DNA of 64,000 nucleotides, taken from NCBI GenBank assembly GCA_018433885.1, contig JAHDQK010000006.1, forward strand, positions 1 to 64,000. The letters are read 5' to 3'. The stretch comes from Candidatus Cloacimonadota bacterium. GTDB taxonomy: Bacteria; Cloacimonadota; Cloacimonadia; Cloacimonadales; Cloacimonadaceae. Below are positions 1 to 64,000 of this stretch, in pieces. The first letter of the stretch is position 1; the number at the start of each line of letters is the position of its first letter. The notes below the pieces were generated by a model that was given only the letters and a program-made list of their open reading frames with translations, made no database searches and was not told the DNA's origin. Position numbers and translations under genes: made by a program.

Positions 1-83
1 AAACGTTGTACAATGGCACTGCGAGCGTCCTTTGACTGCAGCCGCTGCACGCCATATCCTTGCTCTGACTTAATCTTGTCCAT
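1..83 (-). CDS. N-terminus of an unidentified protein (cut by window start)
   Basis: Twenty-seven codons are open from an ATG at 83 to the window edge. An AAAAGGAG ribosome site lies six bases upstream, the style used by well-supported genes here. The protein begins MDKIKSEQGYGVQ and is rich in charged residues. Too little is visible to name a family. The plus strand is also open across this stretch, but it has no ribosome site, so the minus reading is preferred. Confidence 0.45.
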   Translation of the reverse strand, partial: MDKIKSEQGYGVQRLQSKDARSAIVQR

Positions 84-165
84 AAGAGTCTCCTTTTTTG
101 ATAGCTTACTCCTATGGTCATATGATACAAACTTAAAATAACCCCTATAAATCACGATATATGTA

Positions 166-192
166 ACCCCGGTTTTTTGCCGGGGTTTTTTT
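166..192 (+). terminator. Rho-independent terminator-like hairpin
   Basis: CCCCGG and CCGGGG arms enclose a T-rich loop and are followed by seven T residues on the plus strand. No plus-strand gene lies upstream inside the window, so the transcript it would end is unknown. It may serve a small RNA or an unseen gene to the left. Confidence 0.6.
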
Positions 193-348
193 CTGAGTTC
201 TAGATCCCGTAATAGAGCTTTCCGATCCGCTGCATAACCAAAAAGGAGCAACACTTTTTGTCGCGTAGCTTTGGCAAACCCCTCGAATTGAGCTAGAAAA
301 CCCAAAGCCCTACATTAACTACACAAATCCACACCTCCGGTATTAATT

Positions 349-469
349 ATGGAATAAGTCATCAAACCGCATATTATCCTAGCCCATTTGTCAAACCTGT
401 CGCGCAACCGCTTTCATGCAGTTCCCACTGCTCCAATGTAGCTTGGCGACTGCTTCGGGGAATGGGTGT
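349..469 (+). repeat. Dispersed ~120-bp repeat, copy 1
   Basis: Aligns over about 120 bases with the reverse complement of 40950-41070. Shared blocks include CATCAAACCGCAT, a 23-base identical block at 409-431 and a 19-base identical block at 438-456. Inside it GCAGT-TCCC-ACTGC forms a short dyad. Both copies are intergenic. Confidence 0.8.
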
Positions 470-660
470 CTTTAGGTAGTTTCCTATCCGCTCTCCTTGA
501 AACCGGCAGTTTGGATTACCAATAGAGGATTTGGGGAAACATGTGATCGCCTTAATGAGATGCTTCGCTACGCTATGCCCCCTCCATAATACATATATCT
601 TGAAGAGGAAGAATTATTGCATTCGATTACTCCATCCATGAATTATACAAAGGAGCAACA

Positions 661-993
661 ATGGAAAAGATGATCTCCAGTTGTGGTCTTGATTGTGCCA
701 CTTGCGATGCCTATATCGCTACCAAGAACGATGACAATGCTATGCGTTCCAGAGTAGCCAAAGAATGGTCTGCCAGATACGAATCCCCTATCAAACCGGA
801 AGACATTAACTGCAGTGGATGCCGGGAAGCCGGCGCAAAATTTGATTGGTGCCACCGCTGCCCGATCCGCACCTGCGTTATCGACCGGGCTTATGAAACC
901 TGTGCGGAATGTGGGGACTTGCCTTGCGAACACAATAGCGGCTTGTATCAGGCTGTTCCTGAAGCGCTCAAGAATCTGAAGGATTTGCGTTAA
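661..993 (+). CDS. DUF3795 cysteine-rich protein, copy 1
   Basis: A 110-residue protein with ten cysteines in CxxC-like groups: SSCGLDCATCDAY near the N-terminus, CSGC near 51-54, WCHRCPIRTC near 63-72 and CAECGDLPC near 81-89. This is the DUF3795 layout, thought to bind metal or Fe-S, with no established reaction. The start is set by AAAGGAG seven bases upstream. A paralogue lies at 13411-13752 and shares the CDAYIATKNDD block and the cysteine spacing. It is convergent with murA, whose stop is nine bases away. Confidence 0.85.
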   Translation: MEKMISSCGLDCATCDAYIATKNDDNAMRSRVAKEWSARYESPIKPEDINCSGCREAGAKFDWCHRCPIRTCVIDRAYETCAECGDLPCEHNSGLYQAVPEALKNLKDLR

Positions 994-1002
994 GAGCTTT
1001 TA

Positions 1003-2259
1003 CTATCCCTGTTCGCGGCGGATTTTAGCTCCGATACTATTCAGCTTTTCTTCGATACGATCGTAACCGCGATCTATGTGGTAAATCCGGGAGACCGTGG
1101 TGGTGCCTTCTGCCACTAATCCCGCCAATACTAGAGCAGCGCTGGCACGGAGATCGGTAGCCATCACTTCCGCTCCACTCAGCTTTTTTACTCCGTTGAT
1201 CCTAGCGACATTACGTTGCATCTGGATATCAGCTTGCAGACGGTTGAGTTCCGCTACATGCATAAAACGATCCGGGAACACGGTATCTTCCACAAAACTA
1301 ATGCCATCAGCAAGGCACATCAGCACAGTAAATTGTGCTTGAAGGTCGGTGGGAAACCCCGGATGAGGAAGAGTAAGGATATTGGTAGCTTTGATAGTTT
1401 CAGGCGGGTTGACTGTGATGTCGCCACCGTTTATCTGAAGCCCACAGCCTGTTTCTCGCAGTTTTTCCAGAAGCGCAGTAAGATGTTCGGGATTGCAATT
1501 GCATACTGTGACGGGTTTGGTGGATAGCGCAGCAGCCACCAGAAAAGTACCAGCTTCGATACGGTCGGGAATCATCTCCATTTGTACGGGGAAGAGTTCT
1601 TCTACTCCCTCGATTTCCAGAGTAGTGCTCCCTTTTCCTTCGATCTTTGCTCCCATCTTGAGCAAGAGATCGATGGTGGAATCCACTTCCGGCTCCATCG
1701 CCGCGTTGAACATCCGGGTCTTCCCTTTTGCCAATACTGCTGCCATGAGGGCGTTAATCGTGGCACCCACAGAGGATTTTTCGAAATAAATATCTCCCCC
1801 AGTTAGCTGATCTGCCTTGGCATTGATGTAGCCATGTTCGATCTCGATCTCAGCTCCCAGAGCTTCCATCGCCTTCAGATGAAGATCCACGGGGCGGGTA
1901 CCAATGGCGCAACCGCCGGGAAAGCTTACCCTTGCTTTGCCCAGACGCGCCAATAATGGTCCCAATACATAGATCGAAGCGCGCATCTTGCTAACCAGTT
2001 CATAGGGTGCTTCCGGGTAACAAACGTCCTTGCTGTCTATACTCATGGATCCGTTTTCATAGTCCACTCTGGCACCGATCACGCGGAGCAAGTGCGCCAT
2101 GGTTTTTAAATCAATCAAGTTGGGTACGTTTTTGAGTACAGACTTACCAGGAGCCAATAAACAAGCTGCCATCACGGGCAGAATTGCGTTTTTTGCGCCG
2201 CTTACATAAATCTTGCCACTCAGTTCACGGCTGTGTTCTACGATAAACTTATCCATCAT
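1003..2259 (-). CDS. murA: UDP-N-acetylglucosamine 1-carboxyvinyltransferase (MurA)
   Basis: Catalyses the first committed step of peptidoglycan synthesis, transferring enolpyruvate from PEP to UDP-GlcNAc in the cytoplasm. The 418 residues match the usual length. The substrate-binding Lys-Asn pair is in GAKNA (23-24), and the catalytic loop cysteine is Cys117 in GGCAIGTRPVD, equivalent to Cys115 of E. coli, so a fosfomycin-sensitive type is expected. The protein opens with ATGATG; AGAGGAT precedes it. It is followed upstream by prmC with an 18-base gap, suggesting one transcript with the genes at 2277-6477. Confidence 0.96.
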   Translation of the reverse strand: MMDKFIVEHSRELSGKIYVSGAKNAILPVMAACLLAPGKSVLKNVPNLIDLKTMAHLLRVIGARVDYENGSMSIDSKDVCYPEAPYELVSKMRASIYVLGPLLARLGKARVSFPGGCAIGTRPVDLHLKAMEALGAEIEIEHGYINAKADQLTGGDIYFEKSSVGATINALMAAVLAKGKTRMFNAAMEPEVDSTIDLLLKMGAKIEGKGSTTLEIEGVEELFPVQMEMIPDRIEAGTFLVAAALSTKPVTVCNCNPEHLTALLEKLRETGCGLQINGGDITVNPPETIKATNILTLPHPGFPTDLQAQFTVLMCLADGISFVEDTVFPDRFMHVAELNRLQADIQMQRNVARINGVKKLSGAEVMATDLRASAALVLAGLVAEGTTTVSRIYHIDRGYDRIEEKLNSIGAKIRREQG

Positions 2260-2276
2260 ATCCTCTGCGGAATGTA

Positions 2277-3080
2277 TTATTTTTGTAGTTTCAAAATCAG
2301 AAAGCGATCAAGACCTGCGAGATCCTTCCCTTTTTGCAGGATTTCGAAGCCAGTGGATTCTGTCAAGCTCTGTAGTTGTGATTGTTGATTATATCCATGT
2401 TCAAGCGCCAAAATCCCACCCGGAACAAGATATTGGGGTGCTCCTGCCAAGATTCGTTCGTAAAAAATCATGCCATCGTGATCCGCCAGTAACGCCCCGA
2501 TGGGTTCGTAATCCTTCACGCGGGAGTGTAGATTTTGATATTCATGGTCACTGATATAGGGCGGATTCGAAACGATAACGTCGAACACACCGGTTCTGGA
2601 AGGAAACAAATCTGCCAGCAACAGATCAATATCCAGACCCAGGGCGAGGGAATTGTGTTTTGCAACCTGCAGTGCTTCCGGTGAAATATCTGTAGCGGTG
2701 ACCTTGATGGTGGGTTTTCGGCATTTCAGCGCCAAAGATATTGCGGCTGAACCTACCCCGATCTCTAACAAATGTGCATCGTCCTTCAGATATTTTAAGG
2801 TGGCTTCCACCAATGGTTCGGTATCGAATCTGGGAATGAGCACACGGTTATCTACATACAGTTCCAACCCATAAAACCAGGCTTTGTTGGTAATATACTG
2901 TGGAGGTTCGCCGTTTTGTAGGCGGATCAACCAGGATCTGAGGAGATCAATCTGATAGGAGTTTAAGCTATCCCGAAACGGAAGCTCTGATCTCGAGCAA
3001 GATAACAGGCTACATAACAGGAACTTGACGTCTTCGGGATCGAGGTCGTCAAACCGAGCCAGTTCATCCGGAAGTAGCAT
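2277..3080 (-). CDS. prmC: Peptide chain release factor N5-glutamine methyltransferase (PrmC)
   Basis: SAM-dependent methylation of the GGQ glutamine of release factors. The 267-residue protein has an N-terminal helical domain with GEPPQYI (58-63), the SAM loop LEIGVGS (105-111), the acidic ATDIS strand (129-133) and the catalytic NPPYIS at 172-177. Length is normal for PrmC. The usual IPRPETE reads IPRFDTE here. Its start overlaps the end of the response regulator gene by 17 bases, so translation is probably coupled. Confidence 0.94.
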   Translation of the reverse strand: MLLPDELARFDDLDPEDVKFLLCSLLSCSRSELPFRDSLNSYQIDLLRSWLIRLQNGEPPQYITNKAWFYGLELYVDNRVLIPRFDTEPLVEATLKYLKDDAHLLEIGVGSAAISLALKCRKPTIKVTATDISPEALQVAKHNSLALGLDIDLLLADLFPSRTGVFDVIVSNPPYISDHEYQNLHSRVKDYEPIGALLADHDGMIFYERILAGAPQYLVPGGILALEHGYNQQSQLQSLTESTGFEILQKGKDLAGLDRFLILKLQK

Positions 3081-3993
3081 TGTCGGGCAGGATCAAGCTC
3101 TTTTTTATGCGACAGATTTTTCCTTTATTCTGAAAGGTAACTTCATCGCAGAGATGATATAGCATGGCGATGCCCCTTCCATGACCTTCGATATCGAAGA
3201 TGCGTTCCGATTTGATCGTGTTTAACCAACAGTCGGATTCAAAGCCATCACCCTCGTCTTCCACGTAGATATCAATATTATGTCCGGAGTTATCCACTTC
3301 GAATCCAAACAGGATCTTACGTTCGCCGATTGAAGGATTTTGCATTCTGTCTTGGATCACTTGCTGCAGAGCCTCATGAGTAAGAGCACGTTCTTCCACG
3401 CTAAGACGCAAGGTGCCGTGTATATATGCGTTGTAAACCATCTCGTCCACGCAGATCAGCAGTTCGTTCAGAACTTTGGGAGCTACCTTGAAATAACTTC
3501 TCATATAGGAGGAAAACACTTTGGAGAGGGCAAACTTAGAGAAATCCCGCGCGGGGATCTCAAAACTGAAACTAGCTTTGTTTAGGTGCGAATAAAACTC
3601 TGCTTTATCATCCCGGCTGCGTTTGCGGAAAATCAGCTCACGGATCGAGTTTATCATTTGTTTGGTATCGATTGGTTTCCGAATGAAGTCACTGGCGCCT
3701 AAGCGAATAGCCTCGATAAAATAGTCATGATCCAGATATCCCGTCATCAGGATTACGTCTAGACTGCGATCAAAATCCTCTCTCACCCGGTTCAGGAACT
3801 CCAAACCCGTAAGTCCAGGCATCTCGATATCGCAGATCACCAGATCATATTCATTGGCGTGAATCTTACGCAGAGCGTCGCTACCGCTATAGGCAGTATC
3901 CACCCGGTATCCGCTGACACCCAATATCGCCTGTAATGAGTTCACAATGGCGATACTGTCGTCCACGACGAGTATCTTGGGACGATCAGACAT
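3064..3993 (-). CDS. Response regulator with C-terminal HATPase (anti-sigma type)
   Basis: Residues 1-120 are a receiver domain: acidic pair at 11-12, phospho-acceptor Asp55 in CDIEMPG, and Lys106 in RKPID. After a linker, residues from about 160 to 300 form an HATPase_c domain with an N-box (CVDEMVYNAYIHG), VEDEGDGF and GRGIAML. This arrangement resembles RsbW-like anti-sigma kinases controlled by phosphorylation rather than a DNA-binding regulator. The gene directly follows a STAS-domain gene (two bases apart, weak ribosome site), its likely partner in a switch. Confidence 0.85.
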   Translation of the reverse strand: MSDRPKILVVDDSIAIVNSLQAILGVSGYRVDTAYSGSDALRKIHANEYDLVICDIEMPGLTGLEFLNRVREDFDRSLDVILMTGYLDHDYFIEAIRLGASDFIRKPIDTKQMINSIRELIFRKRSRDDKAEFYSHLNKASFSFEIPARDFSKFALSKVFSSYMRSYFKVAPKVLNELLICVDEMVYNAYIHGTLRLSVEERALTHEALQQVIQDRMQNPSIGERKILFGFEVDNSGHNIDIYVEDEGDGFESDCWLNTIKSERIFDIEGHGRGIAMLYHLCDEVTFQNKGKICRIKKSLILPDNATSG

Positions 3994-3995
3994 TA

Positions 3996-4304
3996 TTAGC
4001 CAAGATTTACGGTAAAGAGCTGGTTCAATTTCAACATGCTGAACAATTCGTACACGCTGTTTGAACTACGCACTACTTCGATTTCTCCGCCCTTGGAAAT
4101 GAAATCTTTATAAAAAAGTAATATTTTGCCAATACCTGTGGATGATATGTTTCGGCAATCCAGCAAATCAAGCTCCAAAAGCGTGGCTTTACTCTGCATC
4201 ACTTCAGTAAGTTTATCTTGCAGAATATGGGCATTTTCGCTGTTCAATATACCGTCAATCTTCATGGTAGCCACATTATCACTAAAATTCAGATCGATAC
4301 TCAT
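3996..4304 (-). CDS. STAS-domain anti-anti-sigma factor
   Basis: A 102-residue single STAS domain. The start MSIDLNFSDN is chosen because AGAGGAG lies seven bases upstream; a longer reading from 4379 would add 25 residues and overlap the EF-G stop but has a poor ribosome site. The SpoIIAA-type phosphorylation loop is visible as LLDCRNISSTGIG, with serines as candidate acceptors. Adjacent to the receiver-HATPase gene, it is probably the antagonist that this kinase phosphorylates. A PP2C phosphatase that could reverse this lies far away at 28625-30235. Confidence 0.85.
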   Translation of the reverse strand: MSIDLNFSDNVATMKIDGILNSENAHILQDKLTEVMQSKATLLELDLLDCRNISSTGIGKILLFYKDFISKGGEIEVVRSSNSVYELFSMLKLNQLFTVNLG

Positions 4305-4368
4305 GGGAATCTCCTCTGCTATTTTTTCGCTTATTGCAAGCTCTCGTTCTTTCCCCGGCTTGTCAAGT

Positions 4369-6477
4369 TTAATCTGCATAACCGCGGATCCTGCGTAGTA
4401 CTTCTGTCTGCACTTGAGCCGGCGCTATCTCAAACTTCTTGAATTCCAGCGTATAAATTGCCCTGCCTTGGGAAAGGCTGCGGATGCGAGTTGAGTATCC
4501 AAACAGTTCTGAAAGCGGCACATCCGCCACCACTTCCTGTTGAAATTCATTGTGTCTGCGCATTACCTCGATCTTACCCCGTTTGGCATTGATATCCGAG
4601 ATAATGTCGCCCACAAAGTCGTCCGGAGAGATCACGGTTAACAACATGATCGGTTCCATTATCACCGGCTTTGCCATGCGCAGCCCCTTGCCGATTGCCA
4701 TCGAAGTAGCTATCCGAAACGCCAGTTCGTTGGAATCCACCGGATTAAAATCCCCATCCACCAGCTCAATTGCCACCCGCTCCACATTTGCGCTGATCAA
4801 AGGACCATCAGCCAATGCAGCAAGAGCAGCTTCTTCTATCGGTTTCCAATATTCTTGAGGAATCTTTGAGGGATCCACCGAACATTTAAAGGTGTTCTTT
4901 ACATCCGTAGTATCTTTCAAGGGAATGGGGCTCAAGCGGAATGTCACGCTGGCATAATTGCCTTTACCGTTCAGTTCCCGCTGGAAGACCTCCGAAGTCT
5001 GTACCATCAGGGTGATGCTTTCTTTATAAGAAACCTGCGGAGTGCCAACATTCGCGCTAACGCCAAATTCCCGCTTGATCCGGTCAACTATGATGTCCAG
5101 GTGCAATTCTCCCATCCCGGAGATCAGAGTCTGCCCAGTATCTTTATCGATATGAACGCGGAAGGTGGGATCTTCTTCCTGAAGCCGTTCCAGCGCTCCA
5201 TTAAGGTTGTCCTGATCCGCCTTGGTCTTGGGTTCGATGGCTATAGATATCACAGAATCCGGGAAGTGCATCTTCGAAAGTGCCACATCCATAGTGCCAT
5301 CGGTGATAGTATCTCCAGTTACCAGAAATTTGGGGCCTACAATAGCTCCGATGTCTCCAGCATGCAGGTTGTCCTTATCGTTCTTTTTATTACTCATCAT
5401 CTGTAAAATTCGGGCAACCCGCTCGCGTTTTCCATTACTTATGTTCAAGAATGTCGCGCCTTTTTTCAAGGTTCCGCTATATACGCGAACGTAGATCAGA
5501 CGTCCCACATATTTATCTATCTGAACCTTGAACGCCATCCCCACAAAGGGAGCAGCGGGATCTGCAGGTAGATATACAGGCTCACCGGTAGAGGGATTCA
5601 CCGCGTGAGTAGCTCCGATATCCAGAGGTGACGGCAGGAAATCCACCACCGCGTCCAACAGGAGTTGCAAACCCTTGTTCTTGAGAGACGAACCGCACAA
5701 CACAGGGATAAATCCATGCTCAAGAGTACCCTTGCGAATAGCGCGGCGTATGATATCCTCCGGAACCTCGTGCCCGTCCAATACAAGCATCAGTAGTTCA
5801 TCGTCGTATTGAGAGATAGTTTCCAGCATATGCTCGCGGGAGATCAATGCCTCGTCCAGCATATACTCTGGGATATCCATGTGCCGGGTCTCGGAACCCT
5901 GGGTAAGTGGATCAAAATACCACGCTTGCATGGATATCAGATCTATCACACCCTCAAAACAATCCTCTCTGCCAATCGGGATGTTGATGGCACATGCCTT
6001 GGGAGTCAAGCGCTCGTGAATCATCTGAATCACCCGCTCATAATCTGCTCCCGTACGATCCATCTTGTTGATATAAGCTATTCGGGGCACACAATAGCGA
6101 TTTGCCTGGTGCCATACGGTTTCGGATTGCGGTTCAACGCCCCCGACAGCGCAAAATACGCCCACTGCGCCATCCAGAACCCTTAAGGAACGTTCCACTT
6201 CAGCAGTGAAATCCACATGACCCGGAGTATCTATGATGTTTATCTGGTGATCTTTCCAGGGGCAGCTCACGGTAGCGGAAGTGATGGTAATCCCTCGTTC
6301 GCGCTCTTGCTCCATCCAATCCGTGAACGCGTTGCCATCGTGGACTTCACCCATTTTATGCAGAAATCCCGTGTAGAATAGAATGCGTTCTGTGGTCGTA
6401 GTCTTCCCAGCATCAATATGTGCCATGATGCCTATGTTTCGTATCTTCAAAAGCGGATTATCCGCGTCGCTCTTCAT
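4369..6477 (-). CDS. fusA: Elongation factor G (translational GTPase)
   Basis: A 702-residue five-domain EF-G. The G domain shows AHIDAGKT (19-26), [13 protein letters not shown] (83-87) and NKMD (137-140); domain IV and V motifs such as GELHLDI and [11 protein letters not shown] are present. It drives translocation and, with RRF, ribosome recycling. The gene is not next to rpsL, rpsG or tuf, so it may be a second EF-G rather than the main one. The tip loop of domain IV reads FNPVDS, with Asn578 where the E. coli protein has a histidine. AAGGAT precedes the ATG. Confidence 0.92.
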
Positions 6478-6635
6478 AATGAATATCCTTATACGAGCCT
6501 CTGTTTGAAATATTCTAGCTCAGCATGCCATTTTTTTACCCAGAGCTTTATTGTCCACAAAAAAGTGCATAGGATCTCTCCACTAGGACATTTCTATCCA
6601 TCTTTCAGGGTTGAGCGCTCTAACGGATTTGCCGG

Positions 6636-7250
6636 CTAAAAGGACTTCTCTAGTAGAGAGAGATCCACCTCTTCTGCCAAAGTCTTTAATACATCAGCAT
6701 TCTCGATGTTGCTGCCTTCCACTATTACCGTGATCTTCTCGCCCACCTTCACCGTGAGCGTGCCACTTTGCATAGAAGGATCATACTCTGTAGTCGCATT
6801 GTAACCATTGATTCTGGAGCTACGGGTATTGGTGCCGCCCATCCCGCCAAACATAGCTGCCAGTCCCATTAATCCACCAGCCTGCCCCACCAAGCCACCC
6901 ACTGTGATGCTTAGTTCGAGGTCGGATTCCCCTTTGCGATACTGTCCGCTGGCGGAAATCGAGTTTGCGCTGCCGATGATGGCTCCTGCTTGGCCCAGAG
7001 ACATCGCTCCCCTATCTTCCAGAGTGAATCCAGCGGGAGCGTCCGGAATGAACTTCACCAGTTCGTCAGACAGGATCTCGCTTATCTTGGTGGAGGCATA
7101 GTTGATTTCTTCCTGAGCCTTCGCCAGTTGGTTTCCATTGATTAGCGCTTTCGCTTCATCGAGGCTCTGCAGGGCTTCCTGCTTAGCGTTCTGAGCACTT
7201 AAGCTCAAGCATGCGGTTACGATAACAATCCAAAAACATAGCTTCTTCAT
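6636..7250 (-). CDS. Secreted protein of unknown function
   Basis: A 204-residue protein with a clear signal peptide (MKKLCFWIVIVTACLSLSAQ), a charged helical stretch (about 22-60) and a glycine/alanine/methionine-rich middle (about 115-140). No catalytic motif is recognised. AAAGGAGATACC sets the start. It lies ten bases after the transporter gene on the same strand and is probably cotranscribed with it. Function is unknown; the context does not decide it. Confidence 0.75.
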   Translation of the reverse strand: MKKLCFWIVIVTACLSLSAQNAKQEALQSLDEAKALINGNQLAKAQEEINYASTKISEILSDELVKFIPDAPAGFTLEDRGAMSLGQAGAIIGSANSISASGQYRKGESDLELSITVGGLVGQAGGLMGLAAMFGGMGGTNTRSSRINGYNATTEYDPSMQSGTLTVKVGEKITVIVEGSNIENADVLKTLAEEVDLSLLEKSF

Positions 7251-7260
7251 GGTATCTCCT

Positions 7261-9621
7261 TTATTTTGTTTGATTTGTGGGTTTATCGTGGGTCTCTTGC
7301 AGATTAGAGTTCGCTTGTTGCACCCGATGCGTTTGATTCAGGGAATCAACCAACTGCTCGTCGCTATCCTCGATACCTTCTTCCAGAACTTCATCCGGCG
7401 CTTCGGAATCGATCAGGACTCTTTGTCCCGCTCTCACAAACAGCATATCTTGCGCACAGGGGAAGCTGAGTAGATAACTACCGTTGTCTCTTCGCATTTT
7501 TTTGAGAGAAAGGCCCAAGATGATCAGATCCGAATCGCAAGAAACACCTGCCATCTTGTCTGCTACGGTTTCGTCGGGCTTTTTGTAAATCCTTTGAATG
7601 TTGTTTGGGGATATGGGTAGTCTGCCAGAAGATATCTGTTCTTCCAAACGGTCGGTGCGGCTGGTGCCTTCGTCCTCCACATCAAACACCCGAATCTGAC
7701 AATCTTTCCATTCCGGATGACCGATGAGAATGTAAGCCAATAGTATCATCAGGTTCGCGTTACGATAGTCTCCGGGAGTCAACCAGATATCTATCATGCG
7801 CCGAAAGCCGAAATGCCTGGTTCCTGATCTCAGTATCAGGGCATTCAGCCCCGTCACCGCCGTGAAATAACAACCATCGATGATGGGGGGGATTTCTTCG
7901 ACATTATCTTTATAGAAATTGAAGAGGATGCTGTTGTTCTCCATTCCATTGATGCCGGGAATCTGGACAATTTGCGCCACCGCTGTCTTGAAAGTGGGGG
8001 CAACTATTGTATCCACATAAAACGCGGCATCGCTCATGGCAGATTGATTGATCAGGTTCTGAAGTATCTTCTTGGATTCGTGATTGGTAGCCAGATTCAA
8101 GGGACCTTTGATGAAATGGATGTAGGAACCAAAGCCATAATGATGGCTTAGCCAGCGCAAGAGATTAAACACCGCCACTCTATCTTCGGAATACTCTGTG
8201 AGAGCAACTATCGAAGGCCGCCAGTTCGACATATCCGGCGCTGCGTTGCGTTTTTGGATGGCGATCTGAAGCTTACGTGTGCTCTGAAACATCACTCCTC
8301 TGAATACCATCGCCAGATTTCGTTCGCCCTTCCTAGTTTTATTCAGCCACATATAGATCATCGCCATCGTAAAAATTGACGCCAGTGCATAGGCGGGTTG
8401 CATCATGAACATCATCAGAAAACACGCTACTGCCCCCACTAGCGAGAAATACCACTTAGTCTTGAAGGTAGGCCTGTATGAGGGATTTCCGGCAAAGTGT
8501 TCCAAGAAACTGATCAGACACAACGAGCCATAAGTGATCATGAAGAACATACTGATGATCTGCGCTACGAAATCCACATCGCCGAGCGAGACAAAGAACA
8601 GAACGATGATCGCGGTTACCAGAGTCGCATTGGCAGGTTCGTTGGTTTTCCCCACTCCCTTGCTAAGAAAACCGTTCCAATTTGCAGAAGGAAAGAATTT
8701 ATCCGCACTGAGGGCTTGCAAGGTACGCGGAGCGATCAGAAACGAACCCAATGATGAGGAAAGTGTAGCTGCCCCCAAACCTATGAAAACCGAAGGACCC
8801 CAGAGCGAGATCTTGCTGAGGATAAACTGATCTGTTGCCAAATCCTGTGGACTGGCACTACGGCTGAGCTTGAACACCAGAAGCACATATACTGCCAAGC
8901 CGGTAAGGGTAGCGGTAAGAGTGCCAAGCGGGATGGACTTCCGGGGGTCTTTGAGATCTCCAGACAAGCCAACCCCTGCCGTCATTCCGGTAAAAGCCGG
9001 AAACACGATCGCAAACACTTTGAAGAAACTATCCGGATTCTCTACTGTATCAAACAAGCCAAGACTATGCCCGGCGGGCAACATCCCCTTTCCTGCGAAG
9101 ATCATCACAAGTGAGACACCCAAGGTCAATACAATTGCCAACAAAGCGTTTACCCCTATCGAAGCTCCCTTGCGGACAAGGATGAAGGTGAGGATCAACG
9201 CCGCGGGGATCGAGACGACACGCGCATCCGGGATATAACCAGTAAGATCAGCAAGGAATGGGAACAAGGGACGAAACGCTTCCGCAAAAGCGATCAAATA
9301 GAAAGCCACCGATATCGCCTGTGAAAGAAAGAGGGAGATGCCGATAGTGCCTCCCAAAGTGGAGCCGAAAGAGCGGCTGATGATATAGTACTCTCCCCCA
9401 CCGCGCACCTTGAGATTCGTAGCAATCTCCGCAATTGCCAAACCTGTGGGAATCGTGATCATGTGTCCGATCAACACGATCAACAAGCTCCCGGCAAGCC
9501 CAACGTGCCCCACCGCGTAACTGAAGCGCAGAAACAACACAGCGCCCAGGATGGTGCTGATCGCAGCTAGAAACACTGGAGTAGTGCCAAATCCATGGCC
9601 ACTCGTTTTCTCTTCTGGCAT
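7261..9621 (-). CDS. APC-superfamily (SLC12-like) cation-chloride or amino acid transporter
   Basis: A 786-residue inner-membrane protein with about 12 hydrophobic segments in residues 10-440, followed by a soluble region of about 340 residues. It starts FGTTPVFLAAISTILGAVLF, typical of SLC12 (Na-K-Cl cotransporter family) proteins, and the long cytoplasmic C-terminal domain also fits SLC12. Substrate cannot be read from sequence. The start at 9621 (MPEEKTSG) is chosen because TTGGAG lies seven bases upstream; the open frame runs 44 codons further without support. A TTGACA promoter lies at 9668-9696. Confidence 0.82.
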   Translation of the reverse strand: MPEEKTSGHGFGTTPVFLAAISTILGAVLFLRFSYAVGHVGLAGSLLIVLIGHMITIPTGLAIAEIATNLKVRGGGEYYIISRSFGSTLGGTIGISLFLSQAISVAFYLIAFAEAFRPLFPFLADLTGYIPDARVVSIPAALILTFILVRKGASIGVNALLAIVLTLGVSLVMIFAGKGMLPAGHSLGLFDTVENPDSFFKVFAIVFPAFTGMTAGVGLSGDLKDPRKSIPLGTLTATLTGLAVYVLLVFKLSRSASPQDLATDQFILSKISLWGPSVFIGLGAATLSSSLGSFLIAPRTLQALSADKFFPSANWNGFLSKGVGKTNEPANATLVTAIIVLFFVSLGDVDFVAQIISMFFMITYGSLCLISFLEHFAGNPSYRPTFKTKWYFSLVGAVACFLMMFMMQPAYALASIFTMAMIYMWLNKTRKGERNLAMVFRGVMFQSTRKLQIAIQKRNAAPDMSNWRPSIVALTEYSEDRVAVFNLLRWLSHHYGFGSYIHFIKGPLNLATNHESKKILQNLINQSAMSDAAFYVDTIVAPTFKTAVAQIVQIPGINGMENNSILFNFYKDNVEEIPPIIDGCYFTAVTGLNALILRSGTRHFGFRRMIDIWLTPGDYRNANLMILLAYILIGHPEWKDCQIRVFDVEDEGTSRTDRLEEQISSGRLPISPNNIQRIYKKPDETVADKMAGVSCDSDLIILGLSLKKMRRDNGSYLLSFPCAQDMLFVRAGQRVLIDSEAPDEVLEEGIEDSDEQLVDSLNQTHRVQQANSNLQETHDKPTNQTK

Positions 9622-9667
9622 TGCTTTCTCCAAACAATAGATTATGCATAATTTTTTACTATTATGC

Positions 9668-9696
9668 GAGTTAATCGGAACAGCCAGAGATGTCAA
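9668..9696 (-). promoter_or_regulatory. Sigma-70-type promoter of the SLC12-like gene
   Basis: On the minus strand TTGACA is followed 16-17 bases on by TTAACT/TAACTC. The 14 bases ending in TTGACA (GAATTATCTTGACA) are identical to those of the metal-resistance promoter at 21228-21241. The match to a -10 box is modest. Confidence 0.5.
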
Positions 9697-9814
9697 GATA
9701 ATTCTCGTCTGCGGGTTAGTCCTCCGGTGCTCCCTTTTTGCAATTTCCTGCAAAAAAGATACTTACGCTTCCGCGCCCATCCGCTTTTAAGAGATTAACA
9801 TCCTCAAATTGCCA

Positions 9815-10966
9815 TCAACCCTTCCAAGGCAACATATATGCTTTCACTTCCTCATTATAATAGCGGTCTGTCATCGTGGCAATGAAATCCCTTACTTTTT
9901 CTGCGGGTTGGAATGTATGCAGATAATCATCCGTTTTGTGATTCAGGAAATGCTTGAATATCTTGGATTCAGTATTACCAGTTTCGATATCTTCCAAATA
10001 TTTCTCAAACATGATCCGCATGGTTCTGTGGATTACAGAGTTGGATTGTTTCACATTTTCATCCGTATAGATCCGCTTGTAATTAAACTTCTTCAGCTTC
10101 AAAAGCTGGTTGGATGTTTCTTCATCGAAGGCTATGTAGTCCTTTTCGTAACTACTTACAATCACGCTTTTGATTAGGGTTTCGATGATCTGACTATTGG
10201 TGTTTCCCAGATACTTCACTTGCTCTGCGGGCAATTCTTCTCGCTTCAGGATGTTGAACCGAATCGCATCCTCGATATCCTGCCCGATGTAAGCGATGGT
10301 ATCTGTGATCCGCACCACACATCCTTCCAGTGTGGCAGGCATCCATTGCACGCTGTTTCCTGCTTTCTTAGCCTGGATATATGCCTCGATCTCAGCTTCC
10401 GTTTTGTCTTCTTTGGGACGTAACTGGGTGTTGTGCACTTCACCATCGTGGGAGATAATCCCGTCTCTTACCTGAAACGTGAGATTAAGTCCTCTACCCT
10501 TTCGGGAAATATGATCCACGATGTGAAGGGATTCGATGTTGTGATGAAAATGCCCGATCCCGGCTTCATAACAGCTTTGACTCAGGGCTTTTTCACCGTC
10601 GTGGCCAAAAGGACAGTGCCCAAGATCATGCCCCAACGCGATAGCCTCGATCAATTCCGTATTCAGCCCAAGATACTTGCCGATCGTCCGGGATATCTGG
10701 GATACATAGGCTATATGCAAATTCCGGTTTGTCATTTCTTCATCGATCAGGTTTGTAAAAGAGAACACCTGTGTCTTGCCATGATAGCGGCGATAAGCTC
10801 CGCTGTATAGGATGCGATCCCTATCCACGGCAAAGCGTGAACGCATTACGTCCTCATCTTCTTCTTTGCGTCTTCTGGCATTTACATCTCGATATGCGCG
10901 ACTTCCCAGGATGTGATCGTGCCTCGCCTTAATATCGCTGAATATCTTGTTCAAATCTGTATTCAT
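9815..10966 (-). CDS. dgt: Deoxyguanosinetriphosphate triphosphohydrolase-like HD protein
   Basis: Hydrolyses dGTP (or other dNTPs in relatives) to nucleoside and triphosphate. The 383-residue protein has the HD metal site: His84 in NRNLHIAYV, then GHDLGHCPFGHDGE with His113-Asp114, and further conserved residues downstream. The N-terminal RSRFAVDRDRILYSGAYRR block is characteristic of this family. Length fits the short bacterial dGTPase group. GGAG five bases before the ATG decides the start. Confidence 0.93.
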   Translation of the reverse strand: MNTDLNKIFSDIKARHDHILGSRAYRDVNARRRKEEDEDVMRSRFAVDRDRILYSGAYRRYHGKTQVFSFTNLIDEEMTNRNLHIAYVSQISRTIGKYLGLNTELIEAIALGHDLGHCPFGHDGEKALSQSCYEAGIGHFHHNIESLHIVDHISRKGRGLNLTFQVRDGIISHDGEVHNTQLRPKEDKTEAEIEAYIQAKKAGNSVQWMPATLEGCVVRITDTIAYIGQDIEDAIRFNILKREELPAEQVKYLGNTNSQIIETLIKSVIVSSYEKDYIAFDEETSNQLLKLKKFNYKRIYTDENVKQSNSVIHRTMRIMFEKYLEDIETGNTESKIFKHFLNHKTDDYLHTFQPAEKVRDFIATMTDRYYNEEVKAYMLPWKG

Positions 10967-11293
10967 ATATACTCCATATATTGCTTAATTCGTTTCTGAC
11001 AAGATATTGCATGTATCCGTCCAGGCAAGTTCTTTCCCACCAATCCTGCTTGCGCAAAACTCCCGGAATCAAGCTGGGATGAAGATCCATCTTCGGGATA
11101 ATAGGTTGCATGAATCACATCTATGAATAATTCATAAAACACCGTAAATAGAGTACTCAACCTCCGATTATGATTTCGTTCCACGCTTGGAATTCTGCTA
11201 TACACCATACACAAAAACAAGATTTACGTGGCACGGGCACAAATCTTGCATTAGATTTTGGCATATAGAAATACGCTTACGAGGATGTATCTT
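10967..11293. other. Divergent intergenic region with inverted repeat
   Basis: Lies between dgt (minus) and the secreted protein (plus). An inverted repeat CAAGATTT-15-AAATCTTG sits at 11218-11248, 46 bases before the plus-strand start. Open stretches on the minus strand lack ribosome sites and are not called as genes. Confidence 0.5.
11218..11248. repeat. Inverted repeat upstream of the secreted protein gene
   Basis: Perfect 8-base arms CAAGATTT and AAATCTTG are separated by 15 bases rich in G and C. The position just upstream of the ATG at 11294 would suit an operator or a 5' leader hairpin. No known regulator motif is recognised. Confidence 0.55.
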
Positions 11294-13192
11294 ATGAAAC
11301 ACAAAGTTCTGCTTCTGTTGCTTATTGCAACACTATCTTTCGTCTGGGCAGTACCCAGGGAAATGGTCGTGCTAGAAATCGGTACCGGAACCTGGTGCCC
11401 CTATTGCCCGGGAGCCTCCATGGGTGCCCACGACCTTCTGGAAGCCGGCTACAACGTAGCAGTGGTAAAAAACCACAATGGCGATCCTTATGCCAACACT
11501 TTTTCCAACACCAGAAACACCTATTATGGAATCAATAGCTTCCCCACGGCAACTTTCGATGGATTGAACGCTATTTCCGGCGGAAGCAATACTGCCTCCA
11601 TGTTTTCTTCTTATTTACCCAGAGTGACAGCCCGCCTCGCGGTTCCTTCCAAATATACCATTACCGCGGAAGGAAGTCTTGAAGGAAACGTCCTTAGCGT
11701 GGATGTAACAGTCTCCAAACCCGAAGACGATACCAACACCGGCGTATATCTGAGATCTTATCTCACAGAATCCGCCATCATGCAAAACTGGCAGGGGCAA
11801 ACCCGCTTGGACAACGTGAACCGGAGCATGGCGCCCAACGCCACAGGTACTCCCATCAGCCTTGCCACAGGCGAATCCACCACAGTTACCCTCACATTCC
11901 AGATCAACGACGCCTGGCAGGTTCCCAATTTGGAACTGGTTCTTTTCCTGCAAAACAATAGTTCCAAAGAGATTCTTCAGGGCAAGAAATACAACGTCCC
12001 CGGGCTCACCGGAGCTTTCCCTGCTTCTACCCAAAACCTGGTGTTTCCGGATACTTATGTTACAGGGTTCAGTACCAAACCCATTACTTTCTACAATTAT
12101 GGCGATAATCCCGTAACCGCCTCAATAGCCAGCAACAACCCGCTCTTTATCCCGGACGTAACCACAATCACCATCCCCAGCACCAGTAGCAGAGTGGTAA
12201 ATGTAAGCTACGCGCCTACAGCCACGGGAACTTCCACGGGAATTCTCACTGTTACCGGAAACTTCAACCAACATCCCGTGCTGGAGATCACTCTCACCGG
12301 AAATGCTTTCATCAATACCGCACCCGTTGCCGAAGACGTAGTAATCAACGGACCTCCCGTGATCAATCAGGACGTGGTGGCGGTCTACACCTTCACAGAC
12401 CTGGATGACAACACAGAAGGAAACAGCCAATATCAATGGTATCAAGTTGCGGGAGAAACCTTGGTTCCCATCGAAGGTGCGAATGCCACCCAATATCGCA
12501 TCCAAGCTGAAGATCTGGGATATCCGCTTGTTTTTGGCGTTACCCCTGTGGATCAACACGGGATGCCGGGTGCCGAAGCCCTCAGCGCCGAAACGCCTGC
12601 CATCGTGGATCTTCCCACTCCTCAAAACTTCAGCGGAGTTTTGCAACCGCCCAATACCGTAGTTCTATCCTGGGAAAAACCCCAATACTACGATACCCGT
12701 GGCTTTGTGGGATACCGCATCTTCAGAAACGGACTGAATATCTCCACCATCACCAACCCCAATACTCTTACTTTCACCGATCTAAACGTTGCTGATGGGG
12801 AATATGAATATTACATCTGCAGCCTGTTCACCAATCCTCAAGGGCTTTCAGCTCCCAGTCCCTCGGTCTTGATCGAAATTGGCAATACCAGCAACGAAGA
12901 CCAAGTAGCAGGAGTGGTGTATAGCGTATCCACCATGCCCAATCCCTTTGTAGCCACCACCAACTTCCAGATCGATGCCAAAGCAAACCAATCCGTAAGA
13001 TTCAGCGTGTATAACCTCAAGGGTCAGCAAGTGAAATCTTGGGAGAGCCAGATCGGAAATTCCGGAAACTTTACCATTAGCTGGGATGGCAGTGATTCCC
13101 GCGGAAAGCAAACCGATAGCGGAATCTACCTGTATCGCCTGGAAACAAGTGGAAAAGTGTTAAGTGGAAAAATCATCAAAGTAAGTAAATAA
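11294..13192 (+). CDS. Secreted Omp28-like thioredoxin-fold protein with FN3 and C-terminal sorting domain
   Basis: A 632-residue exported protein. A signal peptide (residues 1-20) is followed by a thioredoxin-like domain with GTWCPYCPGA (Cys35, Cys38), as in Omp28-related proteins. Then come an Ig-like domain of the ASH type (about 240-345), a further beta domain, an FN3 domain (about 440-535) and a FlgD/type-A sorting-like C-terminus with MPNPF, the YNLKGQ block and SGIYLYRL. Such ends direct proteins to type IX secretion in Bacteroidota relatives. The start is chosen at the signal peptide with GAGGA upstream. A terminator follows at 13211. Confidence 0.85.
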   Translation: MKHKVLLLLLIATLSFVWAVPREMVVLEIGTGTWCPYCPGASMGAHDLLEAGYNVAVVKNHNGDPYANTFSNTRNTYYGINSFPTATFDGLNAISGGSNTASMFSSYLPRVTARLAVPSKYTITAEGSLEGNVLSVDVTVSKPEDDTNTGVYLRSYLTESAIMQNWQGQTRLDNVNRSMAPNATGTPISLATGESTTVTLTFQINDAWQVPNLELVLFLQNNSSKEILQGKKYNVPGLTGAFPASTQNLVFPDTYVTGFSTKPITFYNYGDNPVTASIASNNPLFIPDVTTITIPSTSSRVVNVSYAPTATGTSTGILTVTGNFNQHPVLEITLTGNAFINTAPVAEDVVINGPPVINQDVVAVYTFTDLDDNTEGNSQYQWYQVAGETLVPIEGANATQYRIQAEDLGYPLVFGVTPVDQHGMPGAEALSAETPAIVDLPTPQNFSGVLQPPNTVVLSWEKPQYYDTRGFVGYRIFRNGLNISTITNPNTLTFTDLNVADGEYEYYICSLFTNPQGLSAPSPSVLIEIGNTSNEDQVAGVVYSVSTMPNPFVATTNFQIDAKANQSVRFSVYNLKGQQVKSWESQIGNSGNFTISWDGSDSRGKQTDSGIYLYRLETSGKVLSGKIIKVSK

Positions 13193-13210
13193 TCCTCAAT
13201 CTATGATAAT

Positions 13211-13238
13211 GCCCCGAGGTCAAGCTTCGGGGCTTTTT
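13211..13238 (+). terminator. Rho-independent terminator
   Basis: GCCCCGA and TTCGGGGC arms with a short loop, followed by five T residues, 18 bases after the stop of the secreted protein gene. Confidence 0.88.
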
Positions 13239-13410
13239 GTATTTCCTGATTATCCGCCTTCTATATCCTTAACCGTGATTAATCCCTCTCCCTGCTTGCC
13301 ATCTCCGGAACGCTCCATTTATGATAAGCGAGATTGTCTCTCTGCAATCCCGTGGACTCCATCCCAAGGAGGCGTGGGCACAGCTGTTAACTTACGATAT
13401 AAGGAATATT

Positions 13411-13752
13411 TCAGTCTATCTGTTTTCGCTCACTAAGCAGGTTTGCCAAGCTCACGGAATTCTCCTGCCAGATAAAACTGCCTTTCTCGCAGGGTAACTC
13501 AGCACACTCCGCGCAATTCACATAGCCGTGTTCGGTGGCACATACCCGCACCTCACATACTGAGCAGAAGGAAATCTTTCTCCCTTCTCCCTGGCATCCG
13601 TCGCATTTTAGCTCTTCCATACTAATCTCCTTGGCAAATTGTTTCATATAGTTGCATTGGAGTTGTTTCAATAGCTCGATATCATCGTTTTTAGTGGCGA
13701 TATAGGCATCGCAATCCCGGCAATTGATGCCGCAAGGCGAAAATACTACCAT
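13411..13752 (-). CDS. DUF3795 cysteine-rich protein, copy 2
   Basis: A 113-residue paralogue of the protein at 661-993. It keeps SPCGINCRDCDAY, CDGC (51-54), CSVCEVRVC and CAECAELPC, and shares the CDAYIATKNDD block. AAAGGAG eight bases before the ATG sets the start. DUF3795 proteins have no known reaction. The two copies differ enough to be old paralogues rather than a recent duplication. Confidence 0.85.
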   Translation of the reverse strand: MVVFSPCGINCRDCDAYIATKNDDIELLKQLQCNYMKQFAKEISMEELKCDGCQGEGRKISFCSVCEVRVCATEHGYVNCAECAELPCEKGSFIWQENSVSLANLLSERKQID

Positions 13753-14205
13753 GTTAATCTCCTTTCTTCCTCATTGTTAGAAGCAATTACCAAGCCATAT
13801 CTCTGCCGATTCGATGCAGCGTTTACGGTATGAAAGCTCGATGCCCACTGCTTCGGGATCACCGGAAGCAATGGGGATGAATGAAGAAAGAAGTTACTTT
13901 TCATTTATCGAGGGTGCGCGTGTAGCAGAGCCCCACGTAATGGGGAACAAACACCTCCAGAGCCTTTTGTGGACAACAGGCTATTCAACTCACATCCCCC
14001 CATTTTTTAGACATGGAATAATTAGCTGTTGATAATCTCTCCATTTACCGCCATATTCGAGGATGTTATACCTCCTAACATGAGCAAAGCATTAGCAGAA
14101 ATCGTGTCACAATCATCTGTAGATAAATCCCGCATACAGATTTCGGAGAACCTTACTTGCAGAATTCGGTATAAGTTCTCACCCAAACCTTCAAATCGAT
14201 ATCAC

Positions 14206-14281
14206 GTGTCACAGAGGTCTTAAAGGTTTATAGGTTGGGGAGATAGATAGGACTGCCTTTAGACTGTGTCACAGTGGTCTT
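14206..14281. repeat. Pair of 16-bp direct repeats, 60-bp period
   Basis: GTGTCACAGAGGTCTT at 14206-14221 and GTGTCACAGTGGTCTT at 14266-14281 differ at one base. The intervening sequence does not repeat. They could be protein-binding sites or element-end repeats. Confidence 0.7.
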
Positions 14282-14404
14282 TGGACGTATTTGGACTTAT
14301 CGGTATCACGATTCCTTCAAATATGCCCTCAATTTAGGGTATTTTCAGAACATCAGATTTTCTGAAATGGTTTGCGAATTTAATAGAGCCGTAACTGAAG
14401 TACC

Positions 14405-14421
14405 AGGGGTCCGATCCCCCT
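14405..14421 (+). other. tRNA T-arm-like hairpin (possible att remnant)
   Basis: A 5-bp stem AGGGG/CCCCT encloses the 7-base loop TCCGATC, the size of a T-arm. Position 55 is C instead of T, no CAAACAA acceptor partner or D/anticodon arm is found upstream, and no CCA follows. It is therefore not a tRNA gene; a leftover of integration at a tRNA 3' end is possible. Confidence 0.3.
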
Positions 14422-14508
14422 TTGTTTGCTAACCAACCAAACCCTCAATACATATCTACACTGTAATTTTCCAAGAACAGTGCATTTTTTACTGCGCCAA
14501 GGCTATAA

Positions 14509-14859
14509 AATACCTCCATCGAGAAGAATGCCTTTGATCCTACCATCCTGCATCAGAGAGATGAATACAGATAGGATAGTTTCGATCTGCAGGCAACCCT
14601 CAATCCTGATGAGTATTATATCATGATGGGCTTCATAACTGCCTCGGGTCGGCTCTATCTGGAATACACCGCCTACAATGAAATCAAGAGCCAGTTCCCG
14701 GTCACAGTATCCCAGTTCCCCAAGTGTCCGGACGATCTGCACGAGTACCCGGAGAAGGTCAAGTTCTCACTTGAATCCAGATACATAGGCAGTCCCGGCT
14801 ATATCGACTTTGGGATCATCATCATTGAAGACGATGGCGATAATATCACCTCGAGTTAG
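14509..14859 (+). pseudogene. Decayed phage-like structural gene
   Basis: One frame reads as protein-like sequence from about 14509 to the TAG at 14572 and again from 14575 to the stop at 14857. The downstream part contains ATLNPDEYY, GRLYLEYTAYNE and ESRYIGSPGYIDFG. An in-frame TAA lies at 14506 and there is no ribosome site before the internal ATG at 14623. The most likely reading is a 5'-truncated gene with an internal stop. The protein type is not recognised with certainty; the following tail-fibre-like gene suggests a phage origin. Confidence 0.5.
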
Positions 14860-14897
14860 CCATAAATACAGAAAACCATAAATACAGAGGAGAAACA

Positions 14898-15551
14898 ATG
14901 TTCAAATATGGAATCAGCTACTATATCATGGAAGAGGGAGCAAGAAAGCCTCAGTCGGGAGTGGATGCCCGCTTACTCAGACCCGGAGCAGACTGGCAGA
15001 GTGGAATCCGACTCATTGAAACCGAGAACTCAGGCTACTATGAATGCCTGATCGAAACTGAAGCCGATTGCGGGTTCTATGATATCTGGGACAACCGTGG
15101 CAATCCCAATGGAGCCTTCGGTGGCAAGACCTGTACCATCGGCAAGCTTGATGCCCGCGGTCTGCAGAACGACTGTATCTACGGCAATCACATCCTGGAT
15201 GGAGTGGTCACGGGAAGCAAGATAGCCAATGAAGCCATTGGCACAGAACACCTGCAAAACGGACTCTTTTCCCTATCCAAGCTACAATACGAGATTCAGG
15301 ATCAGGATAAGGGAGTGGGAGATAACAGCCAGGCTAGCCCGACAAAGCTGAGCGAAGACAAGGTGATCACCCATGTACTGGATAAAGAGTATCAAGAGCT
15401 TCCGCATATCATCCTAACCAACCAGTGCGATGCCTTCCTCTACATAGCAGATGCCAAGATTGAGGGGAACCTGGTGACAATCATGATCGGGATCAGCCAG
15501 GTCTATACTGCCACTGATCCGTTCTATAAGCTCCTTGCCCTAGCTAAATGA
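14898..15551 (+). CDS. Phage tail-fibre-like protein
   Basis: A 217-residue protein with GGAGAAACA before the ATG. The N-terminal half is a small beta domain (about 1-80) resembling those of virion or tail proteins; the middle contains the short-repeat pattern GNHILDGVVTGSKIANEAIGTEHLQNG, shown here as NHILDGVVTGSKIANEAIG, typical of fibre stalks where the phrase GSKIANEAIG recurs. The C-terminus is a compact beta-rich domain. No other phage genes such as integrase or capsid are present nearby, so it appears to be a remnant. A direct repeat CCATAAATACAGA occurs twice just before it. Confidence 0.55.
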   Translation: MFKYGISYYIMEEGARKPQSGVDARLLRPGADWQSGIRLIETENSGYYECLIETEADCGFYDIWDNRGNPNGAFGGKTCTIGKLDARGLQNDCIYGNHILDGVVTGSKIANEAIGTEHLQNGLFSLSKLQYEIQDQDKGVGDNSQASPTKLSEDKVITHVLDKEYQELPHIILTNQCDAFLYIADAKIEGNLVTIMIGISQVYTATDPFYKLLALAK

Positions 15552-15564
15552 TGCCCAAGAGAGA

Positions 15565-15602
15565 AACCCGGCAGAACCGGGTTAATGAGTAGCTTAGCTA
15601 CT
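15565..15602. terminator. Inverted repeats between convergent genes
   Basis: AACCCGG-CAGAA-CCGGGTT at 15565-15583 is followed by the perfect inverted repeat AGTAGCT-T-AGCTACT at 15588-15602. There is no strong T-run, so termination is plausible for the convergent genes but not certain. Confidence 0.45.
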
Positions 15603-15604
15603 GG

Positions 15605-15868
15605 TTATCTCTTCTTTTCGAGCCGGCAGATCAGCTCCGCCATCAGGTTGATCATCTCTTTGTAGTCTCCGCATTCCCAAGCATCGTCTGCTTTTATCCT
15701 TATCTGCTCATCGGTCATTGTTTCCGACTTGAGCCAGGGGCCTCGGAACTGATTCCACCAGTTATCATAGTGGAAGTCTTTATCGAAGGGATATTCGCAT
15801 AATCCGGACTGGGATTCGATAATCTCTTCAACTGCCTGCTCTTTGCGATTCTTGTTTAGTCTGGTCAT
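15605..15868 (-). CDS. Small hypothetical protein
   Basis: An 87-residue acidic/basic mixed soluble protein starting MTRLNKNRKEQ, with a tryptophan-rich centre (YDNWWNQFRGPWLK, about 34-47) and a helical C-terminus. AAGGAG eight bases before the ATG supports real translation. No family is recognised. It lies between the phage-like remnant and the interrupted HU gene and may belong to the same accessory patch. Confidence 0.6.
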   Translation of the reverse strand: MTRLNKNRKEQAVEEIIESQSGLCEYPFDKDFHYDNWWNQFRGPWLKSETMTDEQIRIKADDAWECGDYKEMINLMAELICRLEKKR

Positions 15869-16173
15869 CTTGATCTCCTTCTCGGTTACCCGACTGATAA
15901 TTTATGGGTCTACTGCACACCTCTCGCAACCTTGGTCAAGTCCTTTCCGCTCAATATGATAAAGAATGTGCAAGAATCTTCATTGACAGAAATCCAGTCA
16001 AATCTCACCTTGCATGTAGCCTACAGACCCTACATAGAATGCCCTCCGAGTCGTGGGGACACCGCCCGGTGCTCCCCACGATATTTTTTATGCTGGTATT
16101 ACATCAGTCAAAGCCCTACCCAAAATCCAATTTGCAATTTTCAGTGATCGATTTGCAATTTTCGGTGACCTAA
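15869..16173. other. Leader-like region with strong hairpin and repeats before HU
   Basis: No gene is seen. The stretch carries a strong plus-strand hairpin with T-run (16052-16089) and the first two copies of a short dispersed repeat (16127-16170). It may be the upstream region of the HU gene. Confidence 0.5.
16052..16089 (+). terminator. Strong hairpin with T-run (terminator or attenuator)
   Basis: CGTGGGGA pairs with TCCCCACG, with an inner CACC/GGTG pairing, followed by ATATTTTTT. No plus-strand gene ends just before it; the nearest ends at 15551. It lies about 85 bases before the first HU codons, so it could end a small RNA or act as an attenuator. Confidence 0.7.
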
Positions 16174-16262
16174 ATGAACAAAAAAGAGAGCTCAAAAAAA
16201 CCACTTTCCCCCGATTTGCAATTTTCAGTGATCCGATTTGCAATTTTCGGTGACTCTTTATA
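16127..16262 (+). repeat. Four copies of a ~22-bp dispersed repeat
   Basis: Copies at 16127-16147, 16148-16170, 16211-16232 and 16233-16254 follow the pattern GATTTGCAATTTTCRGTGA; the last is extended by CTCTTTATA. The first pair and second pair are separated by about 40 bases that include the apparent HU start. The same unit recurs at 20763-20802 (inverted) and 21053-21189. Confidence 0.85.
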
Positions 16263-16520
16263 GTAAAAAAGATCGCGTCCGACACCGGCATTACCCAAAA
16301 GGCTGCTGGTCTTGCTCTCGCTGCCGTACTTGAAGGCATCACCATGACCCTCAAGAAAGGCGGAAAGGTTTCCTTGGTTGGTTTTGGCTCCTTCAGCGTT
16401 GCACACCGCAAAGCTCGTAAAGGCATCAATCCCAAAACCAAAGCTCCTTTGAAAATCCCGGCACGTAAAGTTCCCGTTTTCAAAGCTGGCAAAAAACTCA
16501 AAGACGCTGTCAAAAAATAA
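16174..16520 (+). pseudogene. HU-family DNA-binding protein gene interrupted near its start
   Basis: From 16260 to the stop at 16518-16520 the frame encodes almost a whole HU protein: KKIASDTGITQKAAG, GKVSLVGFGSFSV, KARKGINPKTK and KIPARKVPVFKAGK. It has no start codon; an in-frame TGA lies at 16251, inside a repeat. Upstream, 16174-16188 reads MNKKE, the expected HU N-terminus, but in another frame. Joining the two pieces would give a normal HU of about 90 residues, so roughly 70 bases of repeat appear inserted after codon 5. HU is a nucleoid protein; another copy is presumably present elsewhere. A strong terminator follows. Confidence 0.75.
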
Positions 16521-16548
16521 GCTAATTATTTGTTTTGACATCCTGATT

Positions 16549-16574
16549 AGGCAGAGCTTCGGCTCTGCCTTTTC
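16549..16574 (+). terminator. Rho-independent terminator of the HU gene
   Basis: AGGCAGAGC and GCTCTGCCT arms close on a stable TTCG loop and are followed by TTTTC, 28 bases after the HU stop. Confidence 0.9.
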
Positions 16575-16649
16575 GATTGGTGGGCTTTGTCGTCAATCTC
16601 CGCCCTCCAGGCTGATTGAGACTTGGTCAACGGCCTGATCTTTGGGAAG

Positions 16650-16967
16650 TTAATGAATGACCTTCGATACCGGCAATAGATATATCATTGCCAGCTTCTT
16701 TTCCAGAAAGTCAAGCCCAGAGTTCTTCAATTCTTCCAGAGCGAACAGGATATCTTCTTCATCCGCTTCGCCCATGATTACATTGCCGTACCCTGTTCGC
16801 ATCGCCGCGCTATCCTGAAAACTAACAAAAAGCGGGATGTCATAGAGCATCTTTTGTCCCAGGCTTTCCCCACTGAGCACGATGGTTTCTGAGATTCCTG
16901 CCTCTGCAAGAGCCAGGATTACGTCGTCGAGATATTTATCGTTGTAGAGATGAAAAATCATGTACAT
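16650..16967 (-). CDS. Small cytoplasmic protein, possibly PII-like
   Basis: A 105-residue soluble protein with alternating strands and helices (MIFHLYND, DDVILALAEAG, ISETIVLSG) reminiscent of ferredoxin-fold regulators such as PII-like proteins; this is a shape argument only. AAGGAG eight bases before the ATG sets the start. The gene follows the antiporter gene by 11 bases and is the last of a three-gene set EIIA - antiporter - this protein, suggesting a regulatory role for transport. Confidence 0.65.
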   Translation of the reverse strand: MYMIFHLYNDKYLDDVILALAEAGISETIVLSGESLGQKMLYDIPLFVSFQDSAAMRTGYGNVIMGEADEEDILFALEELKNSGLDFLEKKLAMIYLLPVSKVIH

Positions 16968-16978
16968 TATGTGGCTCC

Positions 16979-18178
16979 TTAGTCCTTCACTTTCAATTCA
17001 TTGGCTCGTTTCAGGCCATACTTTACCAGCACTGGGCCCACCAGCATGATCAAAAATGTGGTGGCGGTCATCACGCTGATAATCTGATTGGCTTGATAAT
17101 CCAGCCCCAGATCGCCAAGCACTTTTGCTGCTCCCAGAGTAAGTCCAATGGCTACCCCTGCCTGAGAAAGCAGGGTGAATCCAAGGTTCTTGGTTACTTT
17201 TTCCGAGGCTTTGGCCAGCTTCCCACCCCACAGTGCCCCGTAGTATTTCCCCAGAGTTCGGAAGGCGATATAGACTATGATCAGCCAGGCATAACTCCTG
17301 ATCATGCTAAAATCCAGCTTTGTGCCGATCATGACAAAGAAAAGCAGATACACCGGTGGTGACCACTGAGTGAGTGCGTTTGTGAACTTTCTGGTAATAA
17401 TGCCGTTGGTATTGGTCATCACTATAGCCGCACTCATACAGAGCAGGATGGGGGAAATGGCAAACAGCTCAGCCAGGGAACACATTAGAAACAGGCTACC
17501 CAGGGAGTAAATCAGAAAGAGGGATTGATCGTGCAGATATCTGCCTATCCGTACCAAGAGATAACCAAAGGAAGCTCCAAGGACTAATTCCAGCGTGATA
17601 TCCCACAATGAATGCAGAATCGCCGCTTCCACGCTGATGTTCTGCGATCCCAGCATGATACCCGCCAATGGCACAGCCAGGGAATACAAGATCAAGGCAA
17701 AGATATCATCCAGACCCATCACGGCAAATAGCGTGGAAGTAAGCTCTCCCTTTGCCTGGTATTGTCTGATCACATCCACTGTTCCGGCCGGAGCTGTAGC
17801 ACATGCCAGAGCGCCATAGATGATTCCCATGGGGATGCTTTTTAACACGATGGCAGTGGCCACACCCGTCACCAAAAACGCAATTCCGGCTTCCATGATC
17901 ACGATGATCACTATCTTGCGCCCCATCTTGCGCAAATCGCGAAAGCGTAACTCACTGCCGATGTTGAAGCCGATTAGGGCTAGGGTAAGGACGTTTATAA
18001 AGCCAAGCTGAGCCAGCTCAATACTATCTACATAGTGCAGGATAGAAGGTCCAAACAAAGCTCCAGTGATTATGTAACCGATGATGATGGGAACCTTGAT
18101 GTAAGAAGCTCCTCTCCCGGTTAGGATGGAAAAGAGCATGGCAACGCCAAAGAACGAAAGGATATGTGTGCTATTCAA
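16979..18178 (-). CDS. CPA2-family cation:proton antiporter
   Basis: A 399-residue membrane protein with about 12 hydrophobic segments covering nearly the whole length. IIIGYIITGALFGPS near residues 31-45 and the ALIGFNIGSELRF segment are typical of the Na+/H+ exchanger domain of CPA2 proteins. There is no RCK/TrkA tail. The open frame begins at a TTG at 18178 with a weak ribosome site, so the exact start is uncertain. It lies 12 bases after the EIIA gene, whose product may control it. Confidence 0.88.
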   Translation of the reverse strand: MNSTHILSFFGVAMLFSILTGRGASYIKVPIIIGYIITGALFGPSILHYVDSIELAQLGFINVLTLALIGFNIGSELRFRDLRKMGRKIVIIVIMEAGIAFLVTGVATAIVLKSIPMGIIYGALACATAPAGTVDVIRQYQAKGELTSTLFAVMGLDDIFALILYSLAVPLAGIMLGSQNISVEAAILHSLWDITLELVLGASFGYLLVRIGRYLHDQSLFLIYSLGSLFLMCSLAELFAISPILLCMSAAIVMTNTNGIITRKFTNALTQWSPPVYLLFFVMIGTKLDFSMIRSYAWLIIVYIAFRTLGKYYGALWGGKLAKASEKVTKNLGFTLLSQAGVAIGLTLGAAKVLGDLGLDYQANQIISVMTATTFLIMLVGPVLVKYGLKRANELKVKD

Positions 18179-18190
18179 AACTGCTGCTGA

Positions 18191-18652
18191 TCAACGTGTT
18201 ACTTTCAGGAGATTGTACATAGCCGTTGAATCTGCGGCCTGTATCAGCTCTTCGATAAAATCAGGATTTCTGAGGCGCAACATCAAGCGGGAGAGCAGCC
18301 GGATATATTCTTTATCCTGGGTGTCCGACGCCACGATCATAAAGACGATTTTCACCTTTTCCTTATCGTCGCTACCATAATCCATGCCATCCTTGATTCT
18401 GGCGAAGGCCACCACGAAATCATCGACTCCAGAGCAGCGTCCATGGGGAATGGCTATCGAGTGTCCAATGGCGGTATTGGCTTTGTTTTCGCGTTCCAGG
18501 ACAGCTTTCCGCACTGCGACAGGATCCTTGATGGCGGGATCTTGCAGAAGCATCGTGAGCATGAGTTCCAGCAGTTCTTGCTTGGTGCAGGGAACCAAAT
18601 CCAATACTCTGTCGAGTCTTAGATAGCTTGATAACTCTAAAGCTTGAATCAT
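18191..18652 (-). CDS. PTS EIIA-type regulatory protein
   Basis: A 153-residue single EIIA domain of the fructose/mannitol type. The phosphorylated histidine is His70 in HSIAIPHGRC; His64 is also conserved. No EIIB/EIIC genes lie nearby, so it is probably regulatory (PtsN-like) rather than part of a sugar uptake system. The next gene encodes a cation antiporter, and fused EIIA-antiporter proteins are known in related families, which supports a functional link. A TTGACA promoter lies at 18687-18715. Confidence 0.9.
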   Translation of the reverse strand: MIQALELSSYLRLDRVLDLVPCTKQELLELMLTMLLQDPAIKDPVAVRKAVLERENKANTAIGHSIAIPHGRCSGVDDFVVAFARIKDGMDYGSDDKEKVKIVFMIVASDTQDKEYIRLLSRLMLRLRNPDFIEELIQAADSTAMYNLLKVTR

Positions 18653-18686
18653 AATGTGTTAGCTTCCTCTTCTGTATATTTATGCC

Positions 18687-18715
18687 CGCATACTCCCGGC
18701 ACCGGCATCTGTCAA
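18687..18715 (-). promoter_or_regulatory. Sigma-70-type promoter of the EIIA-antiporter operon
   Basis: On the minus strand TTGACA is followed after 17 bases by TATGCG. It lies about 35 bases upstream of the EIIA start codon. Confidence 0.55.
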
Positions 18716-18792
18716 CCACTTTTCTGGATTACAAAGAGTTATCAGCAAGCAGATCAAAACGTTACACTTGCCTTTAGGGGCTATGATGCCGC

Positions 18793-19314
18793 TCAAATCA
18801 GTTCATAGCAGTATGCTTTCACCGGGATGCAGATTCCGCATACTATGGTCACTTTGGCATCAATCTCTTTTCCACCCATGTTTCGGTAGAAATCACAGGA
18901 TGGATTCTCGCTGGCTACCCAAACTACCATACTGCGGTATCCCGAGGCTCGCATTTCTGCGGAGAAGGCTTTAAACAGCGCTTTGCCGATACCTTTCCCA
19001 TGGTAATCTGCCAGGAGATACATTGCACCCAATTCACATTCACAGGCATTCGCAGCATTGGTTTCACACCCTTCACTGGGGTGATTCTTGCCACCGGCGG
19101 CAAATCCGATAAGCTGGTCACCCATCCTTACTACCAGGAGACAGCCTTCAGCGCTTATCACTTTTTCCCAGTGGGTAACAAATGATTCAAGTTTCAAATT
19201 GTCCAGGATGCTATCGGGCATGATGCCAGGGTAGGTTTCACGCCAGCTCTGCAAGTTTACTACGGCGATCTTTTCTGCATCAGCCATTACGGCATTATCA
19301 ATCCGGTAGTCCAT
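18793..19314 (-). CDS. GNAT-family N-acetyltransferase
   Basis: A 173-residue GNAT protein: an N-terminal RIDNAVMADAEKIAVV strand-helix, the acetyl-CoA loop YHGKGIGKALF (motif A, Q/RxxGxG/A) and the C-terminal NPSCDFYRNMGG motif B. Substrate unknown. The start at MDYRIDN is set by AAAGGAG; the frame is open 50 codons further but without support. A downstream neighbour on the same strand is the EIIA operon 140 bases away, with its own promoter. Confidence 0.88.
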   Translation of the reverse strand: MDYRIDNAVMADAEKIAVVNLQSWRETYPGIMPDSILDNLKLESFVTHWEKVISAEGCLLVVRMGDQLIGFAAGGKNHPSEGCETNAANACECELGAMYLLADYHGKGIGKALFKAFSAEMRASGYRSMVVWVASENPSCDFYRNMGGKEIDAKVTIVCGICIPVKAYCYELI

Positions 19315-19394
19315 TTCTATCTCCTTTATCTCGTTTATTGAGGTGGATTTCATTTGACCTTTCGTATCTATATGTATAGCGCCATGGTAAATGG

Positions 19395-20654
19395 TCAAAT
19401 AGCCTTCAATGGAGGGATGTTTTCCTCCACCTCCGCAGTCAACCCTCTTAGCCGTTTCGTCCACAACCAGAAGATGATGCCGACCAGAGCCAATAGGCCG
19501 CCGCTGACGATAAGTATCAATTCCACCGAAACAACATCTGCCAAAGGACCAAAGAATATTATCCCTATGGGCATGGCACTGGCTGAGATGATCTGGATCA
19601 TAGAAAACACTCTTCCCATCATCGCGGGTTCTACAACTTCCTGAATCAAAACCGTTTCCGCTGTGATGATGATGGGCATGAAGATGCCGGCAATACCCAT
19701 GATTGCCAGATATATGATTATATTCCCAGCCAGACCCAACAGGCCAAAAGTGACTCCGAAGGCAAAGACGCAGAGGGCTATGGTTCTGATCTTATCCTTG
19801 AATTCTCCCTTTACGGACACGAAGATTCCGCCGAGTAACGAGCCAAAAGTCCATAACAACTCATTGGCAGTGAGCCCCCAAACGCCCCCTGCGAAACTTC
19901 GATCGACCATTAGCGGAGTCAACACGGCGGCAGGAGTAAACAAAAAGAATGAAAACGCATAGCAGATAAAGATTCCCTTGAGGATTGGCTTGCTAAATGT
20001 GTAATCAAATCCAAGGCGAAACTCGCGAAACACGGATGTGATTTCCTCGGTACGGGGCACCCGCTCCACTTTGATGAAACTGATAACGAGTATGGCCAGA
20101 GCAGCAGTAACCACATCAATCATAAATGCCCAGGCAATATCAAATGAACCCAGTACAATACCTCCCACAGCCGGAGATATCAAAGCCAAAATCGAGCCCA
20201 AGGTCTGATTTACGCCCTGTACTCTGGTAAGCCCATCAGATGAGACTAATTGGGGATAAATAGCATTCACCGCCGGACCTTGCACTCCTGCCGCTAGAGA
20301 ACGCACTGAGGAAACTAGCAGCAGCAATTCCAGATTTCGAAATCCTGCCCAGTAGAGGATCGCTAATATCAAGGTTGCCAATGCTATGAAGCCATCGGAG
20401 AGCATGATCAGGCGTTTGCGATTGTAACGGTCTGCCCACACTCCGCCCCATAGCGATACTATCACCTGGGGTACTAGCATCGTGAGAGTGGCTAGCATCA
20501 GCCAGGTTCCCGATGAAGTCTGCAGCGTGATATGCCATATGATGGCAAAAGACACCACAGATGATCCAAATAGGGATAGATTCTGGCTGAGCAAAAAGAG
20601 CAAAACTTTACGAGTGAACAGATTCGTCTGTTCTATGGGAACGCTATCGTTCAT
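19395..20654 (-). CDS. MFS transporter (drug/macrolide exporter type)
   Basis: A 419-residue protein with 12 predicted membrane segments. GGVWADRYNRKRLIMLSDG between segments 2 and 3 is the MFS loop motif, and the overall pattern matches the DHA3 (MefA-like) group of exporters. Substrate unknown. GGGAGGAAATC sets the start at 20654; the frame is open 29 codons upstream without support. A TTGACG promoter lies at 20687-20716. The GNAT gene follows after 80 bases. Confidence 0.85.
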   Translation of the reverse strand: MNDSVPIEQTNLFTRKVLLFLLSQNLSLFGSSVVSFAIIWHITLQTSSGTWLMLATLTMLVPQVIVSLWGGVWADRYNRKRLIMLSDGFIALATLILAILYWAGFRNLELLLLVSSVRSLAAGVQGPAVNAIYPQLVSSDGLTRVQGVNQTLGSILALISPAVGGIVLGSFDIAWAFMIDVVTAALAILVISFIKVERVPRTEEITSVFREFRLGFDYTFSKPILKGIFICYAFSFFLFTPAAVLTPLMVDRSFAGGVWGLTANELLWTFGSLLGGIFVSVKGEFKDKIRTIALCVFAFGVTFGLLGLAGNIIIYLAIMGIAGIFMPIIITAETVLIQEVVEPAMMGRVFSMIQIISASAMPIGIIFFGPLADVVSVELILIVSGGLLALVGIIFWLWTKRLRGLTAEVEENIPPLKAI

Positions 20655-20686
20655 GATTTCCTCCCTCAGAGGTCTGATAGGTGAAG

Positions 20687-20716
20687 TAAACATTTTTTGA
20701 GTACGAACTACGTCAA
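20687..20716 (-). promoter_or_regulatory. Candidate promoter of the MFS gene
   Basis: On the minus strand TTGACG is followed after 18 bases by TGTTTA. The match is modest; it lies about 33 bases upstream of the start codon. Confidence 0.4.
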
Positions 20717-20762
20717 GCGCTTTTTCACAAACACGCATCAATATGCCCTAAAGTTGGCATAT

Positions 20763-21189
20763 CCATTATAAAGAGTCACTGATAATTGCAAATAGCGATC
20801 ACTTGGATAAAATAGATAAGTCGAAGAGACAAAAGAATATCCGAAGAGCATTTGCAGAAGACCAATGGACATTGTTTTAGTAAATTTCCCTGTTTTGATC
20901 ACCAAAACCTGCAAATTGGACACTATTTTGTCCAAGTGGTAGTTACTATTATCAGCTCCAGAATCAAGAGAATAAACCCGTAATGATATATGCAATATAC
21001 AAATACGGATTACGTATGGAAGCAATTGGATTCTTGGATATGTATATGTTTTGGCATTTGCAATTTTCGGTGAGCGGATTTGCAATTTTCGGTGACTCTT
21101 TATAGTGAGGGTTTATAATCCGATTTGCAATTTTCAGTGACTCTTTATAATCGGTGAGCGAATATGCAGATTTCATCGACTCATTATAC
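20763..21189. repeat. Second cluster of the dispersed ~22-32-bp repeat, with one inverted copy
   Basis: An inverted copy at 20763-20802 reads, on the minus strand, TATTTGCAATTATCAGTGA followed by CTCTTTATA. Direct copies lie at 21053-21074, 21075-21096 and 21119-21140, and a degenerate one at about 21155-21189. Two carry the ACTCTTTATA tail. The inverted and direct copies enclose about 250 bases of unique sequence. Confidence 0.8.
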
Positions 21190-21235
21190 AGCGATCACTT
21201 TTATAGGTAACAGGAGTTTTGTTGTACGAATTATC

Positions 21236-21281
21236 TTGACAGAAAGCGGCACTCATTAATATATGAACACATATTCATATA
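21236..21281 (+). promoter_or_regulatory. Promoter and ArsR/SmtB operator of the metal-efflux operon
   Basis: TTGACA at 21236-21241 is followed by an AT-rich -10 region (TATATG at 21260-21265, 18-base spacing). Overlapping it is the dyad ATATGAACA-CA-TATTCATAT at 21261-21280, the shape of SmtB/CzrA-type operators. Binding of the repressor encoded next would block the promoter; metal binding would release it. Confidence 0.75.
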
Positions 21282-21291
21282 GGAGGCTCCC

Positions 21292-21645
21292 ATGAGTGAT
21301 AAATGCTTGTGTAAGCTTATCTCACAAGATGAAGTAGATATGATCAAAGCTGCTCTGCCGGATACGCAGACGATCACCCGACTGGCGGAATTCTTCAAGG
21401 TCTTTGGAGATCCGTCCCGGCTTACTATACTACATTTTTTATCCAAAGCCGAGTTGTGTGTGGCAGATCTTGCCGCGTTGGCAAACATGGGTCAATCCGC
21501 AGTGTCGCATCAATTGAAGCTACTCCGGCTAAGCCGCTTGGTGAAGTTTCGCAAAGAGGGCACAGTAGTGTATTACTCACTGAATGATGCTCACATCCAA
21601 AATCTGGTAGATGTAGCATTGGAACACGTGAGGGAGGAATCATGA
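21292..21645 (+). CDS. ArsR/SmtB-family metal-responsive repressor (zinc-type)
   Basis: A 117-residue winged-helix repressor with the recognition helix MGQSAVSHQLKLLR (66-79). The C-terminal helix carries Asp99, His101, His112 and Glu115, the exact spacing of the alpha-5 zinc site of SmtB/CzrA. The alpha-3 cysteine box reads ELCVADL, keeping Cys56 but lacking the second cysteine, with Cys5 and Cys7 near the N-terminus. Zinc is therefore the likeliest inducer. AGGAGG precedes the ATG. The stop overlaps the ATPase start by four bases. Confidence 0.92.
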   Translation: MSDKCLCKLISQDEVDMIKAALPDTQTITRLAEFFKVFGDPSRLTILHFLSKAELCVADLAALANMGQSAVSHQLKLLRLSRLVKFRKEGTVVYYSLNDAHIQNLVDVALEHVREES

Positions 21646-23750
21646 CGATACGCGAGTACGGGATCAGGAATCTGGATTGCGCGGGATGCAGCGCCAAGAT
21701 CGAAGGTGAAATAGCAAACCTCGCAGAAGTAAGCAGTGTTAATTTGGATTTCATCAACAAACGCTTAGTTATTCAATATCATAAAGAAGGTGTCGGTTCT
21801 CTGGAGCGCTTGAATCAGATAGCCACCAGGATAGAGCCGGGAGTGAAGATATTCTCTCCAGAAGATGCTATTGAGCCGAAAAGAAGCGTGTATTCCAAGG
21901 TGATCTACGTAGGCTTGGCGTTATGGCTTGCGGTTCAGATACTCCCTCTCCCCTCTGCCTGGGAACCATGGCTAATGATAATTGCCTATCTGCTAATCGG
22001 CGGGAGAGTGTTACACAGCGCGGTAAAAGAAGTGTTTTCCCGCCAATTGATGGCAGAGCACTTTTTGATGAGCATCGCCAGCTTAGGAGCGATTTATCTG
22101 GGAGAATTTACAGAAGCCATTGCCGTGATCGCCCTATATGAGCTGGGTCAATATCTGGAAGCGCGCGCCGTGGATAAAAGCAAACGCGCAGTAATGGGAA
22201 TAATGTCTCTTAAACCAGAGATTGCCCATGTGAAAACCGATTCCGGAATCATCGACACCAGGCTGAATCTGATAAAACCCGGAGATGTTTTGGTAGTAAA
22301 CCCTGGAGAACGAATTCCCTTGGATGGACGTATCACCAAAGGACAGAGTAGCTTGGATACATCCAGCGTGAGTGGAGAATCCACCCCACTGGCAGTAAGC
22401 ACTGGAGATGATGTATTTTCTGGATGCTTGAACCAAAGCGGTTTGCTGGAACTGGAGGTAAGCAAGCCGGAATCCGAGAGCATGGTGGCAAAGATCATCT
22501 CTCTTATCGAAAACGCCTCCGCCAGAAAATCTCACCAAGAACGTTTCATTACCCGCTTTGCCAGGATCTACACACCAGTGGTAGTGGCTTTGGCGATACT
22601 GGTCTTCCTACTCCCCGTAATTTTGGGCTATTCTGCGGAGATATGGTTCAAAAGAGCTTTGGTATTTCTAATCGTAAGCTGTCCCTGCGCGTTGGTGATC
22701 TCGATCCCCCTTACTTACTACATCGGCATCGGCATGGCAGCCCGTAAGGGGATAATCTTCAAAGGCAGTGTGTTTTTGGACGGTCTGCGAAAATCCACGC
22801 AGATTGTGTTTGATAAAACCGGTACTCTTACCACAGGGAGCCTTACTCTCAATGCCTTACACCCCGTGGTAGGGGTTTCCGATAGTGAACTCGGGGAAGC
22901 ACTTTGGCTAGCGGAATACAATTCTGGCCATCCCTTTGCCATGGCAGTAAAACAAGCATTGAATTTTGAGATTCAACACGATCGGATAGAGAGCTATACG
23001 GAGATACCCGGCAAAGGAATCCACATGATCTACAACAACAAGGTGTATCTGACCGGTTCCCAAAAGTATCTTGCGGAAGCAGGATTTCAGGATTTCTGTG
23101 ATATCGGAGAAAATAGCGGGATTCATATCGCCCGGGATGGATTGTATTTGGGGGCAGCAAGCTTCAGCGACGAGATAAAACCAAACATGTTGTCTGCGCT
23201 GAGCAAGCTTAGAAAATCCGGTGTGAAGAGATTGTTCATGCTCTCCGGGGATCGCTTCGCCAAAGCTAATGCGGTATCCCGCGAACTGGAGCTGGATGGC
23301 TTTGTAGCTGAGTTATTGCCCGGAGATAAACTGAATGGCTTGGAAGACATCATGCAACGGGATAGCGGAAAGACAGTGTATGTGGGCGATGGAATGAACG
23401 ATGCCCCCGTGTTGGCGAGGGCAGATATCGGCATTGCCATGGGTGCAATTGGAGCTCAAGCATCGATAGACAGCGCGGATATTGTACTTTTGAACGATAA
23501 ACCGGAGCAATTGGTGGAAGCCTTTCGGATCTCGAAAGCGATCAACTCCAAAGTGTGGCAAAACATCATCCTGGCTCTGGGAATAAAGATCTTGGTGATG
23601 TCACTTGGCGTAGCAGGGGTTAGCGGGCTATGGGAAGCCATAATTGCGGATGTAGGAGTTACCCTGCTGGTGATCTCCAACAGCCTTTCGCTTGGCAGAT
23701 ACCACAGCGGGCTTGACAAGAATCCAGCACCTGTCAGTTTGGAAAGATAA
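21642..23750 (+). CDS. zntA: CPx-type P1B ATPase, zinc/cadmium exporter
   Basis: A 702-residue heavy-metal ATPase that pumps divalent metal out of the cytoplasm. It has an N-terminal HMA domain with Cys13 and Cys16 (LDCAGCS), the transmembrane CPC motif (347-349), phosphorylated Asp391 in FDKTGTLT, the SGHP nucleotide-site motif and GDGMNDAP. Eight membrane segments fit the hydropathy pattern. CPC and the partner repressor's alpha-5 site point to Zn/Cd rather than Cu. The start codon overlaps the repressor's stop (ATGA). Confidence 0.93.
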   Translation: MTIREYGIRNLDCAGCSAKIEGEIANLAEVSSVNLDFINKRLVIQYHKEGVGSLERLNQIATRIEPGVKIFSPEDAIEPKRSVYSKVIYVGLALWLAVQILPLPSAWEPWLMIIAYLLIGGRVLHSAVKEVFSRQLMAEHFLMSIASLGAIYLGEFTEAIAVIALYELGQYLEARAVDKSKRAVMGIMSLKPEIAHVKTDSGIIDTRLNLIKPGDVLVVNPGERIPLDGRITKGQSSLDTSSVSGESTPLAVSTGDDVFSGCLNQSGLLELEVSKPESESMVAKIISLIENASARKSHQERFITRFARIYTPVVVALAILVFLLPVILGYSAEIWFKRALVFLIVSCPCALVISIPLTYYIGIGMAARKGIIFKGSVFLDGLRKSTQIVFDKTGTLTTGSLTLNALHPVVGVSDSELGEALWLAEYNSGHPFAMAVKQALNFEIQHDRIESYTEIPGKGIHMIYNNKVYLTGSQKYLAEAGFQDFCDIGENSGIHIARDGLYLGAASFSDEIKPNMLSALSKLRKSGVKRLFMLSGDRFAKANAVSRELELDGFVAELLPGDKLNGLEDIMQRDSGKTVYVGDGMNDAPVLARADIGIAMGAIGAQASIDSADIVLLNDKPEQLVEAFRISKAINSKVWQNIILALGIKILVMSLGVAGVSGLWEAIIADVGVTLLVISNSLSLGRYHSGLDKNPAPVSLER

Positions 23751-23769
23751 ATGCAAATCTGGAGAAATT

Positions 23770-25674
23770 ATGTCTGTAATTATTAGTCTTCCGGATGGAA
23801 GCAAACGCGAGTATCCTGCAGCTATCAGTGCCTTAAACGTGGCGATGGATATCTCTCCCCGTTTGGCTGATGCAGCCTTGGCGGCGGAAATAGATGGTAA
23901 AATGTGCGATATCGGCACAATCATAGATCATGACTCTGAACTAGTAATCCATACCTTTAAAACTCCCCAAGGGCAAGAGCTATATTGGCATAGCACCGCG
24001 CATTTGATGGCGCAGGCTGTCAAACAGCTTTGGCCGGAAGTGAAGGTGACCATAGGTCCCGCGATCGAACAGGGTTTTTACTACGATTTTGACCGGGATG
24101 AGCCCTTCACAGAAGATGATCTGGCAAAGATCGAAGAACGGATGAAAGAGCTAAGCGCTCAAGATCTTCCCTATTCCCGCCGTGAACTAAGCAAAGCGGA
24201 AGCTATCAGCATCTTCGATAAGATGAACGAAAGCTACAAAATCGAGATCCTCTCCGAAATTCCGGACGACCAAGTGATCAGCACATACACTCAGGGAGAT
24301 TTCATCGATCTCTGCCGTGGACCACATATCCCTTCTACAGGGAAGATCAAAGCCATCAAGCTACTAAAGAGTTCCGGTGCCTATTGGCGGGGTGACGAGA
24401 AGAACAAGATGCTCAAACGCATCTATGGCATCAGCTTCCCTTCCAATAAAGAGCTGAAAGAGTATCTGGCGTTTCTGGAAGAAGCCGCCAAGCGTGATCA
24501 TCGCAAATTGGGCAAAGACCTGGATCTCTTCTCGATCAACGACGAAGTGGGACCTGGCCTGGTTCTTTGGCATCCCAATGGCGCCATGATCCGGCATCTT
24601 ATCGAAACCTATTGGAAGGATACCCACTTGAGGAACGGATACAAGCTGATCTATACCCCACATGTGGGGCGCAGTAACCTCTGGCAGACCAGTGGACATC
24701 TGGGATTCTACAAAGAGAACATGTATGCCAAAATGGATGTAGAAGGCCAAGATTACTATATAAAACCCATGAATTGCCCCTTCCACTTGAGTATCTACAA
24801 TGCAAATCACCACAGCTATCGGGAGTTACCAATACGCTTGGCAGAACTTGGAACCGTGTATCGCTATGAGCGTAGCGGTGTTCTGCACGGTTTGATGCGG
24901 GTGCGGGGATTTACCCAGGACGATGCGCATATCATCTGCACTCCGGAGCAAGTAAGCGATGAAGTGGAGAAGCTGATTGTATTCTCGCTTGATATGCTGA
25001 AAAGCTTTGGATTCAAAGAATTCATGATATATCTTTCCACCAAGCCTGAAGCGGCAGTGGGTGAGGACGCGGATTGGGAGATGGCAACAAACAGTCTGAA
25101 GGCATCACTTAACAAGCTGGGACTTGAATTCAGCGTGGATGAAGGCGGCGGTGCCTTTTACGGACCCAAGATCGATATCAAGATCAAGGATGCCATCGGT
25201 CGCGCATGGCAGTGTACTACGATCCAGTTCGATTTCAATCTGCCGGAACGTTTTGACATGCAATACATTGGTGCGGATAATCAAGCACATCGGCCATATA
25301 TGATCCATCGCGCGGTGCTGGGCTCTGTGGAGCGTTTCTTTGCCACGCTGTTGGAATATCATGGCGGAAATCTTCCGCTGTGGTTGGCTCCGGTGCAGAT
25401 GATGATCATGCCGATCACGGACGCTCAACTGGATTACGCCCGTGCACTTCAAGAAAAGATGCTTGCCCGCGGCTTACGCTGCGAAATCGATACTCGTAGC
25501 GAAAAGATTGGCTACAAGATTCGCGATGCTGAGATGAAGAAGATCCCCTATATGTGCATCATAGGCAAGAAAGAAGCAGAAGAGGAAAGCCTCACCTTGC
25601 GGCGTCATACCCAAGGAGATCTGGGCTCGATGAGTTTTGAAGACGCCATCACCAAGATCAATAGCGAACTATGA
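23770..25674 (+). CDS. thrS: Threonyl-tRNA synthetase
   Basis: A 634-residue class II synthetase. It begins with a TGS domain, then the editing domain with HSTAHLMAQAV, and the catalytic core with MNCPFH (zinc cysteine), RYERSG-like motif 2 and a GSVERF motif 3; the anticodon domain follows. The start MSVIISLPDG has GGAGAAATT; the frame is open 26 codons upstream, overlapping the ATPase, but without support. It overlaps kdsD by four bases, so the two are coupled. Confidence 0.97.
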   Translation: MSVIISLPDGSKREYPAAISALNVAMDISPRLADAALAAEIDGKMCDIGTIIDHDSELVIHTFKTPQGQELYWHSTAHLMAQAVKQLWPEVKVTIGPAIEQGFYYDFDRDEPFTEDDLAKIEERMKELSAQDLPYSRRELSKAEAISIFDKMNESYKIEILSEIPDDQVISTYTQGDFIDLCRGPHIPSTGKIKAIKLLKSSGAYWRGDEKNKMLKRIYGISFPSNKELKEYLAFLEEAAKRDHRKLGKDLDLFSINDEVGPGLVLWHPNGAMIRHLIETYWKDTHLRNGYKLIYTPHVGRSNLWQTSGHLGFYKENMYAKMDVEGQDYYIKPMNCPFHLSIYNANHHSYRELPIRLAELGTVYRYERSGVLHGLMRVRGFTQDDAHIICTPEQVSDEVEKLIVFSLDMLKSFGFKEFMIYLSTKPEAAVGEDADWEMATNSLKASLNKLGLEFSVDEGGGAFYGPKIDIKIKDAIGRAWQCTTIQFDFNLPERFDMQYIGADNQAHRPYMIHRAVLGSVERFFATLLEYHGGNLPLWLAPVQMMIMPITDAQLDYARALQEKMLARGLRCEIDTRSEKIGYKIRDAEMKKIPYMCIIGKKEAEEESLTLRRHTQGDLGSMSFEDAITKINSEL

Positions 25675-26639
25675 AGATATTTCAAAGTATAAAAGAAGAA
25701 TTACTAAAAGAAGCCTCCGCCATCACATCTGTGGCGGAGGCATTGTCTATCGACGAAGTGGAGCTGGCTTTTCGGCTATTGCGGGATTGCAAGGGCAAAG
25801 TGGTGGTTACCGGGATCGGAAAAGCAGGAATCATCGCCAGAAAGATCTCTGCCACGCTTGCCAGTACTGGTACTACTTCGATCTTTCTTCATGCCGCGGA
25901 AGGTATTCACGGAGATCTGGGTATGCTCTCTCGGCAGGATCTTGTGTTGGCTGTATCCAATAGCGGAAATACCCCGGAAATGCTGGCGATCATCCCCTTT
26001 ATCAAATTCATCGGGATCCCTCTGATCAGCATCACTGGAAATCCCGATTCACAATTGGCAAAAGCCTCGGACTCTGTGCTTTGCACCAAGATCGATGCAT
26101 CTTTGGAACCTCTTGGCATGGTTCCTACTTCCAGCACCACCGTGGCTCTGGCTTTGGGTGATGCTCTGGCGATTGCGCTTCTCAAGGATAAAAACTTCTC
26201 CTTGAACGACTTTGCACGCTTTCATCCAGGAGGGGCAATCGGTAAGAAATTGCTGTTGAGGGTGGCGGATTTGATGCACAGCGAAGCCGCAATGCCAAGA
26301 ACGCCGGCAGGGACAAGCATGATGGAAGCGATTCTGGAGATGACTACCAAGAAACTCGGATGTACGATCGTGGAAAATCTCAACGGGGTAATGCTGGGAA
26401 TAATAACTGACGGCGACCTCCGGCGGCAGCTTCAGATCAATGGCGACAATTTGCTAAAGCTGAAAGCGGAAGAATGTATGACTCCCAGCCCGAAACACTG
26501 TAACCCGCAGGATCTGGCTGTTAGTGCGCTGGCTCTGATGGAAAAACACTCCATCACAATGCTCCCGGTCACGGATGAGGAAAACAACGCGGTTGGCATC
26601 CTGCATATGCACGACCTGATCCGGGCAGGCGTGGTATAA
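25671..26639 (+). CDS. kdsD: D-arabinose 5-phosphate isomerase (KdsD)
   Basis: Converts ribulose 5-phosphate to arabinose 5-phosphate for KDO and hence lipopolysaccharide synthesis, implying an LPS-bearing outer membrane. The 322 residues comprise a SIS domain (about 1-190; GIGKAGIIARKISATLASTG, EGIHGDLG, SNSGNTPE) and two CBS domains (about 200-322). Length is normal. It is convergent with the glycosyltransferase gene, six bases away, with no visible terminator. Confidence 0.95.
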   Translation: MKIFQSIKEELLKEASAITSVAEALSIDEVELAFRLLRDCKGKVVVTGIGKAGIIARKISATLASTGTTSIFLHAAEGIHGDLGMLSRQDLVLAVSNSGNTPEMLAIIPFIKFIGIPLISITGNPDSQLAKASDSVLCTKIDASLEPLGMVPTSSTTVALALGDALAIALLKDKNFSLNDFARFHPGGAIGKKLLLRVADLMHSEAAMPRTPAGTSMMEAILEMTTKKLGCTIVENLNGVMLGIITDGDLRRQLQINGDNLLKLKAEECMTPSPKHCNPQDLAVSALALMEKHSITMLPVTDEENNAVGILHMHDLIRAGVV

Positions 26640-26645
26640 TAAGAG

Positions 26646-28628
26646 CTAGCGAAGGGTTTCCAATAGCCGCTTGGCGTGACGCTCCCAGCTAAAGGCTTCT
26701 AAGCGCTTGTATCCCTTGGCTCTCAGATCATCCCCCAGCGCAGGGTTGCTTAATACATTTTGCATCGCAGCCGCTATCTCCTTTGCTTTTTTGGGATTGA
26801 AGGTTAGCACCGCGTTTTTTCCAATCTCAGGCAGAGAAGACGTGTTTGAGCATACTACCGGCACTCCAGAGGCAAAAGCTTCCAGCATAGGGATGCCAAA
26901 GCCTTCATATAAGGATGGAAACACATACAAGGAGGCGTGTTTATACAACCCAGCAAGATCCGCGTCCTTCACGAACCCGGTGAAGCGTACTCTAGCTTTA
27001 TCCTTCATCCCCGCGTGATATTCCATTACATGCTCTCCCCCGTTCCACAGGCTACCTCCCAGTACAAGCGCATATTCGTCCTTCAGATATTGGGGGAGTT
27101 TTTCATAAGCTTTTAAAAGATTCAAATGGTTCTTACCCGGATGCTCGATACGCGCTATATACAGGATGTACTTTCCTTTAAAACCATATTTGGTCTCAAG
27201 CTCCGCTATGTCTGAGGGATTCTCCAGTTTATGGGGGTCGTAACCATTGTAGTTCACATGGATCCGGTTTCCGGGTATGCCGAAATAGCGGCGTAGATCG
27301 TATTTGGTGCTTTCACTGATGGCATAGATGATGGGGGCCTTATGTAGGTAATGGGGCACAATGTGCTTGATGTAGAACATCCTTAGAAAATTGTACTTAC
27401 CCGGAATATGAAACTGGGAGAGATCATGAAAGGTAAGTATGGTGCGGTCGTTGTACTTACAGAACAAGCGCCGGTTCGCAGCAGGCAGAAAGATGAGATC
27501 GTAACGCTTCAGGGAGTGCCAGAACGGAAGCACATACAGGTGCCAAGCCATCGATAACAGCGGTTTGGCAAGTACTTGCGGGATCTCGATGAAGTGTAAG
27601 CGTGGGCTTTGGATGGGAAAAATCTCCCTATCCTCAGGATGAATCAGCAGATGCACCTCGTGTTCTTTGATAAACTCTCTTACTACCGACACAATGTAAT
27701 CCGAAATCCCGGATTTTCCGCCGTCATAAGCAACGCAACTTACGAGGATCTTGCGTACGGGATTTGACATGGCATAATAAGCGCGGGTTCTACCCAACCA
27801 AGTAAAATAACGTTGTGCAAAGCGATAGATCTTGGCTTGGGGAATCCAATCCAGTCTCTTTGTCTTCACCAGATAGATCAAATCCCGGCAAAACTCTGCT
27901 ACCGCAGAAATAAAGACGGCTTTGAAGAAGGAAAGATCATCGGAGTTTTCATCGTAGATTTCCCGGTAGATCTTCGCTTCGGCAGTACCTTCACCTTTAT
28001 AGCGTTTGGCGATTTGGCGCAGATTGTAGTTGTGAGAGTGTTCTACTATGGCTTCAGGAATGTATTGCACCCGGTATCCCATTTTTTTGATGCGCCAGGA
28101 CCAATCGATATCCTCAGAATACTGTAGTTTTTCGTCGAAGGGATATTGACGGATGATGTCCGCCCGCACGGCGGAACTAGCCAAAGAGAAGAAGTGCCTC
28201 CATCTGGCGGAAATCTTGCCATCGCCAAAAGCTCGTTGATAGTCTTTCTTTACGATCGGGATCGCATCCTGACGCGCTACTTGGTTTGCAAAAGTGGCTA
28301 CAATCTCCGGATCTTGCTCCAAGGGTGCCACAAGATTCTGCAACCAATCCTCATTTTGAGGGATGGCATCCGCATTATTAAACACGATGATCTCGCCTTT
28401 GGCAAAGGTGATGGCTTCGTTCAGAACTTTGCCAGGTACATAGCTTTTTGCCGGAATCTGATACACCTTCGTAGCCTCAGATTGCAGTAATAGCTCCCAA
28501 CTTCCGTCCGTGGATCCGGAATCCACACAGATCAGTTCAAAATCCTGCCGGCTTTGATTCTTTAGCGCATCCAGAGTTTGCCGGATCCAGGGCATCTCAT
28601 CTTTGGAACGCATGATGATGCTGATCAT
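26646..28628 (-). CDS. Fused GT2-GT4 glycosyltransferase
   Basis: A 660-residue protein with two catalytic parts. Residues 1 to about 240 are a GT-A family 2 domain (CVDSGSTDGS, FNNADAIPQNEDW, SEDIDWSWR). Residues about 290-660 are a GT-B family 4 domain with YIARIEHPGKN and the sugar-nucleotide motif YEGFGIPMLEAFASG. It probably builds a surface polysaccharide at the cytoplasmic face. The start overlaps the stop of the PP2C gene by four bases; the fusion may couple two successive transfers. Confidence 0.88.
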   Translation of the reverse strand: MISIIMRSKDEMPWIRQTLDALKNQSRQDFELICVDSGSTDGSWELLLQSEATKVYQIPAKSYVPGKVLNEAITFAKGEIIVFNNADAIPQNEDWLQNLVAPLEQDPEIVATFANQVARQDAIPIVKKDYQRAFGDGKISARWRHFFSLASSAVRADIIRQYPFDEKLQYSEDIDWSWRIKKMGYRVQYIPEAIVEHSHNYNLRQIAKRYKGEGTAEAKIYREIYDENSDDLSFFKAVFISAVAEFCRDLIYLVKTKRLDWIPQAKIYRFAQRYFTWLGRTRAYYAMSNPVRKILVSCVAYDGGKSGISDYIVSVVREFIKEHEVHLLIHPEDREIFPIQSPRLHFIEIPQVLAKPLLSMAWHLYVLPFWHSLKRYDLIFLPAANRRLFCKYNDRTILTFHDLSQFHIPGKYNFLRMFYIKHIVPHYLHKAPIIYAISESTKYDLRRYFGIPGNRIHVNYNGYDPHKLENPSDIAELETKYGFKGKYILYIARIEHPGKNHLNLLKAYEKLPQYLKDEYALVLGGSLWNGGEHVMEYHAGMKDKARVRFTGFVKDADLAGLYKHASLYVFPSLYEGFGIPMLEAFASGVPVVCSNTSSLPEIGKNAVLTFNPKKAKEIAAAMQNVLSNPALGDDLRAKGYKRLEAFSWERHAKRLLETLR

Positions 28629-30235
28629 AGGTCTATCTCCACTTTGGTTTCGTTCAAATGCCCAAAACGTACCCGCTCGAAACGGTTGCTCATAGACATG
28701 ATGATCTTTACCCCTCTACCGCTGGAATCCATCCCGTCCAACTCAAAATCGTAGGGTTCCTCTATACTGTAGCTCAGGTTCTCTGGTACCCATTCGATGC
28801 CCTTATCCCAAAAGCGAATCGAAAGTAAATCAGGCTTCACCCTGAATTCCAGAACGATCTCGGCATCTTCTTGGTAGTTATAACCATAAGTAATAATGTT
28901 GTTCAGAAACTCGTCCACAATCAATTCCACTTTTGCAGCCAGATGAGCGTCTTTGGTCCATTCCAATACCAGGCGTTCGCAATCCTGCGCTGTCTTGCCT
29001 ACTTCCTTTAGAGCGGAACGGAGTACGAAATGGTGATGCCTGGTGATCCCTTCCGGCATGATGATCTCACCACCGGCTTGCAGAGCTTGGAAACTGAACA
29101 ATGTGAAATCGTCCAGCGAGGTTTCAAACTGGTTTTTACTAAGATAATCGATAATCTTGAACGGAATTGTGATGCAAGTATCCCGGTCTGATATTCTGGA
29201 TAGTAGTTCCTTGATTCCTTCTATACCAAACTGCAGGTTGTTTGTGTTTGTGCATTCATATATTCCGTCCGTGAAGACCAGAAAGATATCCGTTTTACAA
29301 AGCGGGAGCCGCTCAACATCATCTTCACGATACATCGTGTTGGGCATCCATCCCAAAGGTAAAGAGCCTTTTTGGTCCAACACCTGCACATTACCGGTAA
29401 GGGAATCGATCTTGATCAACGGTGGATGCCCGGCGTTCAAAAAGCGGATCTCCTGCTCCTCGATATCCACAACCCCCATCAATAACGTTAGGTAGTTGTT
29501 ATGCACAAAGAGGTTGTTGTACAAACTTTCATTCAGCTTAGTAAAGAGCTCCGCCATGGATTTTGTGTCCTGATACGCCTCTATCATCAGCATGATGGTG
29601 GATTTTATCGCACTCATCAGCAACGCTGCCTGCACTCCATGACCGGAGACATCTCCAATATACACTACATACTTCGAATCCGATAACTTGATGCGGTCAA
29701 ACAAATCCCCTCCCACTGCCTCGCAAGGTTCGTAGTAGGAAGAAAACAGGATCTCGCGATCCAGATACACCCATTTGGGAAGCATGGCTTGCTGGATGTT
29801 GGCGGCAGTGTTGAGGTCTTTACGCAGTGCATCGATCAGTTGCAGATTTCTGCGTTCAGCACGTTTTAACGTGATGGTATTATTAACTCGTGCCAATAGT
29901 TCCAAGCGGGAAACGGGCTTCTTGATGTAATCCGCAGAACCGGCTTCAAAGCCCTGATTCACAGATTCATCATCCTGACTGGCAGTTACTAATATCACAG
30001 GAAGATCCGGCTGGGTTTTGTGCATCAGTTTGCAGGTGTCGTAGCCATCGAGGCCGCTACCCATATTCACATCAAGCAGAACCAGTTCATAGGAGTTTTC
30101 CTGAACCATCTTGAGTGCTTCTTCCCCACTGTGACAATAGTCCGAGATATAATTATCCCGTTTCAGAATGTTTTTGATAATGCTGATCACCAGATCGTCA
30201 TCATCCACAATCAATACTTTTGCTTCGAGTTCCAT
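28625..30235 (-). CDS. Receiver-PP2C phosphatase-HATPase protein (RsbU/SpoIIE type)
   Basis: A 536-residue three-domain signalling protein. The receiver has Asp11-14, phospho-acceptor Asp55 and Lys106. The PP2C-type phosphatase (about 150-390) shows YIGDVSGHGVQAALL and FTDGIYE. The C-terminal HATPase_c (about 400-536) has VDEFLNNIITYG and SSGRGVKI. It would both dephosphorylate an anti-anti-sigma factor and carry a kinase-like module. The start at 30235 has GAGGCGG. Putative partners are the STAS and HATPase proteins at 3-4 kb and the STAS domain fused to the permease upstream. Confidence 0.9.
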   Translation of the reverse strand: MELEAKVLIVDDDDLVISIIKNILKRDNYISDYCHSGEEALKMVQENSYELVLLDVNMGSGLDGYDTCKLMHKTQPDLPVILVTASQDDESVNQGFEAGSADYIKKPVSRLELLARVNNTITLKRAERRNLQLIDALRKDLNTAANIQQAMLPKWVYLDREILFSSYYEPCEAVGGDLFDRIKLSDSKYVVYIGDVSGHGVQAALLMSAIKSTIMLMIEAYQDTKSMAELFTKLNESLYNNLFVHNNYLTLLMGVVDIEEQEIRFLNAGHPPLIKIDSLTGNVQVLDQKGSLPLGWMPNTMYREDDVERLPLCKTDIFLVFTDGIYECTNTNNLQFGIEGIKELLSRISDRDTCITIPFKIIDYLSKNQFETSLDDFTLFSFQALQAGGEIIMPEGITRHHHFVLRSALKEVGKTAQDCERLVLEWTKDAHLAAKVELIVDEFLNNIITYGYNYQEDAEIVLEFRVKPDLLSIRFWDKGIEWVPENLSYSIEEPYDFELDGMDSSGRGVKIIMSMSNRFERVRFGHLNETKVEIDL

Positions 30236-30245
30236 AGCCGCCTCT

Positions 30246-30734
30246 TTATAGGTTCTGTTTGATAGGTTTACGTGTGTAGCGGCAAAAGCTAAGTTCATGT
30301 CCGCTAATACTTAATAACTTGTCCACAATAGAGATATCCCAGTTTTGGGGATTAAAATCTGGAAACACGGTATCCCCCGCTATTTCAGCATCGATTCTGG
30401 TAATATACATAGTGTCCACGTTTGGTAATGCTTGTTCAAACACGGACGCACCACCAATAACGAAAGCATCGGGATATCGTTGCACTGCTTCTTCCAAGCT
30501 GGAATACGCTTCCACATTTTCCGGTTGGAAACCGGGATCACGGGTAAGCACAACGTTCGTTCTACCTGGCAATGCCTTGCCAATTGAAGTAAAGGTCTTT
30601 CTGCCCATAATGACCACATTTCCCCAAGTAAGCCGCTTAAAATACGCCAAGTCTTCTGGAAGATGCCAAGGCATTTGGTTATCATTTCCGATTACTCGGT
30701 TGCGCGCCATCGCAACTATGATCTTGAGGCTCAA
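30246..30734 (-). CDS. folA: Dihydrofolate reductase
   Basis: Reduces dihydrofolate to tetrahydrofolate with NADPH. The 162 residues include the IIVAMARNRVIG strand, NQMPWHLPEDL with catalytic Asp28, MGRKTF and the VIGGASVF turn. The gene starts with TTG at 30734, forming a TTGA overlap with the stop of the ABC ATPase gene; AGGA lies five bases upstream. An ATG start inside would cut the first strand, so TTG is preferred. Its place inside a lipid-transport operon is unrelated by pathway. Confidence 0.95.
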   Translation of the reverse strand: MSLKIIVAMARNRVIGNDNQMPWHLPEDLAYFKRLTWGNVVIMGRKTFTSIGKALPGRTNVVLTRDPGFQPENVEAYSSLEEAVQRYPDAFVIGGASVFEQALPNVDTMYITRIDAEIAGDTVFPDFNPQNWDISIVDKLLSISGHELSFCRYTRKPIKQNL

Positions 30735-31489
30735 AACTTTCCTACCTCAAAGAAGTGATCGATCTGCGGAATGCGTGCTCCACGTGCTTCGTCCAAGGTT
30801 CCATTGAACAACATCTTCCCCCCGTCCAAAAAGATAATCTTATCCGCTATTCGATGTATCGAAGCCAATTCGTGGGTAACTATCACGATCGTCATCTTCA
30901 GCTGATGCTTTAAGTTCAATATCAGGTTATCCAACGCTTCCGAGGTCACCGGATCCAGCCCGGCAGAGGGTTCATCGCAAAAGAGAATTTCGGGGTCCAA
31001 AGCCAAGGCTCTTGCCAAAGACGCTCTCTTCTTCATTCCTCCGGATAACTCACTGGGAAGTTTATAGATCGCATTGCCCAATCCCACCAAGTTCAGCTTG
31101 ACTCGAATAATCCGGTCTATTACATCCTGAGAAAGAGACGTGTGCATCTCCAGAGGGATGGATATATTTTCATACACAGAAATAGAGTTTAGAAGTGCAC
31201 CATTCTGAAACAGCATCCCTGTCTTTTTGAGAACTTCATAAAATTCATTTTCGCTCATCCCAAGAGTCTCTTCACCCCAAAACTTCACACTTCCGGCGGT
31301 TGGTTCATAAAGACGTAACATGTTCTTCAGCAGAGTGGTCTTGCCACATCCACTTCCGCCCAGGATCACGGTTATCTCACCCGGATGGATATCGACACTG
31401 ATCCCATCCAGAATCGTAAGATTACCATACTTTGCTTGGAGATCCTTGATCTCAATCACCGGAGTTTTTGTTACAAGTGAACTAGTCAT
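30731..31489 (-). CDS. mlaF: Lipid-transport ABC ATPase (MlaF)
   Basis: A 252-residue ABC ATPase with Walker A GGSGCGKTT, signature LSGGMKKRASLARALALD and Walker B ILFCDEPSAGLDP. The closest family is MlaF/Mkl, the ATPase of MCE lipid transporters, and the neighbours (STAS-permease and MCE protein) confirm this. Its start overlaps the permease stop by four bases. Confidence 0.93.
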   Translation of the reverse strand: MTSSLVTKTPVIEIKDLQAKYGNLTILDGISVDIHPGEITVILGGSGCGKTTLLKNMLRLYEPTAGSVKFWGEETLGMSENEFYEVLKKTGMLFQNGALLNSISVYENISIPLEMHTSLSQDVIDRIIRVKLNLVGLGNAIYKLPSELSGGMKKRASLARALALDPEILFCDEPSAGLDPVTSEALDNLILNLKHQLKMTIVIVTHELASIHRIADKIIFLDGGKMLFNGTLDEARGARIPQIDHFFEVGKF

Positions 31490-32574
31490 AAGTAAAGCAA
31501 ACTGAACACGGCATCAAATAAAATTACTGCAAAGATAGAGCTCACCACTGCGGCTGTAGTTGCTTTTCCCACACCCTCGGCTCCGCCTTTCACTTGAAAG
31601 CCATAGTAAGAGCCGATCACTACTATCACCCAAGCGAACCATATACTTTTACCAAAGCTGATAATGATATCCTTGAGGCTGAGAATCTCTATTGAGCGGC
31701 TCACAAATGTCTCCACCGAAGTATCCAACATCAAAACCGCGATCATTGCACCTCCCAGTTCCGCCACCAAAATGCTGAACATCACCAGAAGCGGCATTAC
31801 GAAAGTGATCGCATGAAACTTGGGTACCACCACGAATCGAATGGGATGAAGAGCCATCATGCGTAAAGCATCAAGTTCTTCGGTAACCTGCATGGTAGCT
31901 ATCTCAGAAGCGATCGCGCTACCGCTGCGGCCAGCCACGATGATCGACGTGATCAGGGGTCCCATCTCGCGAACCATGGTGATAGCTAGAAGATCTGCCA
32001 AAAAAACTCCAGCACCAAAATTCTTTAGCTGAACTCCGGATTGTAAAGATAGAATGAAGCCAATGATGAAGGATAGTAGCGCTACGATGGGTAAAGCCTG
32101 AGAGCCCAATAATGCAGCTTGCTGGATGGTGGATCCTTTGCGCTGGCCCTTGCGGGATAATATTCCCACCGCACTATAGTACATAATCTCCGAAGCAAGG
32201 GTTAGCCCTTCCACTATTGCTTGATAGGCTTTGATGGTATCGTCGCCCAGCTTCTCAAAGAAGCCCATTTCTCTCTGGGCTTCTATCACGGGCAGATTGA
32301 TCGTGCTGAAGGTATCGATCACCGCTTGCACATCGGCTCTGGCTCCCTTGAAGAGCAATATCCCGGCTTTCTCCCCCAAGCGTTGGTGAATGCCATCCAA
32401 AAAAGATACTCCCGCACTGTCTATCCGATGGATCCCTCCCAGATCTATCATGCTTATCCCTGCTGTACTTGCCGATTTATTCAGCTTGCTCAGCTCTGCT
32501 TCCAGGGCAGGGACGCTTTCTTTGGTGAATTCCCCCTCCAGAGTCAGGACATTGTTGTTTATGCTGATCGACAT
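31486..32574 (-). CDS. mlaE: STAS-MlaE lipid-transport permease fusion
   Basis: A 362-residue protein. Residues 1 to about 100 are a STAS domain (GIHRIDSAGVSFLDG), the job of the separate MlaB subunit in E. coli. Residues about 110-362 are the MlaE permease with five to six membrane segments and the EMGPLITSIIVAGRSGSAIA motif. Together with MlaF it forms the inner-membrane engine of phospholipid transport. It overlaps its upstream neighbour by one base (TGATG). Confidence 0.92.
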   Translation of the reverse strand: MSISINNNVLTLEGEFTKESVPALEAELSKLNKSASTAGISMIDLGGIHRIDSAGVSFLDGIHQRLGEKAGILLFKGARADVQAVIDTFSTINLPVIEAQREMGFFEKLGDDTIKAYQAIVEGLTLASEIMYYSAVGILSRKGQRKGSTIQQAALLGSQALPIVALLSFIIGFILSLQSGVQLKNFGAGVFLADLLAITMVREMGPLITSIIVAGRSGSAIASEIATMQVTEELDALRMMALHPIRFVVVPKFHAITFVMPLLVMFSILVAELGGAMIAVLMLDTSVETFVSRSIEILSLKDIIISFGKSIWFAWVIVVIGSYYGFQVKGGAEGVGKATTAAVVSSIFAVILFDAVFSLLYL

Positions 32575-34754
32575 CAGTAGAACAAGCTCATCCGCAGATA
32601 GGATTTGAAGTCATATACCCACCATGGTTTCACGCTCTCGTCGTACTCCAATCTCAATTTGAACTCCAGCGAGATGTTGCGATACAAGCGAAGATTCACC
32701 TGGTTTTCATTTTGGATACGAGGCATCACTCCGCTATCTTCGATCGGGAACAAAGCATCAAAGCTAGAGTTTAACGAAAAGAACGAGAGAAAATTCACAA
32801 GGGAGAAGATCGCGGTAGTTTCGATACCGCGGCTATAGCGATCCGGAATCTCTCTGTAGATATCGTAGTTTACGCCGCTATCTACTATAGATCTATCCAA
32901 CGCGAATGAACGATTGTTGATATCCTGTTGCCAACCGTAGCCACCCCTAAGGCTGAGAGAACTCTTGGGACTGAAGTTTATCCGATAGTTTATCCCTCCC
33001 CCTTCTTTCATTTTAAGCGGGAACAGAGCTACTTTGGAGCGGATCTCTTTTTGATCCATCGCTCTACGAATCTCCCGCCCCTCCGAATCTTCTAGGATGT
33101 AGTTCTTGTTATCCGAAAACTGGTTGTATTCATCAAAAAGATGCGTATCCAGATCTCCCCGTATATAGAAAGCAAAGTTATTCAGTAGCTTCTTCTGTTT
33201 GTTCCAAGGATACGTCAGAAACACATTTTTTAGCGAATAGCTATCCGGATTGATCCTGAAATCCACATCTTTGGAGAAATTGCCGCCGATATCGTAGATG
33301 CTACGCATATTAAAGTGAAATGGGCGAAAATCGTGATCTATAGTGTTATCGAAAGTGCCGAACAGACTCAACATGTAAGAGGGATCGTGTTCATCAAGGG
33401 CGTTATCGGCTGTAAGATTCACATTGGCATGGATGATTCCCTTGTGAAACTTCACCGCTCCCACACCAAGGTCATCGGCAAGTACACCCGCACCCACCAT
33501 GATGTTTCCGGTAGTGCTACTTTGATCCACTACCACGGTCAGCACATGGCTATCCCCTTTATTTAGGTACACTGTGGCAAAATCTTTCAGATCGCTCCAT
33601 GAGTAGCTTCCCAGAGTTATCATGTAGTTTCCTGCGGGAAGTATCCACAGGTCTTCATCGATGCCGTGCTGATCTTCACTCAGGCTGAAGCCTGTTCCCA
33701 CTTTACGATAGCCATAGTCGTCCACATTCTGCTGCCAGATATCGTAGATTTGGCGCACTTTGTTTTGGGATTGATCCAGAATGCGTACCCGCAATTCACA
33801 CCAATTGCGTTCCACCACAGTTCGCTGGCGGGGGTGCACCATGATGGTCATCGGGATATCCTCGTTGTACCCGGTGATTATCCGATATCGCCCCGGGATC
33901 AGAGGTAGCGGATTGTTAAAGTAACCCACATGCTCGGATATCTTGGTGTTTAGATCGTCGAGTCCTTCGATCCTAAACGGGAGGTCATTGGTCATCTGGG
34001 CTTTGGTGCTAAGAAACAGTTCACCATATACCAAGTGTTCGCTCTGATCTTCCAATTGCTGAAAATAATAGTTTTCCGGTGCAGAAAGTTGATCCATATA
34101 ATCTGCGCGGGAGCTGCGGATCGGTCTTCCCGCAAAATGCATGATGCACATTGCGGCGAAGGTATTGGTTTCTTCCATGATCATGTTGTTAAACACTTGA
34201 ACCAGATACACTATGGAGTCATCCGTGAGGCTGTGATACCGTTCGTTACGATGCGTGAAGATGATGTTTTCGGAAGTACTGTCCCGCAAGGTGAATTCCA
34301 TTTTAAGGAAAGCACGGGGATCTTTACCTTCTATCTTCTCGATGTTGAGGATATTAGTTTCCAGATAGTAGTTGGGATCCATCTCTCCGGTATCGCGGCT
34401 CACGTTTGAAAAGATATTATAAGCCCGCAGCCTTTGGGAGATGATATTGGGAATCGCGTCCGAAAGTCGGTTTGCCCAAAGATCGTTGCTCAAGAAACGC
34501 ACTCTGTAGAAATTCTCTTTTACTACTATCTGATTGCGGTTGTAGGTGCGGTTTACTCTGCTATTCAATACCTCAAGAGTTTTGCCGGAAGACACGTTCA
34601 ACCTCAGCTCCGGTATTTCTGTGCTGGTTTGATAATCCAAAACATAATAGTTTGTAACCACTCTGTCCACTTTACCTAAACAGCCGCCTAGCAGGATCGT
34701 CAGAGCTAAAAATATGAATATCCCAAAACGTTTCATGATTCTCTTGTCTCCCAT
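32574..34754 (-). CDS. PqiC-like lipoprotein fused to a predicted outer-membrane beta-barrel
   Basis: A 726-residue protein. A signal peptide ends in the lipobox LLGGC (Cys25 if the first ATG is used; a second ATG six codons later is also possible). Residues about 30-215 resemble the ABC-transport auxiliary lipoprotein (PqiC/YmbA) fold, with TNYYVLDY and LRAYNIF. The middle (about 220-430) is unassigned beta-rich sequence. From about 430 alternating hydrophobic/polar strands continue to the terminal Tyr, as in outer-membrane barrels. Encoded between the MCE and MlaE genes, it may span from periplasm to outer membrane in the same lipid pathway. Confidence 0.75.
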   Translation of the reverse strand: MGDKRIMKRFGIFIFLALTILLGGCLGKVDRVVTNYYVLDYQTSTEIPELRLNVSSGKTLEVLNSRVNRTYNRNQIVVKENFYRVRFLSNDLWANRLSDAIPNIISQRLRAYNIFSNVSRDTGEMDPNYYLETNILNIEKIEGKDPRAFLKMEFTLRDSTSENIIFTHRNERYHSLTDDSIVYLVQVFNNMIMEETNTFAAMCIMHFAGRPIRSSRADYMDQLSAPENYYFQQLEDQSEHLVYGELFLSTKAQMTNDLPFRIEGLDDLNTKISEHVGYFNNPLPLIPGRYRIITGYNEDIPMTIMVHPRQRTVVERNWCELRVRILDQSQNKVRQIYDIWQQNVDDYGYRKVGTGFSLSEDQHGIDEDLWILPAGNYMITLGSYSWSDLKDFATVYLNKGDSHVLTVVVDQSSTTGNIMVGAGVLADDLGVGAVKFHKGIIHANVNLTADNALDEHDPSYMLSLFGTFDNTIDHDFRPFHFNMRSIYDIGGNFSKDVDFRINPDSYSLKNVFLTYPWNKQKKLLNNFAFYIRGDLDTHLFDEYNQFSDNKNYILEDSEGREIRRAMDQKEIRSKVALFPLKMKEGGGINYRINFSPKSSLSLRGGYGWQQDINNRSFALDRSIVDSGVNYDIYREIPDRYSRGIETTAIFSLVNFLSFFSLNSSFDALFPIEDSGVMPRIQNENQVNLRLYRNISLEFKLRLEYDESVKPWWVYDFKSYLRMSLFY

Positions 34755-34755
34755 A

Positions 34756-35955
34756 TCAGTTACCTCGCAACAGGATAGCGGGGTTATCCGATATCTGGCG
34801 CGAAAAGTCGTTCAAGTTTTCTGTAGCATCCCGCAGGTTTTCCAAAGTCTCCAAAAGATCATCTTGGGATCGCGCAACCGTGCGGTTAAGAGTATTAATC
34901 AACACACCGGTTCTTTGGATGGTAGTACCCAGGTTTGCCACCATGCCTTGTACATCTGAATCAGCTAGTTGGGCAGATAGTTTATCGATGTTTGCCACGA
35001 TGGAGGTAAACTCCTCGGAAGAAAGTAAGCGGTTGATGGTTTCCAAAGAACGGTTGATGTTGCTGCTTACGCTTACTATCTGCTGGGTGCTTTCCAAAAC
35101 CAGAGTATTGGTATTGGTTCCGATGTTGTTCAGATGGAACCGGGTATCTTGCAGAAGGTACTCGCCTTGCTCTGATATCTCACTGATATTTTGATTCAAG
35201 TTCCGGGTAATCAGGACAAGCTCATCGTTGAGTGTCTCGACTATACTTTCCATGGATTCTGACGTAGTTTGAGAAATCTCGTCGATGTTACCTGCCAGAT
35301 TTTGAGAGATCATATCGATGTTACGGTTCAAACCTTCGGTGAGATCGGCAGTATTGTTAGCAATCCGACTGATGGCATCCAAGGTCCCCGCTAGATTGCC
35401 TCTGGTATCAGCAAGGATCATCCCAGTTTCACTTAGGATTTTTGCGATGTTCTCGCGGTTCTGCTGATTGGTGATGTCGTTGATATTGGCAGCGATCAGA
35501 TCGATTTTTTCCGCGATAGAGACGGCTCTTTGGCTGATATCGTCGATCATGGTAGAGCCTGGCTTGATATAGCTTCCGGGTTTCAGATTTTTTGCTTCGT
35601 TTGTTCCACCCCTGATCTCCACAGCTTTCAAACCAGTAATACCAACCAAGCTTAACACAGCTTCCGTGTTGTCTTTTATGGGTGTACCGGGCTCGATATT
35701 GATCGTTACCTTTACCTTGAGCACGTCTTGGGGATCTATCTTGATATCTTCCACCCTGCCTACCTTGATCCCCTGATAGTTTACCGTTCCACCCACCTGC
35801 AATCCGCTTACGGGGTAATCATCAAACACAATATAGTAAGTGTCCCATTTCTGTGTAAGACGATTGCCCGCTACCGCGGCGGCAAAGACCAAGATCAACA
35901 AACTGCCTACCGCTAAAAAAACTCCCAGGCGAACTTTAGTTGCTTTGGATACCAA
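34756..35955 (-). CDS. mlaD: MCE-domain (MlaD-like) lipid-transport protein
   Basis: A 399-residue protein with an N-terminal membrane anchor (about 8-28), an MCE domain (about 35-115; VSGLQVGGTVNYQGIKVGRV) and a long coiled-coil-like region (about 150-390) with many Asn/Ile/Leu heptads such as NQNISEISEQGEYL. MCE proteins form hexameric rings that carry lipids across the periplasm. The long helix suggests a needle-like extension. The start is TTG at 35955, six bases after GGAG. It is one base from the next gene. Confidence 0.9.
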   Translation of the reverse strand: MVSKATKVRLGVFLAVGSLLILVFAAAVAGNRLTQKWDTYYIVFDDYPVSGLQVGGTVNYQGIKVGRVEDIKIDPQDVLKVKVTINIEPGTPIKDNTEAVLSLVGITGLKAVEIRGGTNEAKNLKPGSYIKPGSTMIDDISQRAVSIAEKIDLIAANINDITNQQNRENIAKILSETGMILADTRGNLAGTLDAISRIANNTADLTEGLNRNIDMISQNLAGNIDEISQTTSESMESIVETLNDELVLITRNLNQNISEISEQGEYLLQDTRFHLNNIGTNTNTLVLESTQQIVSVSSNINRSLETINRLLSSEEFTSIVANIDKLSAQLADSDVQGMVANLGTTIQRTGVLINTLNRTVARSQDDLLETLENLRDATENLNDFSRQISDNPAILLRGN

Positions 35956-35966
35956 ATCTATCTCCC

Positions 35967-37328
35967 TTATTCATAATGCATTTCCCCAGTGATCAGGCAG
36001 TTGATGATCTTCACCGGATTCTTTGCTTTTAGGTGAACTCTGCCATCGCAGATCACATCCGCGCCAAAACTTACGTCACCCTCGATTATCAGCTCTTTAC
36101 AACCTACCAGTGAAGGAACTTCCTGGAACCGCTTGTGCATCTTTTCGATATCACCGTAATATGCTTGGTCCAGTTCTATGTATGGAATTTTTGGGATGCC
36201 TCTCTTTAGCTGAATCTGATACTGCTCGTTCAGTTCATAAAGGTCGCTCCATATTGCCAGCAAATCATTAGTCTTCTTCACGGGAGCGAAGCGTTCCCGG
36301 GATACCACCAGTGCCCGCGCCCCTTTGAAGCTACTTATCGCTGCACCCATTGCAGTCTCCAGTTGGAACACCTTTACTCCGTCCACTTCTTTGGGATTCA
36401 CGATCAAAGGCAGAAGCATCAGACCTTCATTTGTAATCAGATGCCAGTCCAGCGCTTTGAGATCAATCCAGAGATTATTGGTGTTGAAATACTTATATCT
36501 GCCGATATCCTGAAATTTATCAATATCTTGGCTTGGGCATTGGGCGATCTCTCTTAACAGCAATTGCCCACTTTTATCCTGTGCCAGATGTCCGCCTTTC
36601 TTATCCATCTCCGTTCGTTCGCACACTTCCATCAAAAAGGGCACATCATGTTTTTCCATGTAAGATGCAATTGCCGGATCCACAGCCGCTCCCAGGTTAT
36701 CCGCATTGGAAACAAAAGCATAGCGGTAGCCTTCGGCAATCAGTTTTTCCAGGATACCTCCTGCGGAGATTGCAGTATAGAGGTCTCCATGTCCCGGCGG
36801 GTTCCAACGTTTGTCTTTATCACTGCTATCAAAAGGCTTAAGGTCTTCTTGGCGGATGCGCGGAAACTTGTTTTGGACAAATGAGACCGGTAGTTTCTGC
36901 TTCATCAAATCCGGATATTTGTTTAAATACGCCATTGTGTCCGCTTGGGTGGCAAAGCTATTCATGAACATTAGTTGGATATCGTAGCCGCTACCAGAGC
37001 GCAACGCCAGAATGTGGCGCGTGATAATATCCAAGAAATTCATGTTACCCTTTACCGGTAAGAGGGATTTTGCCCTAGAGAGCCCCATACTTGTGCCCAG
37101 ACCGCCATTCAGCTTGATCACCGCGATGTTTTTTAGCAAGTTTGCAGGAGCTTCCCCCCTAATATCATCATAGCGTACCACAGAGTCTTCGTCAGGCGGA
37201 GTGATCTCATCTTCGCCGATCTGACCCATCGCTCCTGCTGCCAACGCCTCGTAGTAGTGGCAGAAAGTCCGGATCAACATCTCGGACAACCCTTCCGCTT
37301 TCATCGCTTTCACAAACTGGCTTATCAT
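35967..37328 (-). CDS. UTP-glucose-1-phosphate uridylyltransferase (UDPGP family)
   Basis: Forms UDP-glucose from UTP and glucose 1-phosphate. The 453-residue protein has the nucleotide motif VIKLNGGLGTSMG (about 69-81), the lysine LPVKG, and PPGHGDLYTA. It belongs to the eukaryote-like UGP2 family rather than bacterial GalU. The C-terminus is a left-handed helix-like tail (DVSFGADVICDG). UDP-glucose would feed the glycosyltransferase at the end of the operon. AAGGATTC precedes the ATG. Confidence 0.92.
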   Translation of the reverse strand: MISQFVKAMKAEGLSEMLIRTFCHYYEALAAGAMGQIGEDEITPPDEDSVVRYDDIRGEAPANLLKNIAVIKLNGGLGTSMGLSRAKSLLPVKGNMNFLDIITRHILALRSGSGYDIQLMFMNSFATQADTMAYLNKYPDLMKQKLPVSFVQNKFPRIRQEDLKPFDSSDKDKRWNPPGHGDLYTAISAGGILEKLIAEGYRYAFVSNADNLGAAVDPAIASYMEKHDVPFLMEVCERTEMDKKGGHLAQDKSGQLLLREIAQCPSQDIDKFQDIGRYKYFNTNNLWIDLKALDWHLITNEGLMLLPLIVNPKEVDGVKVFQLETAMGAAISSFKGARALVVSRERFAPVKKTNDLLAIWSDLYELNEQYQIQLKRGIPKIPYIELDQAYYGDIEKMHKRFQEVPSLVGCKELIIEGDVSFGADVICDGRVHLKAKNPVKIINCLITGEMHYE

Positions 37329-37345
37329 GGTTGAATCCTTCCCTG

Positions 37346-39337
37346 CTACAGCAGGCTTTCCAGATATTCTTCGTCACAATCCTCCGGAACCGTGATAGCT
37401 CCTTGGCTAGCATGCGCTTGATTCCATTTTTTTACTGTCTCAATCGCGCCGCCGTTTCTTGCCCAAGATCTGCGTGCTACTCCACCCATGACGTCCCAAG
37501 AAAGAGCTTTTCTTACCACTTCATCCATTCTGAAGCTGCCGTCCAACACGATTCCATTGCCACCATTTACGCTGCGGCCGATACCCACTCCACCGCCATT
37601 AGAAAGCACCACCAGGGTCATTCCCCGTGCGATATTTCCAGCGAAACACTGCGTAGCCATATCTGCCATCAGATTCGATCCATCGTAGATATTAGCGGTC
37701 TCGCGGAAGGGGGAATCTGTCCCAGATACATCATGATGATCCCTACCCAACATCACCGGGCCGATCTCGCCATTACGTACCATTTCGTTGAATTTCAGCG
37801 CGATTTTCACCCTGCCTTCCTCATCGGCATAGAGAATGCGAGCCTTTGTGCCTACCACCAATGCGTTTTGCTCCGCCGTACTTATCCAATGGTGATTATC
37901 CCTATCCATGGAGTTCCGTTTGGGGTCTATCAACGCGCAAGCGGCACGATCTGTAGCGCGAAGATCTTCGTCCCGCCGTGATAGACACACCCAACGGAAT
38001 GGTCCGTACCCAAAATCAAAGCACATCGGTCCCATGATATCTTCCACATAAGAAGGCCAAATGAATCCATCGTTTGTAGTTTCCGGGTTTTTGGCAATCT
38101 CATGAGCTCCAGCATCATAGACGCTTGCCATGAAGCTATTGCCGTAATCCCAGAACCTTGCCCCCTTCTGGGTTAGAGATTTCAACACCTGAAAATGGCG
38201 AAGTAGGGATCTATCCACGCTTGCCTTAAACATCTCCGGGTTGTCTCGCAAAAGCTTTCTGCCTGCCTCAAAATCGTATCCAACGGGAGTATAGCCACCT
38301 TCATACACGGCATGACACGAGGTCTGATCGCTGATCAGTTCAGCCTTTATATCATTTTTATCCACATATTCCAATAAATCCACCACATTCCCGTGGTAGG
38401 CTATGGAAAGAGCTTCTTTGCTGGCTCTGGCGGCATCCACCCAACGGAAGATCTCGTCCAGATCCGCGGACACTTTAGCCACCCAACCCTGAGAGTGCCT
38501 GGTTTGGATGCGTGAGTAATCCACTTCTGCCAGTATCCCGATACCACCGGCAATTTCAACCGCTTTTGCCTGAGCTCCACTCATACCGCCCAATCCGGAA
38601 GAGATATAAAGCACTCCCGCCAGATCCTTATCCACTGGGATGCCCAAGTACTTCCTCCCCGCATTGAGCAGAGTGATATAGGTGCCGTGTACTATGCCTT
38701 GGGGACCGATATACATCCAACCCCCGGCTGTCATTTGACCATAATTTGCCACTCCTAAAGCTGTTAGACGGCGAAAGTTCTCCGGGTCGTCCCACTTTCC
38801 GATCACCAAACCATTGGTCGAAATAACTCGCGGAGCCTCCGGGCGGGAAGGAAAAAGCCCCAGGGGATGTCCACTGGAAACCACCAAAGTCTGTTCTTCA
38901 GTCATTTGTTCCAGATACTTCATGATCAAGCGATATTGCATCCAGTTTTGGCACACCTGTCCTGTCTCGCCGTAGGTTACCAATTCATAGGGATACAGCG
39001 CTATATCAAAATCCAGATTGTTATCGATCATCACTTGCAAGGCTTTTGCTTGGGTAATTCCTTTATATTCATCGATAGGCTTTCCTTTTAGAGAGCCTTG
39101 AGGGCGCCAGCGATAACCGTAGATTCTACCCATTGTCTTGAGTTCGCTGAGAAACTCGGGGGCTACTTTTTCATGAAGTTCTCGCGGAATATAGCGTAAA
39201 GCGTTCTTTAACGCCAGCTTGATTTCTTGTCGGCTCAGGGTAAGCCCTCTATCTGGAGCGCGTCGGATCCCCGGTTCAAACACCGGATCCGGTGGTAAGA
39301 TGTTATCCAGTCTTGCTTCAAAATGGTTTTCAGCCAT
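37346..39337 (-). CDS. hutU: Urocanate hydratase
   Basis: Second step of histidine breakdown: urocanate plus water to imidazolonepropionate, using tightly bound NAD+. The 663 residues match the longer eukaryotic-type urocanases, not the roughly 560-residue bacterial ones. Visible motifs include GLGGMSGAQAKAVEIAGGI, the YHGNVVDLLEY block and GVGIGRSVNGGNGIVLDG. No other hut gene is present in the window. It overlaps the desulfidase gene by eight bases, linking histidine and cysteine use for energy. Confidence 0.94.
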   Translation of the reverse strand: MAENHFEARLDNILPPDPVFEPGIRRAPDRGLTLSRQEIKLALKNALRYIPRELHEKVAPEFLSELKTMGRIYGYRWRPQGSLKGKPIDEYKGITQAKALQVMIDNNLDFDIALYPYELVTYGETGQVCQNWMQYRLIMKYLEQMTEEQTLVVSSGHPLGLFPSRPEAPRVISTNGLVIGKWDDPENFRRLTALGVANYGQMTAGGWMYIGPQGIVHGTYITLLNAGRKYLGIPVDKDLAGVLYISSGLGGMSGAQAKAVEIAGGIGILAEVDYSRIQTRHSQGWVAKVSADLDEIFRWVDAARASKEALSIAYHGNVVDLLEYVDKNDIKAELISDQTSCHAVYEGGYTPVGYDFEAGRKLLRDNPEMFKASVDRSLLRHFQVLKSLTQKGARFWDYGNSFMASVYDAGAHEIAKNPETTNDGFIWPSYVEDIMGPMCFDFGYGPFRWVCLSRRDEDLRATDRAACALIDPKRNSMDRDNHHWISTAEQNALVVGTKARILYADEEGRVKIALKFNEMVRNGEIGPVMLGRDHHDVSGTDSPFRETANIYDGSNLMADMATQCFAGNIARGMTLVVLSNGGGVGIGRSVNGGNGIVLDGSFRMDEVVRKALSWDVMGGVARRSWARNGGAIETVKKWNQAHASQGAITVPEDCDEEYLESLL

Positions 39338-40625
39338 TAGTTGCCTCTCTATTTATCTTTTTATTTATCATGATGTTCAATATTGTGGAATCCGCATTCT
39401 GCATACCGGAGTTTACAAATTCGGCAAGATTCTCGATTGTCTCGTCGATATTGTCTGTGATAATTCCATCGTTGGAAGATATGCACTTGCCCATATGAGC
39501 CAGTAACGCGGCTTGCACTGCGGCGGAAGTATTTGTTGCAACCTTCAGAGAGCAACCCTCTTTGGCACCGTCACAAACCATCCCCGCGGTATTCCCAACC
39601 ATATTCTTGATGGCATACTCCACTTTCCGATAGTCTCCCCCCAGAAGCAATACAATGCCACAGGCAGCGCCAGAGGCTGCAGACAGGCATCCGCAAAGAC
39701 ACGATAATAAGCCCACCTTATACTTCATATGAACGCTTACCAAATGCCCCAAGGTCAGCGCGCGGACAAGGGTTTCGTGGCTTCTTTTCAGTTTTTCGGC
39801 AGCTGCGATGATCGGCAGAGTGATCGATAATCCTTGATTTCCGCTTCCAGTATTGGAGATTACCGGTAAACTGCATCCGCTCATCCTGGCATCAGTAGCG
39901 GCTGCAGTCAAAGCCATCGCAAAATGATGAATATCATCTCCCAAGAGACCTTCTTCGATCTGCCCCAAGATCATTTTACCCACAGACATCCCCAAATTCT
40001 CGCTCAAACCATACTCCGCTATCCTGCGGTTGATCTTCTCTCCCAGATCCAGCTGCAACAGAGTTTCGTACGGGATGTTCATGCAAAAATCCCAATAGTC
40101 CTGCAGTTTAAATTTCTCTGCACTGATCAGGCGAGTGTTGCTTTCCGCACCCATATCCTGATACTTGAGTACCTTGCCATTCAATTCTAGCTTGTGTAAC
40201 CAAGTATGTCGCCAACGGATTATCGCTCTGCATCTGTCACTTTTGTTACTTAAGATGATCTCTATATACACTTTGTCTTCGCTGGGATATAGCTCCAAAT
40301 GGATGGTTTTCGCAAGTGCTTTGCCGCGCTCCAATTGTTCCGGAGTAAGATCCGCCAATACTTGTAACTCTCGCTCCGGCTGGGCTATCACCAAACCAAG
40401 CGCTGCGGCTATCTCCAACCCGATAAGCCCTGTATTGGGTATGCCTACTCCCATCCCGTTTTTTAAAATTGAGGGGCTGAGTTTCAAGGTGATGTTTTCG
40501 ATTTCAGAAGGAAATACGCTAGCCGCGTACGAGGCTGTCAAAGCCACTGCCGCAGGCTCCGTACAGCCAAGTGCAGGAACTACTTCCTGCTTCAAGAGAG
40601 ATAATATTTCGTCGTAGTGAAGCAT
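39330..40625 (-). CDS. cyuA: L-cysteine desulfidase (UPF0597/CyuA family)
   Basis: Breaks L-cysteine into pyruvate, ammonia and sulfide with a [4Fe-4S] cluster. The 431 residues begin with the LGCTEPAAVAL motif (Cys21) and carry further conserved cysteines in GAACGIV, GMVCDGAKEGC, and SNTGSGNQGLS. AGGA precedes the start at 40625; the frame is open 19 codons further upstream without a ribosome site. A good promoter lies at 40654-40682. It heads a long operon. Confidence 0.9.
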   Translation of the reverse strand: MLHYDEILSLLKQEVVPALGCTEPAAVALTASYAASVFPSEIENITLKLSPSILKNGMGVGIPNTGLIGLEIAAALGLVIAQPERELQVLADLTPEQLERGKALAKTIHLELYPSEDKVYIEIILSNKSDRCRAIIRWRHTWLHKLELNGKVLKYQDMGAESNTRLISAEKFKLQDYWDFCMNIPYETLLQLDLGEKINRRIAEYGLSENLGMSVGKMILGQIEEGLLGDDIHHFAMALTAAATDARMSGCSLPVISNTGSGNQGLSITLPIIAAAEKLKRSHETLVRALTLGHLVSVHMKYKVGLLSCLCGCLSAASGAACGIVLLLGGDYRKVEYAIKNMVGNTAGMVCDGAKEGCSLKVATNTSAAVQAALLAHMGKCISSNDGIITDNIDETIENLAEFVNSGMQNADSTILNIMINKKINREATNG

Positions 40626-40653
40626 AATAATCCTAAGAATAGTTCTTTGTTCT

Positions 40654-40682
40654 ATTAAATGGGGCAAGGACAATCCTGTCAA
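40654..40682 (-). promoter_or_regulatory. Sigma-70 promoter of the cyuA-hutU-mla operon
   Basis: On the minus strand TTGACA is followed after exactly 17 bases by TTTAAT, about 30 bases upstream of the cyuA start. No other promoter of this quality is seen before the end of the operon 14 kb on. Confidence 0.75.
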
Positions 40683-40949
40683 GCCTTTTCTGCACTAGTA
40701 AATGTGTTTCTGCCTTACCCATCCAAAATTGTCGGCATCCATCATACTATATTTCCGGATGCGGATCAAGGCTCACCTTGGAAGCACATAGGCTACACTT
40801 CCGATGCTTTATAGAATGGACAGATCGTCTTGAATTTTTTCTTGTCAACTTGGCAAGATGCCACCCAAACAGTTTGCCCTATATAGATATGAAAAGTGTG
40901 CGCTTTCCACAGCACCGGATACAAGAGACGATCCGAAATCCGCCCATAC

Positions 40950-41070
40950 TCACCCATTCACTGAAGCAGTCGCCAAGCTACCTTGATGCAGTGGGAACTG
41001 CATGAAAGCGACTTCGCGACAGGCGCGATAAATGGGCTTGAGTATTATGCGGTTTGATGAATAGTTCCAT
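40950..41070 (-). repeat. Dispersed ~120-bp repeat, copy 2 (inverted)
   Basis: The reverse complement of this stretch aligns with 349-469, including identical blocks of 23 and 19 bases. By eye about four of five bases match. It carries the same GCAGT/ACTGC dyad. Confidence 0.8.
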
Positions 41071-41196
41071 TTTGATTTGGGGATATGGGATTCTATGCCA
41101 GCAAAAGGCTCTTGTATAAAAGTAACAAGGCAACGAATTGGTTTTTTCTCTATCGCAGAGCATTCAATTGGAATCTAGTGGTGCGATATCTCAAAA

Positions 41197-41225
41197 CTGA
41201 CTTATATTTTCCATAAACCTATAAA
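41197..41225 (+). promoter_or_regulatory. Promoter of the cupin gene
   Basis: CTGACT is followed after 17 bases by TATAAA. GAGAGGAG and the ATG at 41247 follow closely. Confidence 0.6.
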
Positions 41226-41246
41226 CAGACAACGAGAGGAGATACA

Positions 41247-41588
41247 ATGAACTATATAAAGAATATCACAGCGGAAAAAGCTTTGGTTTTGGAAGATCAG
41301 GTAAACTATAGTGAAGGGCAAATCGTTAGCAGAACTCTTGCGCAAAATAAAGCGGTAAGCCTTACCCTGTTCGCTTTTTGGCAGGGAGAAGAAATCAGCA
41401 CCCACGAATCCACCGGGGATGCCTTGATCACTATTCTGGATGGCGAAGCGGAAATCACGATCGACGGTAAAATCCACACCCTAAAAAAAGGTGAATCGAT
41501 TCTAATGCCAGCAGACATCCCCCACGCTGTGAAAGCAATTACAAACCAGAAAATGATGTTGACGGTGGTGTTTCCCGCTGAGATATAA
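41247..41588 (+). CDS. Cupin-domain protein
   Basis: A 113-residue single cupin with the two conserved motifs: ISTHESTGDALITILDGEAE (about 50-69) and ESILMPADIPHAVKA (about 90-104). The histidines and glutamate of the metal site are visible. Function unknown; such small cupins are often metal-binding enzymes or sensors. It has its own promoter and a GAGAGGAG ribosome site, and stands 222 bases before the hydrogenase cluster. Confidence 0.88.
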   Translation: MNYIKNITAEKALVLEDQVNYSEGQIVSRTLAQNKAVSLTLFAFWQGEEISTHESTGDALITILDGEAEITIDGKIHTLKKGESILMPADIPHAVKAITNQKMMLTVVFPAEI

Positions 41589-41810
41589 CCTTTTGTAATG
41601 AGCATCCCGCCTATAGACAAATAATCTTTCTTCAGTATAAAAAAATATCTGAGCAGTTTGGGGTCTCCCCGAGGGATTGCCGGATATCCCACGTGCGCCC
41701 TACGGGTTCCCAAGCCATCCAGACTAGATCTAGTAAATCACTTTTCACTTGACTGATATCTGCAATTCCCTGAGTGTGCATTTCAGTAATAATCACAAGG
41801 TGAGAACTGA
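41589..41810. other. Intergenic region before the hydrogenase cluster
   Basis: No gene is seen. A TTGACT hexamer occurs near 41748, but no convincing -10 box pairs with it, so the promoter of the cluster is not called. AAGGTGAG just before 41811 is the ribosome site of the first gene. Confidence 0.4.
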
Positions 41811-42158
41811 ATGACTCTAAGAGAATTAGTAGCTTTGCTGGAAGGCGAAGTTCTTTTCCCCGAAGCAGATCTGGATAGAGAAGTGCCCTGCGCCTTCGCG
41901 TCGGATATGATCTCAGATATTCTAATGTGCACCAAAGAGCCCACCCTTCTTCTTACAGGGCTTACCAACAACCAGGTTATCCGTCTCAGCGACATGATTG
42001 ATCTCACCGGGATCGTATTTGTAAGAGGTAAACGGCCTTTACAAGATGTCATAGAGATGGCTGCCGAACGTGGCTTGCCGATCATCACCACCAAATTCAC
42101 CCTTTATCGCTGCAGCGGAATCCTCTTCAACGCGGGTCTGCGCAGTTGCAAGATATGA
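41811..42158 (+). CDS. DRTGG-domain protein, copy 1
   Basis: A 115-residue single DRTGG-type domain (also found in some phosphotransacetylases and in CBS-linked regulators): AFASDMISDILMC, IDLTGIVFVRGKRP and LPIITTKFTLYRCSGILF. Such genes repeatedly occur beside sensory [FeFe] hydrogenases; their role is unknown, possibly ligand binding. A second copy lies at 43965-44306. First gene of the cluster. Confidence 0.85.
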   Translation: MTLRELVALLEGEVLFPEADLDREVPCAFASDMISDILMCTKEPTLLLTGLTNNQVIRLSDMIDLTGIVFVRGKRPLQDVIEMAAERGLPIITTKFTLYRCSGILFNAGLRSCKI

Positions 42159-42167
42159 TCTAAGATT

Positions 42168-42659
42168 ATGGCTGAATATTGGTATATAGCCGAAGGCTTT
42201 GAAAATCGCGTACAGGAATATCTGGCAGATAACGGAGATTCTGAAGTGGACATGATGTTCACCGTACCGGAAAAGGATTTTAATACAGCGGGCAAAGGCT
42301 CTTCCGAAGTCAAAAATCTCCTGAAACGCTTGGGAGTAGATTCCGAAGTTCTGCGCCGCATCGCCGTGGCATCATACGAGGCGGAGATCAACGTGGCTGC
42401 CCACTCTCATGGTGGAGTAATGCACAGCGCAGTTTACGACGACCATATTCACATCCGCTTTGAAGATGAAGGCCCCGGGATTGCGGATATCGAACAAGCC
42501 ATGATACCCGGCTTTTCCACTGCGGACGAATTGGCGCGGGAATTGGGTTTTGGTGCCGGTTTAGGTTTGCCGAACATCAAGAAAAACAGCGATGCCATGC
42601 ATATAGTATCCGAGAAAGGCTCCTCCACCCTTGTAGAATTCATCATCTTCTTCAGTTAG
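42168..42659 (+). CDS. HATPase (anti-sigma/kinase-like), hydrogenase-associated, copy 1
   Basis: A 163-residue protein: about 25 N-terminal residues, then an HATPase_c domain with the N-box ASYEAEINVAAHSHGG, FEDEGPGIAD and the lid GFGAGLGLPNIKKNSD. It lacks a DHp domain and resembles RsbW-like serine kinases. It lies nine bases after the DRTGG gene and four bases before the hydrogenase gene, so it probably acts on the signal output of that hydrogenase. Confidence 0.85.
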   Translation: MAEYWYIAEGFENRVQEYLADNGDSEVDMMFTVPEKDFNTAGKGSSEVKNLLKRLGVDSEVLRRIAVASYEAEINVAAHSHGGVMHSAVYDDHIHIRFEDEGPGIADIEQAMIPGFSTADELARELGFGAGLGLPNIKKNSDAMHIVSEKGSSTLVEFIIFFS

Positions 42660-42663
42660 AGAA

Positions 42664-43944
42664 ATGAACAGAAAAGATAGTAAATATTTCCACGCCATTC
42701 AGATTCTGGAAGATAACTGCACCGGATGTACCGCTTGTGTTCGGGTCTGCCCCACCGAAGCCATCAGAGTGCGAGACCGCAAGGCTACCATCGATCCCAA
42801 TCGCTGCGTGGATTGCGGTAACTGTGTTACGGTATGTGAATTCCATGCTATCATCCCCTCCAGCGACCCTCTGGATATCATTCACAATTTCAAATATAAA
42901 GTGGCGGTGATCTCATCCAGCTTCTTCGGACAGTTTTCGGAAGACATCAGTTATGAAAACGCCAAACAAGCCGTGTTGGAACTCGGTTTCGACGAGGTCG
43001 CGGAAGAAGCGATGGTTACAGATTTCATGATCAGCGTAATCCGCGAATACATCCGCCAAAACCGTGATAAACGCCCCATTTTGAGCAGTAACTGCCCGGC
43101 AGTGGTGAGGTTGATCCAAGTAAAATACCCATCCCTGTTGCCCAATCTGTTTCACCAAGAAGCGCCGATGAGCATTCTTACCCGTTTCCTCCGCGACCGG
43201 ATTTCCAAAGAAAACCAGCTCAAAGAAGAGGAAATCGGGATCTTCCTGATCGTACCATGCGTAGCCCATGTGACAGCCGTGCATCAACCCGAAGGCGCAT
43301 ATAAACATCTTCAGGATGGCGCGTTTTCCACCGGAATGATCTATGGAAAAGTACGTGAGATCATCAAACATGTGCAGAACAACCCCAAAGATATCGATAC
43401 ATATCCCCATGGGCTTACTTGGGCGCTCTCTGGAGTGCAGGCAGAATTGGTGGATACCGATGACATTCGGGCATTATCTGTAAACGGTACCGAGAATGTA
43501 ATGGACATCCTCTCCCGCGTGGAAGACCATTATCTGGATCAATACGACTACATCGTGCTGAGAAGCTGCACAAACGGTTGCGTGGGGGGATGCCTGAATG
43601 TGGAAAATCCCTTTGTAGCAATGAGCAGAATTAAGAAAATGAGCAAGGATGGAGATTCCAAAGAGATCCATGTAGAAGAGCTCGAACGCCTCCATGCTGC
43701 AGGGGAATTCTCCGTAACGCCATTGGCTCCGCGTCCGATCATGGAATTGGATAAGGATATCAAGAAAGCTATTCAAAAAATGAAGAAAATCAATGAATTC
43801 CTCACCATGCTCCCGGGGTTGAATTGTAGCGCGTGTGGTAGCCCCACCTGCTATGCCTTGGCAGAAGACATTGTTTTGGGCAAAGCTTCAATAGACGACT
43901 GTGTGGTGCTCAAACGGCACAAACCCGAAGATGACGAAGATTAA
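42664..43944 (+). CDS. Sensory-type [FeFe] hydrogenase (HydS-like)
   Basis: A 426-residue protein: two N-terminal [4Fe-4S] ferredoxin motifs (Cys19-29 and Cys48-58), an [FeFe]-hydrogenase H-cluster domain (about 75-320), and a C-terminal Fe-S domain (LNCSACGSPTC). The H-cluster cysteines are kept: Cys144 (SSNCPAV), Cys199 (VPCVAH), Cys302 and Cys306 (SCTNGCVGGC). The residue before Cys144, normally the proton-relay cysteine, is Asn143, and the usual lysine after PC is replaced by histidine. This matches group C/D putative sensory hydrogenases with little or altered turnover. Neighbouring HATPase and DRTGG genes support a sensing role. Confidence 0.85.
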   Translation: MNRKDSKYFHAIQILEDNCTGCTACVRVCPTEAIRVRDRKATIDPNRCVDCGNCVTVCEFHAIIPSSDPLDIIHNFKYKVAVISSSFFGQFSEDISYENAKQAVLELGFDEVAEEAMVTDFMISVIREYIRQNRDKRPILSSNCPAVVRLIQVKYPSLLPNLFHQEAPMSILTRFLRDRISKENQLKEEEIGIFLIVPCVAHVTAVHQPEGAYKHLQDGAFSTGMIYGKVREIIKHVQNNPKDIDTYPHGLTWALSGVQAELVDTDDIRALSVNGTENVMDILSRVEDHYLDQYDYIVLRSCTNGCVGGCLNVENPFVAMSRIKKMSKDGDSKEIHVEELERLHAAGEFSVTPLAPRPIMELDKDIKKAIQKMKKINEFLTMLPGLNCSACGSPTCYALAEDIVLGKASIDDCVVLKRHKPEDDED

Positions 43945-43964
43945 TAAATAACAAGGATATAGAA

Positions 43965-44306
43965 ATGAGTAAACTAAGCGAGTACATTGCCCAGATCGAA
44001 GGGAAAAACCATACCCCCGCTATCGATCCGGAAAGCATCGATATCAACGGAGCCTATGTGAGCGATATGCTAAGCGACGTGATGGGTTCCGCCAAACCAG
44101 GCCAAGCGTGGATCACGATCATGAAACATCTGAATGTGATCGCAGTAGCTTCCATGACCGGTATTCCGGCGATCATCTTTGCCAAAGGCAACACTCCGGA
44201 CGAAGCCGTATGCGACAAAGCCTTGGAAGAAGGCATATGTCTGATCAGCAGTAATCTGGATACCTTCAGATTATCCGGAATCCTGTATCGGGTGTTGCAT
44301 CCTTGA
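43965..44306 (+). CDS. DRTGG-domain protein, copy 2
   Basis: A 113-residue DRTGG-type domain: INGAYVSDMLSDVMGS, MTGIPAIIFAKGNTPD, LISSNLDTFRLSGILYR. It shares layout with copy 1 but only limited identity. ACAAGGATATAG precedes the ATG. It lies 20 bases after the sensory hydrogenase and 11 before the PHP gene. Role unknown; probably a partner in the same sensing unit. Confidence 0.82.
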   Translation: MSKLSEYIAQIEGKNHTPAIDPESIDINGAYVSDMLSDVMGSAKPGQAWITIMKHLNVIAVASMTGIPAIIFAKGNTPDEAVCDKALEEGICLISSNLDTFRLSGILYRVLHP

Positions 44307-44317
44307 AGATTTAAGCA

Positions 44318-45067
44318 ATGCGGCTTTTTAGCGCCGATTTGCACATACATAGCGTGTTGTCTCCCTGTGGAGGCCTGGAGATGAGCCCTTCTGCCCTGGT
44401 AAACAGGCTTCAAGAACTTGGCATAGAGTGGTTTGCCATTACAGATCACAACTCCATGGCAAATTGCCCAGCGTATCAGGCAGTCGCTTTAAAAGCAGGT
44501 CTGGCATTTAGCTGGGGAGTGGAAATCCAAACCATGGAAGAAATCCATCTTTTGGCATATTTCGACGATCCCGCGCAGGCTCAAGCCTTTGATCAGGAGC
44601 TTTATAACTCGCTTCTACCTTTGGCGAACGATCCGGAATTCTTTGGAGACCAAGTAATCATTGACGAAAATGAGAACATTTTGAGAGTGGAATCCAGAGC
44701 CTTGATAAATTCCTCTACTTGGGATATTGCTACCGCCGTGGATCAGGTCAAAGCCTTTGGCGGCCTTGCCATACCCGCTCATGTGGACGCGGAAGTGAAT
44801 AGCATTATCTCCCAATTGGGGTTTTTGCCGGCGTATCCGGATTTTACGATCCTAGGTATCACTGCCGGACTCAGGCTAGCAGAGTATCAGTCAATGCACC
44901 CCGAAATGGCGGGAAAGACCTTCCTGCGGGCAAGCGATGCGCATTATCTGAACGATCTCAGAAAAGATGTGTGCTGCCTGTGCGTCAAAGAGCCCAAGAT
45001 CAGCGAGATAGAACTTGCTGCTCTCAAGCTGGATGGTCGCTACATAGATACAATACATGAAAATTGA
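44318..45067 (+). CDS. PHP-domain phosphoesterase
   Basis: A 249-residue PHP protein with metal-site motifs DLHIHSVLSP (7-16), FAITDHNSM (about 39-47), IPAHVDA and ASDAHY. The family includes phosphatases and nucleases of small molecules or RNA; the substrate is unknown. The ribosome site is weak, suggesting coupling to the preceding gene. PHP genes are recurrent neighbours of such hydrogenase clusters, but no reaction in hydrogen metabolism is established. Confidence 0.87.
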   Translation: MRLFSADLHIHSVLSPCGGLEMSPSALVNRLQELGIEWFAITDHNSMANCPAYQAVALKAGLAFSWGVEIQTMEEIHLLAYFDDPAQAQAFDQELYNSLLPLANDPEFFGDQVIIDENENILRVESRALINSSTWDIATAVDQVKAFGGLAIPAHVDAEVNSIISQLGFLPAYPDFTILGITAGLRLAEYQSMHPEMAGKTFLRASDAHYLNDLRKDVCCLCVKEPKISEIELAALKLDGRYIDTIHEN

Positions 45068-45086
45068 ATATAGACAAGGAGGAGTT

Positions 45087-45569
45087 ATGGCTGCCATAGC
45101 TCAAGACAAGAACAGGCTATATGATCGCCTGGCAGAAGCAATCGAAGAGAAAAAGGATCTGCGGAACCCGCTGATCGAGATTCTCAGGATTGCACAAGAG
45201 ATTTTTGGATACCTGCCAATCGAAGTGCAGGAATTTGTAGCCGAGAAGATGAACATTCCCGCTAGCAAGATCTACGGTGTGGTAACGTTTTACAACTTCT
45301 TCTCAATGACCCCGCGCGGAAAATATACGCTTAACGTATGCACCGGAACCGCTTGCTTCGTAAAAGGCGCACCCCGTCTGATTCAGATGCTTTCCGACGA
45401 ACTACAAGTGGAGATGGGCGGAACCACCAAGGACGGTTTGTTCACAATGAGTGCCGTGCGCTGTGTAGGTGCCTGCTCCCTGGCTCCCGTTTTCGTGATC
45501 GGAGAGGACACATTCGGCAGAATCGACAGCAAGGATAAGATCAAAGCCATACTTTCCCGTTACGAGTAA
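45087..45569 (+). CDS. hydC: HydC/NuoE-like [2Fe-2S] subunit, module 1
   Basis: A 160-residue NuoE-like protein with the four [2Fe-2S] ligands: CTGTAC (Cys-x4-Cys) and CVGAC (Cys-x3-Cys), after an N-terminal helical bundle (LIEILRIAQEIFGYLP). It would relay electrons between HydB and HydA. AAGGAGG sets the start at 45087; the frame is open ten codons further into the PHP gene without support. A second NuoE-like gene occurs at 48390. Confidence 0.92.
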   Translation: MAAIAQDKNRLYDRLAEAIEEKKDLRNPLIEILRIAQEIFGYLPIEVQEFVAEKMNIPASKIYGVVTFYNFFSMTPRGKYTLNVCTGTACFVKGAPRLIQMLSDELQVEMGGTTKDGLFTMSAVRCVGACSLAPVFVIGEDTFGRIDSKDKIKAILSRYE

Positions 45570-45573
45570 GCCG

Positions 45574-46143
45574 ATGCAAGACATCTCATTGCACCTGTTG
45601 GATATCATTGAGAATTCCGTTCGTGCGGATGCCAAATGTGTCAAGGTGCGCGTGATCAATAATGTCACCAAAAATCGCTTGCGGATCATCGTCGAGGACG
45701 ATGGTGCAGGAATGGATGCGCACACCTTGCAAAAGGCCCAGGATCCTTTCTACACCTCCAAAGAAGAGAGAGTGAAGAAAGTAGGCTTGGGGATACCGCT
45801 GTTCAAACAAAATGCGGAACTCGTGGGCGGATCGTTCAAGATGGCCAGTGAACCCGGTTTTGGAACCGTACTCACAGTAGATTTCCCTCTGGATCATATC
45901 GACAGAATGCCCTTGGGCAACCTGAAAGATACTCTGTTGGGATCCATCATTGGCCATCCAGAAGTGGATTTCTTTATCCACCTTCTATATCGCGACAAAG
46001 CCAAAGAGCTCTGCTTTCATTTCGATACCAAAGCTATCCGGGAAGAACTGGGAGATATCCCGCTCACATATCCGGATGTAATCGAATATATAGACCAATC
46101 ATTATTTGAAGGAATACAAAATACAAACATGGAGGATGTCTGA
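45574..46143 (+). CDS. HATPase protein, hydrogenase-associated, copy 2
   Basis: A 189-residue protein: HATPase_c domain (about 1-110) with LLDIIENSVRADAK, VEDDGAGMD, PFYTSKEERVKKVGLGIPLFKQ and GTVLTVDFP, then an unassigned 80-residue tail. No phospho-acceptor domain is present. This kind of kinase-like protein is a frequent neighbour of HydB/HydC genes. The stop overlaps the next start by one base (TGATG), so translation is coupled. Confidence 0.87.
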   Translation: MQDISLHLLDIIENSVRADAKCVKVRVINNVTKNRLRIIVEDDGAGMDAHTLQKAQDPFYTSKEERVKKVGLGIPLFKQNAELVGGSFKMASEPGFGTVLTVDFPLDHIDRMPLGNLKDTLLGSIIGHPEVDFFIHLLYRDKAKELCFHFDTKAIREELGDIPLTYPDVIEYIDQSLFEGIQNTNMEDV

Positions 46144-46508
46144 TGAAAACACTGGCAGACCTTAAGAAAATCCGTGAAAAAGCCCAAGAAGATATGAAGC
46201 TTCGTGGCGGAAACGTGCGCATCAAGATCGTGGTGGGGATGGGAACATCCGGCATCGCGATGGGAGCCCGTGAAGTTATGAAGACCTTCTTGGAAGAGAT
46301 TGCAGCAAGAAACCTTACCGACGTTCTGGTTACCCAGACCGGCGAAAAGGGCCTTTCCTCAATGGAACCTGTGGTGGACCTCATCGAAGATGGCAAAACC
46401 AAGGTTACTTATGGAAACATGAATCCGGACAAGGTAAAAAAGGTAGTAGTCGAGCACATCGTAAATGGCAGAGTCGTCTCCGATTATGTTGTCGCGACAG
46501 GCAACTAA
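46143..46508 (+). CDS. Thioredoxin-like ferredoxin homologue without cysteines (HndB-like)
   Basis: A 121-residue protein with the thioredoxin-like [2Fe-2S] ferredoxin fold of HndB-type subunits: IKIVVGMGTSGIAMGAREVM and VTQTGEKGLSSMEPVVDL. In most relatives these two loops carry the four cluster cysteines (GTCGIA and TGCxGLC); here there is no cysteine at all. It therefore cannot bind the cluster and is likely structural or regulatory in the HydABC complex. A strong ribosome context is given by coupling to the previous gene. It is followed 15 bases later by HydB. Confidence 0.85.
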   Translation: MKTLADLKKIREKAQEDMKLRGGNVRIKIVVGMGTSGIAMGAREVMKTFLEEIAARNLTDVLVTQTGEKGLSSMEPVVDLIEDGKTKVTYGNMNPDKVKKVVVEHIVNGRVVSDYVVATGN

Positions 46509-46523
46509 GGCGGGAGGAATTAA

Positions 46524-48380
46524 ATGTCTCTGAAACGTATTGACCTTTTGATCTGTTGCGGATCCGGTTGTGTATCAGCCGGTGCGCTGAAGATCAAAGA
46601 ACGCTTTCATGAAGTGCTGAAAGAGCACAACCTCACTACAGAAGTGAACATCATCGAAACCGGTTGTATGGGTCCCTGCGACTACGGTCCTGTAATGGTG
46701 ATCTATCCCGAAGGCATTTTCTACAAGAAAGTGAGCGTGGATGATGTCGCTGAGATCGTTAGTGAGCACTTTGTGAAGGGCCGCCCGGTAAACCGCCTGA
46801 TGCTTCAGGAAGAAGAGAAAACCTTCCAAGCCCAAAAGGACGTTCCTTTCTACCAAAAACAGGTGAAAGTTGCGCTGGAGAATTGCGGTTACATCAATCC
46901 CGAAAGCTTGGATGAATATATCGCCACCGGCGGTTATGAGGCTTTGGGCACCATCCTGACCGAGATGAAACCTCAGGACGTGATCAACGTAATCAAAGAA
47001 TCCGGCTTGCGCGGACGCGGTGGCGGAGGATTCCCCACCCACATCAAATGGCAAATGGTGCACGATAATAAAGCCGATCAGAAATACATCATCTGCAACG
47101 GTGATGAAGGAGACCCCGGAGCCTTTATGGATCGCTCCCTTTTGGAAGGCGACCCACATCGCATCCTCGAGGGCATGATGATCGCCGCTTATGCTATGGG
47201 CGCAAGTAACGGCTTCTTCTATATCCGCGCGGAATATCCGCTTGCCATCAAACGCATTAAAATGGCAATCGAACAAGCAAAAGAGCTTGGATTGATGGGT
47301 AACAATGTCTTCGGTTCCGGCTTCAATTTCGATGCTGAAGTTCGCACCGGCGCGGGTGCCTTCGTGTGTGGCGAAGAAATGGCTCTGATCCACTCTATAG
47401 AAGGTATGCGCGGCAACCCCACTCCCAAGCCTCCGTATCCCGCAGTTCAAGGTCTGTGGGGAAAGCCCACCGTGGTAAACAATGTGGAAACCTTTGGTAA
47501 TATCGCCACCATTATCCGCAAAGGAGCTGCGTGGTTTGCCTCTATGGGCACCGAGAAATCCAAAGGCACCAAAGTGTTTGCCCTTACTGGTGATGTTCGA
47601 AACACCGGTCTGGTGGAAGTACCCATGGGTATCACCCTGCGCGAACTCATCTTCGACGTGGGCGGCGGCATGATCGGTGACCACAAGTTCAAGGCCGTAC
47701 AGTTGGGCGGACCCTCTGGCGGTTGCCTCACTGTGGATCATCTGGATACTTCCGTGGATTATGAAAGCCTGAAAGAACGCGGAGCCATGATGGGTTCCGG
47801 CGGCGTGATCGTGATGAACGACGAGAAGTGCATGGTAAACGTTGCCAAGTTCTTCATGGAATTCTGCGTGGAAGAATCCTGTGGAAAATGTTCACCCTGT
47901 CGCATCGGACTAAAACAGATGTTGGAAATTCTGGAACGCATCACTGATGGCAAAGGCCGTGAAGGTGATATCGAAGAACTTCAACGTCTAGGCGAATCCA
48001 TCAACAAACTCTCGCTTTGCGGATTGGGACAGACAGCTCCGAACCCTGTGCTTTCCACCATCCGCTACTTCCGCGAAGAATATGAATCCCACATTCGGGA
48101 TCACAGCTGTGCGAACAAGGTCTGCCTGGATCTTATGCACTTCAATATCGATAAAGAAAGATGCATCGGCTGCTCTCTGTGTGCCCGCAAATGCCCTACC
48201 ACTTGCATTAGCGGCTCACGCGAGGAAAAATATACGATCCATCAGATCGATTGCGTAAAATGCGGAAACTGCTTCGATGTCTGCCCTGTGAAAGCCATCG
48301 ACAAGATTCCCGGGATGCATCCTGAGATTGCAGCTAATAGAGCCCAAATCGCAAAAGCTGCTCAGCATTACGACGATTAA
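46524..48380 (+). CDS. hydB: HydB/NuoF-like flavin subunit, module 1, with N- and C-terminal ferredoxin domains
   Basis: A 618-residue subunit of an electron-bifurcating hydrogenase. Residues 1-95 are a thioredoxin-like [2Fe-2S] domain with intact ligands (ICCGSGC, ETGCMGPC). The NuoF core follows with GLRGRGGGGFP (FMN), NGDEGDPGAFMDR, the SLBB region and the [4Fe-4S] motif ESCGKCSPC. The C-terminus has two more [4Fe-4S] sites (CIGCSLCARKC and CVKCGNCFDVC). It oxidises or reduces NAD(P)H through FMN. GGGAGGAATT sets the start. Confidence 0.94.
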   Translation: MSLKRIDLLICCGSGCVSAGALKIKERFHEVLKEHNLTTEVNIIETGCMGPCDYGPVMVIYPEGIFYKKVSVDDVAEIVSEHFVKGRPVNRLMLQEEEKTFQAQKDVPFYQKQVKVALENCGYINPESLDEYIATGGYEALGTILTEMKPQDVINVIKESGLRGRGGGGFPTHIKWQMVHDNKADQKYIICNGDEGDPGAFMDRSLLEGDPHRILEGMMIAAYAMGASNGFFYIRAEYPLAIKRIKMAIEQAKELGLMGNNVFGSGFNFDAEVRTGAGAFVCGEEMALIHSIEGMRGNPTPKPPYPAVQGLWGKPTVVNNVETFGNIATIIRKGAAWFASMGTEKSKGTKVFALTGDVRNTGLVEVPMGITLRELIFDVGGGMIGDHKFKAVQLGGPSGGCLTVDHLDTSVDYESLKERGAMMGSGGVIVMNDEKCMVNVAKFFMEFCVEESCGKCSPCRIGLKQMLEILERITDGKGREGDIEELQRLGESINKLSLCGLGQTAPNPVLSTIRYFREEYESHIRDHSCANKVCLDLMHFNIDKERCIGCSLCARKCPTTCISGSREEKYTIHQIDCVKCGNCFDVCPVKAIDKIPGMHPEIAANRAQIAKAAQHYDD

Positions 48381-48389
48381 GGGGAGAAT

Positions 48390-48845
48390 ATGTACAAAGA
48401 AATCTGCGCCAAATACGCCCCCACCAAGGACAACTTGATCTACATCCTGCACGAGATTCAGGATAGCCACCCGCAACACTACATATCCAAGGACGCGGTC
48501 ACGGCGATATCCGAATACCTCAAGGTGCCGGAAAACCATATATATGGAGTGCTTACATTTTACTCCATGTATTCCACGAGTCCTCGCGGCAAAAACATCA
48601 TCCGCCTGTGCGAATCCCCACCCTGTTATATCAAGGGTAGCGAAAACATCCTGCGCAAACTGAAGACAATCCTTGGCGTTGGAGTAGGCGAGACCACCAA
48701 AGACGGCAAGTTCACACTTGAATTGTGCGCGTGTCTTGGTGTGTGTGGAAACGCTCCTGTGATGATGATCAACGAAGATGTCTATGGCGATCTCTCGGAA
48801 GAGAAAGTGGAAGACATCATCGAAAAAGTCAGAGGGAGGAGCTGA
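48390..48845 (+). CDS. HydC/NuoE-like [2Fe-2S] subunit, module 2
   Basis: A 151-residue NuoE-like protein with [2Fe-2S] ligands CESPPC (Cys-x4-Cys) and CLGVC, plus an extra cysteine in LCACLGVC. It is shorter and clearly different from the copy at 45087. GGGGAGAAT precedes the ATG. Its stop overlaps the next NuoF start by one base. A second NuoE-NuoF pair in one hydrogenase operon suggests a second NAD(P)H-reactive module. Confidence 0.92.
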   Translation: MYKEICAKYAPTKDNLIYILHEIQDSHPQHYISKDAVTAISEYLKVPENHIYGVLTFYSMYSTSPRGKNIIRLCESPPCYIKGSENILRKLKTILGVGVGETTKDGKFTLELCACLGVCGNAPVMMINEDVYGDLSEEKVEDIIEKVRGRS

Positions 48846-50407
48846 TGAAATACTATCGCTCTCACGTACTTGTCGGCATCAACGAAACATCAGTAGCTGC
48901 CGGTGTGAACAACTTCATCAAAGCTTTGCGGGCAGAACTCAGCAAAGCCGGATTGAGTGACGAGATCAACATCTTGGAAACAGGTCCTTTGGGATTCTTT
49001 GGTAAAGGCATATGCATCACTGTGTATCCGGAAAACATCAACTATGAAAACCTGAAAGAAGAGCATATACCAAACCTGGTTCAGGAACACTTCCTAAAAG
49101 GCCGCCCGGTGGTGGAACTGATGCTGGAATCCGCGGGAAGATTCAGCCCCAAACTGAACTACAACCAGCGCATAGTTTTGCGCAATTCCGGCATTATCGA
49201 TCCTGAAAGCATCGACGATTACATCGGTGCCGGTGGTTATGAGGCTTGGGAAAAAGCCCTTACCCAAATGGAACCCAAAGCTATAGTTGAAGAAGTGAAG
49301 AATTCCGGATTACGCGGTCGTGGTGGCGCAGGCTTCCCTGCCGGCGTGAAATGGAGCTTTACAGCCCCTCTTGATGCCAAACAAAAATATGTGGTGGTAA
49401 ATGCCGACGAAGGCGAGCCGGGAACCTTCAAAGACCGGTTGATCATGGAAGGCGACCCTCATCAATTGCTAGAAGGCGTGATGATCTGCGCTCGTGCCAT
49501 TGGCGCCACCAAAGCATACATCTATATTCGCGGTGAATACAAACTCTGCATTGAACGTCTGCAAAAAGCTATCGATGATTGCCGTAACTACGGTATCATC
49601 GGTACAAACATCTTCGAAACAGGTTTTGATCTGGATATCGAGATCAAGATCGGTGCCGGAGCTTATGTATGCGGAGAAGAAACTGCACTTATCGAATCTC
49701 TGGAAGGAAACCGTGGTCACCCCCGCTGGAAACCCCCGTTCCCGGGAGTCAAAGGCCTCTGGCAAGCTCCCACTGTGGTTAACAACGTGGAGACTCTGGC
49801 AAACGTTCCCTTCATCATCGCCAAAGGTGCTGATGAATACAAAAAATACGGCACTCCGGAATGCGCCGGAACCAAGGTTTATACCATCCTTGGCGACGTA
49901 GCCTACCCCGGCTTGTGCGAAGTAGATATGGGAACCACGCTTAGAACCATCATCAACGATTATGCCGGTGGCATGAAAAAAGGCTTCAAATTCAAAGCCG
50001 CTCTCGTTGGTGGCGCAGCCGGCATGATTCTTTCCGAAAAACTGCTGGATGTGAAGATGGATCTTGCCAGCCTGAACCAATACTCTGCGGTTCTGGGAAG
50101 CGGCGCGATCCTGGTGATGAACGAGCATCAGAGCATCGTGGATATGCTGTGGAGCATCCTACGCTTCTTCCGCCATGAATCCTGTGGAAAGTGCGCTCCC
50201 TGCAAAAACGGAACTCAACAGCTATATCGTTTGATCACCAAGATCAAAAAAGGCGAAGGCAGTATGGACGATGTAGAACTTATGCTAACCATCGCTGAGA
50301 CCATGCAACAGACTTCATTCTGCGCCCTGGGCCAATCCCCAATCATGGCCATTCGCAGCGCAATCGAAAACTTCCGTGATGAATTCATCGCGATAACTCA
50401 AAAATAA
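48845..50407 (+). CDS. HydB/NuoF-like flavin subunit, module 2
   Basis: A 520-residue NuoF-like subunit. The N-terminal thioredoxin-like domain (1-95) keeps the fold (VLVGINETSVAAGV, LETGPLGFFGKG) but lacks the cluster cysteines. The core has GLRGRGGAGFPAG, the complex-I-like VVNADEGEPGTFKDR, and ESCGKCAPCKNGT for a [4Fe-4S] cluster. Unlike module 1 it has no C-terminal ferredoxin domain. It starts at 48845, overlapping the NuoE stop (TGATG); the open frame 40 codons upstream is a reading of the previous gene in another frame. Confidence 0.93.
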   Translation: MKYYRSHVLVGINETSVAAGVNNFIKALRAELSKAGLSDEINILETGPLGFFGKGICITVYPENINYENLKEEHIPNLVQEHFLKGRPVVELMLESAGRFSPKLNYNQRIVLRNSGIIDPESIDDYIGAGGYEAWEKALTQMEPKAIVEEVKNSGLRGRGGAGFPAGVKWSFTAPLDAKQKYVVVNADEGEPGTFKDRLIMEGDPHQLLEGVMICARAIGATKAYIYIRGEYKLCIERLQKAIDDCRNYGIIGTNIFETGFDLDIEIKIGAGAYVCGEETALIESLEGNRGHPRWKPPFPGVKGLWQAPTVVNNVETLANVPFIIAKGADEYKKYGTPECAGTKVYTILGDVAYPGLCEVDMGTTLRTIINDYAGGMKKGFKFKAALVGGAAGMILSEKLLDVKMDLASLNQYSAVLGSGAILVMNEHQSIVDMLWSILRFFRHESCGKCAPCKNGTQQLYRLITKIKKGEGSMDDVELMLTIAETMQQTSFCALGQSPIMAIRSAIENFRDEFIAITQK

Positions 50408-50425
50408 GACAAGAGGAATAGAATT

Positions 50426-52210
50426 ATGGCTAAAAACGTCAACGTTTGGATTGATGGTCATCACCTGGAAGTTCCGGATACCATGACCATCATCGAAGCT
50501 GCGGACAAACACGGGATCTATATTCCCAGACTCTGCTACCATCCCGATCTTCCCCCAACCGCAAACTGCGGCGTATGTGTCGTAGAATTCGAAGGCAATC
50601 CCGTGCCCAAACGTGCCTGCTGCACTCCTGTAGCGGAAGGCATGAAGATTCATACAAACAGCAAAAAACTGCGTTCCTACCGCAAGACCTTGATCGAGAT
50701 GATCCTTTCCAACCACGAAGTAGTATGCCCCACCTGTACCGCAAACAACAAATGCGAGCTGCAGACCTTGGCAAACAACCTCGGTGTGGATCCGGATTCA
50801 CTGCCCAATATCTTGGTAAAGAAAGAAGCGGATTTCAGCAGCCCCTCCATCATTCGCGATCCCAACAAGTGCATCGCTTGCGGACGCTGCATCACAGTAT
50901 GTAACGAAGTGCAGACCGTTTACGCACTTACCAATAGCGATCGTGGTATCGGCAGCGAAGTTACCACCGCCTTTGGTATGGGAATGGCACAAAGCCCCTG
51001 TGTAAATTGCGGTCAATGCACAGTATATTGCCCCACTGGTGCGCTTCGTGAAAGAAGCGAGATCGACGAAGTATGGGAAGCTATACTGGACCCCGATAAA
51101 CACGTAATCGTCCAGGAAGCTCCCGCTATCCGCGTTTCACTTGGTGAAGAATTTGGCTTGCCCTTGGGCAGTATCACGGCAAAGAAGATGTATGCCGCTC
51201 TGCGTAAGATCGGATTTGATGCCATCATGGATACAAACTTCACCGCCGACCTCACCATTATGGAAGAAGGCACAGAATGCGTAGCCAGGCTCAAAGCCGG
51301 TGAAAAACGTCCGTTGATCACCTCTTGCTCTCCCGGATGGATCAAGTTCATGGAAACCTACTATCCCGATCTTGCAGATTGCGTTTCCACCGCAAAATCA
51401 CCCATGAGCATGTTTGGCGTGCTTTCCAAAACCTACTATGCCCAGGAACACGGCATTGATCCCGCCAAGATCGTCTCGGTTGCGGTAATGCCTTGCACAG
51501 CCAAGAAGTTCGAAGCCCGCCGTCCGGAACTTCGCGACAGCGGCTATCAGGATACCGACTATGTGCTTACCACTCGTGAATTCCTGCGGATGATCAAGGA
51601 AGCAGGCATCGACTTCGCCCACATCAAAGAAGAAGATGCAGACGAAGGAATGAGCTTCTACACTGGAGCGGGAACGATCTTTGGCGCAACTGGTGGTGTG
51701 ATGGAAGCGGCTATCCGCTCCGCATACACTCTGGTTACCGGTCAGGAACTGGAAGACATTGATATCGTGGGAGTACGTGGTCTGGAAGGCGTGAAAGAAG
51801 CCACCGTAAATGTACCCGGCTTCGGCGACCTCAGAGTAGCGGTAGCCCATGGCTTGGGCAATGCCCGCTATGTAATGGATAAAGTTCGTGAAGGCCTCAA
51901 AGCTACTGGCGAATCCCCTTGGCATTTTATAGAAATCATGGCTTGCCCCGGCGGTTGCGTAGGTGGTGGTGGACAGCCTTATGGCAACGACATCGCATCC
52001 CGCGCACGGCGCGGTCTTGCCCTCTACGAGGAAGATAAATCCCTACCTGTACGTAAATCTCACCACAATCCAGAAGTTACGAGAATTTACGAACGCTTCC
52101 TTGGTGCCCCGAACTCCCCGCTGGCTCACAAGCTGCTTCATACCAACTACTTCAAACGCTCGATCAGTAACGGGCAGGTTGTAGAAGAAGCTACTCACAA
52201 ACATCACTAA
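50426..52210 (+). CDS. hydA: Catalytic [FeFe] hydrogenase subunit HydA
   Basis: A 594-residue group A type catalytic subunit. Fe-S sites in order: N-terminal [2Fe-2S] (Cys37, 48, 51, 65), His97-Cys101-Cys104-Cys110 [4Fe-4S], then two ferredoxin clusters (Cys149-159 and Cys192-202). The H-cluster domain has TSCSPGW (Cys301, Ser302), MPCTAKK (Cys357) and MACPGGCVGG (Cys507, Cys511). The first motif has Ser where the textbook form has a second Cys. It makes or consumes H2 with electrons from ferredoxin and NADH. AGAGGAAT precedes the ATG. A terminator follows. Confidence 0.95.
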   Translation: MAKNVNVWIDGHHLEVPDTMTIIEAADKHGIYIPRLCYHPDLPPTANCGVCVVEFEGNPVPKRACCTPVAEGMKIHTNSKKLRSYRKTLIEMILSNHEVVCPTCTANNKCELQTLANNLGVDPDSLPNILVKKEADFSSPSIIRDPNKCIACGRCITVCNEVQTVYALTNSDRGIGSEVTTAFGMGMAQSPCVNCGQCTVYCPTGALRERSEIDEVWEAILDPDKHVIVQEAPAIRVSLGEEFGLPLGSITAKKMYAALRKIGFDAIMDTNFTADLTIMEEGTECVARLKAGEKRPLITSCSPGWIKFMETYYPDLADCVSTAKSPMSMFGVLSKTYYAQEHGIDPAKIVSVAVMPCTAKKFEARRPELRDSGYQDTDYVLTTREFLRMIKEAGIDFAHIKEEDADEGMSFYTGAGTIFGATGGVMEAAIRSAYTLVTGQELEDIDIVGVRGLEGVKEATVNVPGFGDLRVAVAHGLGNARYVMDKVREGLKATGESPWHFIEIMACPGGCVGGGGQPYGNDIASRARRGLALYEEDKSLPVRKSHHNPEVTRIYERFLGAPNSPLAHKLLHTNYFKRSISNGQVVEEATHKHH

Positions 52211-52230
52211 ACAACCCTTGATACATATAA

Positions 52231-52262
52231 ACGACCGGTAACTATGCCGGTCGTTTTCTTTT
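52231..52262 (+). terminator. Rho-independent terminator of the hydrogenase cluster
   Basis: ACGACCGG and CCGGTCGT arms with an 8-base loop, followed by TTTTCTTTT, 20 bases after the hydA stop. Confidence 0.9.
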
Positions 52263-52491
52263 CTCCACCATTTTGCAACAAACAGCCTTCCAGAAGCTGG
52301 TTTGGAACAGGATGGGCATTACATGGATCTTGATAGTAACAAACTGCATCCCGTTATGAAGAAATCACTAAGATGGTTCTCCCCCATTTACCTAAACTAT
52401 GGACAAGAAGTATTCAAGCCGTGTCGATGCAGTGCAAGCTGCAACAACACACCTTGGCAACAGCTTTGATCAATGGGGATGAACTACGGGG

Positions 52492-53106
52492 TCAACTACC
52501 GGCAGGATGGATGGCATCCACCGGACAACCGCGAAACTTCTCGGGCACCAGACCTCCACAAATTCCGCAGTTGATGCACTTCTCGGGATCAATCCATGCC
52601 TTGCCATCTACATAAGAAATTGCGTTTACCGGACATACCCGCAGGCAAAAGCCACAGGATATGCAATCCTCCGCATTAACCATAAAAAAGTCTTGGAGAG
52701 CAGTTTCTTCGGGTTCTGTAGATTCGATATCTGGGGGATTATCATCGCTGATCGAGGAGACCGGCTTGGCTGGAATCCGTTCTGGTTCAGGTTTCACTAT
52801 CGGTTTACTCTGTTCGGTTTGCTCAATTTTTTCCGGTAGTACTTCTTCGACCTCACTTGATCCGGAATCCTGGTTTGTATCTGGCTCCGTCATTGCTGGG
52901 ATAGCGATGAAGCCATCCACACAACGGCGGCAACCTATGCACTTCAGACTATCGATCACTGCCTTGCCATTTTTCATGTAAATGGCATCCACCGGACACA
53001 CCTGTTGTTTTTCTTTGGGGCTGAACATTCCTCGCGCTGTCAATAGCTGAAAAGTGCCAACCGCCAACAGCAATATAATGACCAGTATTTGCAAAGTCTT
53101 TTTCAT
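52492..53106 (-). CDS. Membrane-anchored ferredoxin-like protein with three predicted [4Fe-4S] clusters
   Basis: A 204-residue protein with one N-terminal membrane segment (about 5-24). The first Fe-S site is permuted: a lone CPVDAI cysteine precedes CIGCRRC (residues about 37-62). A Pro/Glu-rich linker (about 75-135) follows, then a two-cluster ferredoxin domain (CISCGFCLRVCP, CINCGIC and RGCPVDAI). It probably accepts electrons at the membrane. It overlaps the NapH-like gene by four bases and is the last gene of the operon. Confidence 0.85.
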   Translation of the reverse strand: MKKTLQILVIILLLAVGTFQLLTARGMFSPKEKQQVCPVDAIYMKNGKAVIDSLKCIGCRRCVDGFIAIPAMTEPDTNQDSGSSEVEEVLPEKIEQTEQSKPIVKPEPERIPAKPVSSISDDNPPDIESTEPEETALQDFFMVNAEDCISCGFCLRVCPVNAISYVDGKAWIDPEKCINCGICGGLVPEKFRGCPVDAIHPAGS

Positions 53107-53870
53107 TTATCTCTTTCCTGTGATATCGTCCCGGGTTTGGGACACTTCTCGGCACAACGGTGGCAATGGATGCAATCGGGAGACTCCACATACTCCTCGC
53201 AAAGGATATCCAGATTCATGGGGCAATTTAGGCTACACACACCGCAATCTATGCATCGCTCAAGGTTTCTGCGAATCTTGGCGCGGGGAAAGGCAAACAG
53301 CTTGCCCATAAACTGAGAAATATTCAGTAATGCTGCATAGGGACACAGAAAGCGGCACCACATCCGCTCCAGAAAGTACCCGCCGATCACGATTATGATA
53401 GCCGTGAATAAACCCAACCAAGCTAAGCGTGGTAACATAGATACAGCGTAGATAGGACAAAATGCCATGAATATCCATGCCAATCCGCCAATTACCAGTA
53501 AAGCAGTGATTCCCAGAATCCAATACTTGATTTTTGCCAGCTTCCGTTCGGCAAAAATGGGGATTTGCCTGCTGCGTTTCTTGCCCCTTAAACGATTCAC
53601 ATACTCTTGTAAAGTACCCAGAGGACAGATGTAGCCGCAGAAGAATCTTCCCCAGAACATGGATAAGATGATGAAGAGGAGCCCCAGGAATATTCCCAGA
53701 GCAGCAATCCCCAGACTCAAAACCCAGAGATTTCCTTTCATCAGCCCAAAACAGACAAGCGCGTAAGGGCAAAAGTTGTGGATAGAGCTCTTCCCCATCA
53801 CAACAATGGCTGCCAAGATTCCCAGGCTTATTGCCAGGAAAGCAACCTGAATCAGGGCGCGTCTCTTCAT
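53103..53870 (-). CDS. NapH-like membrane ferredoxin (polyferredoxin)
   Basis: A 255-residue protein with about five membrane segments, the two CxxxCP motifs (FFCGYICPLG and WCRFLCPYA) and C-terminal ferredoxin sites CIDCGVCSLNCP and CIHCHRCAEKCP. This is the NapH/RdxA/CcoG-like layout that moves electrons between membrane and soluble Fe-S proteins. Overlaps of four bases on both sides couple it to the 2-oxoacid oxidoreductase beta subunit and to the anchored ferredoxin. Confidence 0.9.
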   Translation of the reverse strand: MKRRALIQVAFLAISLGILAAIVVMGKSSIHNFCPYALVCFGLMKGNLWVLSLGIAALGIFLGLLFIILSMFWGRFFCGYICPLGTLQEYVNRLRGKKRSRQIPIFAERKLAKIKYWILGITALLVIGGLAWIFMAFCPIYAVSMLPRLAWLGLFTAIIIVIGGYFLERMWCRFLCPYAALLNISQFMGKLFAFPRAKIRRNLERCIDCGVCSLNCPMNLDILCEEYVESPDCIHCHRCAEKCPKPGTISQERDK

Positions 53871-54688
53871 TGATACTCGGTTAAATACCGTTTACGGGCG
53901 GAGACATCCATCGCCGGAATTGCCGGAGCAATCAGTTCGTGATATACAGCTCTTGTTTCGTTATGGAAGATACCAAGATACTGTTTTTCGTGGTCTTTTG
54001 CCAAGGCACGAGCGTGTTCGATATCTGAGGGAAGTGCATCCAGAAAAGCAGTGTGCTCATTGTACAATTGATATGTGTTGTTATAACTTACGCAAGGCTG
54101 AAGCACTTCCACAAAGGAAAATCCCTTGTGGCGGATTGCTTGATGCAGGATTCCCGCCAGATGATCGATCTTGGCGCTGTAGCCTCGTGCTACGAAGCTT
54201 GCCCCTGCTTCCAACAGCAAACTGATGGCGTTGAAAGGCTTTTCCACATTGCCAAATGGAGTCGAAAGCCCTTTGTAACCAAAATCTGAAAGTGGAGATG
54301 CCTGACCTGTGGTAAGCCCATAATTGCCATTGTTGTGCAAGATCAAAGTGATGTCCATGTTGCGTTTTGCAGCAAACAGGGTATGCTCCAGACCCTCTCC
54401 CAGGCTATCTCCATCTCCGCCAAAGGTGATGACATTAAGCTTGGGATTTGCCAGTTTAACTCCTTGAGCGGTAGCTAAAGCTCTGCCATGCAAGCCATAG
54501 ATCCCCGAGATATCCAGATAATCGAATATCTTGCCATGACATCCAATTCCGGAAGTCATCACGATATCAGCCAGAGGAGTTCCCTCTTCGTGCAAGGTCT
54601 TGATACACTTGCGCACCGCGGCGAAGATACCGAAATTGCCACAGCCGATGCACCATGTGTTTTCTTTGGAACTGATCAAGTTACGCAT
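53867..54688 (-). CDS. korB: 2-oxoacid:ferredoxin oxidoreductase, beta subunit
   Basis: A 273-residue TPP-binding subunit. CIGCGNFG near residue 13, GIGCHGK and a late cysteine supply [4Fe-4S] ligands; GDGDSLGEGLEHTLFAAKRN with HNNGNYGLTTGQASP is the TPP/Mg motif. It decarboxylates a 2-oxoacid and passes electrons to ferredoxin. GGGAGG sets the start at MRNLISS; seven more codons upstream lack support. It overlaps the alpha-gamma gene by eight bases and the NapH-like gene by four. Substrate (2-oxoglutarate, pyruvate or branched-chain) cannot be read. Confidence 0.92.
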   Translation of the reverse strand: MRNLISSKENTWCIGCGNFGIFAAVRKCIKTLHEEGTPLADIVMTSGIGCHGKIFDYLDISGIYGLHGRALATAQGVKLANPKLNVITFGGDGDSLGEGLEHTLFAAKRNMDITLILHNNGNYGLTTGQASPLSDFGYKGLSTPFGNVEKPFNAISLLLEAGASFVARGYSAKIDHLAGILHQAIRHKGFSFVEVLQPCVSYNNTYQLYNEHTAFLDALPSDIEHARALAKDHEKQYLGIFHNETRAVYHELIAPAIPAMDVSARKRYLTEYQ

Positions 54689-56357
54689 CGATTGCCTCCC
54701 GGATAGCATTCACCAGTTCACCAGCATCAAAATGCCTGCCATCATAACGCAGGATGTTGGCTTTCACCTTGATCTCCAGTTTCTCTTTTAAAAAACGAGC
54801 GAAATTTGGGTTCAGCGAGTGTTCTACTACAATCACTTCTTTGCCCCTGTAAGCAGCTAATTCATCGTGAGGGAAGGGCTCCAGATAGACGGGAACTACC
54901 AGTTCAAAATCGATATACTTCTGAGCCTCACGTAACTCCAGTGCTGTTGATCCATAGGCAAAAACCTTGGTACTACCCTTGCCATATACTTCTACCCGCC
55001 GGTATTTTCGACTGAGGGAATCTATTGCAGCGCTTTTGCGTTGACGTTTTTCTTTCATGAGTTTGATATTTGTAGCTTTATCTGTGCGAAATCCGCTCTC
55101 CAGGTGCTCGTTTGTATTCCATTTGATTACATCATCATCCGTAGCGCTATCCGAACCGGGAAACTTGAGCGGAGAAATCCCGGATTGGGTGAACTGATAA
55201 CGTTGGTAGTTTACCGAATCCGGCTGTGCCAATTGGTATTCATCGACCTTACTGATATCGAGTCTCAGGTTTGTAGCGCTTTCACTTAGGTGTTTTTCTG
55301 TGAGCAATATCGCCGGAGACTGGCTTTCCCATGCTAAATTCATCAACTCAATCGCCAAAGTAAAAGCCCGTTCAAAACTATCAGGGCTCGCCACAATGCG
55401 GGGAAACTCGCCATGACCTTGATTGAGTGCGAAGAAAAGATCTTCCTGCGCTGTGTAGGTGGATACACCCGTAGCAGGACCAGGCCGGGAAGACAGAAAA
55501 CATAAAAGAGGAGCTTCCACCATACCAGCCATGCTAAAAGCTTCCTGCATCAGCGCGAAACCTCCACCGCTACTGCCTACCGCCGCCCGTTTACCAGCAA
55601 AACATGCTCCAAGTGCCATATTCGCCGCCGCGAGTTCGCTTTCTGCATGCACGGTTTTGATGCCAAGCTGATCACGTTTCAAAGCCAGATAATGCAAAAT
55701 CGAAGACGCCGGAGTCATGGGGTAGCTGAAGTAACAATCCAAGCCAGCAGCCCATGCACCTAAAGCGAGCAGCTGATTTCCAGTATAGAACTTTGAGGCT
55801 ACGCTCTGCTCTTGCTTCAGTTCATATACTTTTTGCAGATCAAGCTGATTCACCAGTTGATACACCGCCAAGGCAAATGAAGTATTCTCCGCTTGATTAC
55901 GCTTGAATTCCCGGGCAATGGTATCTTTGAGGAATTCCTCGCTGATACCCATGACGGCGCAAAATATCGCGATGGATGCCAGCGACATATTCCCAGCTTC
56001 AGGATAGTGTGTTTTCACTAATTTTGCCAGGGGGAGCGGAATCATGGTGTCATCCCGGACATCGGCTTCATCACAGAAATGCAAGCCGCCTTCAAGTAAA
56101 TCCCCCTTGTGTTCATCTACACTGCGGGAATCGAAACTGATCACAAGATTAGCTTGTTTGTATGTATTGTACATTCGAGAGGGGGACATGCTTACTACGC
56201 TGAAGTTGTGTCCGCCTTTGATCAGCGACTGATAATCGTCGGTTTGAAACACGTGATTATTGTGGATGATTGCCAGGTGGGCTATCACCTGGGCTGCCTT
56301 TTTGATCCCCTCGCCGGCTTTTCCGCCTACGAGCACGGTAAAGATTTTCTGAGCCAA
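54681..56357 (-). CDS. korA: 2-oxoacid:ferredoxin oxidoreductase, fused gamma-alpha subunit
   Basis: A 558-residue fusion: gamma domain (about 1-190; VLVGGKAGEGIKKAAQ, QTDDYQSLIKGGHN) followed by the alpha domain (about 205-558; YPMTPASSILHYLA, VHAESELAAANMALGACFAGKR, SSRPGPATGVSTYTAQEDL). It partners the beta subunit. The first codon appears to be TTG at 56357, with GGAG eleven bases before; the DUF2723 stop lies two bases upstream. Coupling to membrane Fe-S proteins downstream is unusual for this enzyme class. Confidence 0.9.
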   Translation of the reverse strand: MAQKIFTVLVGGKAGEGIKKAAQVIAHLAIIHNNHVFQTDDYQSLIKGGHNFSVVSMSPSRMYNTYKQANLVISFDSRSVDEHKGDLLEGGLHFCDEADVRDDTMIPLPLAKLVKTHYPEAGNMSLASIAIFCAVMGISEEFLKDTIAREFKRNQAENTSFALAVYQLVNQLDLQKVYELKQEQSVASKFYTGNQLLALGAWAAGLDCYFSYPMTPASSILHYLALKRDQLGIKTVHAESELAAANMALGACFAGKRAAVGSSGGGFALMQEAFSMAGMVEAPLLCFLSSRPGPATGVSTYTAQEDLFFALNQGHGEFPRIVASPDSFERAFTLAIELMNLAWESQSPAILLTEKHLSESATNLRLDISKVDEYQLAQPDSVNYQRYQFTQSGISPLKFPGSDSATDDDVIKWNTNEHLESGFRTDKATNIKLMKEKRQRKSAAIDSLSRKYRRVEVYGKGSTKVFAYGSTALELREAQKYIDFELVVPVYLEPFPHDELAAYRGKEVIVVEHSLNPNFARFLKEKLEIKVKANILRYDGRHFDAGELVNAIREAIDA

Positions 56358-56359
56358 GA

Positions 56360-59068
56360 TTATAACTCTCCTAATTCACTCAAGATCCTGTTTATATAAG
56401 GTCGAATATCGTATTGCAGACGGTTGCTGTTGCGCTCCATGAGTTCTATGATCTGACGGTCGTAATCGCTTTCGCGGGCAAAATAGATCATAATTTCGGC
56501 AAAGGTCTTCTCCGTAGGATATGAGATCAAGCCCTTTTCCAAGAAGGGAAAGCTTTGTGCAGGTGTTTTTTCCATCAATTCTGCCAAGATGAAACTGATG
56601 TATATCTGCCAGCCCTGAGGGTGTTTGAATACCACCCGATCCACAAACTCATCGAGCGCAGCCCAATTCTCGGTCTTGGTATAGATCTTAGTATAGAATT
56701 CTGTAAGCTTAATCTCGTCATCGATGAAGATCTTGCCACGTTCGATATAGGAACTTGCTTTTTCGGCATTTCCAAGCTCGGCGTAGTGGGTTGCGGCTCT
56801 TACAAAACCGGATCCGTAATTCATCACCAGCCTGCGCATATTGTCGTCCATGAACACCCGATCGTCGTCGATGGAGCGATATTCATACACTTCATCGATA
56901 TTGGAAATCAAGCGTGCCACATTCACTTGGCCATCTTCCTGGTGAGAAACCACCCGCGCTACCATACCTTCGTTTTGGGTAAATTCCTCGAAACCAATAT
57001 AGCTCTCGCAAGTAACTGCGAAATAGATCGGACGATGCCCAAAATTCTGTTGAATGATGTGAAACACAGCTTGGTCTGAGATTCTATAAAATGGCTCCCG
57101 TGAACGCCATGAGGGAGTTTGCTCCAAAGGTAGTGTAAAAGATCCACTGGCGGGGGTTCCAGTTACCTGCAGATCGTTGGTGATGCGGGCTATACTCAGT
57201 TTGTCGATTTCTTCATCCGTCATTGTAAAAATCACACCCTCTTTATCCCGCAGTTGTTTAATATACCAAGGTGTATTCAACAGCGAGAGATTAGCGACGG
57301 TGACATCCTTGCGAATTCCCTTCAGATAGGTGATTTTGAATTCCATTGCGTCATTGATCGCGGCTAGTGCCTCCTCCGAGGGGGCAATATTCTGTGCAGG
57401 ATAGCTATGTTCCTTGGCATGAGGATCTTCCACTGCCTGGGCATACCACAGTGGGAATGTATCGTTATCTCCATTGGTGAAGATAATCGCGTTTTCTTCC
57501 AGAGAGTTTAGGAAGTTCACGCCATAATCCAGCGCGATATATTCGTGAGACCTATCGTGAGTGTGGTATTGGGAAATCATGTTGCCAATCGGCAGAATCA
57601 ACAATATGGCGGCAAGGAGATACTTTGCGGCATCTTTCTTGAAGATGTTTATCATCGCCAAAGACCCAATACCCAGCCATACTGCCCACATATTGTATGC
57701 CACCACAAAGAAATAATCTCTATCCCTCACCTCGGCGTTGGAGAGATTCATCACAAAGACCATGACGATGGTGGTGAAAATGATCACACTAAGGAAGTAA
57801 TTGAAGCTGTGTTTGTTTTTACGGAAGTGATACACTGCGCCTCCCAAACCTAGGTAAGCGATCAGGATGTTGCCAATGGACTTACCGACAACCCCGGGTG
57901 TATTCAGGATGGGAGCCAGAACTCCATCAGGAAACCATTGCATCCCGAAATAGCGCAGAAAATGGTAGCCAAGCTGTTCTCCAAAGAAGCTTGCGCGCCT
58001 TACCACAAAGCTGGTATTCCCATATTGCTTGCGCAGAACGTAGTCCATAAAAGCGGAGATTGTGCTGGGATGCCCCTCGTTGATGAAAGGACGGTCTGCG
58101 GCACGGATCATCAGATAGATATGGCTCGAAAGCCCCACCAGAACTAACAGGAAGGACATCAGCCAGAATTTCTTGCTAAAGATATCCTTAAGCTCGTAAG
58201 CGAGGATCAACAGAGTAACGATGGCAAAGCCCCATTTATCGAATTCATCCACTGCCAAGCCTTTACCGATAGCGCCGAAGATGAAGTATCCCGCCAAAAT
58301 CGCGAAGGTATAGCCAATTACTTTTAGCCAGAAGTTATCCTTCCGCATCCCACTTTGGAGCATCGGATAAACCACTATGAAAAGCACGGCAGGTGCTATC
58401 TGTAGAGCCGTTTGATGCACACAAAAGCCCAGAAAGAAGAGATACACTATCAGCAGCAAGATGTTCTGATGGTCGTAATCTTCACTCTTCTGAAGCCAGA
58501 CAAGAGTAAGCCAAAGGATCAGATTTACGAAAAAGACCAAGCCGGAATATACTTCCGCTTCAATCGCGTTCATCCAGAAGGTAAAAGAAAAGGCTGTATA
58601 AAGGGCTGCCACAGTTCCGGCAAACATCGCTTCCCAAGCCTTTATCTTCATCATGCTTACCAGCTTCACGGTGAACAGATATGTGAACATCACGGCAAAA
58701 GCAGAAGTAAGCCCGGAAATGAAAGCGGCAATCACCGCGTGGGATACAATGCTCCCAAAGAGCGATACGATAGCTCTTCCAAACACAATATAGAACGGGT
58801 TTCCGGGGGGATGTGGCACACCCAGAATGCTGATGCAGGTGGCATATTCTCCGCTATCCCAAAAACTCATGGTGCGAGCCTGGGTAGCCATATAGACGAT
58901 CAGGGTAAGAGCGAAAATAGCCCAGGCAAGGATCTTGTTGTGCAGATCAGGCACCAAAGCCTGAGGTTTTAGCGGCAGATCGTCCTTTATCCGGATTGCT
59001 TCCGGTTTCTGGTACTCTATCGGTTTTTTCTGTCTTAACTGCTTTCTAATGTCTTGATCTTTTGGCAT
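56360..59068 (-). CDS. DUF2723 membrane protein (probable protein O-glycosyltransferase)
   Basis: A 902-residue protein: a basic N-terminal 45 residues, about 12 membrane segments (about 47-500) and a soluble C-terminal part with helical repeats. The MSFWDSGEYATCISILGVPHPPG motif, given in short as FWDSGEYATC and GVPHPPGNP, is the DUF2723 signature; relatives (TMEM260-like) are thought to be O-mannosyltransferases using lipid-linked sugar. It would glycosylate exported proteins. It lies two bases before the 2-oxoacid oxidoreductase gene. Confidence 0.85.
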   Translation of the reverse strand: MPKDQDIRKQLRQKKPIEYQKPEAIRIKDDLPLKPQALVPDLHNKILAWAIFALTLIVYMATQARTMSFWDSGEYATCISILGVPHPPGNPFYIVFGRAIVSLFGSIVSHAVIAAFISGLTSAFAVMFTYLFTVKLVSMMKIKAWEAMFAGTVAALYTAFSFTFWMNAIEAEVYSGLVFFVNLILWLTLVWLQKSEDYDHQNILLLIVYLFFLGFCVHQTALQIAPAVLFIVVYPMLQSGMRKDNFWLKVIGYTFAILAGYFIFGAIGKGLAVDEFDKWGFAIVTLLILAYELKDIFSKKFWLMSFLLVLVGLSSHIYLMIRAADRPFINEGHPSTISAFMDYVLRKQYGNTSFVVRRASFFGEQLGYHFLRYFGMQWFPDGVLAPILNTPGVVGKSIGNILIAYLGLGGAVYHFRKNKHSFNYFLSVIIFTTIVMVFVMNLSNAEVRDRDYFFVVAYNMWAVWLGIGSLAMINIFKKDAAKYLLAAILLILPIGNMISQYHTHDRSHEYIALDYGVNFLNSLEENAIIFTNGDNDTFPLWYAQAVEDPHAKEHSYPAQNIAPSEEALAAINDAMEFKITYLKGIRKDVTVANLSLLNTPWYIKQLRDKEGVIFTMTDEEIDKLSIARITNDLQVTGTPASGSFTLPLEQTPSWRSREPFYRISDQAVFHIIQQNFGHRPIYFAVTCESYIGFEEFTQNEGMVARVVSHQEDGQVNVARLISNIDEVYEYRSIDDDRVFMDDNMRRLVMNYGSGFVRAATHYAELGNAEKASSYIERGKIFIDDEIKLTEFYTKIYTKTENWAALDEFVDRVVFKHPQGWQIYISFILAELMEKTPAQSFPFLEKGLISYPTEKTFAEIMIYFARESDYDRQIIELMERNSNRLQYDIRPYINRILSELGEL

Positions 59069-59080
59069 CAGATCTCCTTA

Positions 59081-60064
59081 TCAATCTTTCATACCGCTAC
59101 GCGAGTAGCTAGCGATAATTTGTTTCTGGGCGAAGAAAAACAGGATTAAAATGGGCACAATGCTGAAGGTGGAGGCAGCCATCAACAGAGTAGTCTGGGT
59201 GGATGCTTCCTGATTGAAATAACTTAGCCCTACCTGCAACACACGAAGCTCCGGACGGTTGATCATCACCAATGGCCACATGAAGCTGTTCCAACTGGTG
59301 ATCAGTGAAAAGATGGATGCGGTGGCTATTACCGGTTTGGATAGTGGAACGATGATCCGCCAGAGCATACCAAAGGTGGAACAGCCATCTATGGAAGCTG
59401 CATCAAACAGTTCTTTTGGTAGTGCTTTAAAGTGTTGACGGAACAGGAAGATCGTAAAGATGTTCGCTATCCAAGGGATAATCAGCGCGTTGTAGGTATC
59501 CAACCAATTCAGTTTATCCAACAGCACGTAGGATGAGATCATGTAAATCGGCTGGGGTACCATCATCATGGAGAGAAATAGATAGAAGAAGAAATCCCTG
59601 CCCCTAAACTCCATGCGGGCAAAGGCATAGGCGGCTAATAGGGAAGTGATCAATACGCCCACCAAACTGACGATGGATACATATATCGTGTTGTAGAAAT
59701 AGAGTCCAAACGGTACTTTCTTGAAGGCCTTTATGTAGTTCGACAGATGCAGGCTTGGTTTTTTGCGGTATAGCTCAATCTGGTTGGAAGGCACTTCTTT
59801 GTATTCTTCCACAATGTTCAGGTCCTCATCCAACACGTGGATCACGCTGGTAGAACCTTTGTCCATCACAAGCAGGATTCGCTCCTGATTGCCGTCGTTG
59901 TTCCATACATGATACTCTTCTTTGGGAATAAAAAGGGTTTCCTGTTTGTTGAATTCCGATTGGGTCATCAGCGAAGTGGAAAGCATCCACAAGAAAGGAA
60001 CGACCATGGTAAATCCGAAAATGATCAGGATCGTATAGGTGATAATGCTTCTTAACTTATCCAT
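59081..60064 (-). CDS. ABC sugar permease, MalG-like, with long periplasmic insert
   Basis: A 327-residue carbohydrate ABC permease with six membrane segments and the EAA-type motif ELFDAASIDGCSTFGMLWRI. Between the first segment and NYIKAF lies an insert of about 60 residues (about 44-105; EEYHVWNNDGNQERILLV) not usual in MalG proteins, in the periplasmic loop. GGGGGAG sets the start at 60064. It follows the MalF-like gene by ten bases. No substrate-binding protein or ATPase gene is in the window. Confidence 0.9.
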   Translation of the reverse strand: MDKLRSIITYTILIIFGFTMVVPFLWMLSTSLMTQSEFNKQETLFIPKEEYHVWNNDGNQERILLVMDKGSTSVIHVLDEDLNIVEEYKEVPSNQIELYRKKPSLHLSNYIKAFKKVPFGLYFYNTIYVSIVSLVGVLITSLLAAYAFARMEFRGRDFFFYLFLSMMMVPQPIYMISSYVLLDKLNWLDTYNALIIPWIANIFTIFLFRQHFKALPKELFDAASIDGCSTFGMLWRIIVPLSKPVIATASIFSLITSWNSFMWPLVMINRPELRVLQVGLSYFNQEASTQTTLLMAASTFSIVPILILFFFAQKQIIASYSRSGMKD

Positions 60065-60074
60065 TGTCTCCCCC

Positions 60075-61010
60075 TTAGTAGTTAACGTGTTTTTCCATTC
60101 TGCGCTGGAAGATCGTGAGGGCAAGAATCAACAAGAACAGAGCCAGGGAAACAGCACTTGCATAGCCCATTTCGAGAACGTCGAAGCCGCGTTCATAGAT
60201 GTAATAAACGATCAATTTGGTGGTGTTCAGCGGCCCTCCCTTATCGGTCATCAAGTAGATTTGCGAGAAGGTCTGGAAGGTGGTGATAGTTGTCATGATC
60301 AGCACATAAAATGTGGTGGGCGAGATCAATGGCACAGTGATGTTCCAAAACTGGCGACCCTTGCCCGCACCGTCTATCTCCGCCGCTTCGTAATAATCTT
60401 TAGAGATGTTTTGCAAACCTGCCAGATAGATAATGGTGTTGTATCCCAGTCCTTTCCAGACAGTCATGATGATAATGGCAAATAGTGCTTGGGATGGGCC
60501 GTGGAAGAATTGCGGTAGATTGCCCCAGCCAAAGCGTTCAAACATGATCAGAAAGATCCCGCGGGATTCTGCCAACCACGCTTGCGGAGAGATCCCTACA
60601 AATCCCAAGAAGGTGTTCATTAAACCGGTTTGCTCGTTGAAGATCAATTTCCAGACGATGGATACCGCCACCAGCGAAGTTACGAAGGGCATAAAATAGA
60701 TGATCCTAAAAAAGCTTTTAAAATACTTGATCTTGTTCAACATCACGGCGAAAAACATCGACAACACGATGGTCGCAGGAACCAAGATGATTACCAGCCA
60801 AAATGTGTTTCCCATGGACTGCCAAAACACCTGATCCTGCATCATTTTAGAATAATTTGCCAAACCGATGAACTTGCCTGTACCCTGCAAGCTCCAATCG
60901 TAGAAAGAGAGGATAAAACTCATCACGATCGGGATTAAACGAAAAGCCACCACTATCACCAATGCAGGCAAAAGGTAGAGGTATGGAGAAATCTTCCACT
61001 TTGTTTTCAT
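60075..61010 (-). CDS. ABC sugar permease, MalF/UgpA-like
   Basis: A 311-residue permease with six membrane segments and the cytoplasmic EAA motif YYEAAEIDGAGKGRQFWNI. Pairs with the next gene to form the channel. Substrate unknown; sugars or oligosaccharides are typical of the family. It overlaps the regulator gene by four bases (ATGA), so the regulator and transporter are translated together. Confidence 0.92.
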   Translation of the reverse strand: MKTKWKISPYLYLLPALVIVVAFRLIPIVMSFILSFYDWSLQGTGKFIGLANYSKMMQDQVFWQSMGNTFWLVIILVPATIVLSMFFAVMLNKIKYFKSFFRIIYFMPFVTSLVAVSIVWKLIFNEQTGLMNTFLGFVGISPQAWLAESRGIFLIMFERFGWGNLPQFFHGPSQALFAIIIMTVWKGLGYNTIIYLAGLQNISKDYYEAAEIDGAGKGRQFWNITVPLISPTTFYVLIMTTITTFQTFSQIYLMTDKGGPLNTTKLIVYYIYERGFDVLEMGYASAVSLALFLLILALTIFQRRMEKHVNY

Positions 61011-62422
61011 ATCTCACCACCATTATCGTACTCGCTGGACTTGCGGTATTGACGCCAATCAATTCCCAGCTTCGTACACTTTTTATACAAATTCTCCCGG
61101 GTGATATCCGCTAAAGCCGAGGCTTTTTGGATATTCCCGCCTGTTATACTCAGAAGGTTATGGATATAATGTCGGCCAAAGGCATCCCTCGCCTGTGCCC
61201 AACTGATTGAATCTGTATCCGATAGAGGTTCCGTAGCGGAGATCCCTCCTCCGATGATTTCCGGAAGATCTTCCGGCTGGATAACTTTGTTTTCGGCAAG
61301 AATCACCGCATGCTCCAACGCATTGCGCAGTTCCCGAATATTGCCCTTCCAATCATAATTGAGGAGTAAGGACATCACTCCCGGAGATATCTTGAGTTCT
61401 GTCTTGCCATATTTTTGGCAGAATTCCTGAACAAATGAGCTTGCAAGCAGCCGGATGTCATCCTTCCGCTCCCTTAGGGGGGGGATATGCAGATTGATCA
61501 CATTCAGCCGATAATAAAGATCTTCGCGGAATTTACCTTCCTTTACCAATTGGTTGATGTCCTTGTTCGTCGCGGCAATGATGCGTGTGTCTGTAGTAGC
61601 ATCACTATCCGAACCAACCGCGCGATAGACACCAGATTCCAATACTTTAAGTAGCTTCACCTGAAACACGAGTGACGTTTCGGTGATCTCATCCAAGAAT
61701 AATGTACCACCATTTGCTTCCTGAAAATAACCTATTTTATCCCGATGGGCATCGGTGAAGGAACCTCGTTTGTGTCCAAACAGCAAGCTTTCCAAAAGTG
61801 TCTCGGTGAGGCTGCCACAGTTTACTGAAACAAACTTCTTGTTCTTGCGGGGGCTGTTGCGGTGGATCAGCTCTGCGAAGACGCTCTTCCCCACCCCGGT
61901 TTCTCCGGTGATCAAAGCCAGGGTATCTAGAGCGGAGATCTTTTTCACTTTTTGGATAAGTGCCTGAATGGGTGGAGAATTTCCGATAATAAGGTTCGTA
62001 TCCAGCTCCTTATTCAACATCGCACTCAGCCGCCGGTTCTCGGCAATCAACCATTGCGCCTGAAGGGTCTTCTCCACCATGATATTGATCAGATCTGGGT
62101 TTCGCAGGGGTTTTACAATAAACTCGCTCGCTCCCAGTTTCATCGCCATCACTGCGTTTTCGATGGACGCTTGCCCACTGATCGCGATAACGGCAGTGAA
62201 GGGATATTGGGCGGTGATCTCGCGGATCAGATCCAATCCGTTTTCTCCAGGCAATACCAGATCTACAATTGCAACATGGAACCTGCCCGTTTCCAGCTTC
62301 TCCCTGGCTTCCTGAAGAGAGGTAACCAAAGTTTTCTGATACACAGAACCAAGTTGGATACCGATCAGCTCCAGGCTTTCTGGAGAATCATCCACGATCA
62401 GTATCCGGGGGCTTTCGATCAT
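61007..62422 (-). CDS. NtrC-family response regulator with altered GAFTGA loop
   Basis: A 471-residue regulator. Receiver domain: Asp11-12, phospho-acceptor Asp54, Lys104. AAA+ domain: Walker A GETGVGKS, Walker B GGTLFLDEI, arginine finger region REDLYYRLNV. The sigma-54 contact loop reads GSFTDA instead of GAFTGA. The C-terminus is a Fis-type HTH (SITGGNIQKASALADI, TRENLYKKCTKLGI). It probably pairs with the kinase-like gene upstream (four-base overlap) to control the permease operon; the loop change leaves its ability to use sigma-54 in doubt. Confidence 0.9.
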   Translation of the reverse strand: MIESPRILIVDDSPESLELIGIQLGSVYQKTLVTSLQEAREKLETGRFHVAIVDLVLPGENGLDLIREITAQYPFTAVIAISGQASIENAVMAMKLGASEFIVKPLRNPDLINIMVEKTLQAQWLIAENRRLSAMLNKELDTNLIIGNSPPIQALIQKVKKISALDTLALITGETGVGKSVFAELIHRNSPRKNKKFVSVNCGSLTETLLESLLFGHKRGSFTDAHRDKIGYFQEANGGTLFLDEITETSLVFQVKLLKVLESGVYRAVGSDSDATTDTRIIAATNKDINQLVKEGKFREDLYYRLNVINLHIPPLRERKDDIRLLASSFVQEFCQKYGKTELKISPGVMSLLLNYDWKGNIRELRNALEHAVILAENKVIQPEDLPEIIGGGISATEPLSDTDSISWAQARDAFGRHYIHNLLSITGGNIQKASALADITRENLYKKCTKLGIDWRQYRKSSEYDNGGEI

Positions 62423-63015
62423 CCAATCACTCCAATAAGAGTGTTCTGCTCTTCCATCCAGATGCTTTCAATGCGTTGTTTATCAGCGGGATATAGTTCC
62501 AGATCTATCTTTTCGGATAGAGAGCTTGCAATATCGTTGCTGATAACTTTGTCCGGCTTCAGATAAATCGCGGGTTTGCCCAGATGACTGGATATCCCCG
62601 TTTGGATGCTGATTGCTTCGAAGCATTCGTTCAGGATCACCAGTTTGCTTTCGTACCAAGTGCCCAATTCGATTAACGAAGCCAGAACGACCTGATCATC
62701 AGTGAGATCCTCGCGAACAAAGCGAATGCCGTGTTTAATACTTAGATAGTGTTGCAAGTAGTCCAGTTCACGTGTGAGCCAGGAAGCCAGAGAGATCTCC
62801 TGAATAAGCTCAAAAGACCTCTCCGAAATCCTGTTATACAGTTCTTTAAGAACTTCATCCATCCTGATGCCCGCTTGGTATATTTTGGCTATTTCCGCAT
62901 TATCCGGCTGAGTTTTGCGCAAAATTTGGCTATAACCCAAGATCAGATTCAACGGGTTGTTCAGGTTATGAATCAAACCTTCCAAGATATGGCGGGTCAG
63001 GATCTTTTCTTTCAT
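62419..63015 (-). CDS. Truncated histidine kinase-like protein
   Basis: A 198-residue soluble protein with a HisKA-type H-box LIHNLNNPLNLILGYSQIL (His16) and dimerisation helices (to about 80). The rest resembles a decayed HATPase: an N-box-like ILNECFEAI is seen, but no DxGxG or glycine-rich lid. There is no sensor domain. It may only relay phosphate, as Spo0B does, or depend on another kinase. It overlaps the regulator gene by four bases. Confidence 0.75.
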   Translation of the reverse strand: MKEKILTRHILEGLIHNLNNPLNLILGYSQILRKTQPDNAEIAKIYQAGIRMDEVLKELYNRISERSFELIQEISLASWLTRELDYLQHYLSIKHGIRFVREDLTDDQVVLASLIELGTWYESKLVILNECFEAISIQTGISSHLGKPAIYLKPDKVISNDIASSLSEKIDLELYPADKQRIESIWMEEQNTLIGVIG

Positions 63016-63017
63016 AA

Positions 63018-64000
63018 TTAGCGTTTAATTTTCTGATATTCTTCCAGACCCAAGCGGAATATATGCATCGCTTTTTTAAGATCATCCTTGTTCAGGATAT
63101 ATGCCAAACGCAGTTCATTCTTACCCAAACCAGGAGTGGCATAGAACCCTTCTGCTGGAGCAGCCATCACGGTCTCGCCATTAACTCTGAACTCATCCAG
63201 CAACCAGATCACAAAATCCTCTGCATCAGCAATCGGAAGCTTGGCAACTATATAAAACGCGCCTTCCGGTTTTTTACAGATAATACCATCAATCGCACTG
63301 AGTTCGTTAAAAACCAGATCCCGGCGGGATTGATATTCTTGAACCATCTGCATGAAGTATGAATCCGGAAGATACACGCAAGCATTGGCGGCTAATTGGT
63401 CGACCGTGGGAGGGCACAACCTCGCTTGCGCGAATTTCAAGGTAGCATTCATCAGCTCGTTGTTGCGGGATACTATGCAACCGATTCGCGCACCACAAGC
63501 AGAATAACGCTTGGAGACGCTATCCACCATGATTGCATGCTCTTCAAATCCCGGAATCTGTAACACGCTGGTGTGGGAAAGGCCGTCGTAAATAAACTCC
63601 CGATACACTTCGTCTGAGATCATGAATAGATCGTGCTTTTTACAGATTTCTGCTACGCGAAAGAGCTCTTCTTTACTATACACCGCTCCGGTAGGGTTAC
63701 CAGGATTGCACAGCATGATGGCTTTGGTCTTCGGCGTAATCAGCGCTTCAAATGCGGCGTCGTCCGGAAGGGCGAAGCCATTTTCGGCGTAGGTGGTGAT
63801 TGCTTTCAGCTTGATGGATGCCATCGTGGCAAAGCCATTGTAGTTTGTATAGAAAGGTTCTGGAACGATAATCTCGTCCCCTTCATTGGCAGCAACCATC
63901 ATGGCGAAGGTAACAGCTTCGCTGCCAGCGGTGGTCACAATGATGTCTTTGGTATCCAGCTTGATCCCAAGCTTCTGGTAGTAATGAACCAGGCCTTGTT
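63018..64000 (-). CDS. Class I/II aminotransferase (cut by window end)
   Basis: The last 327 residues are visible and the N-terminus lies beyond the window. TTAGSEAVTFAM, EPFYTNYNG, LCNPGNPTGAVYSKEE, the ISDEVYREF loop and the PLP-lysine region SVSKRYSACGARIGC mark an aspartate-aminotransferase-like fold-type I enzyme. Substrate uncertain. Its stop lies two bases before the kinase-like gene, heading the long minus-strand operon. The open frame continues to the edge. Confidence 0.92.
   Translation of the reverse strand, partial: QGLVHYYQKLGIKLDTKDIIVTTAGSEAVTFAMMVAANEGDEIIVPEPFYTNYNGFATMASIKLKAITTYAENGFALPDDAAFEALITPKTKAIMLCNPGNPTGAVYSKEELFRVAEICKKHDLFMISDEVYREFIYDGLSHTSVLQIPGFEEHAIMVDSVSKRYSACGARIGCIVSRNNELMNATLKFAQARLCPPTVDQLAANACVYLPDSYFMQMVQEYQSRRDLVFNELSAIDGIICKKPEGAFYIVAKLPIADAEDFVIWLLDEFRVNGETVMAAPAEGFYATPGLGKNELRLAYILNKDDLKKAMHIFRLGLEEYQKIKR

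Follow-up and report, generated by a model that had tools for sequence, protein, structure and literature searches.

The association of a PAS-less M2e/group D [FeFe]-hydrogenase with bifurcating HydABC and a kinase gene has already been published (PMC3561251, PMC8163306). In the parts of those papers that deal with Thermoanaerobacter mathranii HydS (PMC8163306) and with Caldicellulosiruptor/Thermoanaerobacter (PMC3561251), HydS has a C-terminal Cx2Cx4Cx16C motif, HydABC lies near, and the signalling complement described is a histidine/serine-kinase-like gene only, plus an AraC regulator in T. mathranii. A passage in PMC8924675 still terms the sensory role of these hydrogenases putative, and one in PMC8163306 raises as a question how the PAS-less class transmits its signal. 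In group C (M2f) HydS/hfs systems (Ruminococcus albus HydS, Thermoanaerobacterium HfsB-HfsC), the relevant sections of PMC11837493 and PMC5707799 likewise describe a catalytic [FeFe]-hydrogenase with a putative [FeFe] H2 sensor encoded beside it; these systems contain a PAS domain and HfsC, which resembles serine phosphatases, the proposal for R. albus includes a Ser/Thr kinase, and Ser/Thr phosphorylation machinery of the kind envisaged there is also proposed here. The Bfu family, as portrayed in parts of PMC9304861, combines a HydB/HydC core with exchangeable third-substrate modules in operons that include hisK and hydD; the words 'sensor' and 'kinase' are absent from the main text of that paper.

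The locus that we describe lies in a 64,000-nucleotide stretch of a Cloacimonadota genome (the window), and its first five genes, DRTGG1, HATPase1, HydS, DRTGG2 and PHP, recur as a cassette. A fixed cassette of this kind was not found in the open-licence literature searched, and in the parts of PMC8163306 and PMC3561251 that describe M2e/group D operons we found no mention of a five-gene composition with two DRTGG proteins and a PHP protein, of gene fusions or of non-hydrogenase partners. The locus resembles Bfu operons in its HydB/HydC core, hisK-like gene and hydD, and differs from the portrayal in PMC9304861 in that the core, with several types of module, has a distinct putative sensor cassette alongside it. 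Unlike group C systems, the cassette has neither PAS nor PP2C, and has instead a DRTGG pair, a SpoIIAB-like ATPase and PHP. (A group C-like cluster, L217, occurs elsewhere in the same genome; it includes a PP2C/SpoIIE phosphatase, and its PAS match scores 23.3 bits, under the cut-off of 27.) The SpoIIAB/SpoIIAA/SpoIIE and RsbW partner switches consist of a GHKL Ser kinase, small substrate-like proteins and a phosphatase. The cassette parallels them with a GHKL kinase-type protein, small substrate-like proteins and a putative phosphatase, but DRTGG replaces STAS, PHP replaces PP2C, and a sigma factor is absent. We propose that the five genes may be a self-contained H2/redox-sensing cassette that controls the HydABC-type (Bfu) bifurcating hydrogenase, most likely at the post-translational level; judged from sequence, the chances of this reading appear to us evenly balanced.

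The twelve-gene run and its hydrogenases

Twelve genes occupy window positions 41811-52210 on one strand, in the order DRTGG1, HATPase1, HydS, DRTGG2, PHP, HydC1, HATPase2, HydD, HydB1, HydC2, HydB2, HydA, with intergenic gaps of -11 to +20 nt (Table 1). The original prediction named the first seven, and all are present at the positions and in the order it gave, on one strand; its view that signalling genes are wired to a hydrogenase operon is borne out by this tight run. The run does lead to HydB and HydA, but HydD and a second HydC/HydB pair (HydC2 and HydB2, 48390-50407), all of which precede HydA, had been omitted. A terminator scan returned 15 sites like the hairpin directly after HydA, versus 11.9 expected, so the argument for this hairpin is its position, not the count. 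A promoter-like site was sought on the plus strand upstream of DRTGG1, and none was found.

Table 1. Features of the twelve-gene run (window coordinates)
Feature	Description	Position	Strand	Basis
DRTGG1	small DRTGG-domain protein, 115 aa	41811..42158	+	Pfam PF07085
HATPase1	SpoIIAB/RsbW-like GHKL kinase-type ATPase, 163 aa	42168..42659	+	HATPase_c_2
HydS	M2e/group D-type putatively sensory [FeFe]-hydrogenase, 426 aa	42664..43944	+	Fer4, Fe_hyd_lg_C, FeS
DRTGG2	second DRTGG-type protein, 113 aa	43965..44306	+	PF07085 (sub-threshold), PDB profile match
PHP	putative PHP-domain metallo-phosphoesterase, 249 aa	44318..45067	+	PF02811, 41.6 bits
HydC1	NuoE-like [2Fe-2S] subunit	45057..45569	+	PF01257 (2Fe-2S_thioredx), 157.4 bits
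HATPase2	histidine-kinase-type ATP-binding domain, 189 aa	45574..46143	+	HATPase_c, 58.5 bits
HydD	relative of thioredoxin-like 2Fe-2S ferredoxins, 121 aa	46143..46508	+	NCBIfam NF041612
HydB1	BfuB-type FMN/NADH subunit, C-terminal 4Fe-4S dicluster domain	46524..48380	+	domain families
HydC2	second NuoE-like subunit	48390..48845	+	PF01257, 175.5 bits
HydB2	second NuoF-like subunit without C-terminal ferredoxin domain	48845..50407	+	Complex1_51K, NADH_4Fe-4S
HydA	catalytic [FeFe]-hydrogenase subunit, group A6	50426..52210	+	NF040763, 810 bits, cut-off 765
Hairpin	terminator-like, directly after HydA	52229..52256	+	12 pairs, then TCTTTTCTCC

HydS comprises Fer4 in two stretches, Fe_hyd_lg_C (93.4 bits) and a C-terminal FeS domain (PF04060). 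Its two N-terminal [4Fe-4S] motifs plus H-domain are an M2e/group D feature, as is the C-terminal Cx2Cx4Cx16C, which is found in 136 of 137 HydS homologues; no PAS family, present in group C, appears among the 12 Pfam matches up to E 0.01. The L1 motif of the window HydS is SSNCP, in which the proton-transfer Cys of group A is replaced: this position, assigned by motif and by a numbering that we take to be correct, is non-Cys in all 114 of the 137 homologues with the motif printed (two fall in classes not printed, and the pattern is missing in 21). Before the L2 Pro-Cys, at the Met353 position, the window HydS departs from a typical M2e/group D HydS in having Val (VPC) rather than Ser/Thr; the homologues divide into TPC (47), VPC (30), SPC (28) and APC (2), with the pattern missing in 30. 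Ser/Thr at this position is described, in the section of PMC8163306 concerned, as well conserved but not defining for M2e. With most tested features present, HydS is predicted, by its domains and motifs, to be of the M2e/group D type.

The downstream genes are assigned, again from sequence features, to the Bfu family/group A6 HydABC, with a NuoE/NuoF-like core, a C-terminal ferredoxin domain and a group A HydA; HydABC-type electron bifurcation is predicted for the window enzyme. HydB1 matches Complex1_51K, NADH_4Fe-4S, Fer4 and an N-terminal 2Fe-2S_thioredx; HydB2 gives no Fer4 or 2Fe-2S_thioredx match up to E 0.001. HATPase2 probably corresponds to the gene called 'hisK' in HydABC operons. 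It has a tail of about 80 residues beyond the ATP-binding domain, and D10, N14, D42, G44, G46, G71, G73, D110 and R111 are invariant in 28 chosen sequences. HydD scores 38.5 bits against NF041612, under the cut-off of 150; it has zero cysteines in the window, is 86-98% identical among near relatives, and went undetected in four formate dehydrogenase loci (L051, L052, L056, L057).

Conservation and operon partners of the cassette

Conservation of the gene order across phyla had been put forward as a check, and the five-gene order is indeed seen in three phyla. Of the 80 Bacillota loci sampled, 77 contain all five domains in this order (a domain-level count), as do both Bacteroidota loci, 29 of the 33 Cloacimonadota loci that a first profile search of contigs returned along with two weak others, and 19 of 21 further Cloacimonadota loci, which may overlap with the first-scan loci; near relatives are retained in all locus counts. 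The Bacillota loci (40 from 183 genomes, at the stronger end among the matches listed, and 40 from 116 genomes) were hand-picked for long contigs, which biases their fractions toward good assemblies. The labels 'Clostridia', 'Bacillota' and 'Bacteroidota' rest on L037 and L038, the centres of those searches, and relatives' genes were called by profile plus open frame, with some neighbours read by eye. L106 and L207 lack PHP and L197 lacks DRTGG1, although all three have HydABC. The system is common, with a HydS match in 116 of 299 sampled Bacillota-type genomes. In 391 Clostridia-type genomes, at thresholds of 1e-60 and 1e-20 and in counts uncorrected for kinship, HydS and HATPase1 co-occur in 180, with HydS only in 3 and HATPase1 only in 4. 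The recurrence of the order in three phyla, together with this co-occurrence, argues that the linkage exceeds chance.

In 54 of the 80 Bacillota loci, HydB and HydA share a strand of the fetched stretch with the cassette, and among these is L109, which holds both HydA and formate dehydrogenase copies; none of the sought partners was found in the fetched stretch at 10 of the 80. That the signalling genes might mostly form a separate unit without HydABC, named beforehand as the refuting outcome, is not what these 80 loci show, and we reject it. Hydrogenase specificity, on the other hand, did not survive for the cassette or for the seven-gene run: the HydB/HydC core, which is the commonest constant partner, is retained while its catalytic partner is exchanged between HydA, Mo/Sec formate dehydrogenase, Hdr/[NiFe] and Nfn-type enzymes, and Rnf genes are neighbours with or without that core. 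Four loci have divergent HydC/HydB genes, outside the same-strand tally, and in one such genome (G238) HydA lies just past them; of the 21 genomes whose cassette is stand-alone, divergent or Rnf-linked, 20 encode a group A6 HydA over the cut-off. Candidate 'HydA' genes in L141, L142 and L143 were rejected as HdrA-like and NuoG-like (L142 by its likeness to L141).

Nor does the seven-gene run behave as one unit; two modules are seen instead, the five-gene putative sensor cassette and HATPase2-HydD. HATPase2 and HydD mostly travel with HydC/HydB, and we rejected HATPase2 as a cassette member because it is missing from 9 of the 11 Bacillota cassettes for which no partner was seen (L191 and the truncated L206 have it). 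Counter to its exclusion, L114 has HATPase2, and three loci carry it as a fusion with PHP. Pairwise sequence-distance correlations among the genes are all positive, and separate neither the cassette from HydB nor the two modules.

Because the cassette also accompanies non-hydrogenase enzymes, HydB/HydC is a likelier target than HydA, which we consider an unlikely one: the cassette probably adjusts the electron-splitting core that these enzymes have in common, and not the hydrogenase as such. The constancy of that core, whatever the catalytic subunit, and the HydD and HATPase2 genes that mostly accompany it, would also suit a signal-free assembly or repair set, in which HydS, the DRTGG proteins, PHP and the HATPases build, load or recycle HydB/HydC; GHKL ATPases can, moreover, be chaperones. 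We view this explanation as improbable, given the stand-alone cassettes (10/80) and our reasoning that an extra H-cluster protein would be an expensive assembly aid. The characterised M2e enzyme is, besides, interpreted as sensor-like in the part of PMC8163306 devoted to it.

Natural fusions and the proposed wiring

Three fusion types supply a wiring diagram for the putative sensing cassette. DRTGG1 is fused to HATPase1 in five Bacillota loci of the count set, in two more genomes and in L143 (Cloacimonadota); in two cases HydS carries DRTGG2 as a C-terminal fusion; and the PHP-HATPase2 fusions number three. On a quick HydS tree, with long branches for L142, L143 and L201, the DRTGG1-HATPase1, HydS-DRTGG2 and PHP-HATPase2 labels need 2, 1 and 1 changes, respectively. 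Five of the six Bacillota loci without a separate DRTGG1 are fusions, as are both of those without a separate DRTGG2.

HATPase1 is SpoIIAB-like, with its ATP site intact. It exceeds the HATPase_c_2 cut-off (28.2 versus 27.4 bits), and its closest PDB relatives are the anti-sigma F factor SpoIIAB (E 1.9e-10). The ATP-binding N, G1 and G2 boxes are kept, as is a Glu four residues before the N-box Asn, a SpoIIAB/RsbW feature whose role we presume to hold here; E71, E73, N75, D100, G102, G104, G127-G131 and G133 are invariant in 32 chosen sequences. HATPase1 falls far below the SpoIIAB equivalog cut-off (TIGR01925, 44.3 versus 135 bits) and those of the RsbW models (17.2 and 16.6 bits against 145 and 155). 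At that distance, kinase activity is not given by family membership; Ser/Thr kinase is a fair guess because of the SpoIIAB-likeness. The same kinship could instead point to transcriptional partner switching, with HATPase1 acting in RsbW/SpoIIAB fashion on unlinked STAS/sigma partners, the DRTGG proteins serving as anti-anti-factors, and HydABC controlled at its promoter. STAS proteins and SpoIIE-type phosphatases are encoded outside the operon in the same genome (3 matches each), and in relatives Rex lies upstream of the cassette in L180, L187, L188 and L196 (read by eye) and downstream in L210 (by eye) and L211 (family score). Yet none of the five cassette proteins matches a sigma-factor, STAS or DNA-binding family above a Pfam cut-off; the scanned operon proteins (Pfam, NCBIfam) show no STAS or sigma partner beside HATPase1, no PAS domain and no PP2C/SpoIIE phosphatase; and HATPase1 fuses with DRTGG1, not STAS. 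We regard promoter control of this kind as unlikely; the cassette most likely acts after translation.

DRTGG1 scores 27.4 bits against PF07085, above the gathering cut-off of 25.2, and its AlphaFold2 model (pLDDT 94.6) matches the DRTGG structures 2ioj and 3l31. In this model the conserved residues D32, S35, D36, T49, R72 and K74 lie at or just past predicted strands, where a ligand pocket and a phospho-site fit equally well. DRTGG2 falls just short of the same cut-off (23.7 bits), has Hpr_kinase_N as second family and, as its top PDB profile match, 3l2b (E 0.0016), the region of a pyrophosphatase that holds CBS and DRTGG. PHP retains its metal-type residues, H9, H11, D43, H44, E69, H77, H155, D207 and H209 being invariant in 31 chosen sequences. 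Its model (pLDDT 96.0) is nearest to EndoQ, then to other PHP proteins including RNase AM; among solved structures, its closest relatives (EndoQ, RNase AM, AMP-binding 2yb1) are nucleases or phosphoesterases of other kinds, and known protein phosphatases are not among them.

Such resemblances would also accommodate a scheme of nucleotide allostery that dispenses with protein phosphorylation. An adenine (di)nucleotide would be bound by the DRTGG pairs, in the manner of CBS-pyrophosphatases, and ATP/ADP would be reported by the HATPases; PHP, akin to nucleic acid- and nucleotide-acting enzymes, would hydrolyse the nucleotide signal, and HydS would give redox input. DRTGG is reported in a portion of PMC7226116 to be important for ApnA binding by CBS-pyrophosphatase, whose structures the DRTGG1 model matches, and the strand-end placement of the conserved residues in that model would be compatible. 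AMP/ADP binding, however, is located on CBS domains, absent here, in the pertinent part of PMC10742508; DRTGG2 lacks the full Arg-Gly-Lys motif of DRTGG1 positions 72-74 (Lys-Gly-Asn in the window); and no nucleotide synthase was detected in the cassette (Pfam, NCBIfam). Our estimate is that this explanation is a rather doubtful one.

For the putative sensing cassette, we envisage that HydS, a slow PAS-less M2e-type [FeFe]-hydrogenase, would register the state of the H2/ferredoxin pool, which its C-terminal [4Fe-4S] region would hand to DRTGG2. DRTGG2 would pair with its paralogue DRTGG1, attached to HATPase1, and so switch the SpoIIAB-like kinase, while PHP would strip the phosphate. HATPase2 may couple PHP to the HydB/HydC core, in which case the bifurcating core, and not the subunit that makes hydrogen, would be where the output is set. 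This proposal is based on the order of the genes and their conservation, on catalytic-type residues that are intact, on the three fusions and on the exchange of catalytic partners; from these we infer that the proteins make contact, that H2 is sensed, that kinase and phosphatase are active, and what the substrate is. On DRTGG pairing the literature is divided: contacts via DRTGG are modelled in one part of PMC10742508, and a section of PMC7226116 concludes that DRTGG plays no role in tetramer formation.

A wider version, which we offer only tentatively, is a general bifurcation controller: a DRTGG2(HydS)-DRTGG1(kinase) heterodimer, with PHP and HATPase2 as output arm on HydB/HydC, through which H2 level, or ferredoxin poise read by way of HydS, would set bifurcation in hydrogenases, formate dehydrogenases, and Hdr/[NiFe], Nfn-type and Rnf-linked systems. 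The cassette bears on the question of how anaerobes sense H2 and adjust bifurcation. Partner exchange favours the HydB/HydC core as the part under control, and the cassette would then be a regulator shared across a large enzyme family.

Gene content of the operon

Family matches give the run as DRTGG1, HATPase1, HydS, DRTGG2, PHP, HydC1, HATPase2, HydD, HydB1, HydC2, HydB2 and HydA, in a source genome of 2.42 Mb (91 contigs) with Cloacimonadota as its near relatives. HydS is a putatively sensory [FeFe]-hydrogenase, probably of M2e/group D type; we refer to the first five genes as the cassette. The seven genes listed in the original prediction as an unbroken run leading to HydB and HydA are all borne out by these matches, and HydD, HydC2 and HydB2 were missing from that list. 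With 810 bits, HydA clears the NF040763 cut-off of 765, which identifies the enzyme as a group A6 HydABC-type hydrogenase.

The second HydB has neither the C-terminal ferredoxin domain nor an N-terminal 2Fe-2S match. Near relatives whose contigs reach far enough also carry the second HydC/HydB pair, as do L059, L063 and L065 (loci of related genomes); the operon may bring together a bifurcating and a non-bifurcating diaphorase. The role of HydD is likely structural: the window copy contains zero cysteines, and near relatives share 86-98% identity in HydD versus 82-92% in HydA.

Positions of the operon features and of related loci
Feature	Stretch	Positions	Strand	Remarks
12-gene run	window	41811-52210	plus	inter-gene gaps -11 to +20 nt
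HydD	window	46143-46508		
Second HydC/HydB pair	window	48390-50407		
Hairpin closing the run	window	52229-52256		
Protein with SpoIIE match	window	28625-30298	minus	receiver and C-terminal ATPase parts recognised by eye
Second hydrogenase cluster	L217 (contig C8:55500-64500)	2351-8900	minus	family matches
HydS end, DRTGG2, PHP	L036 (Candidatus Zophobacter)	1-1670		then unrelated genes; no adjoining HydABC
Rex-type redox repressor near cassette	L211	4201-4818	minus	family score

A conserved cassette with exchangeable partners

Among relatives, the 12-gene run is two separable modules, the five-gene cassette and the remainder. The five cassette domains occur in order in 39/40 Clostridia-type loci, 38/40 loci of a second, phylum-wide Bacillota sample, both Bacteroidota loci, 19/21 further Cloacimonadota loci and 29 of the 33 loci of the first scan. 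PHP is absent from the cassette in L106 and L207, DRTGG1 was not found in that of L197, and L143 has the order DRTGG2, a DRTGG1-HATPase1 fusion, then HydS, without PHP. The L054 cassette is cut by a contig end, L034 and L036 begin within HydS, L035 has broken reading frames, and in L027 no cassette gene was found downstream of HydS despite 4.7 kb of sequence there. HATPase2 and HydD mostly accompany HydC and HydB rather than the cassette; HydD was not found in five HydB-bearing Cloacimonadota loci (L051, L052, L056, L057, L064). At a threshold of E <= 1e-60, HydS is found in 66/124 Cloacimonadota, 183/391 Clostridia-type, 116/299 Bacillota-type and 2/296 Bacteroidota-type genomes. The 391 Clostridia-type genomes comprise 180 with both HydS and HATPase1, three with HydS alone and four with HATPase1 alone.

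Beside the cassette, HydB and HydA lie on the same strand in 53 of the 80 Bacillota loci, and the strict L3 motif is present in 52 of these 53 HydA (the exception is L133). The other Bacillota loci show HydB with formate dehydrogenase (three: L201, L211, L216), a HydA copy plus a formate dehydrogenase copy (L109), HydC/HydB followed by Rnf (four), Rnf only (two), divergent HydC/HydB (four, with the divergent operon of L212 continuing into HydA), formate dehydrogenase or HydA upstream without HydB (two: L114, L121), none of these partners within the fetched stretch (ten), or a stretch that ends early (L206). An RnfD match lies further downstream in seven HydA loci (L180, L187, L188, L189, L190, L196, L197). 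By eye, stand-alone cassettes lie downstream of an apparent threonyl-tRNA synthetase in L102, L115 and L120 and upstream of an apparent pyrK-pyrD in L110, L123 and L134.

HydA is present in 23 of the 33 first-scan loci; the stretch ends early in nine, and L036 stands alone. Formate dehydrogenase is the final gene in six of the 21 further Cloacimonadota loci (L051, L052, L056, L057, L059, L063, with a formate/nitrite transporter also in L063), HydA is present in L065 only, HydC/HydB occur without either in four (L062, L066, L067, L143), L049 stands alone, and nine stretches end early. Formate dehydrogenase was identified via Pfam or NCBIfam in L051, L052, L056, L057 and L201; L201, L211, L059 and L063 each carry an in-frame TGA with His-x-x-Thr-Val-Ala-Gly-Leu after it, the pattern expected of a selenocysteine site. 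In four genomes (G992:C15, G939:C39, G1016:C30, G1027:C20), the opposite strand has, 4-12 kb from the cassettes, open frames of 312-375 aa that partially match (241-254 bits) the N-terminal, NuoG-like part of HydA; these are perhaps split formate dehydrogenases.

Downstream of both Bacteroidota cassettes, family matches give HATPase2, HydC, HydD and HydB, then a protein with a NuoG-type N-terminus and an otherwise HdrA-like sequence, an MvhD-like protein, and both [NiFe] subunits, small and large. In L143, HydC and HydB precede a NuoG-like protein that has a molybdopterin-type domain, and a further two proteins whose families we read as NfnA and NfnB. The survey thus indicates that the catalytic part varies and that the HydB/HydC core is usually constant. 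Mapped onto a quick HydS tree, association with formate dehydrogenase requires four changes and association with Rnf three. Exchange of a third module on this core is already described as the Bfu family of bifurcating enzymes (PMC9304861).

Fusions, conserved residues and putative wiring

Domain searches on single open frames identified three kinds of fusion: DRTGG1-HATPase1 (L143, L179, L180, L187, L188, L196 and two further genomes, L151 and L152), HydS-DRTGG2 (L182, L193) and PHP-HATPase2 (L192, L200, L203), with two, one and one changes, respectively, on the quick HydS tree. Because fusion is a usual pointer to physical partners, this suggests that HydS pairs with DRTGG2, DRTGG1 with HATPase1, and PHP with HATPase2. 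By eye, Rex-type repressor genes precede the DRTGG1-HATPase1 fusions of L180, L187, L188 and L196, and one is also seen in L210. DRTGG1 and DRTGG2 look like paralogues, so a pairing between them would be the simplest bridge joining sensor to kinase. For CBS-pyrophosphatases, subunits are modelled as touching through DRTGG in one paper (PMC10742508), and another concludes that DRTGG is uninvolved in tetramer formation (PMC7226116).

HATPase1 has SpoIIAB proteins as its best solved relatives and scores far below the SpoIIAB equivalog cut-off. Its E71, E73, N75, D100, G102 and G104, together with most of the glycine-rich box, do not vary among 32 chosen sequences that span three phyla. HATPase2, nearest among solved structures to histidine kinases, has D10, N14, D42, G44, G46, G71 and G73 invariant, and likewise D110, R111, P113 and G115 in its tail (28 sequences). 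HydS carries a C-terminal cysteine motif in 136/137 homologues, and the group A proton-transfer cysteine position is non-Cys in all 114 of the 137 for which a motif is listed. We give an even chance that the cassette is a sensor-kinase-phosphatase system. Counting against this reading, the relatives of PHP are mostly nucleases and other phosphoesterases. EndoQ is the closest match to the PHP model (pLDDT 96.0), followed by other PHP phosphoesterases including RNase AM. H9, H11, D43, H44, E69, H77, H155, D207, H209 and C17 of PHP are invariant (31 sequences). That the cassette is instead an assembly set we consider unlikely. The link of DRTGG domains to adenine-nucleotide control also counts against a sensor-kinase-phosphatase; nucleotide allostery in its place appears improbable to us. 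The DRTGG1 model (pLDDT 94.6) matches both AF1212 and the DRTGG domain of CBS-pyrophosphatase. D32, S35 and D36 of DRTGG1 are invariant and T49 nearly so (32 sequences), and D34, S37, T51 and N57 of DRTGG2 are invariant (31 sequences); where Asp-Ser and Thr align between the two, the residues may be phospho-sites or may contact a ligand.

None of the five cassette proteins matches a DNA-binding family above the Pfam cut-off, so control seems likelier to act after translation than on transcription. If that control is direct, the constancy of HydB/HydC as neighbour argues for these subunits as its place of action.

Relation to putatively sensory systems already described

According to a 2012 survey (PMC3561251), the genes of sensory hydrogenases, among which the monomeric M2e class is placed, usually lie upstream of those for trimeric bifurcating enzymes, often with a histidine/serine kinase in between. 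The M2e enzyme of Thermoanaerobacter mathranii, characterised in 2020, is slow and shows properties that were interpreted as sensory; how it passes on a signal was raised there as a question (PMC8163306). For PAS-type systems, HfsC is reported as a serine-phosphatase-like gene, along with regulatory phenotypes (PMC11837493, PMC5707799). In the open-licence papers searched, we found no mention of the five-gene cassette or its fusions, nor of the cassette with formate dehydrogenase, [NiFe], Nfn-type or Rnf partners; the single paper there that contains both 'DRTGG' and 'hydrogenase' uses the two words in separate, unrelated contexts.

The window's genome has five Fe_hyd_lg_C matches. By eye, its third DRTGG match, on contig C16 (L003), belongs to an apparent HPr kinase. 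The second hydrogenase cluster, on contig C8, encodes a HydB-like protein, a HydA with a C-terminal 2Fe-2S domain, a HydS of 564 aa whose C-terminal PAS match falls below threshold, and a SpoIIE-type phosphatase; the cluster looks like a group C/hfs system. One bacterium thus seems to hold both a PAS/PP2C and a DRTGG/HATPase/PHP kind of sensor, which would make the two kinds directly comparable.
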